NCBI GenBank assembly: GCA_017521925.1
Contig: JAFXBG010000002.1
Coordinates: 1 to 64,000, forward strand
DNA from: Clostridia bacterium
Lineage (GTDB): Bacteria; Bacillota; Clostridia; Oscillospirales; Acutalibacteraceae
Direction of reading: 5' to 3'
DNA: 64,000 nucleotides
Shown here: positions 1-64,000 of the stretch, one piece after another
Layout: each line of letters starts with the position of its first letter
Position numbering within the stretch: the first letter of the stretch is position 1
Program-made: the position numbers and the translations under genes
Notes under the pieces: model-generated
Seen by the model: only the letters and a program-made list of their open reading frames with translations
Told to the model about the DNA's origin: nothing
Databases searched by the model: none

Positions 1-290
1 ATCCACATTATAATGGACATCTGCCAGAAGCCATCCCAAAAACCTGTCGCTCCGTTTATATAATACACCATAAACGGCACTAATGTAAACAACGGAAGAT
101 ACAAAGCAACTGACATCAACACAAAGCTTTTCTTGATTTTCTTTTTGGTTGTAAGCCCAAGCTCTACAACTCTTTTCTGAACATCATTTTCGTAAAGCGC
201 TACGCCGCCTACGGGTCCGTTTGCTATTGCTACAACGCAAACTAAAAGCAATACAAAGCACATTACAATTCCTTCTAAAACTAACAACAT
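1..290 (-). CDS. Hypothetical multi-pass membrane protein, C-terminus outside window
   Basis: The first 96 residues are visible; the rest lies before base 1. The protein starts MLLVLEGIVMCFVLLLVC, a hydrophobic helix, then a short loop with ANGPVGG, a basic stretch (TTKKKIKKS) and a second hydrophobic segment (FVLMSVALYLPLFTLVPF). The ATG at 290 is preceded by AAAGGAAAG. I do not recognise the family. Context is the best clue: its leader is a probable manganese riboswitch followed by a terminator, and genes under that riboswitch class usually export or handle Mn2+. A metal-homeostasis role is therefore inference only. Confidence 0.7.
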   Translation of the reverse strand, partial: MLLVLEGIVMCFVLLLVCVVAIANGPVGGVALYENDVQKRVVELGLTTKKKIKKSFVLMSVALYLPLFTLVPFMVYYINGATGFWDGFWQMSIIMW

Positions 291-303
291 AAAAATCTTT
301 CCT

Positions 304-348
304 TTCAAATAAAATAACCCAAGCACAGCCTTAAGCTATACTTGGGTT
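304..348 (-). terminator. Intrinsic terminator in the riboswitch leader
   Basis: On the minus strand AACCCAAG pairs with CTTGGGTT, with an inner AGC/GCT pair, and is followed by the U-rich ATTTTATTT. The 5' arm also contains GTATAGCTT, which can pair instead with AAGCTATAC at about 373-381, so the hairpin can be broken by an upstream antiterminator. It lies between the aptamer and the ATG at 290, where an expression platform is expected. Confidence 0.7.
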
Positions 349-390
349 TTAACTCTTATAAATAGACTCAATGTATAGCTTTATTCTATA

Positions 391-484
391 CATGAGTCTG
401 GCAATTTAAAACAAGCCAGACAGTTAAAAACTGCCAGGATGTTGACTTGCTACGGTATTTTACCGCTTGCTACTCCCTCATGGG
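391..484 (-). promoter_or_regulatory. yybP-ykoY (Mn2+) riboswitch aptamer
   Basis: Read on the minus strand: P1 is closed by CATGAG (477-482) and CTCATG (391-396). Just inside P1 come the two conserved loops of the family, GGGAGTAGC on the 5' side and GCCAGAC on the 3' side, with the conserved GTCAACAT between them. A 5-bp hairpin (GCGGTA/TACCGT) and a second (CTGGCAG/CTGTCTGGC) fill the arms. Downstream, AGACTCA.GTATAG (from 399) can pair with CTATACATTGAGTCT (to 364), which competes with P1. Known members sense Mn2+ and switch expression on; the ligand here is inferred from class. A covariance-model scan would confirm it. Confidence 0.8.
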
Positions 485-492
485 TTTACTGT

Positions 493-521
493 ATGATACA
501 CCTAAAAATCTGATTTGTCAA
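493..521 (-). promoter_or_regulatory. Sigma-A type promoter of the riboswitch transcript
   Basis: TTGACA (516-521) and TATCAT (493-498) are separated by 17 bp on the minus strand. Transcription would start near 486, only a few bases before the P1 stem of the aptamer. Confidence 0.75.
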
Positions 522-670
522 CAATTTTAAAGTGCAATCAGTCAGCAAGTGTGTATGTGTACTTACAGATTTCTCTTTCCTCGTCCTGATATGTACCCAT
601 ACCCTTGAACTCTTTCAAACAAACTGCACAAAGGGCGAAATTGAGGCTTTTATACCGCTGAACATCGCTT

Positions 671-704
671 AGCAAAAGAACTCCCGATTTTTAATCGGGA
701 GTTC
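671..704 (-). terminator. Intrinsic terminator after the dockerin/sigma operon
   Basis: GAACTCCCGAT pairs with ATCGGGAGTTC around a short A/T loop, an 11-bp stem followed by TTTT on the minus strand. It sits about 20 bp past the stop codon at 726. Confidence 0.8.
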
Positions 705-725
705 TGCTTAGCATAATGTATTTAA

Positions 726-3194
726 TTATTCTGTTATACGGACATGGGTGTTGCTATATACTGCATTTTGCACACCCCAAACCTCGTATGCATTGACCTC
801 TATAAGCGCATACTGATAGTTCATATCACAGAGGACTATGTCGGGTTTAAATAATCTTCGGTGAAGTGTGAGGGTATCTCCGCTTACTTTAATGCCATCG
901 ATAGTCTGATAACAGTTACTGCCACCTACACAGCTAAGTGAAATTACAAGAGCATTACTCATAAAATACAAATCGTCATACTCGTCACTTATGGTGGGCT
1001 TTTGATAGTAATCACCGTAGGAACTGCCTTGAATAGTATCAAGCACTGCTTTAAATTCAGCAACGTTTCTTACAATATAAAGCTTCGAGTCATCTGTGCC
1101 ATAGTACTCTACACGGCATTCTTCTTTTACTGAGAAAACTATTGCGGTGCCGTCACTGCCATTATCTTTTGGCACAGTTGTTTCAGGCACAGTTGCAGTT
1201 GTGACAACTTCATCAGGTTTGGGAGCAACAGTAGACTCTTCTTCGTTCTTGTCCTCATAGATATAGCTTTTTACATTCCATTTATTATTCGTAGTTTCGG
1301 TAGGATAGAAACCACAACCGTCTGAGATATCTGTAACTATATCAACCGTCTGAGGCATATTAGCCCCTGCCGAGAAAACTATGCCTGTGGTATCAGCAGG
1401 GATATAGGCTTTGAAAACATCCTGACCGTAGGGGTTGTTCTCTACATAATCCATCTCGGCACCGGGCCAGATTGTTTCATACTCACCGCCCCAGAAATGG
1501 ATATACACTTTAGACCAATTCTGAGTATTTGTAAAATATATAGCGATTTCTCTCTCGTATTTGTCAGGAAGTGTAACATCATCACCTATGGTAGCATAAG
1601 TAACGTTGTCTACAAGATTCTTTACATTTTTAACCGCATTTGCACTTACTTCAAGGAGAGCATAGCGGTAGTTCATATCTGTAAGAACAATGTCGGGTTT
1701 ATAAAGAGTTCTGCAAACTGTAAGTGTATCGCCATCTAAATTAAGAAAGTCAATAGTCTGGTAGCAGTTGCTTCCGCCTACGCAGTTGAGGGAAATAACG
1801 AGGGCATTGTTTTCGAAAAATTCGTCATTGTATTTTTCGCTGATAGTAGGAGTTGTGTAAAGACTTGAGTATATGCTGCCCTGAATCTTTGCAATAACAC
1901 TTGCCATTTCCTCTCTGGACTTAACAAGGTAAAGCTCGGTTTTTTCTGAACCGTAATACTCCACACGGAATTCTTCTGCAAGGTTGAAGCTTATTCTGTC
2001 CGCAGGCACTAAGGCATCAATCGCCGTCAAAAGTTCTGCTGTGGCATTGTCTACTTCTTGCTGAGATTTAGCACCGAACAATGCACCCATAGCACGATGC
2101 CACTTTTCACTTAAGTTGTCGGCACTTTCTTTTGTGTAGTCTGCTTTGTTAATAGCCTCTGCCTTCTGAATTGCTGAAAAGAGTGCTTCGGTGTCCCATT
2201 CATACATAACAAGACCGTTAATTGCACTTTCAAGTGCATCAGAATGAGCATTGTACTCTTCATCTGTAATATTAATCTGTTCTATAATCATAAGTCCGTC
2301 ATTATAAGCTTTAATCAGCTTATTATAGGACTCCATATCGTAATTGTTACCTGTGGAGCAAAGAATATGGTTTGCTACATTCATTAGTCTTTCAAATCTG
2401 TCCCGTGCATTCTCAAAAGGTAAGCTTTCTGTGGGGTCGGTAGCCTCGGTTGCTTTTGTTACCTCTGTAACCTCAGTCGCATCTGTGGGCAACACCTCAG
2501 CAGGGTCTGTTGTAATTACAGGTGCAGTTGTGGGTAAGCTCGCTTCTGTGGTAATATCAACCTTTTCGGTAGTATCTGTATTTAGAGTTGCAGTTTCACT
2601 TTCAACGGGCTTTGTAGCTTCTGTAAATTCCGGCTTAACTTCTATTTCTTCACCGATAACATCACTGAATATAAGTCCTGCAATGAATTTCTGGACTTCG
2701 GTTGCATCCTTGATGTTAAGCTTTCCGTCACCGTTCGCATCAGCCAAAGCTACACCAACAGATGATAGTGTAATTATATTTGCCAAATGTTTCTGAATAG
2801 CAGTTGCATCCCTGACATTTACTTTAGAATCCTCATTAACATCGCCTGCAAGGCGATAAATAGGCGCAGGTACAGTTGTGGTTTCAATCTGTGCCGACAA
2901 GGCATTGATTGCAGACTCAAGCTCGGCTTTTGCACTGTCTATCTCTTCCTGAGTTTTGCCGTAAAACAAAACTTTCATAGCTTTGTCGTAGGCAAGCTTA
3001 TAGTCGGCTAAGCTTTCCTCGGTAAAATCGTATTCTTCTAAAAGCTTATCGCCTCTGTTCATTAAGGCAACAAGATTATATGTGGACACTGTCGCCTCTG
3101 TTTCTTCATTTGTTTCTGCATTTACCGAAAGCATAGGCACAAACAACGAAACCGCCATTAAAAGAACAAGAACTAAAGATATAACTTTACGCAT
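726..3194 (-). CDS. Secreted dockerin protein with FIVAR-like helices and a CBM26-type starch-binding module
   Basis: The 822-residue protein starts at MRKVISLVL with AAAGGAG 9 bases upstream; the longer open frame has no ribosome site. Order: signal peptide 1-26; helical FIVAR-like repeat about 40-105; type I dockerin pair about 115-178 (GDVNEDSKVNVRDAT and DANGDGKLNIKDAT); Thr/Pro/Glu-rich linker to about 265; two more helical repeats; a module with EFRVEYYG...GGSNCYQTID; a CBM26-like starch-binding module near 575-665 (IYFTNTQNWSKVYIHFWGG, IWPG); linker; and a second copy of the GGSNCYQTID module at the C-terminus. No catalytic domain is seen. It probably binds starch and docks to a scaffold through a cohesin. 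It is the last gene of the sigma/anti-sigma operon. Confidence 0.85.
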   Translation of the reverse strand: MRKVISLVLVLLMAVSLFVPMLSVNAETNEETEATVSTYNLVALMNRGDKLLEEYDFTEESLADYKLAYDKAMKVLFYGKTQEEIDSAKAELESAINALSAQIETTTVPAPIYRLAGDVNEDSKVNVRDATAIQKHLANIITLSSVGVALADANGDGKLNIKDATEVQKFIAGLIFSDVIGEEIEVKPEFTEATKPVESETATLNTDTTEKVDITTEASLPTTAPVITTDPAEVLPTDATEVTEVTKATEATDPTESLPFENARDRFERLMNVANHILCSTGNNYDMESYNKLIKAYNDGLMIIEQINITDEEYNAHSDALESAINGLVMYEWDTEALFSAIQKAEAINKADYTKESADNLSEKWHRAMGALFGAKSQQEVDNATAELLTAIDALVPADRISFNLAEEFRVEYYGSEKTELYLVKSREEMASVIAKIQGSIYSSLYTTPTISEKYNDEFFENNALVISLNCVGGSNCYQTIDFLNLDGDTLTVCRTLYKPDIVLTDMNYRYALLEVSANAVKNVKNLVDNVTYATIGDDVTLPDKYEREIAIYFTNTQNWSKVYIHFWGGEYETIWPGAEMDYVENNPYGQDVFKAYIPADTTGIVFSAGANMPQTVDIVTDISDGCGFYPTETTNNKWNVKSYIYEDKNEEESTVAPKPDEVVTTATVPETTVPKDNGSDGTAIVFSVKEECRVEYYGTDDSKLYIVRNVAEFKAVLDTIQGSSYGDYYQKPTISDEYDDLYFMSNALVISLSCVGGSNCYQTIDGIKVSGDTLTLHRRLFKPDIVLCDMNYQYALIEVNAYEVWGVQNAVYSNTHVRITE

Positions 3195-3273
3195 AATAAC
3201 ACTCCTTTGTAGTTTGATAAAAAATATCTTTCTACCTTTAATACAAATAAGTCTTTCAAAAAATCTCAAAAAA

Positions 3274-4707
3274 TCAGTACAAAGAATCAATTATTTTTGC
3301 CACGAATTTCTGAATAATTGTTGCATCTCTTATTGTAATCTTTCCGTCTGTGTTAACATCTGCATTTTTGTAACTGAAATCTTCTGCAGTTTCATCAATA
3401 ATAAGTGCGATAAAACGCTGAATCTGGGTAGCATCCTTGATGTTAACTTTATTGTCGCAGTTAGTGTCCCCCAAGCTTCTCACATTCCAAGCAAGGGACA
3501 AAAGCTCCTCTTTTCTTTCGCTTGCTAAGTTCTTTGCCGAGGATATTTTAGAACCTTCGTGAAGAAGGAAACCATCCGACTGACCGATAAAATATCCGTC
3601 GTCTGTTATTATGTCCTGAGGTTTTGTAGGCTCTGCCGTTGTTGTAACCTCGGCAGTAGTAATAGTAGGCTCGCTTGTGGTAGTAGGGATAATCGTAGCA
3701 GTTGAAGTCTCCGTAGGGTCGGTGGAAATAGTAGTAAAATCATCCCATCCGCTTGAAGGCGGCACATCTTCAATACCTGCAGAAGCCTGAGGGTTATTAT
3801 CCGTTGGCTCTATTGGCGGAAGCGGAAAGAAATGTGTAGTTTCTGTCGGGTCTGTGTTTATGCTTGTAACCTGAGTGGTTTCGGTAGGTGCGGTAGAGGT
3901 TATAGGTGCGGTGCTACTCTCGGTAGGCATTGTAGTTGCTACAGTAGTTTCCTTAAAATAAGGAAACTTTGCAATACAGTTATAAAAAGCATCCTCTGCA
4001 ACAAACTTAAATTCTCTGTCGGCACCCTTAATTTCAGCAAGAGCATTACTTTCAGCAAAGGCACGGGCATATATGTTTTCAAGACTTTTGGGAAGTGCAA
4101 TACTCTCAAGTCCTGAGCCGTAAAAAGCATAGTCATAAATATCTTTAAGATTTTCAGGCAGTCTGACATCTTTAAGACTTTGACAATAACTGAAAGCACC
4201 AACAGGAATATTCTCTGAGATCATAGGGAGATTTACAGATTCAAGTCGGGTACAGCCGTAAAACATATACTTACCCAGCATACCTTTATCTTCAGCGAAG
4301 GTTACGTTTTTTAAATTAACACAATCTCTGAACACACCCTGACCGACTGTTTTAATAGTAGTAGGTAGTTTGGCTGACTCCAACAAAGAACTGTAAAAGA
4401 ACGCTTCATCTTTAAGAGTGGTTATACCCTCAGATATATTAACTTCCTTTACGTTTGTGCCATAGAAAGCCAGTGGCTCAATGGATGCAACAGGCAAATC
4501 GTCAATTAAGCCGGGTACAGTTACTTCACTATCTGTCCCTATATAGCAATGAATTGTTATAGTTTTATCCGATAAAACCTCATATATAAAATCATCGTTA
4601 TAGTAAAGTTCCCGCTCATCCGACTCTGCCTTTGTAAAAGTTACTGCAGAAAACACCAGAGTCAGCATCAGAATAAGACTGACAGACATTTTAATTCTTT
4701 TGCTCAT
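3274..4707 (-). CDS. Secreted BspA-type leucine-rich-repeat protein with C-terminal dockerin
   Basis: 477 residues. Signal peptide 1-27, then about six LRR_5 (BspA-like) repeats at 60-240 in the pattern V.L...V..IG..AF..C..L..V..P. A Thr/Pro/Glu-rich linker follows (245-345). The C-terminus is a complete type I dockerin at about 405-477 with two Ca-binding loops, GDTNCDNKVNIKDAT and ADVNTDGKITIRDAT. The ATG is preceded by GGGGGAAAGGA. LRR_5 proteins usually mediate binding to surfaces or proteins; no enzyme domain is present. It lies 79 bp upstream of the CBM26 dockerin gene and 13 bp after the anti-sigma-like gene, so the four genes look co-transcribed. Confidence 0.85.
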   Translation of the reverse strand: MSKRIKMSVSLILMLTLVFSAVTFTKAESDERELYYNDDFIYEVLSDKTITIHCYIGTDSEVTVPGLIDDLPVASIEPLAFYGTNVKEVNISEGITTLKDEAFFYSSLLESAKLPTTIKTVGQGVFRDCVNLKNVTFAEDKGMLGKYMFYGCTRLESVNLPMISENIPVGAFSYCQSLKDVRLPENLKDIYDYAFYGSGLESIALPKSLENIYARAFAESNALAEIKGADREFKFVAEDAFYNCIAKFPYFKETTVATTMPTESSTAPITSTAPTETTQVTSINTDPTETTHFFPLPPIEPTDNNPQASAGIEDVPPSSGWDDFTTISTDPTETSTATIIPTTTSEPTITTAEVTTTAEPTKPQDIITDDGYFIGQSDGFLLHEGSKISSAKNLASERKEELLSLAWNVRSLGDTNCDNKVNIKDATQIQRFIALIIDETAEDFSYKNADVNTDGKITIRDATIIQKFVAKIIDSLY

Positions 4708-4720
4708 TTTCCTTTCCCCC

Positions 4721-5653
4721 TTACTCTATCTCAGTTACAGCATTAACCGAATATGTGTAATTACTCAGCTTTATCTCGCCGTTTTTGATTTCAAACACAC
4801 GCCACACATTATCGGCTGTTTCTATATCTAATGTGTAGGTGCTAACCAATTTGTTTCCCTGATAAAGCGTAACCTTTGGCTTGGCCTCAAAAAGGCTCAA
4901 TTTACTGTTTTCCTTAAGTGCAGAATAAGAGCATACGGAAAAACGCCACAAAGAATTATCGTCCGCATTAAAGGTAATGGTTTCGGGGCCGTCCCCTGTT
5001 TCGTTGTCAACGTCGAGGGCGGCTAAAACCGCTCCGTTTTCGTCTTTTATATCGCTTTTATAGTAATTTATCTTCTCTGTATTATCGTGAGCAGTAACGC
5101 TTAAGTGGGCGTCAAGGTCGCACTCTTTACCCCAAGTAAGCACCGCACGATAGGTATCATCATTCATTATGGGGCTTATGTAGTAATTGCCGTCCTTGGC
5201 AGACTCTTCAAGGGTAATAAAACCATCAGCAGTAACCTCTACCGTGCAATCTTCATCAGTCGGGAGTGTTACTGTGGCTGTGCCGTTTTCATCTGTAAAA
5301 GCTGTAATATCCTCGCCGTTTTTATCTTTTATCCTCTCTCCCGAGGGGGATATAAAAGCAATTTTCGCACCGTATATACCTTTTAGATTTGTAGCAGACA
5401 TAACTCTGAAATTAAGAGTTACATCTTGATTCTTCAAAAAGTTAAATGATAAGAATATAGACAACCCTATGCAAACCACAAGCACCGCCGCGACTAAAGA
5501 GGTTACAAGCTTACGATTATTATAGAACATATATTTTTGCGGTTCTTGGGTTTTCTTCTTAAGATTAGAGAGGATTTCGGCTTGATAATCGACGGGAAGT
5601 TCTGCTGATTCTATGTAATTTTTATATTCAGTGCTAAACTTCTTATCAGTCAA
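4721..5653 (-). CDS. Membrane-anchored anti-sigma-like protein with extracytoplasmic sensor domain
   Basis: About 310 residues: a cytoplasmic N-terminal stretch of about 50, one transmembrane helix (KLVTSLVAAVLVVCIGLSIF), then an outside region with a carboxypeptidase-regulatory-like beta fold (YGAKIAFISPSGERI, FTDENGTATVTLPTD) and a domain starting LTWGKECDLDAHL that resembles the DUF2135/YfaP type. There is no zinc-binding HxxxCxxC motif. Start: AGGAG abuts the ATG at 5662 with no spacing, whereas it sits 9 bases before the in-frame TTG at 5653, which I prefer. It overlaps the 3' end of the ECF sigma gene, the usual anti-sigma arrangement. That it holds the sigma factor until an outside ligand binds is inference. 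Confidence 0.7.
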   Translation of the reverse strand: MTDKKFSTEYKNYIESAELPVDYQAEILSNLKKKTQEPQKYMFYNNRKLVTSLVAAVLVVCIGLSIFLSFNFLKNQDVTLNFRVMSATNLKGIYGAKIAFISPSGERIKDKNGEDITAFTDENGTATVTLPTDEDCTVEVTADGFITLEESAKDGNYYISPIMNDDTYRAVLTWGKECDLDAHLSVTAHDNTEKINYYKSDIKDENGAVLAALDVDNETGDGPETITFNADDNSLWRFSVCSYSALKENSKLSLFEAKPKVTLYQGNKLVSTYTLDIETADNVWRVFEIKNGEIKLSNYTYSVNAVTEIE

Positions 5654-6122
5654 AATAATCATCTCCTATCTTTTTCTTTAGTAAATTTCGTCCTCGTTGA
5701 AGACGGGTTGCCACCGCTGACTCGGTGAGGTTAATAATATTTCCTATTTCTTTTTGGCTGTACCCTTCATAGTAGTACAAATGAATTACGATTCTGTATT
5801 TGTGAGGTAACGATTTGATTGCATCGCTCAAGCCTGTGTTGTAACTGTCCGAAACAGTTATGCTCTCATCAAGCTCAGCATAATTTTTGCGGTAAGCAGA
5901 GGCAATGTAGTTCTTGCATATGTTTATGGTAACACGAATAAGCCACGCCTTTTCATGTTCGTCTGATTTAAACTTGGGAGCTTTGGTAAGATATCTCAAA
6001 AAAGCCTCCTGCACCATATCCTGTGCGTCATCCATATTCTGAGTATATGTAAAAGCAACTCGCATCAAGCTGTCGCCGTAAAGCTTCAACGCTTCTTCTG
6101 TTCTCTTGTAGTCGCAAGACAT
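5646..6122 (-). CDS. ECF-type RNA polymerase sigma factor
   Basis: 158 residues with both sigma-70 regions of the ECF class: region 2 at about 10-75 (AFTYTQNMDDAQDMVQEAFL, then HEKAWLIRVTINICKNY) and region 4 at about 95-150 (LPHKYRIVIHLYYYEGYSQKEIG, then an HTH ending ATRLQRGRNLLKKK). The start has AGGGGGTGG a few bases upstream. It is the first gene of an operon that continues into an anti-sigma-like membrane protein and two dockerin proteins. By analogy with SigI/RsgI control of cellulosome genes in Clostridium thermocellum, it may direct carbohydrate-induced expression; here the sigma is ECF type, not SigI. Confidence 0.9.
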   Translation of the reverse strand: MSCDYKRTEEALKLYGDSLMRVAFTYTQNMDDAQDMVQEAFLRYLTKAPKFKSDEHEKAWLIRVTINICKNYIASAYRKNYAELDESITVSDSYNTGLSDAIKSLPHKYRIVIHLYYYEGYSQKEIGNIINLTESAVATRLQRGRNLLKKKIGDDYFD

Positions 6123-6416
6123 CCTACCACCCCCTTACAAATATAATACAATCAAAAGCCTAAAAATATCTCAAAAATTATTCATTACTATTTTATCTGC
6201 ACTCATTCTAAAAATCAACCAAATGATAGAATATATACAATTATCAGATGTCATTTTCAATTTATTTCTGATAGCACTTCTCTTAATAGTTCTCTTAAAT
6301 ATCAGGTCCTTTATATTATCTGACCGATTAGTATTATCTTTTGCGATTTTATTTATTATCGAAAATTTCGATACTTAGAATTGAAAATAATGGATTTGCT
6401 TTTTTCAGAAAAATTA
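6123..6416. other. Gene-free divergent spacer
   Basis: An AT-rich spacer between the divergent ECF sigma gene and the ilv leader. It contains no convincing open frame or hairpin. It should hold the promoter of the sigma operon, but I could not pick a consensus one with confidence. Confidence 0.5.
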
Positions 6417-6445
6417 TTGACAACTGACAGAAACGGGAGTAGAAT
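6417..6445 (+). promoter_or_regulatory. Promoter of the T-box/ilv transcript
   Basis: TTGACA (6417-6422), a 17-bp spacer, then TAGAAT (6440-6445). The predicted start near 6452 is just ahead of T-box stem I. Confidence 0.8.
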
Positions 6446-6451
6446 ACACAA

Positions 6452-6757
6452 CAAATTTAAAATATTTTTCAAAGGCGTCGATGAAGACGGAATCTATAAG
6501 TTGTTTTCCCAGAGAGTCGGGGGTGGTGCGATCCCGATATAACACATTAGAATTTCCTATCCCTTCTGAGCCGGAAGCCCCAAAGGTTCAAACACCCAGT
6601 AGGCGTTTCCCGTGTTTGCTACGTTAGTGTATAGAAGTTATTGGACTTCGAAGAGGTGGCGGATTTTTATATCCGCAATTTGAGTGGTACCGCGAGTGAT
6701 ATTAAATTTTTCACCCGTCTCAAAGTGTTTAGTTGCTTTGAGGCGGGTTTATTTTTT
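6452..6757 (+). promoter_or_regulatory. T-box riboswitch, probably isoleucine-specific
   Basis: The diagnostic T-box TGGTACCGCG lies at 6685-6694. Stem I shows the AGAGAGTCGGGGGTGGTGCGA apical region in pieces, and the specifier side reads CCTATCCCTTCTGAGC, where ATC (Ile) is the codon that fits the downstream genes. The leader ends in a strong terminator, ACCCG.CTCAAAG (from 6713) against CTTTGAG.CGGGT (to 6748), followed by TTATTTTTT. Uncharged tRNA bound through the specifier and the T-box would form the antiterminator and open ilvA-ilvD. The specifier assignment is inference. Confidence 0.88.
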
Positions 6758-6798
6758 GCCTTAAAGCATAAAGTATTTATGTGAAAGGCGGAATAAAT

Positions 6799-7992
6799 AT
6801 GTTATCTCTTGACAAGGTGTTCAATGCACAAATGGTGCTGAAAAACATTATTCGCGAAACAAAATTGGTAAGAGCCTACGGAATAGCTCCCGACTCTGAG
6901 CTTTATTTAAAGCCCGAAAATTTACAGATTACAGGTTCTTTCAAGGTGCGAGGCTCAGCTTACAAAATAGCAATGCTATCCGAGGAAGAAAAGGCAAAGG
7001 GAGTTATAGCTTGCTCGGCAGGAAACCACGCTCAGGGTGTGGCTTTGGCGGCAACAAAAAACGGCATTAAATCTCTTATCTGCCTACCTGACTCGGCTCC
7101 CATATCCAAGGTTGAAGCAACAAAGGGTTTTGGCGCTGATGTGTGTATGGTGGCAGGTTGCTATGACGACGCATATCAGAAAGCTTTGGAGCTTAAAGAA
7201 AAAGAGGGCTACACCTTTGTGCATCCCTTTGATGATGAAAACGTTATTGCAGGTCAAGGTACAATCGCTCTTGAAATCTTAAATGACCTTGATAATATCG
7301 ACGCTATTGTAGTACCTGTAGGCGGTGGCGGTTTGCTTTCGGGAATCGCTTACACAGTAAAGCAGATACGGCCTTCCGTAAAGGTTTACGGGGTACAGGT
7401 CAAGGGTGCTCCAAGTATGTATAAGTCCCTGAAGGCAGGCAAAATTGAGTGTCTTAAATCTGTGCAGACAATTGCTGACGGAATTGCAGTTAAAGAGCCG
7501 GGAGAGAACACCTTTGCAATAGCAAGCGAATATGTTGACGATGTAGTGCTTGTTTCTGACGATGAGGTTGCAAGCGCCATCTTAGCACTTATTGAAAAGC
7601 AGAAGATGATCGCAGAAGGCGCAGGTGCAACTGCTGTGGCGGCTGTGATGTTTGATAAACTACCGCTTAAAGGCAAGCGGGTTGTATGCGTTGTATCCGG
7701 CGGAAATATTGACGTTACAAGTCTTTCCCGAGTAATTGACCGAGGACTTTTAAATTCAGGAAGGTCTTCAAGCCTTCTTATCGAGCTTATTGACAAACCA
7801 GGTCAACTTAAAGAAATATCAAGAATCATTGCAGACTTAGGCGGTAACGTTACAGGGGTTCACTACGAAAAAGGCAACACCAAAAGCGTTAACGGATGTT
7901 TCCTCAGAATCGAAATGGAAACAAGAGATTATGACCACGTTAATTTAATAACCGAGTCCCTCAAAAATGAGGGGTTCAAAATAGTAGTGTAA
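6799..7992 (+). CDS. ilvA: Threonine dehydratase (threonine ammonia-lyase) with ACT domain
   Basis: Converts threonine to 2-oxobutanoate and ammonia, the first step to isoleucine, using PLP. The PLP lysine is K49 in GSFKVRGSA; the SAGNHAQG loop and the GGGGLLSG phosphate-binding loop are present. A single C-terminal ACT domain (about 325-397, LLIELIDKPGQLKEIS) makes it the roughly 400-residue type rather than the 514-residue E. coli IlvA. The ATG at 6799 is chosen because AAAGGCGG precedes it; the GTG at 6781 has no such site. It is the first gene after the T-box, and RidA follows directly. Confidence 0.92.
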   Translation: MLSLDKVFNAQMVLKNIIRETKLVRAYGIAPDSELYLKPENLQITGSFKVRGSAYKIAMLSEEEKAKGVIACSAGNHAQGVALAATKNGIKSLICLPDSAPISKVEATKGFGADVCMVAGCYDDAYQKALELKEKEGYTFVHPFDDENVIAGQGTIALEILNDLDNIDAIVVPVGGGGLLSGIAYTVKQIRPSVKVYGVQVKGAPSMYKSLKAGKIECLKSVQTIADGIAVKEPGENTFAIASEYVDDVVLVSDDEVASAILALIEKQKMIAEGAGATAVAAVMFDKLPLKGKRVVCVVSGGNIDVTSLSRVIDRGLLNSGRSSSLLIELIDKPGQLKEISRIIADLGGNVTGVHYEKGNTKSVNGCFLRIEMETRDYDHVNLITESLKNEGFKIVV

Positions 7993-8010
7993 TTGAGAGG
8001 AGATAAAAAT

Positions 8011-8388
8011 ATGAACACAAAAGTTACAACAAACAAAGCACCTCAGGCTATTGGCCCATATTCACAGGCAGTGGTACTTGGTAACCTGATTTTCACCTCA
8101 GGTCAGATTGCACTGAACCCCAAAACAGGCTCTCTTGAGGGAGAAAACATTAATGAGCAGACTCACAGAGTATGCAAAAATCTTAGAGCAGTCTTGGAGG
8201 CTTCAGGCTCAGGTTTTGAATATGTAGTCAAGACAACTTGCTTCTTAAAAGATATGAATGACTTTGCAGACTTCAACAGTGTTTACGGAGAGTATTTTAC
8301 AGAAAAGCCTGCCAGAAGCTGTGTAGCAGTTAAAGAGCTACCCAAGGGTGCTTTGGTAGAGGTTGAAGTAATAGCAGAAAAGGAGTGA
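8011..8388 (+). CDS. ridA: RidA family enamine/imine deaminase
   Basis: 125 residues, full length for the Rid/YjgF/UK114 family. It carries IGPYSQAV near the N-terminus, the arginine of the active cleft (ARSCVAV) and LVEVEVIA at the end. RidA hydrolyses the reactive 2-aminoacrylate and 2-aminocrotonate enamines released by PLP dehydratases. Its position right behind ilvA, 18 bases after that stop, fits detoxification of IlvA by-products. The ATG at 8011 follows GAGAGGAG; the upstream in-frame TTG does not. Confidence 0.92.
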   Translation: MNTKVTTNKAPQAIGPYSQAVVLGNLIFTSGQIALNPKTGSLEGENINEQTHRVCKNLRAVLEASGSGFEYVVKTTCFLKDMNDFADFNSVYGEYFTEKPARSCVAVKELPKGALVEVEVIAEKE

Positions 8389-8392
8389 TACA

Positions 8393-10066
8393 ATGCTTCT
8401 GTCAGGCTCAGATATATTAGTAAAAACTTTAATTGAGCAAGGTTGCGACACTGTTTTCGGTTACCCGGGCGGACAAATTCTCAATGTATACGACAGTCTT
8501 TACACTCATCAGAATGAGATTAACCATATCCTTACCGCCCACGAGCAGGGTGCGGCACACGCCGCCGACGGATATGCACGCACAACAGGTAAAGTCGGCG
8601 TTGTAATCTCCACCTCCGGCCCCGGGGCTACAAACCTTGTAACAGGTATTGCAACGGCTTACCTTGACTCAATTCCAATGGTTGCAATCTGTGGTAATGT
8701 CCCCACAACTCAGATAGGCTCAGACAGCTTTCAGGAGATTGACATTACGGGTGTCACTCTTCCCATAACCAAGCACAACTACTTTGTTGGCAATGTAGAA
8801 GACCTTGCAGACACAATTCGTGACGCTATCAGGCTGGCAAAATCAGGCAGACCGGGACCTGTGCTTATAGATGTGCCAAAGGATGTGCAGATTGCAAAGT
8901 GCGAGTATGAACCTCAGCCACAGGTTGAGGCGGAGAGAGCTTTTGCCGCTAAAGACATTCGCATAAATGAAGCGGCTGAGTACATCAACAAAGCAAGCAG
9001 ACCTTACATCTATTTTGGCGGCGGTGTAATAACCGCCAATGCTCAGGAAGAAATGCTGACTCTCTCTGAGAAAATCGACGCTCCCATAGGCTGCTCACTT
9101 ATGGGGCTTTCAGGTATACCAACTGATCATCCTCGTTTCTTGGGTATGCAGGGTATGCACGGACACTACGCTTCTTCAATGGCTATGCATAATGCTGACC
9201 TTATAATTTCTCTGGGTGTCAGATTTAACGACAGGGTTACAGGTAACCGCCAGAAATTCGCTACGGGTGCAAAAATTATCCATATTGACGTTGACGGCTC
9301 AGAGCTTTCGAAAACAGTAAATACCGTTTGCGGACTACGAGGAGATGTAAAGCTTACACTTGAGAAGCTTTTACCTCTTATAATTGAAAACAAAAAGCCC
9401 AAATGGCAAGAAAGAATCTTTGCTCTTAAAGCAGAGGAAGAAAACCGCCTTGATAATCGAGAAGGCCTTACACCAAGAAAAGCCATTCTTACTCTTAACA
9501 AATATTTAGGTGAGAATACCGCAGTTGCTACCGATGTTGGTCAGCACCAGATGTGGTCGGCACAGAACCTTACCTTCAAAACTCCAAGACGTTTTGTTTC
9601 AAGCGGAGGTTTAGGTACTATGGGATTTGGCTTAGGTGCGGCAATCGGTGCGGCCTTTGGTACAAAAGAAAGAAGTGTTTTAGTCACTGGCGACGGAAGC
9701 TTTGGTATGTGCCTTAATGAGCTTGCAACAGCCGTTTCCTACAATATTCCCATTGTTATTCTGATTATGAACAACGGTGTCCTTGGCATGGTTCGTCAGT
9801 GGCAGACTCTTTTTTATGAAAAGCACTATTCAAACAGCATTTTAGGCAGAAAGACTGATTTTGCGGCTCTCGCCCGAGCTTTTGGTGCAGACGGAGAAGA
9901 AGTCAGCACTCCTGAGGATCTGGACAATGCTCTTAAAAAAGCATTTGAATCAAAGGGCGTATACGTTATCGACTGCAAAATAGACAAAGACGAATTTGTC
10001 CTTCCTATGCTTCCGCCCGGCGGCAGTATGGATGACATAATTACTCAGTTGGAGGTGCAAAAGTGA
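8393..10066 (+). CDS. ilvB: Acetolactate synthase, large (catalytic) subunit
   Basis: 557 residues. Condenses pyruvate with pyruvate or 2-oxobutanoate for valine/leucine or isoleucine, with TPP, FAD and Mg2+. Visible marks: the TPP-activating glutamate in AHEQGAAHAADGYAR, the GPGATNLVTGIATAYLDS segment, and the TPP/Mg motif GDGSFGMCLNEL...MNN near 435-465. AAAAGGAGTG precedes the ATG. It starts 4 bases after ridA and overlaps the next gene, so the catalytic and regulatory subunits are probably translationally coupled. Confidence 0.95.
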   Translation: MLLSGSDILVKTLIEQGCDTVFGYPGGQILNVYDSLYTHQNEINHILTAHEQGAAHAADGYARTTGKVGVVISTSGPGATNLVTGIATAYLDSIPMVAICGNVPTTQIGSDSFQEIDITGVTLPITKHNYFVGNVEDLADTIRDAIRLAKSGRPGPVLIDVPKDVQIAKCEYEPQPQVEAERAFAAKDIRINEAAEYINKASRPYIYFGGGVITANAQEEMLTLSEKIDAPIGCSLMGLSGIPTDHPRFLGMQGMHGHYASSMAMHNADLIISLGVRFNDRVTGNRQKFATGAKIIHIDVDGSELSKTVNTVCGLRGDVKLTLEKLLPLIIENKKPKWQERIFALKAEEENRLDNREGLTPRKAILTLNKYLGENTAVATDVGQHQMWSAQNLTFKTPRRFVSSGGLGTMGFGLGAAIGAAFGTKERSVLVTGDGSFGMCLNELATAVSYNIPIVILIMNNGVLGMVRQWQTLFYEKHYSNSILGRKTDFAALARAFGADGEEVSTPEDLDNALKKAFESKGVYVIDCKIDKDEFVLPMLPPGGSMDDIITQLEVQK

Positions 10067-10569
10067 ACAGATACACAGTAGCAATACTTGTTAAAAACCA
10101 GTTTGGAGTTCTTAACAGGCTTACAAGTATGTTTCGCAGACGACAGTTTAACATAAACTCTCTTACCGCAAGTGAAACCGAATCAAATAAGTATTCGAGA
10201 ATCACATTCAGCTTTGACGGCGAAGAAGAAAACAAAAAGCAGCTTATAAATCAGCTTTATAAACTGCCCGATGTTTGCTCCATTAAAGAACTCAGTGACG
10301 AAAACTCTGTAAAATGCGAGCTTATGATGATTAAAATGAAAAACTCATCTTCCACCCGACCCGACATTTATGCGGCAGCAGAGGCTTTTTCGGCAGAAAC
10401 CATTGACTATTCCCGAGATTCCTTTGTGCTTCGCCTTATTGGTCAGGGCAGTAAGCTTGACGATTTCATAACACTTATGAAAGACTTTGAAATTTTAGAA
10501 ATCTGCCGTACAGGTACCGCTTCCCTTGAAAAAGGCGGCTCCGTTTTAAGGCAGGCAATCAATTTATAA
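10063..10569 (+). CDS. ilvN: Acetolactate synthase, small (regulatory) subunit
   Basis: 168 residues. N-terminal ACT domain (YTVAILVKNQFGVLNRLTSMF, RRQFNINSL) and a C-terminal regulatory region ending GTASLEKG, the usual layout of the valine-sensing subunit. The start is a GTG that overlaps the ilvB stop (GTGA), with GGAGGTGC just upstream. It stabilises the large subunit and confers feedback inhibition. ilvC follows after 21 bases. Confidence 0.92.
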   Translation: MNRYTVAILVKNQFGVLNRLTSMFRRRQFNINSLTASETESNKYSRITFSFDGEEENKKQLINQLYKLPDVCSIKELSDENSVKCELMMIKMKNSSSTRPDIYAAAEAFSAETIDYSRDSFVLRLIGQGSKLDDFITLMKDFEILEICRTGTASLEKGGSVLRQAINL

Positions 10570-11607
<1,038 letters not shown>

Positions 11608-11616
11608 GGTGATATT

Positions 11617-13272
11617 ATGTCAAAAGAAAATGTAGTAAAAGGAGTACATAATGCTCCGCACCGCTCGCTATTTCACGCTCTGGGACTTACAGAAGAAGAG
11701 CAATCAAGACCGCTTATCGGCATAGTAAGCTCGTATAACGAAATTGTGCCGGGGCATATGAATCTTGACAAAATCGTAGACGCTGTAAAACTGGGCGTAG
11801 CAATGGCAGGAGGAACACCCATAGTGTTCCCTGCTATTGCGGTGTGCGATGGTATTGCAATGGGTCACAAGGGAATGAAATACTCTCTTGTTACCCGTGA
11901 CCTTATTGCAGACTCTACCGAAGCAATGGCACTTGCCCACGGCTTTGACGGCCTTGTGATGGTGCCTAACTGCGACAAGAATGTCCCCGGACTTTTAATG
12001 GCGGCAGCAAGGGTAAATATTCCCACAGTTTTTGTCAGCGGCGGCCCTATGCTTGCAGGCAAAATTGATGGGCATAAAACAAGTCTTTCAAGTATGTTTG
12101 AGGCTGTTGGTGCTTTTGGTGCAGGTAAGATAAGTGAAGAAAAGCTCTACGAATATGAGTGCAAAGCTTGTCCAACCTGTGGCTCCTGCTCAGGTATGTA
12201 TACTGCAAATTCTATGAACTGCTTAACTGAGGCCTTGGGCATGGGACTGAAAGGCAACGGCACAATCCCTGCGGTATACTCAAGAAGAATTGAGCTTGCA
12301 AAGAAGGCAGGTATGGCGGTTATGGAGATGCTCAGACGCGACATCCGCCCACGGGATATTATGACAAAGGAAGCTTTGATGAACGCTCTTACCGTTGATA
12401 TGGCTCTGGGTTGTTCTACAAACTCTATGCTTCATCTTCCTGCTATTGCACACGAATGCAACGTGGAGCTTGACCTTGACATTGCAAATGAAATCAGCAA
12501 AAAAACACCAAACCTTTGTCACCTTGCCCCTGCAGGCAGGACATATATGGAAGATTTAGACGAGGCAGGCGGTGTGTATGCGGTTATGAATGAGCTTAAT
12601 AAGAAAGGCTTGCTTAATACCAACTGCATAACCGTAACAGGCAAGACAGTAGGCGAAAATATTGCAGACTCCGTTAATCTTAACCCTGAGGTTATCCGAC
12701 CCATTGATAACCCTTATAGCGAAACAGGCGGCATTGCCGTGCTTAAAGGTAACCTTGCATCTGAGGGCAGTGTGGTTAAGCGTTCTGCCGTATCTGATAA
12801 AATGCTTGTATTCGAAGGTAAAGCAAAGGTTTTCGACTCTGAAGAAGAAGCACAGGCGGCAATCAACGCAGGCAAAATTCAAGCAGGCGATGTTGTTGTT
12901 ATTCGTTACGAAGGTCCTAAAGGCGGCCCGGGTATGAGAGAAATGCTCAGCCCTACATCCGCCATTATGGGTATGGGGCTGGGAGAAAGTGTTGCACTTA
13001 TTACCGACGGCAGATTCTCTGGTGCAACAAGAGGTGCCTGTATTGGTCATGTCACTCCTGAGGCAGCTTCAGGCGGAGCAATCGGCATTGTAAAGGATGG
13101 CGATATTATCAGCATAAACATTCCCGAAAACACCATTGAGCTTAAGGTTGACGAAACAGAATTTAATGAGCGTATGAAAAATTTCTCTCCCAAGAAAAAG
13201 GAGCTTTCAGGCTACTTAAAAAGATATGCCGCCCTTGTTTCGGGCGGAGCAAAGGGAGCTATACTTAACTAA
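11617..13272 (+). CDS. ilvD: Dihydroxy-acid dehydratase
   Basis: 551 residues, the typical length. Dehydrates dihydroxy acids to 2-oxo acids using an Fe-S cluster; the cluster cysteines are in [10 protein letters not shown] and [10 protein letters not shown], and the C-terminal GRFSGATRG motif is present. It is the last gene of the operon, 9 bases after ilvC, and is followed at once by a bidirectional terminator. No leuABCD or ilvE is in the window, so leucine synthesis and the final transamination must be encoded elsewhere. Confidence 0.96.
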
Positions 13273-13276
13273 AAAA

Positions 13277-13312
13277 GAAACGAGAGGTTCAAGTACTGAA
13301 TCTCTCGTTTTC
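13277..13312 (+). terminator. Bidirectional terminator between ilvD and the LysR gene
   Basis: ACGAGAG.TTCA pairs with TGAA.CTCTCGT, with an A-run before and TTTT after. It can serve both convergent genes. Confidence 0.85.
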
Positions 13313-13315
13313 CGC

Positions 13316-14206
13316 TTAGTCTGAAAATTCTTCTCTTTTAACATAGTCAATAAATGTTCGCAAGCTTTTTGACATCCATTTGTTTTTGTGATAAATAAGC
13401 TGCTTCCATATCTCAATATTCATATCACAGACATCAAGATAGCAAAGCTTACCCGACTTAATTAAGGGTTTTGTTACAAAATCGGGAAGGTAAGAAATCA
13501 GATTGCTCTCAGCAACTAAGGACGTGATAATATCTGTTCGTCCGATTTCAAGAACAGGGGTTATCTCCAAAGACCTTTTGGCAAGCTCTCTGTCGAATAC
13601 GCGGCGGTAGCCTTGACCACATTCGGTTAACACAAAAGGCTCGTTAATAATATCTTTAATAGAAAGGCTCCTAAGCCCTTCAAACCTTGATTCCGAGGCG
13701 GCAACAAAGTGCATGGGAAGCTGTTGTTCCTTAGCAATGATGTAATCTTTATTGTATAAACGATGGTCAAGCGTCATAATAACATCTGCTTCGTTGTGGT
13801 CAAGCATATCAAGCATGACTCCTGAATCGCCTGTGGTAAAGCGAATAGAAATATCGGGGTATTTTCTGTGAAAATCCAAGTAGTGAGCAGTGAGCATTTC
13901 TTCACAAACCGAGTCCGGGGTTACCACATGAATATGGCCGCTGTAGGTTTTGTCCTCTTTAAGATTTTCTTTGAACTCCTCTTCCAAAGCACAAATCTGA
14001 TGAGCATAAGAAATAAGCTCTCGCCCACGCTCAGTAAGAGTTATGGTGTGGTTTATTCTTTCAAACAAAAGACACCCAAGCTCATCTTCAAGCTGCTTTA
14101 TCTGAAAAGAAACCGTAGATTGTGAATAGCCAAGCAGGGCTGCCGCCTTTGTAAAGCTGCCAAGCTCTGCTACGTTAATAAATGTTACTAAATTTCTCAG
14201 TTCCAT
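13316..14206 (-). CDS. LysR family transcriptional regulator
   Basis: 296 residues. N-terminal winged HTH (about 1-60; FINVAELGSFTKAAALLGYSQ, VSFQIKQLEDELG) and a periplasmic-binding-like effector domain. The start at MELRNLV is chosen because GAAGGCG precedes it and the family HTH begins there; the longer frame adds 35 unrelated residues. It is divergent from an ABC uptake operon, the normal position for a LysR regulator of its neighbour, so control of that transporter is likely. The effector is unknown. Confidence 0.85.
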   Translation of the reverse strand: MELRNLVTFINVAELGSFTKAAALLGYSQSTVSFQIKQLEDELGCLLFERINHTITLTERGRELISYAHQICALEEEFKENLKEDKTYSGHIHVVTPDSVCEEMLTAHYLDFHRKYPDISIRFTTGDSGVMLDMLDHNEADVIMTLDHRLYNKDYIIAKEQQLPMHFVAASESRFEGLRSLSIKDIINEPFVLTECGQGYRRVFDRELAKRSLEITPVLEIGRTDIITSLVAESNLISYLPDFVTKPLIKSGKLCYLDVCDMNIEIWKQLIYHKNKWMSKSLRTFIDYVKREEFSD

Positions 14207-14258
14207 CTTGTCGCCTTCTACATCTAATTTTTCGATAGATAATATCAATATCATTTGT

Positions 14259-14286
14259 TTGACTAATGTTTGATATATTATATAAT
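14259..14286 (+). promoter_or_regulatory. Promoter of the ABC uptake operon
   Basis: TTGACT (14259-14264), 16 bp, TATAAT (14281-14286). The AT-rich imperfect dyad upstream (14233-14252, GATAATATCAATATC) is where a LysR site would be expected. Confidence 0.65.
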
Positions 14287-14359
14287 GAACACAAGAAAAA
14301 AGCAAGGTCATAGCAGAAATTATTCTATGATTTTGAACTAAAATTAAGGAGATATAATT

Positions 14360-15337
14360 ATGAAGAAAGCATTATCCCTCGTTTTGGCACTTATTATGTG
14401 CGTTGGTTGTTGTTTTGCATTTTCTGCTTGCGGCACCGACCCCTCAGCAGATGGCAAGTATAAGATTGGTATTGTTCAGCTTGTTGAGCACGTTGCACTT
14501 GACGCTGCAACAGAAGGCTTCAAGCAGGCTGTTATCGACGAGCTTGGCGAAGATAATGTTGAGTTCGATTTTCAGAATGGCCAGAACGACCCCAACACCT
14601 GTTCTACCATTGCTAATCAGTTTGTATCAAACAATGTTGATTTGATTATGGCAAACGCTACACCTGCTCTTCAGTCAGCGGCGGCTGCTACAGGTGAAAT
14701 TCCAATTCTTGGCACATCAGTAACCGAATACGGCGTTGCACTTGAAATTAAAGATTTTAGCGGTACAGTAGGCGGCAATATCTCGGGCACATCTGACCTT
14801 GCTCCTCTTGATAAGCAAGCTGAGATGATCACAGAGTGGTGTCCCGACGCAAAAGCAGTTGGTCTTCTCTACTGCTCAAAGGAAGCTAACAGCCAGTATC
14901 AGGTTGATGTTGTAAAAGCAGAACTTGAAGCAAAGGGCCTTACCGCTACTCTGTATCCCTTCACAGATTCCAACGACCTTGCTCAGATTTGTACCACTGC
15001 TGCTGACAACTGCGATGTAATCTATGTTCCTACTGATAACACAGTAGCTGAGAACACCGGTATCATTGACAACATCTGCGAGCCTAAGAAGATTCCAGTA
15101 ATCGCAGGCGAGGAGGGTATTTGCTCAGGTTGTGGTATTGCAACACTTTCCATCAGCTACTATGACCTTGGCTACACAACCGGTAAAATGGCTGTTAAGA
15201 TTCTAAGAGACGGTGCTGATATATCCACAATGCCCATCGAATATGCTGAGAAGCAGACTCCCAAATACAACAAACAGAACTGCGAAGCTTTAGGCATTAC
15301 ACCTCTTGAGGGCTACGAGTCTATTGAGGCAAACTGA
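14360..15337 (+). CDS. ABC transporter substrate-binding lipoprotein (COG2984 type)
   Basis: 325 residues. Lipoprotein signal peptide with the acylated cysteine at C24 (FSACGTD), then a type I periplasmic-binding fold of the ABC_sub_bind family (IGIVQLVEHVALDAATEGF, LIMANATPALQSA). Relatives include TrpX-like proteins, several of which bind aromatic amino acids, but the ligand cannot be read from sequence. AAGGAGAT precedes the ATG. A hairpin separates it from the permease and ATPase genes, consistent with higher expression of the binding protein. Confidence 0.9.
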   Translation: MKKALSLVLALIMCVGCCFAFSACGTDPSADGKYKIGIVQLVEHVALDAATEGFKQAVIDELGEDNVEFDFQNGQNDPNTCSTIANQFVSNNVDLIMANATPALQSAAAATGEIPILGTSVTEYGVALEIKDFSGTVGGNISGTSDLAPLDKQAEMITEWCPDAKAVGLLYCSKEANSQYQVDVVKAELEAKGLTATLYPFTDSNDLAQICTTAADNCDVIYVPTDNTVAENTGIIDNICEPKKIPVIAGEEGICSGCGIATLSISYYDLGYTTGKMAVKILRDGADISTMPIEYAEKQTPKYNKQNCEALGITPLEGYESIEAN

Positions 15338-15361
15338 TTACATCAAATATACATACACTTC

Positions 15362-15394
15362 AGCCGGAGGAATTTTAATTTCTCCGGCTCTTTC
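15362..15394 (+). terminator. Intercistronic hairpin after the binding-protein gene
   Basis: AGCCGGAG (15362-15369) pairs with CTCCGGCT (15382-15389), followed by CTTTCCC. The weak U-tract suggests partial termination or 3' end protection rather than a full stop. Confidence 0.6.
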
Positions 15395-15422
15395 CCTAAT
15401 CTAATGACAAAGGTGAACTGAC

Positions 15423-16358
15423 ATGGAAATTTTACTTCAGCTTTTTAATGCTCTGCCCGGCTCTGTTTCTCAGGGACTTATATGGGGCATAATGGCTATT
15501 GGCGTTTACATTACATATCGAATTCTTGATATTCCCGACCTAACGGTTGACGGCTCCTTTGCAACAGGCGGTGCCGTTGGTGTTATGCTTATTTTAGGCG
15601 GTTGCAACCTGTGGCTTGCGATGTTGCTTTCATTTATTGCAGGACTTCTGGCAGGTGCCATTACAGGACTTTTACACACACTTATGGGTATCCCCCCTAT
15701 TCTTGCGGGTATTCTTACTCAGCTTTCCCTTTACTCCATTAACCTTAAAATAATGGGCAAGGCTAACCAATCGGTAAATGTTAATAACACCGACCTTCTT
15801 GTTTCTCTGCGTTGGGTAAAGGAATTTGCTTTTCACAACCCCCTTATTACCGTAGGCATTGTTCTTATAGTTCTTATTGCAGTGCTTTACTGGTTCTTCG
15901 GCACAGAAATGGGAAGTGCTATTCGTGCCACAGGCTCTAACCTTAATATGAGCCGTGCGCAGGGTATCAACACAAGCTTCAACAAAGTTCTTGGTATTAT
16001 GCTTTCAAACGGACTTGTTGCTTTTTCCGGTGCATTTCTCGCTCAGTATCAGGGCTTTGCTGATGTTAAAATGGGTCAGGGTGCTATTGTTATCGGTCTT
16101 GCGGCGGTTATTATCGGCGAAGCACTCTTTGGCAAAATCTTCAGAAATTTCGCACTTAAGCTTTTGTCTGTTGCACTTGGCTCTATAATTTACTACATCG
16201 TTATCCAGGCGGTTATTACCTTGGGATTCGACGCAAACCTCTTAAAGCTTCTCTCGGCCACCATTGTTGCAATCTTTCTTGCTATTCCCTACTGGAAAAG
16301 AAAGTATAACGAAAACCACGTTAAAGGTTCAAAGAAAGGGGATAAAATAAATGCTTGA
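15423..16358 (+). CDS. ABC transporter permease (COG4120 type)
   Basis: 311 residues, about eight or nine membrane helices, of the branched-chain permease superfamily. It opens with a LPGSVSQGLIWGIMAIGVY segment and carries DLTVDGSFATGGAVG, a hallmark of the TrpY/COG4120 group. It partners the upstream binding lipoprotein and the downstream ATPase, whose start overlaps it by 8 bases. AAAGGTG precedes the ATG. Confidence 0.88.
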   Translation: MEILLQLFNALPGSVSQGLIWGIMAIGVYITYRILDIPDLTVDGSFATGGAVGVMLILGGCNLWLAMLLSFIAGLLAGAITGLLHTLMGIPPILAGILTQLSLYSINLKIMGKANQSVNVNNTDLLVSLRWVKEFAFHNPLITVGIVLIVLIAVLYWFFGTEMGSAIRATGSNLNMSRAQGINTSFNKVLGIMLSNGLVAFSGAFLAQYQGFADVKMGQGAIVIGLAAVIIGEALFGKIFRNFALKLLSVALGSIIYYIVIQAVITLGFDANLLKLLSATIVAIFLAIPYWKRKYNENHVKGSKKGDKINA

Positions 16359-17151
16359 TATAATTGACGTAAGAAAAACCTTTAACCCCGGAACCATTAA
16401 CGAAAAGAAAGCCTTAAACGGCATAAACCTTCATTTGGATGAAGGGGATTTCGTAACAGTTATCGGCGGTAACGGTGCAGGTAAATCCACAATGCTCAAT
16501 ATGATTGCAGGTGTTTACCCTGTGGACTGCGGCAGTATTGTGATTGACGGAATTGACGTTACAAGACTTCCCGAGTATAAACGAGCCAAGTATTTAGGCA
16601 GAGTTTTTCAGGACCCTATGACAGGTACTGCGGCTGATATGCAGATTGAAGAAAACTTAGCCCTTGCCGCACGCAGAGGCAAAAAAAGAACCTTGCGTTC
16701 AGGCATTACAAAAAAAGAACGAGCAGAGTACAAAGAGCTTCTGAAAGTTCTTGACTTAGGCCTTGAGGACAGGCTAACCGCAAAAGTAGGACTTCTCTCA
16801 GGCGGTCAGCGTCAGGCTCTGACTCTCCTTATGGCAACTCTCAACAAGCCTAAAGTATTGTTACTTGACGAGCATACCGCAGCCCTTGACCCCAAAACTG
16901 CAAAAAAAGTTCTTGATATTACAGAAGAAATAGTTGAAAAAAACAACCTTAAAACAATTATGATTACGCACAATATGGCAGACGCCATAAGAGTAGGCAA
17001 CCGTCTGATTATGATGCACGAAGGCAGAATTGTGGTTGATGTTAAAGGCGAAGAAAAGAAAAAGCTTACCATTGACCAGCTTCTCCAGATGTTCGAGGCA
17101 TCCAGCGGTAGTCAGTTCACCAGTGATAAGGTTATGCTTTCAACTAACTAA
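16351..17151 (+). CDS. ABC transporter ATP-binding protein (COG1101 type)
   Basis: 266 residues with a complete nucleotide-binding domain: Walker A GGNGAGKST (about 46), signature LSGGQRQAL (about 150), Walker B VLLLDEHTAALDP and switch histidine in MITHNM. Walker B ends in DEHTAALD instead of DEPTSGLD, a feature of the COG1101 family. It energises uptake by the two upstream proteins. GGGG precedes the ATG inside the permease gene. Confidence 0.9.
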   Translation: MLDIIDVRKTFNPGTINEKKALNGINLHLDEGDFVTVIGGNGAGKSTMLNMIAGVYPVDCGSIVIDGIDVTRLPEYKRAKYLGRVFQDPMTGTAADMQIEENLALAARRGKKRTLRSGITKKERAEYKELLKVLDLGLEDRLTAKVGLLSGGQRQALTLLMATLNKPKVLLLDEHTAALDPKTAKKVLDITEEIVEKNNLKTIMITHNMADAIRVGNRLIMMHEGRIVVDVKGEEKKKLTIDQLLQMFEASSGSQFTSDKVMLSTN

Positions 17152-17211
17152 ACCATAAAATCAGACATGATTTTGAAGTCCTCAGAATTATGTTCTGCAA
17201 GCTTAATACTC

Positions 17212-17249
17212 AAACAGGCTGCCTCAAATGAGCCAGCCTGTTTTTTTTA
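17212..17249 (+). terminator. Terminator of the ABC uptake operon
   Basis: ACAGGCTG.CTCA pairs with AG..AGCCTGT, followed by eight T. It is 60 bases after the ATPase stop. Confidence 0.85.
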
Positions 17250-17300
17250 TATTATTATACGTCTGATGATTTCTGTTAACGATATGATGATTTTATCGTA

Positions 17301-17514
17301 TTACAGAATATCAATATATTCTCCGTTTAATGCCTTATTCATACTTCTTACTGCACAGAATTTTCCGCACATAGAGCAACTATCCTCCTGTTCAGGAGCT
17401 CGGCTATCGCGGATTTCATCTTCTGTTCTATATTCTTTTTTTAGCAACTGCCTTCATTTCAGGGGCGATGATACCACGTTTTGCTGCATCCATTTGTGTT
17501 TTGTAATTTCTCAT
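17301..17514 (-). pseudogene. thiC: Internally deleted thiC remnant
   Basis: Starting at the ATG at 17514 (GGAAG upstream) the frame reads MRNYKTQMDAAKRGIIAPEM then KAVAKK, the N-terminus of ThiC. It then jumps to [20 protein letters not shown] and [18 protein letters not shown], the ThiC C-terminus with its CX2CX4C cluster motif, ending at 17301. Roughly 350 internal codons are missing. At the joint a run of seven A (17436-17442, T on the plus strand) shifts the frame by one; with six A the product would be a continuous 70-residue peptide. As it stands the first frame stops at 17428. HMP-P synthase activity is impossible. It lies 25 bases after thiD, where the last operon gene would be. Confidence 0.85.
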
Positions 17515-17538
17515 TCTTTTTCTTCCATTCAAACAATT

Positions 17539-18978
17539 TTATTCGGCAAAGGATGAATTTAAGTCAAAATTGTGCATTATCGGACCTGAGCCTTGTCCTA
17601 AATCAAGCTGAGCAGACAAAGAACCAGAGATATAGTCCTTTGCTCTTTGAACAGAGGCAGCAAGGTCAAATCCTTTTGCAAGGTTTGAAGCAATTGCCGA
17701 CGACAATGTACAGCCTGTGCCGTGGGTGTTGGGGTTAGATATTCGTTTGCCTTCAAACCACATCATCTCACCCTTTGTATAAAGCAGGTCATTGGCGTCA
17801 TTGACGCTGTGACCGCCTTTAAGAAGAACTGAACAATTATATGTGTCCCCTATATATTTTGCAGCACTCATCATGTCTTCTTTGTTTCTGATACTAAGAC
17901 CTGACAAAACCTCGGCTTCGGGTATATTCGGGGTTACAAGAGTTGCCAGAGGAAGTAGTTTTTCAATAAGAGTTTTAACGACGTCTGTCTTCATTAATGC
18001 TGAGCCTGAGGTTGCAACCATCACGGGGTCTACAACCACATTTTTGGCTTTGTAATAGCTTAATCTTTCTGCAATAACACTGATAAGTTCTGAGGAAGAT
18101 ACCATTCCTATTTTTACTGCATTGGGGTATATATCCTCAAATACAGCGTTAAGCTGTTCTTTTAAGAACTCAGGCGAAGACTTAACAATAGCTCTGACAC
18201 CCATTGTGTTTTGTGCGGTCAGTGCAGTAATAGCACTCATGGCATAAACACCATTCATTGTCATGGTTTTGATGTCTGCCTGAATACCTGCACCACCGCT
18301 TGAATCAGAGCCTGCAATAGTCAGAACGGTTTTCATTTGTGTAGTAAAGTTAAAGCTGTTGTAATCGGAAATATAGTAATCAGCATTTGCTTTCATCATC
18401 ACCTGGTTTTCTTCGTGTTTATCGAAAACACCAGCTACCTTAAAGCCATCGTTTTTAGCGGTCATAAGTGCGTAAAAAGCGTCCTCAAAAACAATTGTAT
18501 CTTCCCTACTGGTTCCCAAATAATCAAGAGCCTTGCGGTATATGTGAGGTTCTTTTTTACTGTGGCCAACCTCGGAAGTTGTGAATATTTCGGTAAAATA
18601 TCCACGTACACCTAACCTCTCAAGAACCTCATCAACCAAGTCTTTGTCCGTTAAGGTTGCAACGCACATATTTACACCCTTTGAATAAAGCTTTTCTAAA
18701 AAATCAGCCACGCCCGACTTTAAGGCTACTTTTTCTCTATAAATTTCTGCGACCATACTGTTTATGCCATTTACTATTTCTTCTACAGAAAGAGTTATAT
18801 CGTAATGCTTTTGATAATACTCTGCCGCTTGCTCAAGTGTAAATGTAGCAAAAGTGTCACTCAAGTTTTCCTTTGGCTCTTTACCAAGACTTTTTAAATA
18901 ATCCTCGCCAAAAGTATCCCAGATGAACATTGAATCCACAAGGGTTCCATCAAAATCAAATATTGCACCTTTCAACAT
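17539..18978 (-). CDS. thiD: HAD phosphatase fused to HMP/HMP-P kinase ThiD
   Basis: 479 residues in two parts. Residues 1-215 are a HAD hydrolase (DFDGTLVDS with the nucleophile Asp, TLTD, GHSKKEPHIY, FEDAFYALMTAKNDG). Residues 216-479 are ThiD (VLTIAGSDSSGGAGIQADIKT; PNIPEAEVLSG; anion-hole GTGCTLSSAIA). ThiD phosphorylates HMP to HMP-PP. The HAD half may dephosphorylate a thiamine-pathway phosphate, but this is inference. The start overlaps the thiE stop (ATGTTGA). With thiC broken, HMP kinase activity becomes the entry point for salvaged pyrimidine. Confidence 0.92.
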   Translation of the reverse strand: MLKGAIFDFDGTLVDSMFIWDTFGEDYLKSLGKEPKENLSDTFATFTLEQAAEYYQKHYDITLSVEEIVNGINSMVAEIYREKVALKSGVADFLEKLYSKGVNMCVATLTDKDLVDEVLERLGVRGYFTEIFTTSEVGHSKKEPHIYRKALDYLGTSREDTIVFEDAFYALMTAKNDGFKVAGVFDKHEENQVMMKANADYYISDYNSFNFTTQMKTVLTIAGSDSSGGAGIQADIKTMTMNGVYAMSAITALTAQNTMGVRAIVKSSPEFLKEQLNAVFEDIYPNAVKIGMVSSSELISVIAERLSYYKAKNVVVDPVMVATSGSALMKTDVVKTLIEKLLPLATLVTPNIPEAEVLSGLSIRNKEDMMSAAKYIGDTYNCSVLLKGGHSVNDANDLLYTKGEMMWFEGKRISNPNTHGTGCTLSSAIASNLAKGFDLAASVQRAKDYISGSLSAQLDLGQGSGPIMHNFDLNSSFAE

Positions 18979-19607
18979 AAGTTCAGTTCCTTTGCTCTTG
19001 CTTTAAGTTCTTCTGTTGCCTTTTTAGTGTCATCAGCTTTCATTATTGCTGAAACAACACAGATTCCTGATACTTCGATTCCTTCAAGAACATCAATGTT
19101 GTCTTTATTAAGTCCGCCGATTGCGTTAACAGGTATCGGCACAGAATAGCAGATATCTCTGAGAGTATCGGTAGAGGTCAGCACAGTTTTGACCTTTGTA
19201 GTGGTAGGGAAAATTGCTCCTACACCAAGATAGTCAGCTCCTTGCTCAAAGGCTTCTTTTGCCTGCTCGACCGTTTTTGTTGTTGCACCTACAATCTTGT
19301 TTTCTCCCATAAGTTTTCTTGCCAGACTCACAGGCATATCGCTTTGCCCCACGTGGACTCCCTCGGCATTAACCGCTAAAGCCACATCCACCCTATCGTC
19401 AATTATCAAGGGAACATTGTACATTTGAGTAAGGTTATGTACTTTTTCTGCAAGGGTGATATACTCTCGGGTTGTTTTATCTTTTTCACGAAGTTGTAAA
19501 AGTGTTACGCCGCCTTTAAGTGCTTGCTCCACACGTTTTAAAAACTCATCTTCCGTAAAGCCTGAGCTATCGGTTATAAAATATAAGCTTGAATCAAAAT
19601 TTTTCAT
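18972..19607 (-). CDS. thiE: Thiamine-phosphate synthase
   Basis: 211 residues. Joins HMP-PP and thiazole phosphate to thiamine phosphate. It has LYFITDSSG, LLQLREKDKTTREY, PLIIDDRVDVALAVNAEGVHVGQ in part, GATTKT and the C-terminal VNAIGGLNKDNI phosphate loop. The start at 19607 is preferred because GAGG sits 5 bases upstream; the first ATG of the open frame (19634) lies inside thiH without a ribosome site. Confidence 0.92.
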   Translation of the reverse strand: MKNFDSSLYFITDSSGFTEDEFLKRVEQALKGGVTLLQLREKDKTTREYITLAEKVHNLTQMYNVPLIIDDRVDVALAVNAEGVHVGQSDMPVSLARKLMGENKIVGATTKTVEQAKEAFEQGADYLGVGAIFPTTTKVKTVLTSTDTLRDICYSVPIPVNAIGGLNKDNIDVLEGIEVSGICVVSAIMKADDTKKATEELKARAKELNLC

Positions 19608-19614
19608 ATTTTCC

Positions 19615-20868
19615 TCACACATATAAATAATCATTTAAAACAGGTTGCAAGCCTTCATCTGCCATATCTTCATACATTTTTTCAAGGCTTCGGTTATCAT
19701 CAATTTCAAATTGTTCGTCACCCTGAACATCATCGGTTTCTTTTCCTGTATATTTACTTTCGTGATCCCCTATTCCGGTGGAAACACCTGCCGAAACCTT
19801 TGTTGCGGCAATTTTTACTATACCGTTTCTGAACTCAGCACTTTCACGAGAGGACACGGTGATTCCCACAAAGGGAAGAAAAATCCTGTATGCACAAAGC
19901 ACCTGACAAAGCTCGCTTTCTCCCACATCCAAAGGGTTTATTCTATCATTATTGATAATAGGTCTGAGCCTTGGGCAAGACAAAGACATTTCGGCGTGAG
20001 GGTACTTCCTTTGCAAAAAGTACACATGCAAAGCACTTGCAAGAGCATCCTTTCTAAAATTCGAAAGTCCTAAAAGTGCTGAAAAGGCAACGCCTCTCAT
20101 TCCACCCATAAGTGCTCTTTCCTGTGCATCAAAACGATAAGGCCATACACGCTTATGACCGAAAAGATGAAGAGTCTCGTATTTGTCGGAATCATAAGTT
20201 TCCTGAAATACAGTTATGTAATCAGCACCGCACTCATGAAGGAACTTATACTCATCTGTGTTAACAGGGTATATCTCAAGCCCTACCATACGGAAATATT
20301 TTCGTGCCAATTTGCAGGCTTCTCCGATATACGCTACATCGCTTTTGGCTCTGCTCTCCCCTGTGAGAATCAGGATTTCTTCCATACCGCTGTCTGCAAT
20401 AACCTTCATTTCTTTTTCAATCTGCTCCATATTAAGCTTCATCCGCTTTATATGGTTATAGCAGTTGAATCCGCAGTAAACGCAGTAATTCTCACAGTAA
20501 TTCGCAATATATAAAGGAGTAAAAAGATACACTGTGTTGCCAAAGTGCTTGCTTGTTTCAAGCCGAGCTCTCTGTGCCATTTGCTCCAGAAAAGGCTTTG
20601 CTGCCGGAGATAAAAGAGCCTTGAAATCCTCGATACTGCAAACATCATGCTCAAGTGCCGCCTTTACATCAGCCGCTGTATATTTGCTGTAATCGTAAGA
20701 TTTCATATGCTCCATTACCTTTGAGCAGACATCAGATTCAATAATCTCCATACCTTCCATATATTCCATATGATTAGTACGAAAAGAAGGGTCACTTTCA
20801 AGTCTGTGTTTTTTATTGAGTGCTTCTGCTGACAAATGCTCAGAATCTACAAAAAACTGATTTTCCAT
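19615..20868 (-). CDS. thiH: 2-iminoacetate synthase (tyrosine lyase) ThiH
   Basis: 417 residues. Radical SAM enzyme; the CX3CX2C cluster is in NYCENYCVYCGFNC, followed by EILILTGESRAKSDV. It cleaves tyrosine to dehydroglycine (and p-cresol) for the thiazole ring, the anaerobic route, in keeping with an obligate anaerobe. The C-terminal Cys-rich segment of some ThiH proteins is not obvious here. It lies 9 bases after thiG. Confidence 0.93.
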   Translation of the reverse strand: MENQFFVDSEHLSAEALNKKHRLESDPSFRTNHMEYMEGMEIIESDVCSKVMEHMKSYDYSKYTAADVKAALEHDVCSIEDFKALLSPAAKPFLEQMAQRARLETSKHFGNTVYLFTPLYIANYCENYCVYCGFNCYNHIKRMKLNMEQIEKEMKVIADSGMEEILILTGESRAKSDVAYIGEACKLARKYFRMVGLEIYPVNTDEYKFLHECGADYITVFQETYDSDKYETLHLFGHKRVWPYRFDAQERALMGGMRGVAFSALLGLSNFRKDALASALHVYFLQRKYPHAEMSLSCPRLRPIINNDRINPLDVGESELCQVLCAYRIFLPFVGITVSSRESAEFRNGIVKIAATKVSAGVSTGIGDHESKYTGKETDDVQGDEQFEIDDNRSLEKMYEDMADEGLQPVLNDYLYV

Positions 20869-20877
20869 ATTTACTCC

Positions 20878-21648
20878 TTAATCTCTCAAAAAACCTGTGA
20901 GAGGGTCAGAGGCAGATGCGCCACGGGTAAGGACTCTGCCAAGTCCTGCAAGGTACGCTTTTCTGCCTGCCTCAATTGCGTTTTTAAAAGCAGAAGCCAT
21001 CATTGGTAAATCCCCTGCTGTGGCAAGTGCAGTATTAGCCATAATTGCAGAAGCGCCCATCTCCATGGCTTCGCAAGCCTGAGAAGGTCTGCCTATGCCT
21101 GCATCCACAATAATCGGCACATCTATTTCATCAATAAGAATCTGAATAAAGTCCTTTGTTGAAAGGCCTTTGTTAGAACCTATGGGTGAAGCCAGAGGCA
21201 TAACGGAAGCCGCACCTGCGTTTACCAAATCTCTTGCCACATTCAAGTCAGGGTACATATATGGCATAACAACAAAGCCTTCGTTTGCAAGGATTTCAGT
21301 TGCCTTTATAGTTTCCTGATTATCAGGCAGAAGGTACTTTGAATCACGCATAATTTCAATTTTTACAAAGTTACCGCAACCAAGCTCTCTGGCAAGGCGT
21401 GCAATACGCACGGCTTCTTCGGCATTTCTTGCACCTGATGTATTTGGAAGCAAGGTAACACCCTCGGGGATATAGTCAAGGATATTCTCGGCATCCTTGG
21501 TGTTTGCTCTACGCACCGCAAGAGTGATAATCTCAGTACCTGCGTCTTTTACAGCGGCTTCGATAAGCTTCATAGAATACTTACCTGAGCCAAGGATAAA
21601 ACGGGAATTAAACTGGTGACCGCCAATTATAAGTTTATCGTTATTCAT
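20878..21648 (-). CDS. thiG: Thiazole synthase
   Basis: 256 residues, exactly the family length. It has the N-terminal [20 protein letters not shown], the Schiff-base lysine in [10 protein letters not shown] and the [21 protein letters not shown] phosphate site in part. It builds thiazole phosphate from DXP, dehydroglycine and ThiS thiocarboxylate. The ATG at 21648 follows AAGGAATAAAT; the upstream frame start at 21681 runs into thiF and is not used. Confidence 0.95.
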
Positions 21649-21664
21649 ATTTATTCCTTCTTTC

Positions 21665-22300
21665 TTAAACTTCAAATTCATTTGCTAAAATCCTCAGAAC
21701 CATATGCGCCTGATGAGAAGCACAAAGCATTACACGGGAAGACACAAGGCCAAGCCCATCTCTTACATCGCTTATCTCATCTCCACACAAATAGAATTTA
21801 CTTGTTACTTTTCTTGTCCTGATGGTATTGGCACTTGAAAGCCCTGCCATACCCGAAGCCGCCACAACATACTTATGAGGCATTCTTTCAAGCACGGTAT
21901 TCACAAGCTGTGCCTTACACTCGACATTGTCAAATGCTTCGCAGATTATATCTGCATCTTCAAGTAAATCCACTGTGTTTTCTTCCGTTAGTTTGACAGT
22001 ATGCAAAACAATTTCGGTATATGGTGATATTTCTTTCAGATTTTCGGCTAATGCTTCTGTTTTGAATCTACCGATTTGCTCTGCCTTATATTGCTGTCGG
22101 TGAAGATTTGTTATATCAACCTTATCAAAATCTACAAGCACAAGTTTGCCGACACCTGCACGAGCAAGAGCAACCGCAATATTTGAGCCAAGCCCTCCAA
22201 GTCCGCAGATTGCAACTGTGGCAGATGTAAACTTTCGTTGTATATCTTCACTGTGTCTTTCGCACAAGGCTCTGTACCACTGTTCTTTTGCGGGATACAC
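21665..22300 (-). CDS. thiF: ThiS adenylyltransferase
   Basis: 211 residues, the short clostridial form. E1-like nucleotide motif [20 protein letters not shown], metal/ATP Asp in [15 protein letters not shown], and [15 protein letters not shown]. The four zinc cysteines of E. coli ThiF are not evident. It activates the ThiS C-terminus. It begins with GTG directly after the thiS stop, and its Shine-Dalgarno (GGAGGTGG) is formed by the codons of the ThiS glycine tail. Confidence 0.9.
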
Positions 22301-22495
22301 TTAACCACCTCCCACAAAGCTGACAACCTCAACCGTATCGCCGTCACAAAGCACAGTATCTTCATACTGAGCTTTTGGAACAATGTCGCCGTTTCTTTCA
22401 ACTGCAATTCTTTTTGGGTCATAATTTGTTGTCGCAAGGTATTCTGCAATACTCTTGCCTGCTACGTTAAGTTCTTTGCCATTAATCTTTACCAT
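22301..22495 (-). CDS. thiS: ThiS sulfur carrier protein
   Basis: 64 residues, ubiquitin-like fold, ending VSFVGGG; the terminal glycine is adenylated by ThiF and then becomes the thiocarboxylate. [17 protein letters not shown] is the usual central segment. It is the first gene after the TPP riboswitch, with AGGAGG ahead of the ATG. Confidence 0.92.
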
Positions 22496-22510
22496 AAAAA
22501 CCTCCTGAAA

Positions 22511-22545
22511 AACAAAAAAGGAAGTTACCGATTTGGTAACTTCCT
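22511..22545 (-). terminator. Terminator of the TPP riboswitch
   Basis: GGAAGTTACC pairs with GGTAACTTCC, followed by TTTTTTG on the minus strand. It sits between the aptamer and thiS and would stop transcription when TPP is bound. Confidence 0.85.
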
Positions 22546-22570
22546 AAAATCCTATGTTCTTCCTAATATC

Positions 22571-22654
22571 CTTGTATCAGGCATCCCTACGTTGGCATTA
22601 TCCAAATCAGGTTCTCGGTCGAAGGTCACACCTTCCTCTCAGCCTGTATACAAG
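22571..22654 (-). promoter_or_regulatory. TPP riboswitch (THI element)
   Basis: On the minus strand: P1 CTTGTATACAGG, then the conserved CTGAGAGGAAGGTGTGACC in part, ACCTGAT, GGATAATGCC and GTAGGGA, closing with CCTGATACAAG. All conserved TPP-contacting segments are present. With the terminator it controls the whole thi operon. Confidence 0.95.
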
Positions 22655-22679
22655 CTCCCGTTTGTTAAATTGTAGTTTG

Positions 22680-22708
22680 ATTATACACCATACATTTCAA
22701 TTTTTCAA
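22680..22708 (-). promoter_or_regulatory. Promoter of the thi operon
   Basis: TTGAAA (22703-22708), 17 bp, TATAAT (22680-22685) on the minus strand. The start falls just before the TPP aptamer. Confidence 0.8.
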
Positions 22709-22789
22709 GTCTTTTATTGTTATTATGTATATTACCTGAGTTGCTAAAATTATAATTAGATTGATAAACTCAAATTTTATAATTTATCA

Positions 22790-23671
22790 TCATACCTTTT
22801 CTTCCTCGAAAATATAGAGATACAAATCTTCAAGGGTTGGTTTGACTTTTGACGCTGATACAGAGTCAGGCAGGTTATCCGTGACGATTCGCACTTTTAC
22901 GATATTGCCTTCTCTGAGGATGTTGCTGACTCTGTAATTATCTTGAAGCTTTCTTACAAGTGATGAATCCTCGGTAGTAATCTCAAAGGTTTTGTCTTCA
23001 ACAGTTTTCAAAAGCTCTGCAATGTTATCACAAGCTACAAGCTTACCGCTTTTGAGTAGTATGACTTCTTTTGCGATAAACTCAATGTCGGAAACAACGT
23101 GAGTGGCTAAGATAACTATTTTATCCTCGGCAATGTCACTTATAAAATTACGGATTCGGATTCGCTCTTTTGGATCAAGTCCTGCGGTGGGTTCATCTAA
23201 GATTAATATTTCGGGTTCATTTAGGAGTGCCTGGGCAATTAAGGCTCTTTGCTTCATACCGCCTGAGAAAGTACCTAATTTTTTGTGGGCGGAATCTGTA
23301 AGGTTTACAGTTTCCAGAAGTCTAGCAATTTTCTCTTTGGCTTCTTTTCGTTTTAAACCTTTGAGTGCAGCCATATACCACAAAAAGCGGTTGAGGGTAA
23401 AGTCATCATAAAGTCCCTGTTGTTGCGGCATATAGCCCAGAACAGCACGGAAGTCTTTGCCAAGCTTTTTTATGTTTTCGCCGTTATAGATAACCTCGCC
23501 TAAGTCTGCGTTCAGGTTATCGGTAATGATATTCATAAGGGTAGACTTACCTGCACCGTTAGGGCCAAGCAAACCATACACGCCCGGTGTAAGGGTGATA
23601 GAAAAATCATCAAGGGCTTTTACTGCACCTTTTTTGTAGGTCTTACTGAGGTTATTTATTTTAAGCTCCAT
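22790..23671 (-). CDS. ABC transporter ATP-binding protein (ABC-2 exporter)
   Basis: 293 residues. Walker A GPNGAGKST, signature FSGGMKQRALIAQ, Walker B ILILDEPTAGLD and the switch histidine in LATHVV, then a C-terminal extension of about 80 residues. It overlaps the permease gene by 11 bases, so the two form one exporter. The substrate is unknown. Five lipoprotein paralogues lie immediately upstream on the same strand; a shared function is inference from this arrangement. Confidence 0.9.
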   Translation of the reverse strand: MELKINNLSKTYKKGAVKALDDFSITLTPGVYGLLGPNGAGKSTLMNIITDNLNADLGEVIYNGENIKKLGKDFRAVLGYMPQQQGLYDDFTLNRFLWYMAALKGLKRKEAKEKIARLLETVNLTDSAHKKLGTFSGGMKQRALIAQALLNEPEILILDEPTAGLDPKERIRIRNFISDIAEDKIVILATHVVSDIEFIAKEVILLKSGKLVACDNIAELLKTVEDKTFEITTEDSSLVRKLQDNYRVSNILREGNIVKVRIVTDNLPDSVSASKVKPTLEDLYLYIFEEEKV

Positions 23672-26051
23672 TTTTGCACCTCCTGAGAGTTCTACCCGTA
23701 AAGGTAATGAAATTACAAGCTAAAAGTAAAAGTGAAATTATAGCTGATGAAGCTACAATAACTATGAGCATCCAAGGCTTGCCGTTCTGATAGAAAGCGA
23801 AAAGTCTTAAGTCCATATCAAAGTAAATAAGCAGACAAGGAATAAGGGTTACTGCGGTTGAAACTGTCATAGCCGTGACTGTAGATTTAAGCTTTTCTGA
23901 CATAAGAAGAATGAAACTGAGAGCCGCTATTCCTATGAAAATATGAGCAAAGCTCTCAAGAATTAAAGCACCAAGAATCCTCATATCATTTCCCATGCCC
24001 TGAAAACTTTCTAAGAACACAAGAGGCTCGCCAAATATATCCGTACCAAAAGTCTTGATGAAATTCACCATATAGGGCAGATAAAGAAGAATATAAATAA
24101 TCGTGTAAGTTATGGATGCAACACCTAATTTAGCAAAGAAAAGCTTGCCCTTGCCTTTTTGTGTCGCTGAGATAAGCTTGCTCATTTCACGCTTATGCTC
24201 GTAAGCAAATATACCCGACAAAGTGAACACACTAAGCACCATAAGCAAAGTAAAATTGTTCCACTCACGACTTGAGCTTGCCATAAGTTTAGTTCCGATG
24301 TTCTTATTGATAAAGTGAGGAGTAACACCTAATTCCTCGCCCACCCAAGTTATAGTTGAGTATTGAAGCATTACGGCTTCAAAGCCTTTTCCTCGGGTAT
24401 CGAGGATATTTTCAATAGCCATTATCTTCATATTTTTCTCGTCTTCTGTAAGAGTAGTATCGCTGTTTATGGCTTCAATTTCAAGGTAGAGAGAGTCAAA
24501 GTAAGCTTGCTCGTTTTCTAAAAACTTTATCTTTTCCTCAGTTACTTCGCCTTGAAGCTCATTCATATAAGCAGCATAAGCAACATCTGCACCGCTTGAA
24601 TATGTAATGTTTATATCATCAGTAAAATTGCCGTAAGCGAAGAAGAGAAGAACCAGAAGCACAAGAATAGCCTTTGAGCTTATATAGTGCTTGAAGCACT
24701 CACCGCCGAACACGGTAGTGTTATGAGAGAAAATATGTATCTTTCTGCGGATATTATCTGTGAATTTTCCTAAAGGATTCTTTACACCAAACTGATTCTG
24801 CTTGGAGAAAGCCAAGGCCGACGCCACAGTACAACCACCAAAGCAAAGAAGTAAAAACCCAAGATAAGTCCACAGAACATTCACAGGCTGTGTAAAGAAA
24901 TTAAGGTTGAGGTAACTGCCGAAAAGTCCGTTACCACTTAAGAAATAGAAAACGTTAATATACTTGAAGTGGTTAAGAGGTGCCAGAGGGTCGATAAAAT
25001 TAAAGCAGGCAAACTCTGCACCTAATAAAAGAGCAAGTACAATATAGGTAATATTTGTACTTTTAATAAGAGTGAAAAGCAATGCAAAAATCATTGAAAC
25101 CCCGCAAAGAGTCAGCACCTTCTGTACTACCCAAAGGCAAAGGTATTCAAAAACAGACACCTTTAAGTTACAGTTCATAAACTCAGGCACAGACTGAATG
25201 CTTCTACTCAAATCACCCAGACCGAAAGAGGCCTCGCTTACCACAAGTGTGGATACATAATAAATAACTGTAAAACCAGCCACAGTTACGGCAGTTACAA
25301 AAAGCTTTGCAAAAAGGGTTTCGACTCTGCCAAATGGTGTTGACTTTACAAGGATAGTTAGGCCTTTTTCACGCTCTACCGAATAGAGGGTGATACACAC
25401 TAAAATCACAAGGAAAAGTGTGAGGTAATCCGTAAGCTCAAAGGTAGTGGCAAAGTTAAGCCCCAAATCAAAACCGGGTGTAATTTCAGTTCCTTTGAGA
25501 TGTTCAAAGTCAGATGGAGTTTTTGCGATATTGTTATAGGCAAAAGTGCCCGGCTTTGAAAAAATCGAAAACTTAAGCTGAGAGTCGGCACGAGCCTGCA
25601 TTTCCTCTATAAAAACCTCATACTGGTCTATGTGATTGAATTTGTTTGCAAGAATGTTGATTGCAGTAAGCTTTTCTACGCTGAAACCCTCGCTTATAAT
25701 CTCCTGAGCTTTTGCGAAGGCTTCGGGAGATTCGGTCTTAAAACTTTCAATCATACTTTCCATATGCTCGGCTTCATATTTACCGCTTGAGGCTGAGTCA
25801 AGATTTGAAGCTATCTGAAAAGCTTGTTGCATTAAAGCAAGCTCTGCCTTTGCAGTTTCCTTATCCATAGCAAGATATTTCTCAAGTTCTGCGTTATACA
25901 CGTCGCTTATTCTTAGCTCATACTCGTACATCTCGTCATTTGCGGATATAAAGTAAAAACCAACTGCATTTACGATTAAAAACAGCACAAGGCAAATCAC
26001 AAACAGCCTGCTTGTAAAAAGCTTTCTTAATTCTGCACCGATTATACGCAA
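23661..26051 (-). CDS. Double-length ABC-2 type permease
   Basis: 796 residues: two similar halves in one chain. Each starts with a membrane helix (LFVICLVLFLIVNAVGFYF near 16; AILVLLVLLFFAYGNF near 460), has a large outside loop and about five helices. One of these chains could therefore make the whole membrane dimer. The start is TTG at 26051 with AGGAGG 7 bases upstream. The first outside loop is Glu/Ala-rich and helical (about 45-160). It is 35 bases after the nearest lipoprotein gene. Confidence 0.85.
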   Translation of the reverse strand: MRIIGAELRKLFTSRLFVICLVLFLIVNAVGFYFISANDEMYEYELRISDVYNAELEKYLAMDKETAKAELALMQQAFQIASNLDSASSGKYEAEHMESMIESFKTESPEAFAKAQEIISEGFSVEKLTAINILANKFNHIDQYEVFIEEMQARADSQLKFSIFSKPGTFAYNNIAKTPSDFEHLKGTEITPGFDLGLNFATTFELTDYLTLFLVILVCITLYSVEREKGLTILVKSTPFGRVETLFAKLFVTAVTVAGFTVIYYVSTLVVSEASFGLGDLSRSIQSVPEFMNCNLKVSVFEYLCLWVVQKVLTLCGVSMIFALLFTLIKSTNITYIVLALLLGAEFACFNFIDPLAPLNHFKYINVFYFLSGNGLFGSYLNLNFFTQPVNVLWTYLGFLLLCFGGCTVASALAFSKQNQFGVKNPLGKFTDNIRRKIHIFSHNTTVFGGECFKHYISSKAILVLLVLLFFAYGNFTDDINITYSSGADVAYAAYMNELQGEVTEEKIKFLENEQAYFDSLYLEIEAINSDTTLTEDEKNMKIMAIENILDTRGKGFEAVMLQYSTITWVGEELGVTPHFINKNIGTKLMASSSREWNNFTLLMVLSVFTLSGIFAYEHKREMSKLISATQKGKGKLFFAKLGVASITYTIIYILLYLPYMVNFIKTFGTDIFGEPLVFLESFQGMGNDMRILGALILESFAHIFIGIAALSFILLMSEKLKSTVTAMTVSTAVTLIPCLLIYFDMDLRLFAFYQNGKPWMLIVIVASSAIISLLLLACNFITFTGRTLRRCKNGA

Positions 26052-26085
26052 AAGACCACCTCCTTAAGTTCAAATTAAGAACTAT

Positions 26086-27282
26086 TTAGTTATAAACTAT
26101 TTTTCGCTCCCAGTTTCCATTGGTTGAGCCCAGTTCTGATTTATCAAGAATAGAAATCTCGGTTTCGCCTATATTGGATTCTTCTATAAAAAGGAAAATC
26201 TTATCATCAAGGCATAATAGGCGACTATCCCTATATTCGTTTAAATCCAGATTAAAGTTGTCAATCTCTTTAAGTTCCGAATCATAAACCTTAAAGTTCC
26301 ACACGTCATCCGTTCCCATCCTTATGCCTAATTCATTGTTGACATAAACGAAAGTGTCGTCTGTAAAAAGCCTTTCGTTTTCGGAAACTTCCATAAAAAG
26401 CTCAGGATTTTCACCGTTAAAGTCGGTTTTATAATAGTCTATGTTTCCGTCAGATTTCTTTGCAGTCTGGAAAATAAGGTCATTTCCCAGTAACGTAGGA
26501 TAAACCATAGTTCGTCCGTCTTTAAGCTTCATACACTGAGCTTCAAAAGTAGTTAAGTTAACCTTCATATAGTTATCTACACGAAGTTTTGAGTCCTCAC
26601 GTGAAAATCCATTGACATTAAAGTACAGATTGTTGCCGATTGCTACGGGGCAGGTTATTGACGAGTGTTTGTACACTTCTTTTGCAAAATACACCTCTTC
26701 GGGATTGGATTGTGCTTCGTCTAATTTTTGCCTGTATACGTAAACATCAGCATTTTCGGATGCCATTACACCCTGATCTGCATTTTCATACATCTCATAA
26801 ACATAGTAAAGATAGCCCCGATGTATTGTCCACTCCATTACCATATAATCAAAATACCAGAGCTTTTCTTTCCCGGTACCGTCAGATTTCATACGGTAAA
26901 ACTGGACACCCAGGTGTTCGTGGTCAATGTCACCGCTTTGATTATAATAAATATAGCCGTCATTATACGCAATACTGTAAGTCGCACCTATGAAAGCATT
27001 GCAAGTGTCGCTGTTGTGAAGACAGTTAGGTTTGAAGCAAAGAGGTGTGCTTTCGAAGGTTTCCGAATCAGTAAAATAGATAAATTTACTTTTGTATGAA
27101 TAATAGCCTTTTTCTCCCTTTGCTACATCTATCAAATAAGGGTCCGAACCCATCATGGTCATCTGAGAGTCAGTAACATAATTATAACTATCACCTGAGG
27201 TTACTTCGTTTATGTTATCGCAACCTGTGAAACTCAGTATTACTAAAGCTACAAGTAAAATCGCAAGGCTTCGTTTAAGCAT
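26086..27282 (-). CDS. Lipoprotein paralogue 1 of the five-gene array
   Basis: 398 residues from MLKRSLAILL, preceded by GAGGTG. Lipobox LSFTGC. After about 60 residues comes the family hallmark LCFKPNCLHNSDTCNA (CX4CXHX4C), followed by a repeated IAYNDGYIYY / TIHRGYLYYVYE / IGNNLYFNVNG pattern typical of a beta-propeller-like (DUF5050-like) protein. The C-terminus ends SILDKSELGSTNGNWERK. Function unknown. It is closest to the exporter genes. Confidence 0.85.
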   Translation of the reverse strand: MLKRSLAILLVALVILSFTGCDNINEVTSGDSYNYVTDSQMTMMGSDPYLIDVAKGEKGYYSYKSKFIYFTDSETFESTPLCFKPNCLHNSDTCNAFIGATYSIAYNDGYIYYNQSGDIDHEHLGVQFYRMKSDGTGKEKLWYFDYMVMEWTIHRGYLYYVYEMYENADQGVMASENADVYVYRQKLDEAQSNPEEVYFAKEVYKHSSITCPVAIGNNLYFNVNGFSREDSKLRVDNYMKVNLTTFEAQCMKLKDGRTMVYPTLLGNDLIFQTAKKSDGNIDYYKTDFNGENPELFMEVSENERLFTDDTFVYVNNELGIRMGTDDVWNFKVYDSELKEIDNFNLDLNEYRDSRLLCLDDKIFLFIEESNIGETEISILDKSELGSTNGNWERKIVYN

Positions 27283-27296
27283 AGTACACACCTCAT

Positions 27297-28511
27297 TTAT
27301 CCTTTGTAAGAATAATGTAATTCCCACTTTTCCCCTTTTAAGGTACCAAGCTCTGACTTATCGAAATAGAAGATAACTGGCTTATCATCAGAATTCTTAC
27401 CGCCAAATAAAAATATATTTTCATCAACAGGGAGCAAATTCCACGTGTAAGCTCCCTTAGATTCAAAACACAACTCATCAATAAGATTGAGCGAACTGTC
27501 ATATACACTTAATGTTCTTACTGTATCTTCTTTATCAATTCCCCCCTTAGCCACACCAAGTGTAAGTCCGAGTGCATTGTCAACATAAAGATATTTTCCG
27601 TCACAAGTTATCTGCTCGTTCTTTTTTATTTCCATAAGAGGCTCTATGTTTTCGCCGTTTATATCGGATTTATAGTAGAGATATCCCTCATCGGTTACAC
27701 CACCGCCAAAGACCAGTTTGCCATCTAAAAATTTAGGAAAAAACAGCTCTTCTCCATTTGGAGATAACATTTCTTTAGTGGTAAACGTTGATAAATCCAT
27801 ACACAAAGTCTTGGAAACTTCTCTACCCTTATTATCCCTTAAATCTCCGCCAACCCAGAAATAGAGGTAATTATCAAAAGCTATAAGCTCACTTACGTTG
27901 GCATTATGTTCAACTTCCTCTGCAAAGTACACTTCTTCGGGTTTTGGATTAGCTGAATCAAGAGGGATTCTGTAAATATATGCATCGCATTTGGTTGACT
28001 GTGCATAGTCTATGTTCTGATATTTCTTCACAGAATAGTACAGATAACCTCTATGCATCATCCAATCGACAGGGGTAAATTCGGTATAAAAACAAATTTC
28101 TTTCTCTGTGCCGTCCGCACTGATTCTTTTAAGTTCATTGCCTGTGAACTCATAATCAAGCCCCGCATCTACGAAGGTGTAAATATAGCCGTTATTATAA
28201 GCTATTCCGTCATTTGCACCTATGTAGGCATTGCAAAGCTCATCATCGTGCAGGCAGTTTGGCTTTGAACATAAAACGGTACTGTCCATTAAACTGCCGT
28301 CAACATAATAGATGTATTTACCCACAGCAACGTAATAGCCGTTTTCACATTTTGCAATGTTTACATTACTGCTATTACTTCCGCTTTTCGCAAGCTGACA
28401 ATCATTCACAAAATCATAAGTTGCTGAAATGTCGGTTTTCTCTCCTTCACAACCTACCAGGCATATCAGCATTAAAGCCACAAGTAAAATCGCAAGGATT
28501 CTTTTAAACAT
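27297..28511 (-). CDS. Lipoprotein paralogue 2 of the five-gene array
   Basis: 404 residues. Lipobox LICLVGC, then LCSKPNCLHDDELCNA with the same CX4CXHX4C spacing and a run of G.IY/YLYY strands (VDWMMHRGYLYYSVKKY, FDNYLYFWVGG). The C-terminus is FYFDKSELGTLKGEKWEL. AAGGAGG precedes the ATG. It shares more of its C-terminus (KSELGTL.GK.WE) with paralogue 4 than with paralogue 1, so the array is not a simple head-to-tail series. Confidence 0.85.
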   Translation of the reverse strand: MFKRILAILLVALMLICLVGCEGEKTDISATYDFVNDCQLAKSGSNSSNVNIAKCENGYYVAVGKYIYYVDGSLMDSTVLCSKPNCLHDDELCNAYIGANDGIAYNNGYIYTFVDAGLDYEFTGNELKRISADGTEKEICFYTEFTPVDWMMHRGYLYYSVKKYQNIDYAQSTKCDAYIYRIPLDSANPKPEEVYFAEEVEHNANVSELIAFDNYLYFWVGGDLRDNKGREVSKTLCMDLSTFTTKEMLSPNGEELFFPKFLDGKLVFGGGVTDEGYLYYKSDINGENIEPLMEIKKNEQITCDGKYLYVDNALGLTLGVAKGGIDKEDTVRTLSVYDSSLNLIDELCFESKGAYTWNLLPVDENIFLFGGKNSDDKPVIFYFDKSELGTLKGEKWELHYSYKG

Positions 28512-28523
28512 ACCAGAACCTCC

Positions 28524-29744
28524 TTAGTGTTGGTTGTAAGTTTCTTCAAGCTCCCACAAGCCGTGGATAGTTCCAAGTTGGGATTTATCAAGTTTTGATA
28601 CTGTTACATCACCATTCGATTTTTTACCTGCAAAAAGGAAATACTCATCATCTACAGGTACGAAGCACCATCTGCAAGCACTTGCACCATTAAAATACAC
28701 CTCGTCGATAAGGTTCATATCTTTGTCGTACACCTTAAAACGTCGCACCTCTTCAATTTTATCGTAGTCAGGATTTGCGATTGAAAATGCTAATTCGTTA
28801 TCCGTATAAAGGTAAGAACCGTCAGAAAACGCACGAATAAATTCATCAACAGTTAATATAAGCTCCGGTGAATTGCCGTTAAAATCTGTTGCATAATACT
28901 CAATTTTACCCTCAGTGTTTTTTTCACTTTGAAAAACAAGTCTGTCACCTAAAAGTGTTGGATACGCAAGAAGCCTGCCATCATCAAGGGCGGTTCTTTC
29001 TGATACAAAATCTTTTGTATTTACCTTAACGCCTTTCATATCAAAAGTATCCAAAGATTCTCCATACTGTCCGCTCGAAAGAAAATAAAGATTGTCACCA
29101 AAGGCAACAAGTCCAGAAAGGGACACTCCTTCCTTAAGCTCTTCTTCAAAATAAACTTGCTCTGGTTTTGCGTTCATATCGTCAAGACTCAGACGGTAAA
29201 TATATGCATCTGCTTTATTTGATTCATTGGTTTCTTCGTAATAAGAAACATCATATTTCACAGAAATATAGTAAAGATAACCTCTATGAGTGATCCAGTC
29301 CATAACTCTATAGTCAAAGTATCTCAGTTTTTCTTTCTCTGTGCCGTCAGCCTTTACACGGTAAAACTGAGTTCCCAGAAGCTCATGCTCTATGTCGCCG
29401 TCCTGACTGTAATAAATATAGCCATCGTTATAGGCTATATTGTAAGTTGCACCTATATAAGCATTACAAGTATCGGCGTCGTGAAGGCAGTTTGGCTTTG
29501 AGCAAAGAGCTATTGTTTCCATTGAGCCAGAGTCTGTAAAATATAGATACTTTCCTGCATAGGAATAATAGCCGTTTTCACACTTAGCAATATTGTAATA
29601 AACTGCTTGTGTTGAAGTTTTAACTATCTGGCAATCAGTTAAGTAGTTGTAGCTTGATAAAACTTCTGTTTTATCTTTACCGCAACCGGTGAAACACAGC
29701 ATTGCTAAAGCTACAAGTAAAATCGCAAGACTTCGTTTAAGCAT
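28524..29744 (-). CDS. Lipoprotein paralogue 3 of the five-gene array
   Basis: 406 residues from MLKRSLAILLV, preceded by AAAGGAG. Lipobox LCFTGC; motif LCSKPNCLHDADTCNA; IAYNDGYIYYSQDGDIEHE closely matches paralogue 1. The first 42 bases of this gene region are identical to paralogue 1 except for one base, a sign of recent duplication or gene conversion. C-terminus SKLDKSQLGTIHGLWELE. Function unknown. Confidence 0.85.
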   Translation of the reverse strand: MLKRSLAILLVALAMLCFTGCGKDKTEVLSSYNYLTDCQIVKTSTQAVYYNIAKCENGYYSYAGKYLYFTDSGSMETIALCSKPNCLHDADTCNAYIGATYNIAYNDGYIYYSQDGDIEHELLGTQFYRVKADGTEKEKLRYFDYRVMDWITHRGYLYYISVKYDVSYYEETNESNKADAYIYRLSLDDMNAKPEQVYFEEELKEGVSLSGLVAFGDNLYFLSSGQYGESLDTFDMKGVKVNTKDFVSERTALDDGRLLAYPTLLGDRLVFQSEKNTEGKIEYYATDFNGNSPELILTVDEFIRAFSDGSYLYTDNELAFSIANPDYDKIEEVRRFKVYDKDMNLIDEVYFNGASACRWCFVPVDDEYFLFAGKKSNGDVTVSKLDKSQLGTIHGLWELEETYNQH

Positions 29745-29757
29745 AGAACACACTCCT

Positions 29758-30984
29758 TTAGTTTTCCTCTTTATAAGAAAACTTCTTCTCCCACTCTTTG
29801 CCGTTTAAGGTACCAAACTCTGACTTATCATAGTAAAAGATAACGTCGCCCTCTTTGCTTTTACCACCGAAAAGGAACACCTCGCTGTCAAGCGGCAGTA
29901 TAAACCAAGTTTCTGCAGAGTCTGAGCCAAAAGAGAACTCGTCAACCAAATCAAGATTTTCGTCATAAACCTTGATGTAACGACAGTCTGACTTTACGTT
30001 GTCGTTTTCTTCAATAGTATGAGGCATTGCAAGGGTATAAAAATTGTCAACGTAAAGATATTTGCCGTCGCATATAATACTTTCGCCCTCATAGGTTTCG
30101 AAGAATTTTTCAGGATTGTCGCCGTTAAAATCGGTTTTGTAATAAAAGTATTTTCCGTTTTCGTTTTCCCCTGATGTAAACACAAGGGACTCACCGAAAA
30201 GCCTTGGACGTGCCAGCATAAATCCGCTTGGGGTAACCATTTCATTCACTTCAAAGGTGGTCAGATTAAGCCTCATGCATTTGAGAATATCCTCTTTAGA
30301 ACCTCGTTTTGTGCCGTGCAAATCAAAATAGAGGTTATCACCAAATGCCATCAGCCCTGAAATCTGTCCGTACTTTTCCACCTCTTCGGCAAAATAAACC
30401 TCTTCCTCTTCTTTGGAGCTTCCATCCAAAGCCAAGCGGTAAATATAAGTATCGTAATTATCTATATCGGGAAGTCCCGTGGATTCATCTACCTCAAACT
30501 CTCTGGAAGAAAAGTAAAAATATCCTCGGTGAATTATAAAATCCAGAATATCTTTTTCTATATAATACACATTTTCTCTTGTACTGCCGTCAGCCGAATG
30601 TTTTACAAGATATGAACCCATAAACTCTTTCTCAGGGCCTGTGGAGGATATGTAGTAAATATATCCGTCCGAATACGCTATATCGTAAATGCCTTTGACA
30701 ACAGCAGAGCAGTTGTCGTCACTGTGCAGACAGTTAGGCTTGGAGCATAAAGGTGTGGCTTCAAGAGAAGTGCCGTCTACAAAATACATCTTACCATCAA
30801 CATATATGTAATAACCTTGTGGCGACTTTGCCATATTAACTTTTCCAATGTCGAAAGTGTTGACAATCTGTGCGTCTGTCAGGTAATTATAGCTATCGCT
30901 TACAGTTTGGTTATTACCGCCACAACCAAAAAGACTAAGCATAATCGCTAACAATAAAACAACTGCGAAACTTCTTTTAAGCAT
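29758..30984 (-). CDS. Lipoprotein paralogue 4 of the five-gene array
   Basis: 408 residues. Lipobox LSLFGC; motif LCSKPNCLHSDDNCSA with conserved CX4CXHX4C. The same strand repeats follow (IAYSDGYIYYISS, IIHRGYFYFSS, FGDNLYFDLHG), and it ends YYDKSEFGTLNGKEWEKK. AAAGGGG precedes the ATG. It stops 14 bases before paralogue 3 begins. Confidence 0.85.
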   Translation of the reverse strand: MLKRSFAVVLLLAIMLSLFGCGGNNQTVSDSYNYLTDAQIVNTFDIGKVNMAKSPQGYYIYVDGKMYFVDGTSLEATPLCSKPNCLHSDDNCSAVVKGIYDIAYSDGYIYYISSTGPEKEFMGSYLVKHSADGSTRENVYYIEKDILDFIIHRGYFYFSSREFEVDESTGLPDIDNYDTYIYRLALDGSSKEEEEVYFAEEVEKYGQISGLMAFGDNLYFDLHGTKRGSKEDILKCMRLNLTTFEVNEMVTPSGFMLARPRLFGESLVFTSGENENGKYFYYKTDFNGDNPEKFFETYEGESIICDGKYLYVDNFYTLAMPHTIEENDNVKSDCRYIKVYDENLDLVDEFSFGSDSAETWFILPLDSEVFLFGGKSKEGDVIFYYDKSEFGTLNGKEWEKKFSYKEEN

Positions 30985-31060
30985 AATACTACCCCTTTAC
31001 AATTCCTGTTTATTATATGTACGATTTATAAAGGCTTTTGGTTTGGATTAGTTAGCAATT

Positions 31061-32287
31061 TCAATGGTTTTTTTCTTCCCATACTCCGCCTTTAATACTT
31101 CCGATTTCGGATTTATCAAAGCAGGAAAGCTTGCCGTCCTGAGTCATAGCTAAAAAGTATTTATCATCAACAGGACGGAAAGACATTTCGTAGTTACCCA
31201 TATTTAACGTATCAATCAAATTCAAATTACTGTCATAAACTTTAAGCTGTCGGCTGTCGGCTTTTTCTATAGAAAGCAAATCGCTGTGCAAAAAGTTTGC
31301 AAAGTTATCTTCAAAAAGGTAGGTACCATCGGTGAAAATGTTGTGGTATTCGTCCTCTAAGGTCATAACCTTTCTGGTATTCTCAGCGTCCAAATCACAC
31401 TGATATATTTCATAGCCTGCCTTGAAAATCAGCTTATCACCTAAGGGATAAATATAGCTTACACCAAAATCATAAGGATTGGTGTCACCTTCGGGAACTT
31501 TAACTTCTTTCTCGGTATTATTCACCAAATCATAGCAAATAAGCTTGTCTACAAGCTCATCATTTTCGTTGTAATACTGATAAGAATAGTAAAGGTAATT
31601 ATCAAAAACCGCAAGGTACAAAAAAGAAGAATCCTGCAAAAAATCAACAGAGTCAAAAAGGATTTCGGGTTCAGCCTTACCGCTAAGCGGAACTTTCTCA
31701 ACTACAAGCCTGCTTCTGTTTATATTCTCCAGCTCATCCTCAAGGCGATATTCACGATAGGCATTATAAAAAAATCCTCTGTGCACAGTCCACACATTTG
31801 CGTCATACTGGTTCGAATAAACTTCCTCACGAGTACCGCTTCCGTCAGTTGCCAGACGCATCAGAGCACTTCCGGCCATCTGAACCGAATCGCTTCCGAC
31901 TATATTTTCAAGGCTTTCTCCCAAATAATAAATATAGCCCTCGTTGTATGTAATATCACCCTGAAAACCTGTGTGAGCATTACAGTCAGTGTTAAAATAC
32001 ACGCTGTTGTGCAGGCAGTTAGGCTTATTACAGAGTATTGTGGCAGACTTAGTTTCTGCATCTGCAAAATAGAAATACCCGTCATTTTGCAAAAAGTAAC
32101 CCTCTTTCCCCTTTGCAACATAATGCTCAAATGGCGGATTCGCCACATTAACCTGACAGTCGGTTTCGAAATTATAGTAAGTGGCGTTACTACTGCTATC
32201 CATTGGTTTTGCGGTATTACCAGAACAACCGCCTAAAACGAAAGCAACCACCATTAAACCACAAAGTAAAACTAAAACCTTTTTCAT
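31061..32287 (-). CDS. Lipoprotein paralogue 5, the most divergent of the array
   Basis: 408 residues. Lipobox FVLGGC. The motif is LCNKPNCLHNSVYFNTDCNA: CX4CXH is kept but four extra residues separate His from the last Cys (HX8C). The strand pattern (ITYNEGYIYYLGES, TVHRGFFYNAYRE, FDNYLYYSYQYY) and the end CFDKSEIGSIKGGVWEEK place it in the family. AGGAGG precedes the ATG. As the first gene of the array it is followed by a 76-base gap before paralogue 4. Confidence 0.85.
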   Translation of the reverse strand: MKKVLVLLCGLMVVAFVLGGCSGNTAKPMDSSSNATYYNFETDCQVNVANPPFEHYVAKGKEGYFLQNDGYFYFADAETKSATILCNKPNCLHNSVYFNTDCNAHTGFQGDITYNEGYIYYLGESLENIVGSDSVQMAGSALMRLATDGSGTREEVYSNQYDANVWTVHRGFFYNAYREYRLEDELENINRSRLVVEKVPLSGKAEPEILFDSVDFLQDSSFLYLAVFDNYLYYSYQYYNENDELVDKLICYDLVNNTEKEVKVPEGDTNPYDFGVSYIYPLGDKLIFKAGYEIYQCDLDAENTRKVMTLEDEYHNIFTDGTYLFEDNFANFLHSDLLSIEKADSRQLKVYDSNLNLIDTLNMGNYEMSFRPVDDKYFLAMTQDGKLSCFDKSEIGSIKGGVWEEKNH

Positions 32288-32423
32288 ACCAAAACCTCCT
32301 GCACTTTTCTAATCATATTAAAGCATTAGACGAACTATAAATCAACATAATTTTAGAATATTAAGTAATAAATTTCGCCGTCATATATATAACAATCAAA
32401 GTGCCGAAATGTTACAAAAACAC

Positions 32424-32456
32424 ACAAAGGCGCAGCACACCTGCCACGCCCTTATG
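32424..32456 (-). terminator. Probable terminator after the dockerin gene at 32476
   Basis: On the minus strand AAGGGCG..GCAG pairs imperfectly with CTGC.CGCCTT, followed by TGTGTGTTTTTG. It is 20 bases past the stop codon. Confidence 0.55.
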
Positions 32457-32475
32457 CTATATAATTTTTATGCTT

Positions 32476-33540
32476 TTAAATATCAATTTTTGCAAGGCGT
32501 TTCTGGATTGCGGTGGCGTCTTTGATGTTTATGTTGTTATTGTTGTCAAAGTCGGCAACAGAAACAAAGTTGTCATCGCTCTGATCAATGTTATGACCGT
32601 TTAAACCCTCGGGAGCTTCGATTTCTTCAACCTTTGCAATGTATTTCTGAATGTAGGTGGCATCTTTTATGGTGAGTCTTCTGTCATTGTCAGCGTCACC
32701 CATAAGATAACCCAGACCGAAATCGGTGAATACATTTTCAATACCCTCTACACCTGCGTTGTAAGCCTCAGTTAGGGTGTAGGTTTTGTTGTTTTCGGGG
32801 GTGTAAACAAAGTATCTTAGACAATAAGGATTACCACAATTTGTGCAAAGCACAACATAATCGCCTATTATGCCGAATGAACAGCTTGGAGATCCTGCAT
32901 TTAAAGTGCCGTCTATAAGTACATAGTCGGGTGTGGCTTCGGGACTTTCTTTGGTGCCTTTTCCGTCGGTGTAATAATAAACTTCTTTATAGCTGTAGCA
33001 GGAGCCTTCCTCAGGGCCAAAATGCCCTGCTACTTCATTATAGGCGTTTTTATGCTCGGTTTTAAGATATCCCTCAAAAGCCTCTATATACAGATCTCCC
33101 TTTTTTCCTTTCATCGCTAAAACGTTTTCAATATTTGGAAGCTTTGTCTCCCAAGCTTCTTCTAAAGAATAGCACTTGTTTTCATTGACAGCGTATATAA
33201 AATATGGGATGTCAAAGGGAATGTACAAATAATCGTTGCGAAAATAATAATCACCTATCACATAATAAACAGGATCTTTTAAAGCTACGTTGGAAGAAAT
33301 CCAACACAAAAGATAATCAGGTGCTTCTTCATTTTGGGGAATTGAGCCGTCATCATTATATGCATACTCACAGCTAAAATTATGATGCATACTTACCTTG
33401 TCACCAAGACACTCATAAATCTTTTCTTTATAAAGCATTTCGTAGTCTACAGATTCCTCAGCCGAAACTGCAAATATTGCTATAGACAAACAGATAACAA
33501 GTGCAAGTACGAATGATAAAATTCTTATGTTGGTTTTCAT
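32476..33540 (-). CDS. Secreted dockerin protein of unknown function
   Basis: 354 residues. Signal peptide 1-27 (ILSFVLALVICLSIAIFAVSA). The middle (30-265) has two related halves, each with a YVIGDYYF/IGDYVVLC strand and a later N.CYSLEEAWE.../KTYTLTEAYNAG segment ending in IENV; no enzyme motif is recognised. The C-terminus is a type I dockerin (about 275-354): GDADNDRRLTIKDATYIQKY and DFDNNNNINIKDATAIQKR. AAGGAGG precedes the ATG. It is the third of four dockerin proteins in the window. Confidence 0.85.
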   Translation of the reverse strand: MKTNIRILSFVLALVICLSIAIFAVSAEESVDYEMLYKEKIYECLGDKVSMHHNFSCEYAYNDDGSIPQNEEAPDYLLCWISSNVALKDPVYYVIGDYYFRNDYLYIPFDIPYFIYAVNENKCYSLEEAWETKLPNIENVLAMKGKKGDLYIEAFEGYLKTEHKNAYNEVAGHFGPEEGSCYSYKEVYYYTDGKGTKESPEATPDYVLIDGTLNAGSPSCSFGIIGDYVVLCTNCGNPYCLRYFVYTPENNKTYTLTEAYNAGVEGIENVFTDFGLGYLMGDADNDRRLTIKDATYIQKYIAKVEEIEAPEGLNGHNIDQSDDNFVSVADFDNNNNINIKDATAIQKRLAKIDI

Positions 33541-33960
33541 AGTAAAGCCTCCTTATTAATGTTAATTTGGTCTTTCACTAATTAGACGTAAGTTTTCTTA
33601 AAAACTCACACTAATATTTTGTGATAATAATAGCTTTGTATAGATAAACAATAAAAGGTCTACGTCTTTGTACAAATCAGCAAAACACTTGTATGTCAGA
33701 ACTTATCAATCAAAAAATTCAAGTCTGATGTTATCAATTTAGATTACATCAGCCTTTTCGTCATAGATTAATATCGTCTATTTTTCTATATCACTATCTT
33801 TATCAAAGAATGTATCGTATACAAATTTTGCTCCTAACCTAAAACCGGAGATAAAATTTTCTAAATTCGTTTCTGCATTATAAATTGCCCATACATTTTT
33901 AAAGTTTGTCATTTTATTACTTCTGTTTTGAACATACTACACACATCAGGTAGTCTATGG
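33541..33960. other. AT-rich spacer with a possible 44-codon remnant
   Basis: An AT-rich region without a clear gene. A short minus-strand frame at 33778-33912 reads MTNFKNVWAIYNAETNLENF then ISGFRLGAKFVYDTFF. The ENFISGFRLGAKF part resembles the C-terminus of small clostridial proteins of the DUF6809 type; the ribosome site is weak (GAAGTAAT). It may be a gene fragment. The rest holds nothing I can identify. Confidence 0.35.
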
Positions 33961-33964
33961 TTGC

Positions 33965-34378
33965 CTACTCATCTGCTGCCAAATCTTCGTGAAGGTCTGC
34001 TATGGGGTCGCCTTTAACCTGCATTGATGCTGCAGAGTAAGGTGTACCTGAGGCTGCCTGAGGATAAATGCCCGCTGTATGATCTACAAAATAGGAATCA
34101 AAGCCTGCTTCTTTGATTTCTGATTCTGTAAGATTTTTAGTAAGCTGATAGACTATGGTGCCAATCATTTCAAGATGGCCCAATTCTTCAACACCAATGT
34201 CTGTTAATGTTGCTTTAAGCTCGGGTACAGGCATTGAAAAACGCTGGCTTAAATATCTGAGAGATGCACCCAGTTCGCCATCGGGGCCACCGTACTGAGT
34301 TATTATTATTTTTGCAAGTTTTGGATTGGTCTGCTTGATTTTTATGGGATACTGAAGTCTTTTTTCGTATACAAACAT
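33965..34378 (-). CDS. cotJC: Spore coat protein CotJC, C-terminally truncated
   Basis: 137 residues against about 190 in Bacillus CotJC. It starts MFVYEKRLQYP after GGGAGGAA. It shows AKIIITQYGGPDGELGASLRYLSQ, the helix with IGVEELGHLEMIGTIVYQLTK (first di-metal ligands of the Mn-catalase fold) and GDPIADLHEDLAADE, then stops. The two C-terminal helices with the remaining metal ligands are missing. Past the stop, in frame, ATIDYLM faintly resembles the normal continuation, suggesting decay. CotJC is a ferritin-like, Mn-catalase-related coat protein. Confidence 0.85.
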   Translation of the reverse strand: MFVYEKRLQYPIKIKQTNPKLAKIIITQYGGPDGELGASLRYLSQRFSMPVPELKATLTDIGVEELGHLEMIGTIVYQLTKNLTESEIKEAGFDSYFVDHTAGIYPQAASGTPYSAASMQVKGDPIADLHEDLAADE

Positions 34379-34382
34379 TGGC

Positions 34383-34625
34383 TTATTCCTCCCAGGGCCA
34401 GGGGTCATTTACCCATGACCACATTAATGTGTCGTCTGTTTTTCGCATAATTAATCCGTATTTATCTTCGAATTCCATTTTTAGCTCCTTATATTTTGCC
34501 TCATACTCCTTAAGCTTTTTTAAAGTATCCTTATCCTTCGGGTGAGTGTCCAGAAAAAGCTTAAGTTCGTGGGATGCAAAAGCATAGGAAGAAAGCTTTT
34601 TTAATAATATATCTCTGCCTGTCAT
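34383..34625 (-). CDS. cotJB: Spore coat protein CotJB
   Basis: 80 residues from MTGRDILLKKLSSYAFA, preceded by GGAGG. It has the typical helical middle (LDTHPKDKDTLKKLKEYEAK) and the aromatic end WSWVNDPWPWEE conserved in CotJB. It lies between cotJA and cotJC with overlaps or gaps of a few bases. Expressed in the mother cell during sporulation in relatives. Confidence 0.9.
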   Translation of the reverse strand: MTGRDILLKKLSSYAFASHELKLFLDTHPKDKDTLKKLKEYEAKYKELKMEFEDKYGLIMRKTDDTLMWSWVNDPWPWEE

Positions 34626-34825
34626 AATTTTAAACCTCCGCAAGTATCTGGACAAAAAGGCTTGTCTAAGCTTTTATACATTGTACCTGCCTCAAACCCT
34701 CGGTACACAGCATAGATTTCAGCATTATTGGGTTGGAATGGTACATATGCCATAGCATCAGGGGTCTTTTTAGGAAATGGTGCAAGTCCGTACTGAGCCA
34801 TAAGCTCTTGCTCTATTGATTTCAT
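34622..34825 (-). CDS. cotJA: Spore coat associated protein CotJA
   Basis: 67 residues, Pro/Tyr-rich (APFPKKTPDAMAYVPFQ, YAVYRGFEAGTMYKSLDKPF), with C-terminal Cys-Pro-Asp-Thr-Cys. The ATG at 34825 follows AAAGGAG. It is the first gene of cotJABC and overlaps cotJB by 4 bases. Confidence 0.85.
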   Translation of the reverse strand: MKSIEQELMAQYGLAPFPKKTPDAMAYVPFQPNNAEIYAVYRGFEAGTMYKSLDKPFCPDTCGGLKL

Positions 34826-34939
34826 ATTTAATACTCCTTTCATATTTTGCCTTCGGTGTATACTATGCCTTTAAATGAGTTTTTGTTACTTGATTAAACC
34901 TGCAAAATATGATAAACTTAATACAAAGGAAGTGGTAGA

Positions 34940-35122
34940 ATGTCAAAGGTATCATGCTGTGAAATGTGTGCACATTATATGTACGACGAAGTATATGACT
35001 GCTACATCTGCGAGGTAAACTTAGACGAAGATGAAATGGAGAATTTTTTAAGAGGGTCTGATTTTGAATGTCATTACTTCTCGCCTTACGATGAATATAA
35101 AATTGTAAGAAAGCAAAACTAA
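34940..35122 (+). CDS. Small cysteine-rich protein (DUF6472-like)
   Basis: 60 residues: CCEMCAHYMYDEVYDCYICE, then LDEDEMENF and CHYFSPYDEYKIVRKQN. Six cysteines arranged as CC..C...C..C...C suggest a small zinc or iron site. The family is common and uncharacterised in Clostridia. AAAGGAAG precedes the ATG. It is upstream of the ccdA/tlpA pair, 58 bases away, and may share its transcript. Confidence 0.75.
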   Translation: MSKVSCCEMCAHYMYDEVYDCYICEVNLDEDEMENFLRGSDFECHYFSPYDEYKIVRKQN

Positions 35123-35179
35123 TTTTACCGCCGCAGTGACTCTGAGGCGGTTGTTTTGTAACTGATATTAATTGAGGAT

Positions 35180-35848
35180 GTGAATTTTTTGCAGTATTTC
35201 ATTGCGTTTTTAGAAGGTATTATAACCTTCATCTCTCCTTGCCTGCTGCCCATGCTGCCGATTTATATTTCTTATTTTGCAGGTGGCAGTGAAAGAAAAA
35301 CATCAAAAACATTAAAAAATGCCTTCGGGTTTATTTTAGGCTTTACCGTAGTTTTTGTGCTTATGGGAGCATTAGCAGGAAGCCTGGGGCGGGTTCTTAA
35401 TAAGTTCAGTATCGTAGTTAATATAGTAACGGGTTTGATAGTAATATTCTTCGGTCTTAATTTTGTTGGTGTTTTTAAACTTAGTATTTTTAAGGGTACC
35501 CGAATGTTTAAAACCGATAATTTAGGTTTTCTATCTTCTATGCTTTTCGGAGTTGTATTTTCAATAGGTTGGACACCTTGTGTCGGTGCATTTTTGGGTT
35601 CTGCCTTAATGCTTGCCACAAGCCAGGGTAAAGTACTTGACGGGATAATAATGCTATTTCTTTACTCTTTAGGTCTTGGTATTCCCTTTATACTAAGTGC
35701 ATTACTGATTGATAAGCTGAAAAGTACTTTTAACTTTATAAAGAAACACTATAAAGTCATTAATATCATCTGTGGCTCGTTGTTAATTGTAGTCGGCTTG
35801 CTTATGGCAACAGGGCTATTTGGCAAATTTATTGCTTTGCTAAGTTAG
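35180..35848 (+). CDS. ccdA: CcdA/DsbD-type thiol-disulfide transmembrane transporter
   Basis: 222 residues, six membrane helices. The two redox cysteines are in FISPCLLPMLPIYISYFAG and GWTPCVGAFLGSAL. It carries electrons from cytoplasmic thioredoxin across the membrane to outside thiol proteins, here surely the adjacent TlpA. The start is ambiguous: GTG at 35180 has GAGG only 2 bases away, while the TTG at 35189 has it 11 bases away. Confidence 0.88.
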   Translation: MNFLQYFIAFLEGIITFISPCLLPMLPIYISYFAGGSERKTSKTLKNAFGFILGFTVVFVLMGALAGSLGRVLNKFSIVVNIVTGLIVIFFGLNFVGVFKLSIFKGTRMFKTDNLGFLSSMLFGVVFSIGWTPCVGAFLGSALMLATSQGKVLDGIIMLFLYSLGLGIPFILSALLIDKLKSTFNFIKKHYKVINIICGSLLIVVGLLMATGLFGKFIALLS

Positions 35849-35857
35849 GAGGTATAT

Positions 35858-36424
35858 ATGAAACAGTGGATTAAATGGATATTATTAGCGGTTATGCTGG
35901 CGGTTGTAATAGTCGGTGCAACACTTCTTTACAACAAATTAAGCAGCGACCATAAAGCAGACAATTTAGCCGGAAATACATCAAGCTCTTCTGAAAACAG
36001 CACAGAATATGACCCTGCTCCCGATTTTACGGTGCTGGATTATGACGGCAAGGAAGTAAAGCTTTCTGATTTTTACGGAAAGCCTGTGGTCATAAACTTC
36101 TGGGCGACCTGGTGCTATTACTGCAAAGAAGAAATGCCTGATTTTAATGATGCCTACAAAAAATATCCGGAAGTTAAATTTATGATGATTGATGCTGCTG
36201 ACGGATATCAGGAAACTGTTGAAAGCGGCAAAAAATACGTTGAAGAACAGGGTTTTGAATTTGACGTTTATTTTGATACAAAAATGGAAGCAGTAAATGC
36301 ATATTACGTAAGCGGTTTTCCTGCTACTTTCTTTATTGATAAGGACGGGAATCTTGTAGCAGGGGCCAACGGAATGATTGATTTTGAAACCCTTGAAAAG
36401 GGAATTAAGATGATAACCGAATAA
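35858..36424 (+). CDS. Membrane-anchored TlpA/ResA-like thioredoxin
   Basis: 188 residues. N-terminal membrane anchor (7-25), Ser/Asn-rich spacer, then a thioredoxin fold with PAPDFTVLDYDGKEVKLSDF and the active site FWATWCYYCKEEMPDF; the cis-proline is in SGFPATFFIDKDG. It reduces disulfides outside the membrane using electrons from CcdA, 9 bases upstream. The WCYYC site differs from the WCxPC of most TlpA proteins. No cytochrome c genes are nearby. Confidence 0.9.
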   Translation: MKQWIKWILLAVMLAVVIVGATLLYNKLSSDHKADNLAGNTSSSSENSTEYDPAPDFTVLDYDGKEVKLSDFYGKPVVINFWATWCYYCKEEMPDFNDAYKKYPEVKFMMIDAADGYQETVESGKKYVEEQGFEFDVYFDTKMEAVNAYYVSGFPATFFIDKDGNLVAGANGMIDFETLEKGIKMITE

Positions 36425-36425
36425 A

Positions 36426-36455
36426 AATACGGCTGAGAAAATCAGCCGTTTTTTT
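36426..36455 (+). terminator. Terminator of the ccdA-tlpA operon
   Basis: ACGGCTGA pairs with TCAGCCGT around a GAAAA loop, followed by seven T. Confidence 0.88.
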
Positions 36456-36464
36456 ATAAGCAAA

Positions 36465-36496
36465 AAAGGCACACGGAATAAACCGTGTGCCTTAAT
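36465..36496 (-). terminator. Terminator of the pullulanase gene
   Basis: AAGGCACACGG pairs with CCGTGTGCCTT, followed by TTTTGC on the minus strand. It lies just past the stop at 36505. Confidence 0.85.
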
Positions 36497-36504
36497 TTTA
36501 GGGA

Positions 36505-39500
36505 TTAGATAAAGGGATAGTTGCCGATGTCAAAACCACCGTCTTCAACCTGTGTATCGAGAAGATAGAAACCGAAGTCACTCATCTGAGTAAGGTCAAC
36601 ATCAACAGACTTGGATGTGCCGTCTGTAAAGATAATGTTTGTGAAACCTGCAGGAACTTCATAAGTATATCTGTCCTCACCATACTCGTTAGTGTCGAAA
36701 TGTGTCATAGGTACACCGGGCCACTCGCCGTTGTTACCACCCATTGCATCCCAGCAATAAGCATATACTGTACCTGCCCAACGCTTGTTGTTAGAGAAGC
36801 AAACTGTGTACGAATCGTATACAGGGTCGTCTACAGGAGGATCGTAGGGATCCTCGGGAGGATCTGTTACAATTTCAGAAGGTACTGTAGGCTCTGTTAC
36901 AACAGGCTCAGCAGTTGTGGGTACTGTTGTAGGAGCAAGAGTAGTAGGCTCGGCTGTTGTAGGCTCTGTAGTTACAGGAGCAACAGTAGTAGCCTCTGTA
37001 GGCTCTGTAGTTGTGGGAGCTACTGTTGTAGGCTTTGTAGCAGGAGCAATTGTAGTAGCGGGAGTTGTTACAGGTAATGTTACCCACTCGCCTGTGTCTT
37101 CGATTGCCTCGCCTACAGGATATTCAACATCATACTGAGCAAGATACTTCTGGATAATTGTAGCATCCTTGATATTGATGATATCATCTGTACAAGCATC
37201 AGCACAACGCAAACCGTCACCTACAAGCATAAGAAGCTGAGCTGCGTGCTTCTGGATAAGAGTTACGTCCTTGATATTAACAATGCCGCTTTCGTCAGCA
37301 TCACCGAGGATAAGAGGATCTACAAATTCGCCGGGGTTTGTTACAGTTGTAGCCTGAGTCTTAGGCTCAGTTACAGTTGTGGGAACTGTTGTAACAGGAG
37401 CTGTTGTGGCTACAGGAGTTGTAGCAGTAGGCTCTGTCTTGGGAACTGTTGTTACAGGAACTGTTGTTACAGGTGCTGTTGTTGTAGGCTGTGTCTTACT
37501 CTCGCCATAAAGGTAAACTACGCAGATTGAACCTGCAATTACGTTACCCTCAGCATTTGTGGGAATAATAGGCTCGCCTAAATCTTTCTTAGCCTCTGTC
37601 TTGTAAGGAGTGCTAAGTGAAACGTTTGTCATAGAAGTACGTTCATCTTCGGCAAGCTTCTTACCTGTTTCTGCATCGATATGAGAAACAACGATATCGG
37701 TATTGAAGTTTAACTGCTTGTTCTTAATATAAACTGTACCGGATGCAACATAGCCGGGCTCACCGTTTAAGGGTTCCTGCTCACCCTGACCCATGTTGTG
37801 GAACATTACGTTACAGCTGGTGATATGATATGAAAGCTCACTGTTTGCATCTGTAATAGAGTGCTTGTACCAGTTGCCTACTGTTTCACCCTTGGGAAGC
37901 TCTGCTGCATTTGTAACCTTAGTCATACGCTGCTTCTTAGCACCCCATGCACCGAAGGGCTTATCTTCGCTATCTGTATATGCATACATACCGATGTTGT
38001 TGCCCCACTTTGTGTTGTAATAGTAAACATCGATGCTTTCAACGTCAAGCTGCTTGTATACAAAAGTGATTGTAGCGGGTTTAGATGAATCAAATGTACC
38101 CTTGTAATTTGCGGGGTACTTAGAGGAAACTAATTCGTAACCTGATACGTTGGAGAAAGGAAGGTTGAACTCTTCACCGTCAAGCATACGGAATGTAATA
38201 TCCTGAGAAACAGACTCGCCTTTTTCGTCAACGTACTTGATTGTCAAGTAACCATCGGTATTGAAGCTCTTGTAATTGATTGTTACAACAACATCCTTAC
38301 CAGCCTCAACTGTACCGTAGTATGTGTTACCATCCTTTGTACCTGCATTTGCCTCGATAGACTCTACTGTATGGTTAAACAATGTATAATTATCGGGAAC
38401 TGCACGCCATGTATCGCCTACTGCATAGAGAGCTTCAGAAGTTTTGATAGTTTTACCATCAGCAACGTGCTTAACTGTAACCTTCTCGTATGTTGCAGAC
38501 TTAGCAGTTGTTTCGCCCTGAACAAGAATTGCAGAGCCGTTTGCAGGAACATTGTAGGAGCCTGATGCTTTACCTAAGGAAGTAAGACCTGCCTTAGTGC
38601 CGTCAGCTACAACTGTCCACTCACCGCCGGGAAGAGTTACGGAAGCAGCACCGCCGTTATTCATAATAACGAGTGCCTGTGACCATTCGCCTGCTGTAGA
38701 GTTTTTAAGTGTATAAGCGATTACATTGTTGCCGGTACTGATGTAAGAAGGAGCAACAATTGTAGAAGAAGAACGGAAAGGTGTGAAGGCATCTCTGATT
38801 TCGCCAAGTCCCTTGAAGAATGCAACTTCAGTTGCATATGTGTCAATTCTCTTCCAATCGAAGGAGTTATCTTTACGTGAGTTATAGGAGTTACCGTTGC
38901 CGTTCTTGGTACGTGCAAACTCTGTACCTGCAAGGAGGAAGGGAACGCCCTGAGATGTCAAGAGATAAGTCATTGATGTTCTGAGCTTAATCCTATCAGA
39001 ATCACTTGTGCTATTGTACTGCTTGGATGTAGCCTGAAGGTTATCCCACCATGTTACACCGTCGTGACAGTCAAAATATGTAAGGGATTTATTGGGAGTA
39101 AGACCGTTTTTAGTCTTGGAAACAATACCTGACTTTGTTGCGTTTGTCTGGGTTGCATCACCCTTGAACCACTTCTGGATAGCATCTCTTGTTGCATCGT
39201 TAAAGCAACCGATTCTTTCCTTGAGTTTTGCAGCATTGTTGATTGTACACTGATTACCTGCATCAAGACCGGAGAAACCGCCTGTACCTGTCCAGGGCTC
39301 ACCGTACATAATAATCTTCTTGCCTTCGCCGCCGTACATACCGTCAAACATAGAACGGATTTCGTTCATAATCTGCCAGTCGTGAGCACCCATAAGGTCG
39401 AAACGGAAACCGTCAACGTGGTACTCTTCTACCCAGTACTTAAGGGACTGCATCATATAGTTTTTGAACATCTTCTTGTCAGTAGCAAGTGTGTTACCGC

Positions 39501-40509
39501 AAGCTGTACAGTTGATGTACTGTGTTGCACTTTCCATACGATAGTAGTAACCGGGAACTGTGTAGGTAAAGGGAGATTTATCAGAACCAAATGTATGGTT
39601 ATAAACAACACCCATTACAACAGAAATACCTCTGTCATGGAGAGCCTGTACCATCTGTTTGAATTCAGTAATTCTTACGTTACCGTCATAGGGATTTGTG
39701 GAATAAAGACCCTCGGGAACGTTATAGTTTTTGGGGTCATAACCCCAGTTATAGGATTCAGCGTTTCTTTCGTCACCTGATGCGAAATCGAAGGGACACT
39801 GAATATGAACAACCTTGATACCCTGCTCAACTAAATAGTCAATACCAGTGCTCTTGCCGTTTAAAGTAAGACCGCCCTCAACAAAGCCGAGGAACTTGCC
39901 CTGATATTCAGGAGAAACACCGGAGTTGTCGTTGGAAGTAAGGTCGTCAATGTGAACTTCCCAGATAGCCTTATCTGTTACCTGGTCCTGGAAAACGTGC
40001 TCATCAGTTGCCCAACCTTCAGGGTCTGTTGAGTCAAGGTCAACAACCATTGAACGGTTACCATTAACGCCACAAGCCTTGGCGTAAATGTCATAAGTTT
40101 CCATAGCACCAAGTTTAGCGGTATCTACTGTGTATGTATAATATACATTCTTGTAGTCGCCTTCAAGAGCTACAGACCAAACACCTGTAGCGTTATCTTT
40201 CTTAAGTGCGTGTGTGCCAAGGTTCTCTGCACCATTCTCAAGGTCAGAGCCTGTTGCAAAAAGATTGAGTGTAACGCTCTTAGCCTCGGGAGACCATACC
40301 TTCCAAGTTGTCTTGGCGGGAGTATAGGTACTACCCAAATCTGTGCCGTTATAGGCTTTTGTTTCAAGGTAATTTACGTTATAGTAGTTACCAAGAGCAC
40401 CTGTTTCGGCTGTTTCGATTTCTGCGGCATTGGCAGTCATACAAACTGTGGTAAGACCAACAATCATTAATACCGTCAATACGAGAGAAATCAGTCTTTT
40501 GAGTTTCAT
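36505..40509 (-). CDS. Type I pullulanase (GH13) with MucBP-like, dockerin and CBM26 modules
   Basis: 1334 residues, secreted (signal peptide 1-29). Order: CBM48 (about 60-150, TTWKVWSPEAKSVTLNLF); GH13 barrel about 170-620 with YNHTFGS (303), nucleophile Asp in VDGFRFDLMGAHD (about 369), acid Glu in MYGEPWTGTGG (about 402) and YFDCHDG (about 480); two MucBP-like beta modules; a module with VYYYNTKWGNN; Thr/Pro linker; type I dockerin about 1125-1190 (GDADESGIVNIKDVT, INIKDATIIQKY); a second Thr linker; and a CBM26-like module at the end (VCFSNNKRWAGTVYAYCWD, WPG). It cleaves alpha-1,6 links in pullulan and starch. AGGAGAGG precedes the ATG. It is transcribed alone. Confidence 0.93.
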   Translation of the reverse strand: MKLKRLISLVLTVLMIVGLTTVCMTANAAEIETAETGALGNYYNVNYLETKAYNGTDLGSTYTPAKTTWKVWSPEAKSVTLNLFATGSDLENGAENLGTHALKKDNATGVWSVALEGDYKNVYYTYTVDTAKLGAMETYDIYAKACGVNGNRSMVVDLDSTDPEGWATDEHVFQDQVTDKAIWEVHIDDLTSNDNSGVSPEYQGKFLGFVEGGLTLNGKSTGIDYLVEQGIKVVHIQCPFDFASGDERNAESYNWGYDPKNYNVPEGLYSTNPYDGNVRITEFKQMVQALHDRGISVVMGVVYNHTFGSDKSPFTYTVPGYYYRMESATQYINCTACGNTLATDKKMFKNYMMQSLKYWVEEYHVDGFRFDLMGAHDWQIMNEIRSMFDGMYGGEGKKIIMYGEPWTGTGGFSGLDAGNQCTINNAAKLKERIGCFNDATRDAIQKWFKGDATQTNATKSGIVSKTKNGLTPNKSLTYFDCHDGVTWWDNLQATSKQYNSTSDSDRIKLRTSMTYLLTSQGVPFLLAGTEFARTKNGNGNSYNSRKDNSFDWKRIDTYATEVAFFKGLGEIRDAFTPFRSSSTIVAPSYISTGNNVIAYTLKNSTAGEWSQALVIMNNGGAASVTLPGGEWTVVADGTKAGLTSLGKASGSYNVPANGSAILVQGETTAKSATYEKVTVKHVADGKTIKTSEALYAVGDTWRAVPDNYTLFNHTVESIEANAGTKDGNTYYGTVEAGKDVVVTINYKSFNTDGYLTIKYVDEKGESVSQDITFRMLDGEEFNLPFSNVSGYELVSSKYPANYKGTFDSSKPATITFVYKQLDVESIDVYYYNTKWGNNIGMYAYTDSEDKPFGAWGAKKQRMTKVTNAAELPKGETVGNWYKHSITDANSELSYHITSCNVMFHNMGQGEQEPLNGEPGYVASGTVYIKNKQLNFNTDIVVSHIDAETGKKLAEDERTSMTNVSLSTPYKTEAKKDLGEPIIPTNAEGNVIAGSICVVYLYGESKTQPTTTAPVTTVPVTTVPKTEPTATTPVATTAPVTTVPTTVTEPKTQATTVTNPGEFVDPLILGDADESGIVNIKDVTLIQKHAAQLLMLVGDGLRCADACTDDIINIKDATIIQKYLAQYDVEYPVGEAIEDTGEWVTLPVTTPATTIAPATKPTTVAPTTTEPTEATTVAPVTTEPTTAEPTTLAPTTVPTTAEPVVTEPTVPSEIVTDPPEDPYDPPVDDPVYDSYTVCFSNNKRWAGTVYAYCWDAMGGNNGEWPGVPMTHFDTNEYGEDRYTYEVPAGFTNIIFTDGTSKSVDVDLTQMSDFGFYLLDTQVEDGGFDIGNYPFI

Positions 40510-40528
40510 TAAATCCTCTCCTTTTTAA

Positions 40529-40544
40529 TGCACATAACAGTGCA
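40529..40544. promoter_or_regulatory. Palindrome in the pullulanase leader
   Basis: TGCAC-6-GTGCA about 20 bases upstream of the ATG at 40509 and just downstream of a probable -10 (TGTGCTACAAT on the minus strand). Its placement fits an operator, but no regulator can be named. Confidence 0.3.
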
Positions 40545-40658
40545 ATTTACTCATTAGAATTGTAGCACAAAATTTAGTACAAAGAAATACTTTTATTATC
40601 TTTTTTCACTCGCTTAATAAACAATATTTCATAGCTTGTTTTGGTTATTATAAACAAA

Positions 40659-40694
40659 ACCCCACTGTAATTATGGCACTAATCACAATGGGGT
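40659..40694 (-). terminator. Terminator of the 40702-44477 operon
   Basis: CCCCA.TGT pairs with ACA.TGGGG, followed by TTTTGTTT on the minus strand. It lies 8 bases after the stop at 40702. Confidence 0.75.
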
Positions 40695-40701
40695 GTACAA
40701 A

Positions 40702-41796
40702 TTATACTATATTAATGTCAGTGAAACCTACACCAAAAGCAGTACCTAATGAAAGGCAAATACTCTGGGGAATGTCTGAAAAATAAAGACCAATAGCAGT
40801 GCCGTCATGAACAAGCCTTACGTCAACCTGACGATGAAGAATTGATGAAACCTCGTGAGAAAGCAAAGCACCATAGTCTTCAGAAATATTAAATAGCTTT
40901 GCGTATCCGCCGCGGTCACGATAAAGTTTATTATCAACTGTATAATTTGCAATGCTTATAATCACCTTGTCACAAAGTCCGCCTGTCTTAAGTGCTTCTT
41001 TGCAGGTATCAGCAACAACATTGGCAAGATAACGGTGAAGCTCAATGGCTCTCCCACAGTTTTCAGGGCTGTCTGAAGTATCAAGCACCATATGCATAGA
41101 CGGTTTTGTCAGAAGCTTTGTAAACTCAGAAATGTCACCGTTTTTCTTTTTGATAATACATCGTTTGAGGTTGGTCTGACCAAAATCAAGCACTGCTGCG
41201 GCATCACAGTTTTCAGGAAGAAGCTTGGCACAGCCCATAGTGCCTATATGAGAGCCATTGTCAAAAAGCATAATATTATAGGGAGTCTCCCCTGCCATAT
41301 CAAAAACGTAGAGAATATGCTCCTTTAAACGTCTGCCCAGAAGTCCGCCTGAAAGACCGCCTGTAAGAATTACGGTTTTGAGATTCGCCCAATATTCCCA
41401 ATGGGTATCGTTCCAATCATATCGTACCAATCTGTTTTTAGGATGCCCCTGCTTTAAAGTAAGAAGAATCACACCCAATCTGATACCGTACTTACGGACA
41501 ATAGCATCCGCCAGCACCTTTTCAATAATATTTTCACTATAAGTTGCATCGTCGAGGAATTTCGGCAGATTCTGGTCTGTGTAGCCTGAAATATCCACTC
41601 CCCTTTTACCTGCGAGATCTTTAATTTCCTGAGATATAAGCTTTGCGGAAAAAATCTGATTTGCACTTTTGCCAATAATATCATCAGCCAGTCCACTGAC
41701 AGGGACATAGTTAATGATACTGCGGTTAACAGAGCAAAGCGATGTTACATATTCGTTTTTTGATTCTTCAGAATATGAGAGGAAGGGATTTTTCAT
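40702..41796 (-). CDS. Unrecognised ASKHA-fold (sugar kinase/actin-like) protein
   Basis: 364 residues from MKNPFLSYSEES, preceded by AAAGGAG 10 bases away; the longer frame enters the permease gene without a ribosome site. AAVLDFGQTNLKRCII looks like the phosphate-1 loop of the hexokinase/Hsp70/actin fold, VILTGGLSGGLLGRR and VHDGTAIGLYF like further loops of the fold, and LSLGTAFGVGFT closes it like ROK kinases. The ROK zinc motif is absent. It is co-directional with an ABC exporter 15 bases upstream. Substrate unknown. Confidence 0.65.
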   Translation of the reverse strand: MKNPFLSYSEESKNEYVTSLCSVNRSIINYVPVSGLADDIIGKSANQIFSAKLISQEIKDLAGKRGVDISGYTDQNLPKFLDDATYSENIIEKVLADAIVRKYGIRLGVILLTLKQGHPKNRLVRYDWNDTHWEYWANLKTVILTGGLSGGLLGRRLKEHILYVFDMAGETPYNIMLFDNGSHIGTMGCAKLLPENCDAAAVLDFGQTNLKRCIIKKKNGDISEFTKLLTKPSMHMVLDTSDSPENCGRAIELHRYLANVVADTCKEALKTGGLCDKVIISIANYTVDNKLYRDRGGYAKLFNISEDYGALLSHEVSSILHRQVDVRLVHDGTAIGLYFSDIPQSICLSLGTAFGVGFTDINIV

Positions 41797-41810
41797 AAAT
41801 AAAAACTCCT

Positions 41811-42638
41811 TTAGCTGCCTGCTGACTCGTATGCTTTCTCTCCCAATTTCCACACCAGCTGTGAAATAAAGAAAAGCACTGCCGAAACCCCTATAGTTAC
41901 GGGTAAACTCCACACGCTTTCGCCTCTTAACAAGTAAATAGCAGGATAATAAGCGGTAAGAGCAAAGGGCAGAATATAGGTTATGATGGTTTTTACAACA
42001 TTATTATATATCTTTGCGGGATAACTTGCAAACTCATTTGTCATATAACACATATGAGTAATGTGACCGCTTCGCTTTGTCCAAAAGGAAATAGCGGCTG
42101 TAGCGGTTTTTACAGATGTGTAAATCATAACCGCAAATGGAATTACAAAAGCAACAGGGATAAGCCTGAACCAGTTTATATTTGCGGCTATGTCTGCAGG
42201 CATTGAAAGTACACTGTAAACTACAAGCACAATGCCGACAAACAAATCACCAAAAGCATCTACACAGAATTTTTCGGTTAATACATAGAACCAGCTGTTT
42301 ACGGGTCTGGTCAGATATTTGTCAAAGTCACCCTTTGCCACAACCCAGTAACCCATTCCCCACAGGTTATCGAAAAGCAAATGGTCTATTCCCTTTGGAA
42401 TAAGGGAAAAGCCATAGATAAAAAGAACTTCGTTGAAGGTCCAACTGTCCACAACCTGACCGTTTACTTTATAGGCAAGGGCAGGAATTGAGGCAAAAAT
42501 AATACCTAATGTAAGAATTTTAACCGCCTGAACAAGCACAAAGCCAATGGCACCCATAAGGAAATCCACCTTATATTCCATAAGCTTTTTTAAGTCCTGT
42601 GCTATGAATATACGATGAAGTTTAAAATATTTTCTCAT
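41811..42638 (-). CDS. ABC-2 permease subunit (COG3694 type)
   Basis: 275 residues, about six membrane helices, with the charged helical N-terminus (MRKYFKLHRIFIAQDLKKLMEYK) and the GDFDKYLTRPVNSWFYVL loop typical of this ABC-2 family. GGAGGTTG precedes the ATG. It pairs with the other permease 4 bases upstream and the ATPase to form one heteromeric exporter of unknown substrate. Confidence 0.85.
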   Translation of the reverse strand: MRKYFKLHRIFIAQDLKKLMEYKVDFLMGAIGFVLVQAVKILTLGIIFASIPALAYKVNGQVVDSWTFNEVLFIYGFSLIPKGIDHLLFDNLWGMGYWVVAKGDFDKYLTRPVNSWFYVLTEKFCVDAFGDLFVGIVLVVYSVLSMPADIAANINWFRLIPVAFVIPFAVMIYTSVKTATAAISFWTKRSGHITHMCYMTNEFASYPAKIYNNVVKTIITYILPFALTAYYPAIYLLRGESVWSLPVTIGVSAVLFFISQLVWKLGEKAYESAGS

Positions 42639-42642
42639 ATTC

Positions 42643-43455
42643 TCAACCTCCGTGCACCACCAGGCGCTTCATAGCCAGCTTTAAAACAAGCTTGGATATA
42701 AGAGCGAAAATCACAAGCCAGAAAACCTGAAGCCCAAGATAGAAAATAATTTTCTTAGCACCGTACATACCCATATATATCATAACGGGAGTATATGAAA
42801 GGGATGCAAAAGGTAAAAATTGAAGCACATAACCAAAACCACCCATAAATGCAAGGGGAATTGTTGCACCTGAAAGAAAATCTACCACTGCACCTTTAAT
42901 AATATCTGTTCCCCACAGGTTTTTAAGGAAAAATGCCAGAAAACCATAGGAAAGGTTAAAATAGAAATTGATACCATACGCCAGCACCATACTTACAAGA
43001 AAAAGTAAAAGCATAGGAATATCAAGCATCAGCCTGCCGTTGATAACAAAGCGGTAAATCTCTACACCTGCGGTAATGGGCAGGAAAATAAGCGAAAAGC
43101 TTATAATCTTATTACCCAGCTCCTGAAATAGAAAACACATATCAAAGTCGATAGGCTTTATCATTCGCATAACTACTGAGCCGTCTAATATTTCCTTACC
43201 AATGGCATATGAACCGTCGGAATAAGTTATATAACCTGAAAGAAAGGAAATAAAAAGATAAACCACCATATTATCGTAAGAAAAGCCAAAGAGTGTTTCG
43301 CCCGATGAGCTGTCGAAAACAGCTTTCCACACAAAGAACATTACAAAACACTTCATAATTTCGCCTAAAAGGAAGAAAAGAAAGTTTGCTCTGTAGGTTA
43401 CACTTTCCATTATGCCCGCTCGTGTAAAGGGAGTATACTTACGAAGCTTGCTCAC
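42643..43455 (-). CDS. ABC-2 permease subunit (COG4587 type)
   Basis: 270 residues, about six helices: FLFFLLGEIMKCFVMFFVW, SYAIGKEILDGSVVMRMIKPIDF and YTPVMIYMG are family features. It starts with GTG overlapping the ATPase stop (GTGTGA). The I-DGSVVMRMIKPI segment mirrors the DFDKYLTRPVNSW loop of the partner, so the two are distant paralogues that form a heterodimer. Confidence 0.85.
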   Translation of the reverse strand: MSKLRKYTPFTRAGIMESVTYRANFLFFLLGEIMKCFVMFFVWKAVFDSSSGETLFGFSYDNMVVYLFISFLSGYITYSDGSYAIGKEILDGSVVMRMIKPIDFDMCFLFQELGNKIISFSLIFLPITAGVEIYRFVINGRLMLDIPMLLLFLVSMVLAYGINFYFNLSYGFLAFFLKNLWGTDIIKGAVVDFLSGATIPLAFMGGFGYVLQFLPFASLSYTPVMIYMGMYGAKKIIFYLGLQVFWLVIFALISKLVLKLAMKRLVVHGG

Positions 43456-44477
43456 ACAGCCTCGCCTCCTCCCTTATACAGACGGCGGATAATCTCCTCA
43501 ATATCAGCATCCTTGACGCTGATATCCTTAACGTGAACCTTGGATAAAGTAAAGCTGAGCATTTCTTCTACAGATGCAATATCTGTATTAAAACGAACCT
43601 TTACTTCATTTCCCTTGGTTTCAAGCTTAAGGTCATCCTCAGCAAAGTTAAATTTTTGGTCATATGTAAGCTTTTCCATATCTGCTTCCTTATTAAGTTC
43701 AAAGGTAAGCTCACGCATCTGGCCATACTGTTGACGGAGTGTTGACAGCTCACCATCAAACACTTTTTTACCCTTATCAACCATAACGATACGTTTACAC
43801 AAAAGCTCAATATCTTCAAGGTCGTGGGTTGTAAGAATAACGGTTGTACCGCTTTCCTTATTAATAAGCTGAATAGCCTTGCGAATATTATCTTTAGCCA
43901 CTACATCTAGTCCTACTGTAGGCTCGTCAAGAAAAAGAACCTTGGGATTATGCAAAAGGGCTGCCGCAATGTCAGCACGCATACGCTGACCAAGGGAAAG
44001 AGTACGGACAGGGCTTGTGATAAAATCTTCAAGGTCCAGAACCTCATTTAAGAAAGCCATTCTTTTTTCGTAATCTTCATCGCTTACGTCATAAATTTCT
44101 TTTAAAACCATATAGGTTTCACGAAGTGCCAAATCCCACCAAAGCTGAGTACGCTGGCCGAATACTACACCGATTTCCTTTACATAAGCCTTGCGGTTTT
44201 CTGTAGGAATATGACCGTTAATACGACAAAAACCTTCGCTGGGTGTAAGAATACCTGTAAGCATTTTAATAACAGTCGATTTACCTGCACCGTTTGGACC
44301 GATAAAACCGATAATCTCACCTGCCTCAACATCAAAAGATATTCCGTCAACAGCTTTTACAACGTCGTATTTAGGATTAAAAAGAGCTTTTATGCTTCCT
44401 TTCAAGCCCGGCTCTTTAATAGCTTTTTTGAAATGTTTCTGCAGGTTTTCTACATGAATCATAGAATTATTTTCCAT
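43452..44477 (-). CDS. ABC transporter ATP-binding protein (COG4586 type)
   Basis: 341 residues. It starts with the family's N-terminal extension (HFKKAIKEPGLKGSIKALFN), then Walker A GPNGAGKST, Q-loop VVFGQRTQLWWDLALRETY, signature LSLGQRMRAD, Walker B VLFLDEPTVGLD and H-loop TTHD. GAGGAGG precedes the ATG. It is the first gene of the exporter operon. Confidence 0.9.
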   Translation of the reverse strand: MENNSMIHVENLQKHFKKAIKEPGLKGSIKALFNPKYDVVKAVDGISFDVEAGEIIGFIGPNGAGKSTVIKMLTGILTPSEGFCRINGHIPTENRKAYVKEIGVVFGQRTQLWWDLALRETYMVLKEIYDVSDEDYEKRMAFLNEVLDLEDFITSPVRTLSLGQRMRADIAAALLHNPKVLFLDEPTVGLDVVAKDNIRKAIQLINKESGTTVILTTHDLEDIELLCKRIVMVDKGKKVFDGELSTLRQQYGQMRELTFELNKEADMEKLTYDQKFNFAEDDLKLETKGNEVKVRFNTDIASVEEMLSFTLSKVHVKDISVKDADIEEIIRRLYKGGGEAV

Positions 44478-44578
44478 AAAAACATACCTCCTCTTACTTT
44501 AAAAATAAAGCAGAGCTCACTTAAAATATCACTCTTTATTTATATGAGGTTATATGATACAATAATAAAGGTGATTTT

Positions 44579-45454
44579 ATGAACTGTAAACTTTGCCCCC
44601 ATAAATGCGGGGCTTTAAGAACTAAAGATACAACAGATGGAAAATGCAGACTTACCACAACAGTAAAAGTTGCACGTATTGCGCCTCATATGTGGGAAGA
44701 ACCGCCCATTAGCGGAACCAAGGGTAGCGGTACTGTATTTTTCAGCGGTTGCACCTTAAGTTGTATTTTTTGTCAGAACTACAAAATTTCAGCCGAAAAT
44801 CTGGGAACTTCAATCACGGCAAAGAAGCTCAGCGAAGAATACAAAAGACTTGAGGCTATGAATGTACATAACATCAACTTAGTAAGTGCTACCCAGTTTT
44901 TGCCCGAAATAATTAAAAGCTTTGAAATCTACAAACCCGCTGTACCTGTAGTTTATAATACAGGCGGTTTTGAAAGGGTCGAGACACTGAAAGCCCTTGA
45001 GGGGATTGTGGATATTTACCTTCCTGACTTTAAATACTCAGACAACAAGCTAGGTCTTGAATATTCGGGTGCTGAAAATTATGTAGAAACTGCTCTTTCT
45101 GCCATCAGTGAGATGATAAGGCAAAAAGGTAAGCTTGTTCTTGATGATGAAGGCATTGCCGTGAGAGGCGTCCTCGTACGCCACCTGGTACTGCCTAATC
45201 ACACAAAAAACAGCATTGAGGCACTTAATATTCTCAAAGAGAATTTTGGCGATAACCTTACCTTAAGCTTAATGGGTCAATATGTGCCTGCAGGCAAAGC
45301 CTGCGAACATCCTAAGCTTGGCAGAAAAATCACCAAGAGAGAGTATCAAAAGGTCCTCGCACACCTTTTGAATTTGGAAATTGACGGATATTCTCAGGAG
45401 CTTAAGTCAGCTTCAGAAGAATATATTCCCCACTGGGATTATGAGGCTAAGTAA
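44579..45454 (+). CDS. Radical SAM protein, PflX-like (COG1313)
   Basis: 291 residues. A cysteine-rich start (MNCKLCPHKCGALR, GKCRL) precedes the SAM cluster motif CTLSCIFCQN at about 60. VVYNTGGFERVETLK and LVLPNHTKNSIEALN are typical of the PflX-like group, related to pyruvate-formate-lyase activases but of unsettled function. GGTGATTTT precedes the ATG. It is divergent from the ABC exporter and stands alone. Confidence 0.88.
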   Translation: MNCKLCPHKCGALRTKDTTDGKCRLTTTVKVARIAPHMWEEPPISGTKGSGTVFFSGCTLSCIFCQNYKISAENLGTSITAKKLSEEYKRLEAMNVHNINLVSATQFLPEIIKSFEIYKPAVPVVYNTGGFERVETLKALEGIVDIYLPDFKYSDNKLGLEYSGAENYVETALSAISEMIRQKGKLVLDDEGIAVRGVLVRHLVLPNHTKNSIEALNILKENFGDNLTLSLMGQYVPAGKACEHPKLGRKITKREYQKVLAHLLNLEIDGYSQELKSASEEYIPHWDYEAK

Positions 45455-45508
45455 CTAAGCCTCTCCCTTTTTCTCTCTATTAAGTATCTATTGCTAACGC
45501 ATAAATGC

Positions 45509-45554
45509 GGATAGCACAAATAAACAACCCGTGCCCACTATGTAGGCACGGGTT
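45509..45554 (-). terminator. Terminator of rny
   Basis: AACCCGTGCC (45526-45535) pairs with GGCACGGGTT (45545-45554), followed by GTTTATTTG on the minus strand. Confidence 0.8.
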
Positions 45555-45562
45555 TCGTTTGC

Positions 45563-47119
45563 TTATTTTGCAAAATCGACTGCTCTTGCCTCGCGGATAA
45601 TGTTAACCTTAATCTGACCGGGATATTCCAGATCAGCTTCGATTTTCTGACAAATCTCACGTGCAAGGGGAATCATTTTCTCGTCTGAAACTACCTCAGG
45701 CTTAACCATAATACGGATTTCTCTGCCTGCCTGGATTGCGTAAGAGGATTCAACACCCTCGAAGCTCGAAGCAACTTCTTCAAGTTTTTCAAGTCGCTTG
45801 ATGTAGTTTTCAAGATTTTCACGTCTGGCACCGGGACGAGCGGCAGAGATAGCATCAGCAGCCTGAACAAGACAAGCTACAACGGTCTTAGCCTCGATAT
45901 CGCCATGATGAGCGTGAATTGCATGGATAACGGCGTCGCTTTCCTTATATTTTCTGGTGACTTCTACACCAAGCTCGATATGGCTGCCTTCCATTTCATG
46001 GTCAAGTGCCTTACCGATATCATGAAGAAGACCTGCACGTTTAGCGGTAGCAGGGTCCATTCCAAGCTCGGATGCCATAATACCAGCAAGATAGGAAACT
46101 TCAAGAGAGTGATTTAAAACATTCTGACCGTAGCTTGTGCGGTAACGAAGACGACCTAAGAGCTTAACGAGCTCGGGGTGTACTCCGTTTACACCGGCTT
46201 CGATAACAGCATGCTCACCAGCCTGCTTGATAGTAGCCTCTACCTCACGTCTTGCCTTATCAACCATTTCTTCGATTCTTGCAGGATGAATTCTGCCGTC
46301 GGAAATAAGTTTTTCTAAGGAAACACGGGCAATTTCACGTCTTACGGGCTCAAAGCACGAAAGAGTAATTGCCTCAGGTGTGTCATCAATAATAAGGTCT
46401 ACGCCTGTTAAGGTTTCGATTGCACGGATGTTTCTGCCCTCTCTGCCGATGATACGGCCCTTCATTTCGTCGTTAGGAAGAGGAACAACAGAAACTGTAG
46501 CCTCGGCAACGTGATCTGCTGCTAAACGCTGAATAGCAAGAGAGATAATGTTGCGGGCTTTTTTGTCGGACTCGTCCTTGAGCTGCTGCTCAAAGTCCAT
46601 AATTTTTGTTGCCTTTTCGTGGTCAAGTTCGTCATCAAGACGCTGGAGAAGGTAGGTCTTTGCCTGCTCCTGAGTGTAGCCTGAAATACGCTCGAGCATT
46701 TCAAACTGGCTCTTCTTAACCTGTTCTACCTCAAGAAGTCTGTTATCAACGTCCTTGAGTTTTTTGCTGACATTTTCCTCCTTACGCTCAAGCTGGTCCA
46801 TCTTTTTGTCTAAAGACTCTTCCTTCTGCTGGATACGTCTTTCCTGACGCTGAACCTCTTTGCGTCTTTCGTTAATGTCTTTGTCTGCTTCGTTTCTTAA
46901 TCGATGAATTTCATCTTTGCCTTCAATAACGGCTTCTTTCTTTTTAGCTTCAGCTGTTTTCATTGCGTCCGAAATAATTCGGTTAGCTTCCTGTTCAGCA
47001 CTGCCGATTTCTTTTTCGGCAATTTTCTTACGGTAAGACATACCTAAAAATGTGCCTATTACTGCAAAAACAACTGCGGAAACTACGATTAGTACAATGG
47101 CTAACCATAATTCCATCAT
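45563..47119 (-). CDS. rny: Ribonuclease Y
   Basis: 518 residues. One N-terminal membrane helix ([19 protein letters not shown]), a long coiled coil (about 25-190, rich in Glu/Lys/Arg), a KH domain with [19 protein letters not shown] (about 215) and an HD domain with [12 protein letters not shown] and HAHHGD. It is the membrane endonuclease that initiates mRNA decay in Firmicutes. The start at 47119 has AAGGAGG 6 bases upstream; the adjacent ATG at 47116 is equally possible. The longer frame to 47158 is not supported. Confidence 0.95.
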
Positions 47120-47204
47120 GTGACACCTCCTTGATTTGATTCTTTTCATCAGAGTCAACTTGCGGTGCCGTTAAATTATAGAGATAAACAAGTCCTAATA
47201 CATA

Positions 47205-47494
47205 CCGAAAAATAAAAAGACGGAAAGCCCAAATTGCACGGTGTCATTCTCCGTTTTAGAAACACCATGCTGAGATATCCGTCTAAAATCTATTTTCAAA
47301 TAAACTAATCAGAAAAATGGATATCTATATATAACGGCTCACTAAGAGTCCAATAAAATAATGTTAAACCCAAAACACATCCGAAAAAGCGACATTATTA
47401 AACGAATAGTCACTAAAAAATTAAAATCGGGATATTTAAGGTTCGTAAATTAATCTGCGGAAAAACCGCTTCAGACACAGCTAACACTATGTCC
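47205..47494 (-). ncRNA. Candidate structured RNA with its own promoter and terminator, upstream of rny
   Basis: Minus-strand promoter TTGACT (47524-47529), 17 bp, TAGTAT (47501-47506). The transcript would contain small hairpins near its 5' end (GACATAG/CTGTGTC; GCGG/CCGC). It ends in AGACGGA/TCCGTCT (47278-47284 with 47218-47224) enclosing GCATGGTGT/ACACCGTGC and TTCT/AGAA, followed by TTTTTATTTTT. AGATATCC (47319-47326) can also pair with GGATATCT (47273-47280), which would break the terminator. This is either a free sRNA of about 290 nt or an attenuated leader of rny. I do not recognise the family. Confidence 0.6.
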
Positions 47495-47674
47495 TTTATA
47501 ATACTAAAGTAAATATAAATAAAAGTCAAGAATATTTTACTATATTTTTCGCATAATTTAATAAAGAAGTAGCTAAAATTTATATTGCGGATGTATTTTT
47601 TGCATAAATTTTATATATTAATGAGGCTTAATGTCTTTAGATTTTACAAAATAAGTTAAATTTTTATCAAAGTC

Positions 47675-47703
47675 TTGAAATCTTATACAAAAAGCATTAC
47701 AAT
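47675..47703 (+). promoter_or_regulatory. Promoter of gap
   Basis: TTGAAA (47675-47680), 17 bp, TACAAT (47698-47703), 36 bases before the ATG. It has the same -35, spacing and -10 as the glgB promoter. Confidence 0.8.
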
Positions 47704-47738
47704 ATAGTTACCAAAAATTACAAGGAGGACAAACTATT

Positions 47739-48752
47739 ATGTCTATCAAAGTTGGTATTAACGGTTTCGGTCGTATCGGCCGTCTTGCATTCAGACAGAT
47801 GTTCGGTGCTGAGGGCTACGAGGTTGTAGCTATCAATGACCTTACAGCTCCTAAGATGCTTGCTCATCTTCTCAAGTATGATTCTGCTCAGGGCAGATAT
47901 GCTCTTGCTGACAAAGTTCAGAGCACTGACAACTCCATCATCGTTGATGGCAAAGAAATCACAATCTACAAAGAGCCCGATGCTAACAACATCCCCTGGG
48001 GTGAGCTCGGCGTTGACGTAGTTTTAGAGTGCACAGGCTTCTACTGCTCTAAGGAGAAGTCCATGGCTCACATCAATGCAGGTGCTAAGAAGGTTGTTAT
48101 CTCTGCTCCCGCAGGCAACGACCTTAAGACAGTTGTTTTCTCCGTAAACGAGAACACACTTACAGCTGATGACCAGATTATTTCTGCTGCTTCCTGCACA
48201 ACAAACTGCCTCGCTCCTATGGCTAAGGCTCTTAACGACCTTGCTGAAATTCAGAGCGGTATCATGGCTACAATTCACGCTTACACAGGCGACCAGATGA
48301 TTCTTGACGGTCCTCACAGAAAGGGCGACCTCAGAAGAGCTCGTGCTGGTGCTGTTAACATCGTTCCCAACTCCACAGGTGCTGCTAAGGCTATCGGCCT
48401 TGTTATTCCTGAGCTCAACGGCAAGCTCATCGGTGCTGCACAGAGAGTTCCTGTTCCCACAGGTTCTACAACAATCCTTACAGCTGTTGTTAAGGGTAAC
48501 GTTACTAAGGAAGATATCAACGCTGCTATGAAGGCTGCTGCTTCCGACTCCTTCGGTTACAACGAGGACGAGATCGTTTCTTCCGATATCATCGGTATCA
48601 CATACGGTTCTCTCTTCGATTCTACTCAGACAATGGCAACTTATATGCCTGAGACAGATACAACTCAGGTTCAGGTTGTTTCTTGGTATGACAACGAGAA
48701 CTCTTACACATCTCAGATGGTAAGAACAATCAAGTACTTCGCAGAGCTTTAA
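47739..48752 (+). CDS. gap: Glyceraldehyde-3-phosphate dehydrogenase, type I
   Basis: 337 residues. NAD-binding start [16 protein letters not shown], catalytic cysteine in [13 protein letters not shown] (about 153), partner histidine in [11 protein letters not shown], and [14 protein letters not shown] at the end. Strong ribosome site (AAGGAGG) and strikingly uniform codon choice (GCT, AAC, CTT, ATC), as expected for a highly expressed glycolytic gene. It is monocistronic, ending in a terminator. Confidence 0.97.
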
Positions 48753-48770
48753 TTCTTAAAAGTTTGAATT

Positions 48771-48803
48771 TAACGGGTAACCCTCGGGTTGCCCGTTTTT
48801 TGT
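48771..48803 (+). terminator. Terminator of gap
   Basis: AACGGG.AACCC pairs with GGGTT.CCCGTT, followed by six T. Confidence 0.88.
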
Positions 48804-48912
48804 TTTTATTTTACTATCATAAATTATAACCATATTTTTAAAAGTAACCATATTTTGAGAACTTTTTTGTAACTTGTTAAATTTAACTAATATTTTTATT
48901 TGATAACGCACT

Positions 48913-48933
48913 CTTTGGTTATATTTACCAAAG
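48913..48933. promoter_or_regulatory. Inverted repeat upstream of the glg promoter
   Basis: CTTTGGT-7-ACCAAAG, centred about 50 bases before the -35 box of glgB. Symmetry and position suit an operator for the glycogen operon. Two copies of TAACCATATTTT lie just upstream (about 48826 and 48845). Confidence 0.35.
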
Positions 48934-48972
48934 CAAAAGGGTGATTTTCGTCAATATTATTTTGCTATAAGG

Positions 48973-49001
48973 TTGAAAAAAGTCAATAAGTTTGGTACAA
49001 T
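48973..49001 (+). promoter_or_regulatory. Promoter of the glgBCDA operon
   Basis: TTGAAA (48973-48978), 17 bp, TACAAT (48996-49001), 60 bases before the glgB start. Confidence 0.8.
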
Positions 49002-49061
49002 ATTAAATGTGAAATAGTATATCTTATTTTGCAAATACATTGCATAAAGGAGAAGATAGAA

Positions 49062-51224
49062 ATGATTTATCAGTTAAACGAAGAAAGAGACCACATTCAG
49101 CTTTACTATGACGGCGACGCTGTAAGAGCTTATGACTTTTTCGGTGCTCATATGGAGAACTGGGACGGCAGAGACGGCGTAGTGTTCAGAGTATGGGCAC
49201 CTAACGCAAAAAGTGTTTCTGTTGTCGGTGACTTCAACGGCTGGAATCAGGAAGCCAACCTTATGTACAAAATCAATGAGGGTGGCATCTGGGAAGTTTT
49301 CGTAGAAGGACTTGGTGCTTTTGCAATTTACAAGTTCTGCGTTGAAACACCCTGGGGCGAGAAAATTTTAAAGTCTGACCCCTATGCTTTCCATACACAG
49401 ACAAGACCTGACAACGCTTCTGTTGTTTATTCTTACAACAACCACATCTGGAGAGATGAGCCCTGGTACATCAAGAAGGCTGAGAAGCATCACTTCGAGA
49501 AGCCTCTTAACATCTACGAGGTTCACGCAGGCTCCTGGAGAAAGTATGCTGACGGCAACAGCTTCTCTTACGCAAAAATGGCCGAGGAGCTTATCCCCTA
49601 TGTTAAAGAAATGGGTTATACTCACATTGAGTTTATGCCTATGACAGAGTATCCCTTCGACGGCTCATGGGGTTATCAAGTAACAGGTTACTTTGCTCCT
49701 ACTTCCCGTTACGGCTCTCCTGACGATTTTATGGAATTTGTCGACAGATGTCACGAAGAAGAAATCGGTGTTATTATTGACTGGGTTCCCGCTCACTTCC
49801 CCAAAGATGCTCACGGCTTAGGCCGTTTTGACGGTATCCACTGCTACGAGTATGAGGACAGCCGTAAGGGCGAGCACAAGGAATGGGGTACATATGTATT
49901 TGACTATGCAAGAAACGAAGTTGTAAGCTTCCTTATCTCCTCTGCAATGTTCTGGATTGATAAGTACCACATTGACGGTATCCGTGTTGATGCCGTTGCT
50001 TCTATGCTTTATCTTGACTACAACCGTAAAGACGGCGAGTGGGTGGCTAACTGCTTCGGCGGCAAGGAACACCTTGAGGCTGTTGAGTTCTTAAAGAGAC
50101 TTAACACTGCTGTGCATCTGCATCATCCCACTGTTATGATGATTGCTGAGGAAAGTACATCATGGCCTATGGTTACACGCCCTGTTTATGACGGCGGTTT
50201 AGGCTTTGACTACAAGTGGAATATGGGTTGGATGAACGATATGCTTCATTATATGTCCCTTGATCCCCTCTGGAGACCTTTCCACCACGACAACCTTACT
50301 TTCAGCTTCCTTTATGCATTCTCCGAGAAGTTCTTACTCCCCATCTCCCACGATGAGGTGGTTTACGGTAAGGGTTCTCTTATTAACAAAATGCCCGGCG
50401 ATTACGATATGAAGTTCGCAGGCGTAAGAGTATTCTACTCCTATATGATGGCTCACCCCGGTAAGAAGCTTACCTTTATGGGTTCTGAAATCGGCCAGTT
50501 TGACGAGTGGCAATGCGAAAACGAGATTCAGTGGGGCTTACTCCAGTATGAGAAGCACCAGAAGCTTAACCATTTCTTTGCTGATATCAACAAGTTCTAT
50601 AAAGATAATGCTCCTATGCATACTGTTGACTTCAACTGGGAGGGCTTCAACTGGATTCACCACGATGACTACAACCAGTCTGTAATTGCATTCCGCAGAA
50701 TTGATACCGAGGGCAACGACATCGTTGTTATCTGTAACTTCCAGCCTATGTACCGCGAAAATTACAGCATTGGTGTTCCTCAGTACGGTGTATACTCTGA
50801 GGTATTCAACTCCGACGATACACAGTACGGCGGTAACGGAATTTCCAATGGTCAGGAAATCAAAACTGCTGATGTTCCTCTTCACGGTTTAGAACAGTCC
50901 ATTACTCTTAACCTGCCTCCTATGAGTGCTATTTACCTCAAGTGTACTCAGGTTATTGAGAAGCCCAAAAAGAAGGCAGCTAAAAAGCCTGCAGCAAAGA
51001 AGACAGCTACCAAAAAGGCTGCTGATAAAGCTGAGGAAAAGAAGCCTGCTGCAAAGAAAACCACAACAAAGAAAGCCGCAACAACCAAAAAGGCTGCTGC
51101 AGCAAAGACAGAAGATAAAGCTGCTGAGAAAAAGCCCGCAGCAAAAAAAACAACAGCAAAAAAAGCTGAAACTACAAAGGCAAAAACTAAGGCTGCAAAA
51201 GAAACCAAATCCGACAAAAAGTAA
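49062..51224 (+). CDS. glgB: 1,4-alpha-glucan branching enzyme with a Lys/Ala-rich histone-like tail
   Basis: 720 residues from MIYQLNEERDH, preceded by AAAGGAG. CBM48 at about 30-120 (VVFRVWAPNAKSVSVVGDFNGW), GH13_9 barrel with nucleophile in GIRVDAVASMLYLDY, acid Glu in MMIAEESTSWP and LPISHDEVVYGKGSL, then the C-terminal beta domain ending MSAIYLKC. After residue 633 comes an unusual 87-residue tail made of Lys, Ala, Pro and Thr (KPAAKKT repeated three times), unlike any branching enzyme core and like bacterial histone H1-type tails. It creates alpha-1,6 branches in glycogen. First gene of the glg operon. Confidence 0.95.
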   Translation: MIYQLNEERDHIQLYYDGDAVRAYDFFGAHMENWDGRDGVVFRVWAPNAKSVSVVGDFNGWNQEANLMYKINEGGIWEVFVEGLGAFAIYKFCVETPWGEKILKSDPYAFHTQTRPDNASVVYSYNNHIWRDEPWYIKKAEKHHFEKPLNIYEVHAGSWRKYADGNSFSYAKMAEELIPYVKEMGYTHIEFMPMTEYPFDGSWGYQVTGYFAPTSRYGSPDDFMEFVDRCHEEEIGVIIDWVPAHFPKDAHGLGRFDGIHCYEYEDSRKGEHKEWGTYVFDYARNEVVSFLISSAMFWIDKYHIDGIRVDAVASMLYLDYNRKDGEWVANCFGGKEHLEAVEFLKRLNTAVHLHHPTVMMIAEESTSWPMVTRPVYDGGLGFDYKWNMGWMNDMLHYMSLDPLWRPFHHDNLTFSFLYAFSEKFLLPISHDEVVYGKGSLINKMPGDYDMKFAGVRVFYSYMMAHPGKKLTFMGSEIGQFDEWQCENEIQWGLLQYEKHQKLNHFFADINKFYKDNAPMHTVDFNWEGFNWIHHDDYNQSVIAFRRIDTEGNDIVVICNFQPMYRENYSIGVPQYGVYSEVFNSDDTQYGGNGISNGQEIKTADVPLHGLEQSITLNLPPMSAIYLKCTQVIEKPKKKAAKKPAAKKTATKKAADKAEEKKPAAKKTTTKKAATTKKAAAAKTEDKAAEKKPAAKKTTAKKAETTKAKTKAAKETKSDKK

Positions 51225-51247
51225 GCCTTAGTCAGTGTAAAATTAAC

Positions 51248-51287
51248 GGGCGAAGTATAATATTTTTATGCTTCGCCCTATTATTTG
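51248..51287 (+). terminator. Intercistronic hairpin between glgB and glgC
   Basis: GGGCGAAG pairs with CTTCGCCC around an AT loop, followed by TATTATTTG. It probably attenuates rather than ends the operon, since no new promoter is obvious before glgC. Confidence 0.6.
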
Positions 51288-51326
51288 AATTTCAAATTCA
51301 AATTTAAAAAATAAGAAGGTGTAACT

Positions 51327-52523
51327 ATGTATCCTAAGCAAGAGGTTGTAGCCATGCTGCTGGCAGGCGGTCAAGGCTCCAGACTCGGTGTACTTACAAA
51401 AAGGCTTGCAAAGCCTGCTGTTCCCTTCGGCGGTAAGTACAGAATCATTGACTTTCCATTATCTAACTGTGCAAATTCAGGAATTGAGGCTGTAGGTGTT
51501 CTTACACAGTATCAGCCTTTAGTCCTTAACGAATATATTGGCAATGGTCAGCCATGGGATTTGGACGGAATGCACTCAGGTGTTACCTGCCTTAGCCCCT
51601 ATCAGGCTGTAGAAGGTGCAGAGTGGTACTCGGGCACTGCTAATGCCATTTATCAGAACATCGCATATATAGACAGATACCATCCTGACTACGTGGTTAT
51701 TCTTTCGGGCGACCATATTTACAAGATGGATTATTCCGAAATGATAGCTTACCACAAAGAAAAGGGTGCTGACTGTACAATTGCGGTTATTGATGTTTCT
51801 TTGGAAGAAGCAAGCCGCTTCGGTATTCTTAATACAAATCCCGATGGCTCAATTTATGAGTTTGACGAAAAACCAAAGCATCCTAAGAGCACCAATGCTT
51901 CTATGGGTATTTACGTTTTCAACTGGGATAAGCTGAGAAAATATCTCATCGAAGACGAGGCTAAAGAAGATTCTGACCACGACTTCGGTAAAAATGTTCT
52001 TCCTGCAATGCTTAATGCCGGTGAGAAAATGTTTGCATATTCCTTTGAAGGCTACTGGAAGGATGTAGGTACTATCGACAGCCTTTGGGATGCAAATATG
52101 GATATTCTCAATCCCAATGTTTCTCTAAACCTTAAAAACGTTTACTCCAGAAACCCCATGATGCCTCCTCACCACCTTGGCGAAAATGCCGAGATTCAGA
52201 ATTCCATGCTGGCAGACGGATGCGACGTTGACGGTAAACTTGAGTTTTCTATTCTTTTCTCCGGTGTTACCGTTGGCAAAGGTGCTGAAATCAACTCCTC
52301 TATAATTATGCCCGGTGCAGTAATTGAAGAAGGTGCCAAGGTGCTTTACTCAATCGTTGCAGAAAATGCACACATCGGTAAAAACGCAGTTATTGGCGGA
52401 TATCCTGAGGACTATCCCAACAGAGATGACTGGGGTGTTGCTGTTATAGGTGCAGATATCAACATAGCAGAAGGAGCAAAAATCGCTCCCAAAGCTATGG
52501 TAGATTCAGATGTGGAGGTGTAA
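51327..52523 (+). CDS. glgC: Glucose-1-phosphate adenylyltransferase
   Basis: 398 residues. Nucleotidyltransferase domain with [46 protein letters not shown] and the glucose-1-P lysine in [10 protein letters not shown], then a left-handed beta-helix domain of hexapeptides (about 290-390). Makes ADP-glucose for glycogen. AGAAGGTG precedes the ATG. glgD follows after 3 bases, forming a GlgC-GlgD pair. Confidence 0.95.
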
Positions 52524-52526
52524 GCT

Positions 52527-53636
52527 ATGTCAATTAACAAATTAGCAGGTATAATCTTTGCAAATTTAGGCGATGAGAAGCTTCCTGAGCTTACCTCTAA
52601 AAGAAGTCTGGGCAGCGTGCCCTTCGGCGGAAAATACAGACTTATTGACTTTGCACTTTCAAATATGAGCAATTCAGGTATCAACAATGTTGGTATTATT
52701 GCTAAAAACAACTTCCACTCTCTTATGGACCATATTGGTAGCGGCAGAGCTTGGGATTTATCTAAACGCAGAAGCGGTGTTACTATTCTTTCCCCCTACA
52801 ATGGTAATTCTTTTGAAAACCGCATTATGGCAATGTATCAGCTTCATGGTTATTTCGAACAACTCAAGGAAGAGCACATTGTTATAGCTTCCTGCGAGTG
52901 TATCCAGAATTTTGACTATCAGAAATTTTTTGAGTACCACCTTAAAAAGGATGCTGATATTTCAATCGCTTATCAGAAAATGACCATTCCTGACAATGAA
53001 ACCGCTCCTCTCGCCCTTACTATTAACGAAGACGGTAAAATCACCGATATGCTCATTAAGTTTAACAGCGGCGAAGAATGTAATATGGCTGTAAGCTCGG
53101 TTATCATCAGAAAAGACCTGCTTATGAGCCTTGTTAAAAAGTGTGTAAGTGCAAATACACTTAACTTCAGACAGAATATTCTGCAGGATAATGTTAAAAA
53201 GCTTAATATGTACGGTTATGAGGTTAAAGGATACAGCAAACATATTGCATCCATTGCCGATTACTTCAGAATTAATATGAGCCTTATGTCACAGGACGTA
53301 AGAAAAGAGCTTTTCAACCCTTTAAGACCTATTTACACCAAGGTCAGAGATGATATGCCAACACGCTACGGTTTAACAAGCAAGGTAACTGGTTCTTTGG
53401 TTGCTCAGGGCTGTAAAATCGACGGCGAAGTTGATGGTTCTATACTTTCAAAGGGTGTTACTATCGGCAAGGGCTCGGTTATTAAGAACTGCATTATAAT
53501 GCAGGACACTAAAATAGGCGAAAACTGCAAACTTAGTTATGCTATTATCGACAAGGACGTTGTTATTCAGCCTAACCGTTCACTGATGGGCTATGAAACA
53601 TACCCAATTTACGTTGCTAAGCAAACCATTATTTGA
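52527..53636 (+). CDS. glgD: Glucose-1-phosphate adenylyltransferase-like subunit GlgD
   Basis: 369 residues. Same two-domain plan as GlgC ([22 protein letters not shown], then hexapeptides KGVTIGKGSVIKNCIIM). The substrate loops are degenerate: the N-terminus reads IIFANLGDEKLPELTSKR in place of the GGxGxRL loop, and the SGDHIYKMD motif is ASCECIQNFD. GlgD is the non-catalytic or modulatory partner that activates GlgC in Bacillus-type systems. GGAGGTG precedes the ATG. Confidence 0.93.
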   Translation: MSINKLAGIIFANLGDEKLPELTSKRSLGSVPFGGKYRLIDFALSNMSNSGINNVGIIAKNNFHSLMDHIGSGRAWDLSKRRSGVTILSPYNGNSFENRIMAMYQLHGYFEQLKEEHIVIASCECIQNFDYQKFFEYHLKKDADISIAYQKMTIPDNETAPLALTINEDGKITDMLIKFNSGEECNMAVSSVIIRKDLLMSLVKKCVSANTLNFRQNILQDNVKKLNMYGYEVKGYSKHIASIADYFRINMSLMSQDVRKELFNPLRPIYTKVRDDMPTRYGLTSKVTGSLVAQGCKIDGEVDGSILSKGVTIGKGSVIKNCIIMQDTKIGENCKLSYAIIDKDVVIQPNRSLMGYETYPIYVAKQTII

Positions 53637-53666
53637 TCAAACACATTCAGGAAGGAATGATTTTAT

Positions 53667-55094
53667 ATGAAAATACTTTACTGTACCTCTGAGGCTAACC
53701 CCTTTGCAGGCTCAGGCGGACTTGCAGACGTTGCAGGAAGTCTCCCCCCCACCCTTTGCAGAAAGGGTCAGGATTGCCGAATTGTAATGCCTCTTTACGG
53801 TACCATTCCCTACGAGCTTAAGTGCTCTATGAACTTTATTACAAACTTTACTGTTCCCGTTGCATGGAGACATCAGTACTGCGGTCTTTTCTGGGCAAGA
53901 CACAACGACTGCACCTACTACTTCATTGACAACGAGTACTACTTCCAGAGAGATAAGCTTTACGGTTTTTATGACGATGCAGAGAGATTTGCTTTCTTCT
54001 CAAGAGCTGTTCTTGAGATGCTTCCATACATCGATTTTCACCCCGACATTATCCACTCCAACGACTGGCAGACAGCCTTAATCCCCACATACTACTACCT
54101 GTTCTACTCCAAGAATCCTTGGTACTACAACATCAAGAATATTTTTACAATTCACAACATCCAGTATCAGGGTATGTATGGTTGGGATGTTAACACAGAG
54201 TGCGTTGGTATTCCTGAGAGCGAGCAGAAGATTCTTGAGATGGACGGCAAACTTAATATGGTTAAAGGTGCTATTCAGACTGCTGTAAGAGTTACCACTG
54301 TTTCTCCCGAATATGCTATGGAGATTAAAGACCCCTGGTTCTCTCACGGATTGCACCACCCCCTTAACAACAATCACTACAAAATCTGCGGTATTTTAAA
54401 CGGTATTGAACCCAGAGATTGGGACCCTGCTACCGACTATCACCTTTACAGAAACTATACAATGGACGATATGAGCGGTAAAGGCGAGTGTAAACGTGCT
54501 TTACAGGAAAGACTGGGACTTGAGCAGAGATGGGATGTTCCCTTAGTTGCAATGGTAACACGTCTTGTTTCTCACAAGGGTCTTGATTTGGTTCGCGACA
54601 GCTTGGAAAACTTACTTAACACCGAGAATATGCAGTTTATCGTTCTTGGTACAGGTGACAAGGAATATGAGGACTTCTTCAGAACAATGCAGTGGAAATA
54701 TTCGGGCAGAGTATGCTTCTGCAACGGCTTTATTCCCGAGCTTGCAAGAAAGTTCTACTCAGGTGCTGACATATTCCTGATGCCCAGCAAATCTGAGCCC
54801 TGCGGTCTTGCACAGATGATTGCACTTCGCTACGGCACAATTCCTGTTGTAAGAGAAGTTGGCGGACTTAAGAACTCTGTATTTGACAGTGCTTCAGGTC
54901 ACGGCAACGGCTTTACCTTTGCTAACTACACAGCTGACGATATGAGCCATGCTTTAAGACGTGCCCTTTGGGGTATTCAGGACGAGGCAGGTTGGAAGAG
55001 CCTTATGTGGAGAGCTATGATGAGCAACAACTCCTGGGACAGAAGTGCCAACGATTACATCGTAGTGTACGAAGATACCCTCAACTGGGCCTAA
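53667..55094 (+). CDS. glgA: Glycogen synthase (ADP-glucose, GT5)
   Basis: 475 residues. It starts KILYCTSEANPFAGSGGLADVAGSLP; the usual K-T-G-G-L is G-S-G-G-L, a family variant. It has FTIHNIQYQG, NGIEPRDWDPATD, LVSHKGLDLV and the C-terminal E-X7-E motif PSKSEPCGLAQMIALRYG. It elongates glycogen from ADP-glucose. Last gene of the operon, 30 bases after glgD, with GGAAGGA upstream. No glgP or debranching gene lies next to it. Confidence 0.95.
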   Translation: MKILYCTSEANPFAGSGGLADVAGSLPPTLCRKGQDCRIVMPLYGTIPYELKCSMNFITNFTVPVAWRHQYCGLFWARHNDCTYYFIDNEYYFQRDKLYGFYDDAERFAFFSRAVLEMLPYIDFHPDIIHSNDWQTALIPTYYYLFYSKNPWYYNIKNIFTIHNIQYQGMYGWDVNTECVGIPESEQKILEMDGKLNMVKGAIQTAVRVTTVSPEYAMEIKDPWFSHGLHHPLNNNHYKICGILNGIEPRDWDPATDYHLYRNYTMDDMSGKGECKRALQERLGLEQRWDVPLVAMVTRLVSHKGLDLVRDSLENLLNTENMQFIVLGTGDKEYEDFFRTMQWKYSGRVCFCNGFIPELARKFYSGADIFLMPSKSEPCGLAQMIALRYGTIPVVREVGGLKNSVFDSASGHGNGFTFANYTADDMSHALRRALWGIQDEAGWKSLMWRAMMSNNSWDRSANDYIVVYEDTLNWA

Positions 55095-55153
55095 CCGCAA
55101 GCCGCGGTGGGCGTTTCGCCTACGGATAGGTTTGATATTAAGGCAAACAAAAA

Positions 55154-55324
55154 TTAACGGCGGATTTAATTTAATATTTGCGTAAGCAAATACTTCATAC
55201 GCCTAAAGCGTACTTCATATACCTTAAGGTATACTTCATTAATATTAAAAAAGCACTTACAGTTTTTAATAAACTGTAAGTGCTTAATTTTTATGTTTAT
55301 AACCTGTTTTAATCCCGCCGTTAA
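55154..55324. repeat. Palindromic element with inverted ends, four internal hairpins and a repeated ACTTCAT linker
   Basis: Ends are TTAACGGCGG (55154-55163) and CCGCCGTTAA (55315-55324), extended by ATT/AAT past one bulge. Inside are TTAATATT/AATATTAA and the hairpins TTTGCGTAAGCAAA, ACGC-5-GCGT and ATACC-4-GGTAT, each followed by ACTTCAT. A 14-bp stem (55252-55265 with 55271-55284) followed by AATTTTT could be the glg terminator. No coding potential. It looks like a MITE-like or REP-like repeat or a branched RNA. Copies elsewhere in the genome would decide. Confidence 0.6.
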
Positions 55325-55391
55325 TGATGAAAAGCTGAAAATTATATCAACCTATCCAAAGGCAGAACTGCCCTGTGGGTGGCTAACCCGC

Positions 55392-56111
55392 TTACCAGTG
55401 TTCGCCGAGGATAAAGTTTACGCCTTCCTGTTTTAACTTTTCAAGGCGAAGGTTGTAAGCATCCATTGCTTCGTTTTCAAAAGCAACATCGCCCTCAAAT
55501 CCCGCCAAAGACAAAATATGCTTTGTAAGCTTTGGGTTAAGAGGTAATATCGGACCTAACACATAGGTAGCAAAGAAATTTTTATAATGAATTCCTTCAT
55601 TTAAATCATCAGGATTATTACCAATACCGCCCTTAACCTTCATAAAAGAATAATCACACTGATTATAAATGTAAGAAAACTGAGAACGGCAACCAACAAC
55701 CTCAATATCCTCAAAATCACCTAAGAACATTGAGTTGTGGCGGAAATACTCAGAGCTTCGTTTTGAATAGAAAGGAAAGATTCCCAAAGCTTCTGTTTTT
55801 ATATCATCCTCTGCAATGTACTCACCAAAAAGCTCCATAGAATTTCCTGTGGCTAAAAACACCACACCGTCCTCAATAAGTTCGTTAATACGGTTTACAT
55901 AGGGCTTAAGGGCATTTATGGCGAAAATCTGGCTTTTCTCGGTCATTGAACCAAGGCAAATCATATCAACATCATTTTCGATAAAATAAGGCTTGGACTG
56001 TAAAGATGTTTCGATAAACTCTGCATCCTTGCAAGTTTTCTTAAGATAAAGAACATTACCGGCATCACCGTAAACTGTTGAAAGCTCAGGAAAAAGAAGT
56101 TCTATTTTCAT
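55392..56111 (-). CDS. GatD-like glutamine amidotransferase homologue lacking catalytic Cys and His
   Basis: 239 residues. Overall match to GatD, the amidase partner of MurT: FPELSTVYGDAGNVLYLKK, GIFPFYSK, GGIGNN, EGIHYKNFFATYV.GPILPLNP. But the nucleophile elbow, normally ICGGYQ.LG, reads ATGNSMELFG with Gly at position 89, and the catalytic His (normally YLHGP) is Leu185 in YVLGP. Glutamine hydrolysis should be impossible by the known mechanism. It overlaps murT by 4 bases (ATGA), so it is probably a structural or regulatory partner, or decaying. Normal GatD-MurT amidates D-Glu of lipid II. Confidence 0.85.
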   Translation of the reverse strand: MKIELLFPELSTVYGDAGNVLYLKKTCKDAEFIETSLQSKPYFIENDVDMICLGSMTEKSQIFAINALKPYVNRINELIEDGVVFLATGNSMELFGEYIAEDDIKTEALGIFPFYSKRSSEYFRHNSMFLGDFEDIEVVGCRSQFSYIYNQCDYSFMKVKGGIGNNPDDLNEGIHYKNFFATYVLGPILPLNPKLTKHILSLAGFEGDVAFENEAMDAYNLRLEKLKQEGVNFILGEHW

Positions 56112-57484
56112 TTTGTCTCTCCCCTTTCCTTTTTGATACGCTCGGTAATTTCTGCTGTTACCTTACCAGCCTCTGCAGAGGTGTAGATATCGTATACTAT
56201 GTAAACGGTTTCTACATCGCTTATATCTGCATAATTTAAAACATCAAGATGTTTTGGAATACAGATAATCTTGCTTTCATCAATACCTGCCAGTAACATT
56301 CTGAGCTTATGGTCAAGGTATCTGTCACCGCCAAGAACAATCTTTGTAACGCTTTCATCGTTTAAGAACTCATAGTCTGTATCGTAAAACCATGCTACAG
56401 TTTCACTTTTCTTGGGGTTCTCGAAGATTTCGTCAAGAACCATTAACAGAAGCTTTTTAGATTTGTCCTTTTTGATATTTTCAAATACCGTTGAAACTGC
56501 TGTAGGGTTATGAGTTTTTGCAAGCTTTCTATGAATATTTACTCCGCATACAACCTCGCTGCCTTCTCTGGATGCAGGAGGTTTTATACTTTCAAGTGCT
56601 TTTGCGATATTCTCAGGCTTTTCACCAATATCACGAAGAATTGACACCATAGCAGCTGTGTTGTAAATATTATGAATTGCAGAGTTAGGAATAGGATAAG
56701 TAAACTTACCACCCTTTTCACTTACAACCATATGGGTATCGTTGGCAGACTCTACAAGATAATCTCTTTCGGAGTTTTTATATCCGCATTTTGAACATTT
56801 ATACTCGCCGATATTACGATAATTGCGATAAGTATACCGGGGCTTGCCACCGCACTTAAGGCAAACAGGATAATCATCGACCATTGTATCCAGAGGATTT
56901 GTGCCAAGATACTTGGCACCAAAAGCCACACGGCGATTGTTTTCGCCAATAAGTGAGCTTACTGGGTCATCGCCACACATAACAACTACACTTTCAGGAG
57001 AGCCTTCGGCTGCACGTCTTAAACGGTCTGCTATATACTCAGGGTTACCGTTTCGAAGCATTGAATCGCGGGAAACGTTATTAACAATCAGGTAAGCCGG
57101 TTTAAGACGAGGCACATTTACAGGAGAAATCAGCTCGTCCGCCTCAATAATTGCAACGTCCTTTATAGGCTTATTAAAGATACTTACAGCATCCAGAAGA
57201 CATCTTGCCTGACCTGCGTTGTGGTTTGCACCCCAGTCATTGTAGGCTACTTTGTAACCAAGCTTTTTGAGGGTTTCGGCAAGCATATTTGAAATCGTTG
57301 TTTTACCGTTGGTGCCTGTTACAACTATTGTAAGTTTTGGCTTAGCAACTCTTGCTAAAAAGTCCTCGCAGATACGTACCGACACCATACCGGGACGGTC
57401 GTCACGTTCTGCGTGGAAAAGTTTCCACAAAAACAGAAAGGTTTTGCCACCCCATAACCCAATCCAGAATCTGAACTTATTCAT
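56108..57484 (-). CDS. murT: MurT-type Mur ligase (lipid II isoglutaminyl synthase subunit)
   Basis: 458 residues. Walker-type ATP loop VVTGTNGKTTISNML, central Mur ligase domain (YIVNNVSRDSMLRNGN), the zinc-ribbon insertion specific to MurT (CLKCGGKPRY and YKCSKCGYKN, four Cys) and the DUF1727 C-terminal domain (KTHNPTAVSTVFENI). It activates the alpha-carboxylate of D-Glu in the peptidoglycan stem. AAGGAAG precedes the ATG. Its normal partner GatD is present only as a catalytically dead homologue. Confidence 0.92.
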   Translation of the reverse strand: MNKFRFWIGLWGGKTFLFLWKLFHAERDDRPGMVSVRICEDFLARVAKPKLTIVVTGTNGKTTISNMLAETLKKLGYKVAYNDWGANHNAGQARCLLDAVSIFNKPIKDVAIIEADELISPVNVPRLKPAYLIVNNVSRDSMLRNGNPEYIADRLRRAAEGSPESVVVMCGDDPVSSLIGENNRRVAFGAKYLGTNPLDTMVDDYPVCLKCGGKPRYTYRNYRNIGEYKCSKCGYKNSERDYLVESANDTHMVVSEKGGKFTYPIPNSAIHNIYNTAAMVSILRDIGEKPENIAKALESIKPPASREGSEVVCGVNIHRKLAKTHNPTAVSTVFENIKKDKSKKLLLMVLDEIFENPKKSETVAWFYDTDYEFLNDESVTKIVLGGDRYLDHKLRMLLAGIDESKIICIPKHLDVLNYADISDVETVYIVYDIYTSAEAGKVTAEITERIKKERGETK

Positions 57485-57495
57485 AACAATCTTCC

Positions 57496-59136
57496 TTACT
57501 TCTTAATTAAATGAAGTTTTCTTAAAATCCCTTTAAGTGTGTTTTTATCCATAACATCGGTAATTGCGCCGAAAAGATACGCAAGTACACCATACACCAA
57601 AGCACCTGCGACCGCATATACTCCAAGCTGAAGTAAAAGTACAACTCCTCTTGAATCTACCACAGGACACAAAAGCTTTAAAAGAATTACTGCCACCACC
57701 ATTGCACCAACAGGTACAATTACTTTTAATACAATCTTCAGAGAGGGTGTAAATCCTACTTTGTGTCTCTTATAGAGAGAAATCAAAAGCAAAGCAAGGG
57801 TTACTGTCTCGCCAAGAATACTTGCTGCTGTTGCACCAAGATATGCGGGTATGCCAAGATTATTAAAAAGATAAATCAACGGTAAATCCATACAGGCGTT
57901 GATTACAATACCCACAAGGGTGAAAATAATAACGTGCTTACCCATATCTATACTCTGCATAGACATACTCACAACAGCCACAACAGACGCTATAACGTTA
58001 AGAGCTATAGCAAAAGCAAGAATACCTGCACCATAATCGCTTTGTCCGTAGAAAATACGATAAACAGGCTCAGCCAAAGTGATGATTCCTGCTGCCATAG
58101 GCAAGGATACAACAATAATTGTACCTATGCCCTGATTAAGCTTAAACTTAACCTCATCCAGTTTGCCCTGAGCAAAGCTTTCTGCCATATGAGGTGCAAT
58201 ACTGTTTGTAAGTCCCATAGACAGAGCAGTTACAATCATACAAATTTTAGGTATCCAGGTAGAAGCAATACTTGTGATTGTCTGGGTATCTACCTCGCTA
58301 TATCCTACATTCTGAAGGCCTACAAGCAAAAGCTTCATATCCACAATACTGTAAAGGCTCGCAGAAACAGACACAAGAACAATAGAAACACAATAAGTAA
58401 AAATCTTTTTGAGTATCTGTCTGGTGCTTTCGGGGACTTCTTCAACTTCGCAATCAAAAAGCTCTTTGCTTTTGCGGGTTTTAAGAAGCAGATACACAAG
58501 TGCAGCACCTGCACCGACAGACGCACCAAAAAGTGCCACACAAACGCCGATAGTTGTGCTTAATTTAAACGCGTAGATAACCAGGGACGCACCTGCAAGC
58601 ACAAAGACAATGCGAACAATTTGCTCAATAACCTGGCTGGTTGAAGAAGCAGAAAGACATTTATGGCCCTGCAGGTATCCTCGTTTCATACTAAGAAACG
58701 GTACAATAAGCAAACATACAGACACAGCCCTTATGGCTAACGCTACCTCGTTAACAGTAACACCTTCGGTCATATCTGCAAGAAAAAATCCTGCAAGCTG
58801 CTTTGCAAAAATCTGCAGAATAAGAAACGCCAGCACCGACACAGCTACTACAATCTTAAGTCCCAGGCTGTAGGCTTTTTCTTTGGTTTTATACATTCCC
58901 TTTGAGGCGTATTCGCTTATTACAATGCTTATGGCTATAGGAATACCTGATGTAGAAATATCGAGAAAAAGCACATAAATATTAAACGCCAAGGCATAAA
59001 TTACACTGCCTCTCTCGCCTATTATTTCATAGAACGGAATGTTATATAGAGCACCCAATAGCTTGGTAATAACTATAGCTCCGTAGGTAATAACAGCGCC
59101 CTCTATGAAAGAATTTTTCTTAAGTTTTCCTCCCAA
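57496..59136 (-). CDS. SpoVB/MurJ-like polysaccharide or lipid II flippase
   Basis: 546 residues, about 14 membrane helices of the MOP superfamily. It opens KKNSFIEGAVITYGAIVITKLLGALYNIPFYEIIG in segments typical of SpoVB/YtgP proteins, and ends in a short basic tail. These move lipid-linked glycans across the membrane for cortex or cell wall synthesis. The start is TTG at 59136 with AGGAG 8 bases upstream. It precedes murT by 11 bases, so the three wall genes form one operon. Confidence 0.88.
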   Translation of the reverse strand: MGGKLKKNSFIEGAVITYGAIVITKLLGALYNIPFYEIIGERGSVIYALAFNIYVLFLDISTSGIPIAISIVISEYASKGMYKTKEKAYSLGLKIVVAVSVLAFLILQIFAKQLAGFFLADMTEGVTVNEVALAIRAVSVCLLIVPFLSMKRGYLQGHKCLSASSTSQVIEQIVRIVFVLAGASLVIYAFKLSTTIGVCVALFGASVGAGAALVYLLLKTRKSKELFDCEVEEVPESTRQILKKIFTYCVSIVLVSVSASLYSIVDMKLLLVGLQNVGYSEVDTQTITSIASTWIPKICMIVTALSMGLTNSIAPHMAESFAQGKLDEVKFKLNQGIGTIIVVSLPMAAGIITLAEPVYRIFYGQSDYGAGILAFAIALNVIASVVAVVSMSMQSIDMGKHVIIFTLVGIVINACMDLPLIYLFNNLGIPAYLGATAASILGETVTLALLLISLYKRHKVGFTPSLKIVLKVIVPVGAMVVAVILLKLLCPVVDSRGVVLLLQLGVYAVAGALVYGVLAYLFGAITDVMDKNTLKGILRKLHLIKK

Positions 59137-59239
59137 ACTTACATCTCCTGTTCATTAAATTACTCATATTTTTTACATATAATTATACATTATAATATTA
59201 TCATATTGTGTTGTTTTTTTCAATATGAAAATAATGAAA

Positions 59240-59266
59240 GAAACCGTCGCTTCAGTTAGCGACGGC
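59240..59266 (-). terminator. Terminator overlapping the end of the zinc-ribbon gene
   Basis: GCCGTCGC pairs with GCGACGG, followed by TTTCTTTC on the minus strand. The 5' arm encodes the last residues (Ser-Arg-Arg) and the stop codon of the gene it ends. Confidence 0.75.
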
Positions 59267-59522
59267 TTTTGGCTTTTATTATTTCATCGGCAGAAAACCG
59301 AGTTTTGCAATTGGGACATTTAAGCATTTTGTAAATAAACTTAACATCTCCGCTTAAAAATGTATCACCCATAGAAAAGTCATAATTTGGGGCTTCGGGA
59401 GAGTTTGAATTAACAATCTTTGAATCTTTTATGACATTTAATTTTGTATTACATTTAAGGCAATAGCGCTTCTTTAAAAAGAAAAATGGATGCGAATTGA
59501 TATGTTTTACACCTGAAATCAT
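59256..59522 (-). CDS. Small zinc-ribbon protein
   Basis: 88 residues with two CxxC pairs: YCLKCNTKLN near 21 and KCPNCKTRFSADEII near 68, a split zinc ribbon around a 40-residue insertion. Function unknown. AGGTGATTTT precedes the ATG, and it starts 4 bases after the preceding gene, so it is in an operon with the membrane protein upstream. Confidence 0.7.
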   Translation of the reverse strand: MISGVKHINSHPFFFLKKRYCLKCNTKLNVIKDSKIVNSNSPEAPNYDFSMGDTFLSGDVKFIYKMLKCPNCKTRFSADEIIKAKSRR

Positions 59523-59526
59523 AAAA

Positions 59527-60171
59527 TCACCTTACCTCTACCCTATGTCTTTCGTCAATATCGGTAAAAAGATTTGATAGTATTGTATCCCTATTAGACA
59601 GAGCATAACATATATAAAATTTCTCTCCATCAATGGAAACAGGGATTTTTTCAGCTTTATTACCATCAATATAAACGTCATTATCAGAATCTATTGGAAG
59701 ATATATAAGTGATATCGATTTTTCACCTTTAGAAGTATCTATATTTGTATAGTAATAATAATTCATATCTGATGATGGTAAAGATTTATAAAAATCCGCA
59801 AAACCACCTGTAAACGAAACTGTGCCGTCTTTATTATTCTTTAATATTCTGACGGCATAATTATTGCTGTAATCACTATCAAAATCCCAACAATATTTAT
59901 AAAAAGCTATTTGATTCCCATCATACTCAAAAGAATACACCACTTCATAAGGCGGACAATAATCGAGGCTTGTATCATTAAGAGCACGTTCTTCTGCTTC
60001 ATAAGCTTCGAAAGCTTCATAAACACCAGAAAACATCTCGCCAACACAAGCGGCATTAGTGTTTTCAACAATATTTGTCACAATGTTATTTATACCTAAA
60101 ATAGCTAACAAGAGTAAAATTAAACCCACAACGCAGGAAGACAAAATAATTATAAGCCGTTTTTGTTTCAT
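59527..60171 (-). CDS. Membrane-anchored hypothetical protein
   Basis: 214 residues. One N-terminal membrane helix (LIIILSSCVVGLILLLLAIL), then an outside domain rich in Tyr, Asp and Asn (YEVVYSFEYDGNQIAFYKY, DFYKSLPSSDMNYYYYTNID). No family recognised. GAGGTGATATT precedes the ATG. It is paired with the zinc-ribbon gene downstream. Confidence 0.65.
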   Translation of the reverse strand: MKQKRLIIILSSCVVGLILLLLAILGINNIVTNIVENTNAACVGEMFSGVYEAFEAYEAEERALNDTSLDYCPPYEVVYSFEYDGNQIAFYKYCWDFDSDYSNNYAVRILKNNKDGTVSFTGGFADFYKSLPSSDMNYYYYTNIDTSKGEKSISLIYLPIDSDNDVYIDGNKAEKIPVSIDGEKFYICYALSNRDTILSNLFTDIDERHRVEVR

Positions 60172-60384
60172 AATATCACCTCTAACTTCATATTAGCATA
60201 ATCGTCGATTAGTGTCAACAATCTTATTCAAAGGTAATTCTGTCGGGAATCGGCGTGTGCTGACGCACACTTTTGGCTCGGCTACCCAATGCTTCGCATT
60301 CGGTACCAGCCTCACCGCTCTGAGCTAAAAATGATACACTGTATCATTTTCTTAACGCTCAGACCCTCTCGGGTTCGTTTCCGC
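60172..60384. other. Spacer with several palindromes, likely edge of the recombinase element
   Basis: No gene seen. It contains GTGTG-5-CACAC-like, AAAATGATACA-C-TGTATCATTTT (perfect, about 60328-60350) inside a wider TGAGC/GCTCA stem, and GAATGCGAAGCATT. It lies directly after the recombinase gene, where an attachment site could be, but no direct repeat marking the boundary could be identified within the window. Confidence 0.4.
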
Positions 60385-61929
60385 TTACATAAAAAAACAG
60401 TACAGCACAAAAGTGCTGTACTGTTTTTTTGGTGGAGCGTCCGCAACCAAGTGTGAACACTCCGATTTTGCTTGATTTATGCCGTCAAAATAGTCGTTGA
60501 CTTCATCGATAAGCACATCGTCAATCTCAATCGGCTTTTCGCTACCGTTAAGTATAATTCTGAACTTATCATCAAAGAGGTAGATGGCACCAACGAAGAT
60601 GTTAATCAAACTACGCCGTCTGTGTATGTTATTGAGACTGCCATTCTTCAACTTGTACAGAAAGTCAGTAACATCTTGCTCGCTGAGAATAAACTGCTTG
60701 CTGATCTCTAAGGCGAGCTGTCCTTCCAGAGACTTCTTTTCCTGCTGCCGCTTGTTGATACGCTCGGTTATCATATCGACCGATTGACCGCTCTCCAACG
60801 CCTTCCATAGGTTCTCAATAGCAACATCAATCTCCTGAATAGCCGATTTGATTCGCTTAATTGTCGCCGTGTCCATATCCGCCTTGCAGACCTTGGCAAC
60901 CTCGGCGGCAATTCTTTTTATGTTACTGTCGGTGAGCATTTTGTAACAAGCATTAACGATACGAGCCTCGATAAGCTCCTTGCTGACAACTTTTTTATGG
61001 CATAGTTTTTTCTTTGCGTTCTTGCAAGTGTAGTAGTGATATGCCTTACCGGACTTGCCAGTGCCGCCGTAGCCGATCATCATTTCTTTGCAATAGCCAC
61101 AAAACAGTTTGGTGGTAAGTAGATATTCTTCTTTGCCACGGGAACGGGCAGGAGCTTTCTTGTTGCGATCAAGCATACGCTGTACCCGTTCAAATAGTTC
61201 ATCATCAATGATGCGAGGCATACCACCAGGAGTCTCAGTATCTTTGTAAATGTAATATCCGATGTACCGCTTGTTCCTTAAAAGGCGATGAAGACTGTTC
61301 TTATTGAACGGCTTGCCGAGAGAGGTTTTTATCTGTCTTGCATTTAGATCTGTGATGATCTCGGTAACGGTTTTGCCGCTTGCGTACTGCTCAAATATCT
61401 CACGAACGATAGGCGCTGTTTCGGGATTGATATGGAATCTGCGATCCTTGTCCACGGTATAACCAAGACCGGGATTACTGCCGTTGCTCAAACACTTTTC
61501 GGCATTGATATCCATACCACGGCGAATCTTTTGAGAAAGCTCGGCAGAGAAATATTCAGCCATACTTTCCAATACACCCTCAACGAGAATACCGCTTGCA
61601 TCATCGGTGATGTTTTCCCTTGCGGAGAGAACACGAACACCGTTCTTTTTCAATATGGATTTGTTTACTGCACTGTCATAACGGTTGCGGGCGAATCGGT
61701 CAAGCTGATACACAAGAACACCATCAAAGGTATGCTTGCTGCTGTCGGCAATCATATGCTGAAATTCAGCACGATTATCCGTTGTGCCGCTTTGCGCACG
61801 GTCAATGTATTTGCCAATTACCGTATAACCGTTGTTTTTGGCGTACTCATAGCAGACCTGCAACTGACCTTCAATAGATTGCTCCGTCTGACTGTGGCTT
61901 GAATATCTTGCGTAGATTACAACTCTCAT
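60385..61929 (-). CDS. Large serine recombinase (site-specific integrase)
   Basis: 514 residues. Resolvase domain at 1-140 with catalytic serine in YARYSSHSQTEQSIEGQL and QLDRFARNRYD; recombinase domain (GYTVDKDRRFHINPETAPIVREIFEQYASG in pieces, NSLHRLLRNKRYIGYYIY); zinc ribbon LFCGYCKEMMIGYGG..YHYYTCKNAKKKLC; then a coiled coil. The last 14 codons run through a perfect terminator hairpin (60394-60426). Strong AGGAGG before the ATG. It integrates and excises mobile DNA; with the excisionase-like gene upstream it marks an integrated element. Confidence 0.93.
   Translation of the reverse strand: MRVVIYARYSSHSQTEQSIEGQLQVCYEYAKNNGYTVIGKYIDRAQSGTTDNRAEFQHMIADSSKHTFDGVLVYQLDRFARNRYDSAVNKSILKKNGVRVLSARENITDDASGILVEGVLESMAEYFSAELSQKIRRGMDINAEKCLSNGSNPGLGYTVDKDRRFHINPETAPIVREIFEQYASGKTVTEIITDLNARQIKTSLGKPFNKNSLHRLLRNKRYIGYYIYKDTETPGGMPRIIDDELFERVQRMLDRNKKAPARSRGKEEYLLTTKLFCGYCKEMMIGYGGTGKSGKAYHYYTCKNAKKKLCHKKVVSKELIEARIVNACYKMLTDSNIKRIAAEVAKVCKADMDTATIKRIKSAIQEIDVAIENLWKALESGQSVDMITERINKRQQEKKSLEGQLALEISKQFILSEQDVTDFLYKLKNGSLNNIHRRRSLINIFVGAIYLFDDKFRIILNGSEKPIEIDDVLIDEVNDYFDGINQAKSECSHLVADAPPKKQYSTFVLYCFFM
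60388..60430 (-). terminator. Terminator inside the 3' end of the recombinase gene
   Basis: ACAGTACAGCAC pairs with GTGCTGTACTGT around AAAA/TTTT, flanked by A- and T-runs, so it works in both directions. It lies inside the last codons of the reading frame. Confidence 0.85.
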
Positions 61930-61946
61930 AGATTCACCTCCTGGTT

Positions 61947-62789
61947 TTATGCTTGTATCGAAAATTCCATACTTTTGTTTTTGCTTATCAATTTAACATC
62001 AGAGTATGATTTGAAATATATACAGTCAGGTTCGTTTTTTAAGAAGAATTTTTGCTCATATACATTTTGAAAACAGTCAAAATATCGTAAGGTCAATATT
62101 AAATCGTCTTGCATAGAAGTGCCGTTATCAATTCCAATATACAAATATAGTTCATCATCCTTTTTGACAGACAATGCTTTTTCGTCTGGGTATTCTTTCC
62201 CATTTATATTTATTGAAAGTTTAACTTGATGAGCAGTATTATTACCGCAATTAACAACGGAGATAAGTTTGTTTAACTGACTTCTTTCAATCCCAGGAAT
62301 CTTATCATACGGAATCCAGTATGTACCCGCAGAATTTACAAAGAAACCATGTGTTTTAAGATAATCAAGAACTACAATATCCCTGTTAGGCGCTGAAATC
62401 TTTGCATTAGGATCTACTGCTTTTTGGTAGTCTGCGGTTTGAATAAGAAATTGCGGAAGGTTAGATAATCGTATTTTTTCGTTCTCAACTTCTAATAGCA
62501 TTTTATCTTTATTATCGTTCTCTTGTTTATGCTGTTGATTTTGCCACAGCGCAAGAAAACTCAAAAAGGTTGTACCGATAAAAGCTTCAAAACCTGCTAT
62601 ATATGAAATTACATCTCCGGCATCCCATTCTGCTTGTATCCATTCTATATTGCTGTTCCACTTAAAAAGAAAATGTACTACAATCAACGGCAATGCAAAT
62701 AGCAAAATTGCAATTATACAACTAAGTGTTTTATGTTCGATTATCTTGTCTAGAAAATCGTTCAATCTTTTTGGGTTCTTGTTGTTCAT
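61947..62789 (-). CDS. Hypothetical two-helix membrane protein of the mobile element
   Basis: 280 residues. Two membrane helices near the N-terminus (LSCIIAILLFALPLIVVHFLF; VISYIAGFEAFIGTTFLSFLA), a short coiled stretch (NQQHKQENDNKDKMLLEVEN) and a soluble beta-rich C-terminal domain (CGNNTAHQVKLSININGKEY). Family unknown; the layout recalls membrane effector or superinfection-type proteins in mobile elements. The start overlaps the excisionase stop (GCATGA), and GGAGGAAA precedes it. Confidence 0.7.
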   Translation of the reverse strand: MNNKNPKRLNDFLDKIIEHKTLSCIIAILLFALPLIVVHFLFKWNSNIEWIQAEWDAGDVISYIAGFEAFIGTTFLSFLALWQNQQHKQENDNKDKMLLEVENEKIRLSNLPQFLIQTADYQKAVDPNAKISAPNRDIVVLDYLKTHGFFVNSAGTYWIPYDKIPGIERSQLNKLISVVNCGNNTAHQVKLSININGKEYPDEKALSVKKDDELYLYIGIDNGTSMQDDLILTLRYFDCFQNVYEQKFFLKNEPDCIYFKSYSDVKLISKNKSMEFSIQA

Positions 62790-62977
62790 GCATTTTCCTC
62801 CGCTTGACCACTATTCACCCACGCATCAATTTCGGAAAGTTTGAATTTCCACTTTTTGCCGATCTTATGTGCTGGCATACCTTTGTTTGCGATCCATTTA
62901 AGTGCAGAATCACGGCTGATGCCTAGATACTTACATATCTCCGCCATAGAATAATATTTATCTTCAAAATCGGTCAT
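62786..62977 (-). CDS. Excisionase-like helix-turn-helix protein
   Basis: 63 residues from MTDFEDKYYSMAEICKYLG, preceded by GAGGAGAG; the GTG nine bases earlier lies inside that site. MerR/Xis-type HTH of the DNA-binding excisionase family: YSMAEICKYLGISRDSALKW, then MPAHKIGKKWKFKLSEIDAWV. It likely acts with the recombinase in excision or regulates the element. Confidence 0.85.
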   Translation of the reverse strand: MTDFEDKYYSMAEICKYLGISRDSALKWIANKGMPAHKIGKKWKFKLSEIDAWVNSGQAEENA

Positions 62978-63007
62978 AATATTCACTCTCCTCGTTGATT
63001 ATATTAT

Positions 63008-63036
63008 ATTATATCATAAATATATGGTTTTGTAAA
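63008..63036 (-). promoter_or_regulatory. Promoter of the excisionase-recombinase operon
   Basis: TTTACA (63031-63036), 17 bp, TATAAT (63008-63013) on the minus strand, 31 bases before the excisionase start. Confidence 0.7.
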
Positions 63037-63180
63037 GACAACTGTAGGTTTATGCTGTTTTTGATGGTTTTAGATTGCTGAATTATTACGTAAACTTAAC
63101 GAGGTATTTATAAAATGTTTTAAACACAGGCGAAGCTCCGTTGTTGTTTTGAGTTTAATAGACTATTTTCGATATAATAC

Positions 63181-63210
63181 TTGATGTTATAAAGTCCCAT
63201 ATGATATAAT
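63181..63210 (+). promoter_or_regulatory. Promoter of the hypothetical/HELAH gene pair
   Basis: TTGATG (63181-63186), 18 bp, TATAAT (63205-63210), 29 bases before the ATG at 63239. Confidence 0.65.
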
Positions 63211-63238
63211 TAAAAAAACTAGTGATTAGGAGATTAAT

Positions 63239-63724
63239 ATGAGTAATACAACATTAACAGTTACAGATTGTCGTAAGAAAGCGGTTGATTTTCTTGAGAA
63301 AAGTAATTTAAATATGTTTTTGATTAATGAATATCTTGAGAATGATAGCGATGATTCAGTAACATTTCAGCAATACTATTTATGTCGCAATATCGTGTTC
63401 GATTCAATTTTCAAAGATGGGTTATATTACCAAGATGCTAATCGATCTGATAATTGGTTTCGTCGTATTGAAGATCAAGTGTACAAACTTATAAAGCACG
63501 ATAAAAACTACAAGTCAGATTCTATATATGTCCATATGATTCTGGGTGGTATTATATCTGAATTGATTAATTTTCTCACCGAATCTTTTTCAATAGATGC
63601 GTCTACTGCTTGTGGAGTATCATATTTGCTAATTTATACAGTTGCCAAGATTGGCCTAAATGCTTGGTGCCAAAAGTATGAAGAAGACCGGGGACATAAT
63701 GGAGTGAATGAAGATGACTGTTAA
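63239..63724 (+). CDS. Hypothetical helical protein, partner of the HELAH gene
   Basis: 161 residues, mostly helical (KKAVDFLEKSNLNMFLINEY, MILGGIISELINFLTESF), acidic at the end, no signal peptide. No family recognised. AGGAG precedes the ATG. Its stop overlaps the start of the next gene by 11 bases, so the two are translationally coupled and probably act together. Confidence 0.7.
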   Translation: MSNTTLTVTDCRKKAVDFLEKSNLNMFLINEYLENDSDDSVTFQQYYLCRNIVFDSIFKDGLYYQDANRSDNWFRRIEDQVYKLIKHDKNYKSDSIYVHMILGGIISELINFLTESFSIDASTACGVSYLLIYTVAKIGLNAWCQKYEEDRGHNGVNEDDC

Positions 63725-64000
63725 AGGTTCGTACTGGGGCAACTTTTATATTCCTATTGAATACAACCAAAATGAACTTCAATATTATGACGTTATTAAC
63801 CATGAACTCGCACATGCTTTGCTTACGGAGTCAACAAATCATGGCCTGGCATTTTTTGAGTTTTCATCTCTATCTTCTGAAAACCTTAAGAAAAGAGACT
63901 TGATAGAAGTGATGAAAGTATTGCAAGATTCGTCCGAGCGAGTAGAAGAGTGCTTTGCTGTTCTAATTCCGCTTATGGCTTCATGTGAAAATGAAAATCA
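63714..64000 (+). CDS. Putative zinc-dependent protein with HELAH motif, C-terminus outside window
   Basis: 95 residues are visible. It has a short N-terminus (MTVKGSYWGNFYIPIEY), then VINHELAHALLTES with the HExxH zinc motif at about 31-35, and about 55 residues later ERVEECFAVLIPLM, where an acidic residue could be the third ligand as in gluzincin-like or ImmA/IrrE-like proteins. GGAG precedes the ATG. Protease activity is plausible but not shown. It lies inside the recombinase island. Confidence 0.65.
   Translation, partial: MTVKGSYWGNFYIPIEYNQNELQYYDVINHELAHALLTESTNHGLAFFEFSSLSSENLKKRDLIEVMKVLQDSSERVEECFAVLIPLMASCENEN

Follow-up and report, generated by a model that had tools for sequence, protein, structure and literature searches.

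Predicted beta-propeller lipoproteins arrayed beside a fused ABC-2 exporter in Clostridia: a candidate bacteriocin immunity module

Producers of lantibiotics are protected by a lipoprotein that captures the lantibiotic together with an ABC pump that expels it, whereas strains that are merely resistant have a pump and a two-component system without the lantibiotic, as described in parts of PMC5786555, PMC8538875, and PMC7530257. The LanI and LanFEG proteins (NisI-NisFEG, SpaI-SpaFEG), as far as these sources describe them, combine an antimicrobial-binding lipoprotein with an ABC pump of 12 transmembrane (TM) segments in total; the locus described here shares this arrangement, with binding by its lipoproteins presumed. 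CprABC-CprRK and related resistance-only operons share with some of the present loci a 12-TM ABC exporter, two-component regulation, and the lack of biosynthesis genes, and in the portion of PMC5786555 that describes it, a lipoprotein gene lies next door in C. difficile with no role shown for it there. Lactococcin 972 clusters, as presented in part of PMC11161930, encode a small secreted antibacterial protein with an immunity protein and an ABC transporter beside it, which is again a shared layout if the small proteins described below are antibacterial. Among the open-licence papers in the matches listed, we found no description of the system reported here.

Layout of the locus and its exporter

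The window is the whole stretch of 64,000 nucleotides that was analyzed, from a gut bacterium of the Clostridia. On the minus strand, from 32287 to 22790, five tandem lipoprotein genes (404–413 aa) are followed by a gene for a fused permease and then by an ATPase gene (Table 1). The original prediction had described five tandem lipoproteins of about 400 residues, each with a lipobox and a Cys/His motif, beside an ABC-2 exporter with a duplicated permease, and all seven open reading frames were confirmed at their positions. A lipobox-like Cys is present in 5 of 5 copies. The motif spacing is also as predicted: four copies have H-x4-C, and the copy at 31061–32287 has H-x8-C. The latter is the first to be transcribed because the array is on the minus strand. 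The codon pattern of the CxxKPNCLH type has five matches in the source genome, which is 72.6% complete, one per copy and all in the array.

Table 1. Features of the array and its likely borders (positions in the window).
Feature	Position	Strand	Remarks
Lipoprotein copy 1	31061..32287	-	408 aa; motif with H-x8-C; orthologue of L035:10001-11215
Lipoprotein copy 2	29758..30984	-	408 aa; orthologue of L035:11275-12507
Lipoprotein copy 3	28524..29753	-	409 aa; beta-propeller model, pLDDT 86, pTM 0.85
Lipoprotein copy 4	27297..28511	-	404 aa
Lipoprotein copy 5	26086..27327	-	413 aa; internal ATG (residue 16) is the likelier start
Fused 12-TM ABC-2 permease	23661..26051	-	796 aa; two homologous halves
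ABC ATPase	22790..23671	-	293 aa; Walker A, PQQQ Q-loop, signature SGGMKQR
Motif codons, copy 1 (CNKPNCLH)	32009..32032	-	codon-pattern match
Motif codons, copy 2 (CSKPNCLH)	30724..30747	-	codon-pattern match
Motif codons, copy 3 (CSKPNCLH)	29481..29504	-	codon-pattern match
Motif codons, copy 4 (CSKPNCLH)	28248..28271	-	codon-pattern match
Motif codons, copy 5 (CFKPNCLH)	27016..27039	-	codon-pattern match
Terminator-like hairpin, gap between dockerin gene and array	32422..32457	-	16 pairs; consensus scan; likely upstream unit border
Terminator-like hairpin, 3' of ATPase gene	22519..22545	-	11 pairs and T run; consensus scan; likely downstream border

The seven genes at 32287–22790 probably form one transcription unit. 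The consensus scan, which found 13 terminator-like sites where 7.5 were expected, placed no minus-strand hairpin at the gene junctions inside this interval. Copies 1 and 2 are separated by a 76-bp gap that contains a promoter-like site, but the number of sites of this kind is at chance level (33 found, 31 expected).

The genes flanking the array look unrelated to it, with a dockerin-type secreted protein upstream and thiamine genes downstream. The dockerin gene (33540–32476) was rejected as a partner of the array because a terminator-like hairpin separates the two. Its product (32476–33540) is a secreted protein whose dockerin-like end scores 22.2 bits, slightly below the Pfam cut-off of 22.9. 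The ten neighbors scanned are an ABC ATPase, five thiamine genes, an Mn-catalase/CotJC-like protein, CotJB, a DsbD-like protein, and a pullulanase-like protein, and neither lantibiotic biosynthesis genes nor two-component genes are among them. No small ORF with a secretion signal was found preceding the window array. The thiamine cluster (17539–22300) includes a HAD-type phosphatase fused to phosphomethylpyrimidine kinase (ThiD) at 17539–18978. Beside the array, the spore coat genes for CotJB and the Mn-catalase-like (CotJC-type) protein lie at 33965–34655, and the gene at 36505–40509 encodes a pullulanase-like secreted protein of 1334 aa with CBM48, CBM26, and MucBP domains.

The permease has 12 hydrophobic segments, with a large loop after the first TM segment of each half. 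Its two halves align over 299 columns with an hhalign probability of 99.8% (E 3.4e-29), so the predicted duplication was borne out. The ATPase scores 148.7 bits against TIGR03740, the lantibiotic-protection subfamily, below the cut-off of 309.75. Among the ATPases adjoining the permease, Q is kept in the Q-loop in 75 of 75 (out of 80 over 200 bits). LanF ATPases have an E-loop in place of the Q-loop. We found no literature source for the LanF E-loop, and so it was not used as a membership test.

The search against HMM libraries that the original prediction had proposed was run with Pfam and NCBIfam; no model fits any of the five lipoproteins, and PADLOC has no family for the two copies scanned. 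By their sequences, the five are true homologues. Copy 1 is 31–33% identical to the other four, and three further pairs of copies that were measured are 43–50% identical. Comparison with the orthologues in a roe-deer Ruminococcus MAG gave dN/dS of 0.07 for copy 1 and 0.08 for copy 2, with dS near saturation (1.9 and 2.3).

The Cys/His loop and the two faces of the predicted propeller

Copy 3 was modelled as a confident beta-propeller (scores in Table 1), and the repeated YLYY strands that had been noted in the sequence correspond to propeller strands in this model. The pattern C-x4-C-x-H-x(4-12)-C is nearly invariant, being present in 160 of 166 distinct family members, a count that includes some members found via the motif itself. 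The model places C84, C89, H91, and C96 on a single 13-residue loop (block pLDDT 91–92). The original prediction had taken the Cys/Cys/His/Cys set for a likely metal or cofactor site, and the four residues of this putative site are conserved and lie together on this one loop. Nor are homologues routinely found without both the exporter and the motif, the latter missing in 6 of the 166 distinct members. Nine clusters have no exporter despite at least 4.6 kb of downstream sequence, and four of these also lack the motif (L091, L132, L133, L134; L and G denote our loci and genomes). In genome G516, L132, L133, and L134 are propeller relatives with neither the Cys/His motif nor a same-strand exporter; they may mark a different use of the propeller fold.

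Propeller loops alternate between two faces. We partitioned the loops by the strand order of the model, not by coordinates. For the five paralogues of the window, loop identity is 0.21 on the motif face, with the motif itself excluded, and 0.48 on the other face (per-loop p 1.5e-4). The result is little changed when two poorly modelled loops are left out (p 4.6e-4). Thus, the paralogues differ mostly on one propeller face, which agrees with the original suggestion of diversification by duplication. In the orthologue pairs, loop identity is 0.68 on the motif face and 0.75 on the other face for copy 1, and 0.60 and 0.74 for copy 2, where the faces differ with p 0.04. The log-scale ratio between faces, 2.1 among the paralogues, is still 1.3 and 1.7 in the two orthologue pairs, so that some of the effect reflects a face that evolves faster in general. 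The same direction is seen in 6 of 6 other arrays, for which six of the seven L103 copies and five of the six L114 copies were used, with p under 0.05 in three. On this model, we read the motif face as a diversified binding face and the opposite face as a docking face that would be held more constant.

Exporter linkage, spread, and secreted neighbors in relatives

As the original prediction anticipated, linkage with the exporter is conserved across Clostridia. In profile searches of loci L070–L127 and L130–L139, with 60 bits required, 45 of 60 lipoprotein clusters have the permease and ATPase on the same strand within 4.5 kb. The other 15 comprise six with under 1.2 kb of downstream sequence and the nine already mentioned with 4.6 kb or more (L081, L088, L108, L124, and L127 in addition to the four without the motif). 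At L133, a divergent exporter adjoins the cluster, and at L108, a permease lies further on, at 17022–19001. In the other direction, of the 43 permeases that score at least 450 bits in the loci examined, which cover all 42 such places among the matches listed, 38 have a lipoprotein within 8 kb. Four of the five remaining permeases are within 2 kb of a contig end, and L146 is a real exception. Given this two-way linkage, the permease is largely dedicated to the lipoprotein family.

The family is patchy in distribution, as accessory genes are. At over 60 bits, 29 of the 297 genomes in the window's order have it, and at E 1e-12, 14 of the 343 in the class do. A profile that included the signal peptides gave spurious matches (249 of 297 genomes at E 1e-3), and therefore the cut was set at 60 bits and the profile trimmed. 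Matches per genome are to be read as "at least" the numbers found. Many of the loci come from MAG contigs, genes and signals were called with simple methods, and some loci were found through the motif itself.

Among named isolates, the system is carried by Lachnospira eligens ATCC 27750, Anaerobacterium chartisolvens, and Herbinix hemicellulosilytica. In L. eligens ATCC 27750, the family is on the megaplasmid and annotated as hypothetical, and the propeller is anchored by an N-terminal hydrophobic segment, not a lipobox. The small protein, propeller, and permease are all labelled hypothetical in two annotated L. eligens records. The locus itself (L150, NC_012780.1) holds a small secreted protein, a 232-aa membrane-anchored protein, the propeller, a 655-aa permease with no ATPase gene directly adjoining, and agr genes. 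Carriage on plasmids or phages was rejected as a rule, a tblastn search with copy 3 having reached two L. eligens megaplasmids and a 4.9-kb fecal phage record (E 2e-3).

What could the lipoproteins bind? In relatives, a small Sec-secreted protein with a predicted beta-sandwich fold is often encoded directly upstream of the lipoprotein. Such a protein precedes 25 of 97 lipoprotein genes, compared with 13 of 222 control genes (Fisher 2e-6), and the enrichment persists (Fisher 1.1e-5) without L088 and L137, two of the 25 assignments that are doubtful by eye, the latter of which has a lipobox. The other 72 of the 97 genes have no small partner found by this detector, which misses some known cases, and the arrays lacking a detected small protein include those of the window, L102, L103, and L114. 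All three matches of the small-protein profile (A5) outside its own alignment are directly upstream of a lipoprotein (G149, which is weak, G355, and G659). The profile is insensitive, having missed all six of the small proteins in G435 and the one in G416; its silence elsewhere is therefore weak evidence, and the statement that the small protein is never without a lipoprotein is valid only for close kin of the profile.

The most extensive pairing is in L131 (3717–15966), where small-protein and propeller genes alternate as six pairs, to which a seventh, divergent propeller-like gene is added, ahead of one ATPase and permease. The members of the pairs co-diverge (Mantel r 0.86, 3 of 720 permutations; six pairs in one relative), which is also expected if the pairs simply duplicate as units. 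In five of these six small proteins that were compared, the signal is 80% identical and the mature part 51%. No known bacteriocin family was matched by the small proteins scanned, 20 against Pfam and 13 against NCBIfam, and lactococcin 972 was rejected as their family for want of a sequence match in the same scans. The lactococcin 972 fold is absent among the matches listed for the small protein, which excludes nothing. Profiles of PDB entries gave weak matches to antibody V domains (E 0.18 and worse), and these say only that the fold is a beta-sandwich.

Some of the loci adjoin agr genes. AgrB is within 7 kb of the cluster at 6 of 82 loci, and all 6 have a detected small protein (Fisher 0.002); if L137, with its lipobox, is not counted as having one, the number is 5 (Fisher 0.023). 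The 82 loci leave out L055–L064, L068, and L069, which are 12 in number and mostly one near-identical group. The 37 family-bearing genomes have 26 AgrB genes, of which 4 are near clusters and 0.36 would be expected. In L. eligens, AgrD, AgrB, a sensor kinase-type ATP-binding protein, and a LytTR regulator adjoin the operon. Two-component genes of the OmpR type are near 13 of the 82 loci, and 11 of the 13 are without a small protein, an association that falls short of significance (p 0.12). The closest relative, L035, belongs to this set.

Lipoproteins of a further kind, DUF3502 or solute-binding-like and 470–555 aa long, are interspersed in the same operons, which is unusual beside an exporter, and sometimes sit between the small secreted protein and the propeller. 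DUF3502 was assigned by HMM at L055:12153–15415 and L108:7722–9311, and by likeness only at L100:7689–9191, L110, L117, L077, and L083.

Proposed role and comparison with known systems

The pairing in relatives suggests an undescribed system of self-protection or resistance against protein toxins of neighboring bacteria. We propose that the operon is a bacteriocin immunity or resistance module with the logic of LanI-LanFEG in other protein families, and that the window carries an expanded immunity-only array, a reading to which we give a probability of about 0.45. The proposal builds on results given above, namely the predicted folds, the homology of the genes, their linkage and pairing, and the unequal variability of the propeller's two sides. 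In this mechanism, each of the five membrane-anchored propellers would bind a different secreted protein through its variable face and conserved Cys/His loop, possibly with a metal at the loop. The propellers would then dock by the more conserved opposite face and pass the ligand on to the fused ABC-2 exporter that they all share, which would either keep the ligand away from the cell membrane or remove it from there. Protection and an outward direction of transport are assumed here. The likely ligands in relatives would be encoded next door, sometimes beside agr quorum-sensing genes, as the small Sec-secreted beta-sandwich proteins, which would probably be bacteriocins, and the window would keep the protective half only, enlarged by duplication.

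In the searched set, the small protein was never seen without the binder, and the binder was often alone, which fits a toxin/immunity pattern within the limits of the insensitive profile. By analogy, loci with agr would be producer-like and loci without the secreted protein resistance-like. The original prediction was of a surface sensing or binding system whose ligand is handled by the exporter. A binding role is retained and refined to immunity or resistance, and general sensing is less favored given the related loci, which suggest that the ligand is the small secreted beta-sandwich protein. A wider version, in which gut and rumen Clostridia compete with hypervariable Sec-secreted beta-sandwich bacteriocins, cognate propellers with a metal-binding loop, and one fused ABC-2 exporter, with some lineages stockpiling immunity only, is tentative, and we hold it to be rather more doubtful than probable.

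Against the immunity reading stand the lack of a match to known bacteriocin families among the small proteins scanned, the many lipoprotein genes, those of the window included, that have no detected small partner, and the nine clusters without a same-strand exporter. The DUF3502 lipoproteins in some arrays also speak against it, since it does not obviously explain them, and a role as signal receptor or as chaperone would lead to the same pairing. The small proteins might be diffusible or surface signals and the propellers their cognate receptors, with the exporter, either as a co-receptor or under regulation, relaying the signal by flux sensing as in Bce-type systems, and the window array would then listen to other strains. 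The agr and two-component genes that adjoin some loci agree with such a role, and the co-divergence of pairs and the variable face fit it equally well. We nevertheless consider it unlikely, since agr already provides a signal at the loci that have it, no OmpR-type two-component pair is nearby in 69 of 82 loci, and the ABC-2 exporter would be left unexplained as the most constant partner.

The sandwich fold would also suit subunits of a surface or matrix structure, for which the propeller would be an anchored chaperone and the exporter a transporter of the co-assembled polymer or lipid. However, the arrays of the window, L102, L103, and L114 have no detected small protein, and a family as patchy as this one (see above) does not resemble housekeeping assembly, so that we regard this role as quite improbable. 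Metal or cofactor handling, with zinc or another metal on the CCHC loop and export of the metal or its chelate, would account for the near-invariance of the motif and for the motif only. The Cys/His loop could equally be structural, and a variable surrounding face with protein partners is a poor match for one constant ligand. This last role is very improbable.

If the immunity reading is true, gut and rumen bacteria would have a further family, so far without annotation, of secreted proteins with immunity proteins to match. Because the three named isolates carry the system, it can be tested directly. Furthermore, paralogue arrays in which one face varies and the other is more constant would offer a simple model for the evolution of protein–protein specificity.

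How does the system differ from those already described? The lipoprotein here is a 400-aa propeller with a Cys/His loop, judging from the one copy modelled, whereas NisI, in the part of PMC8538875 that treats it, consists of two small SpaI-like domains; none of the five copies falls in a Pfam or NCBIfam family. The permease is one fused 12-TM chain, whereas LanFEG has two separate six-TM permeases. As putative partner there is, in relatives only, a beta-sandwich protein secreted by Sec, and operons have up to seven lipoproteins (L103). The Cpr permeases are likewise separate, and the ten window neighbors scanned include no two-component genes, whereas the two-component loci without a small protein parallel Cpr-type resistance-only operons. 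The lactococcin 972 immunity protein, as characterized in part of PMC11161930, has seven membrane spans and is not a propeller lipoprotein. The BceAB permease, in the description in part of PMC5786555, has ten TM segments and an extracellular domain of 200–250 aa between TM VII and VIII, whereas in the 12-segment permease here each half carries a long loop following its first segment. The secreted propeller EUBREC_1955 (PDB 3s25) and the propeller domains of S9 peptidases are 12% and 11% identical to the propeller, which, unlike the S9 peptidases, is without a peptidase domain. By the features tested, the system is not LanI-LanFEG, BceAB, or lactococcin 972. Its protein families are new, but the way they are arranged is of a known kind, and by analogy it may work like LanI-LanFEG.
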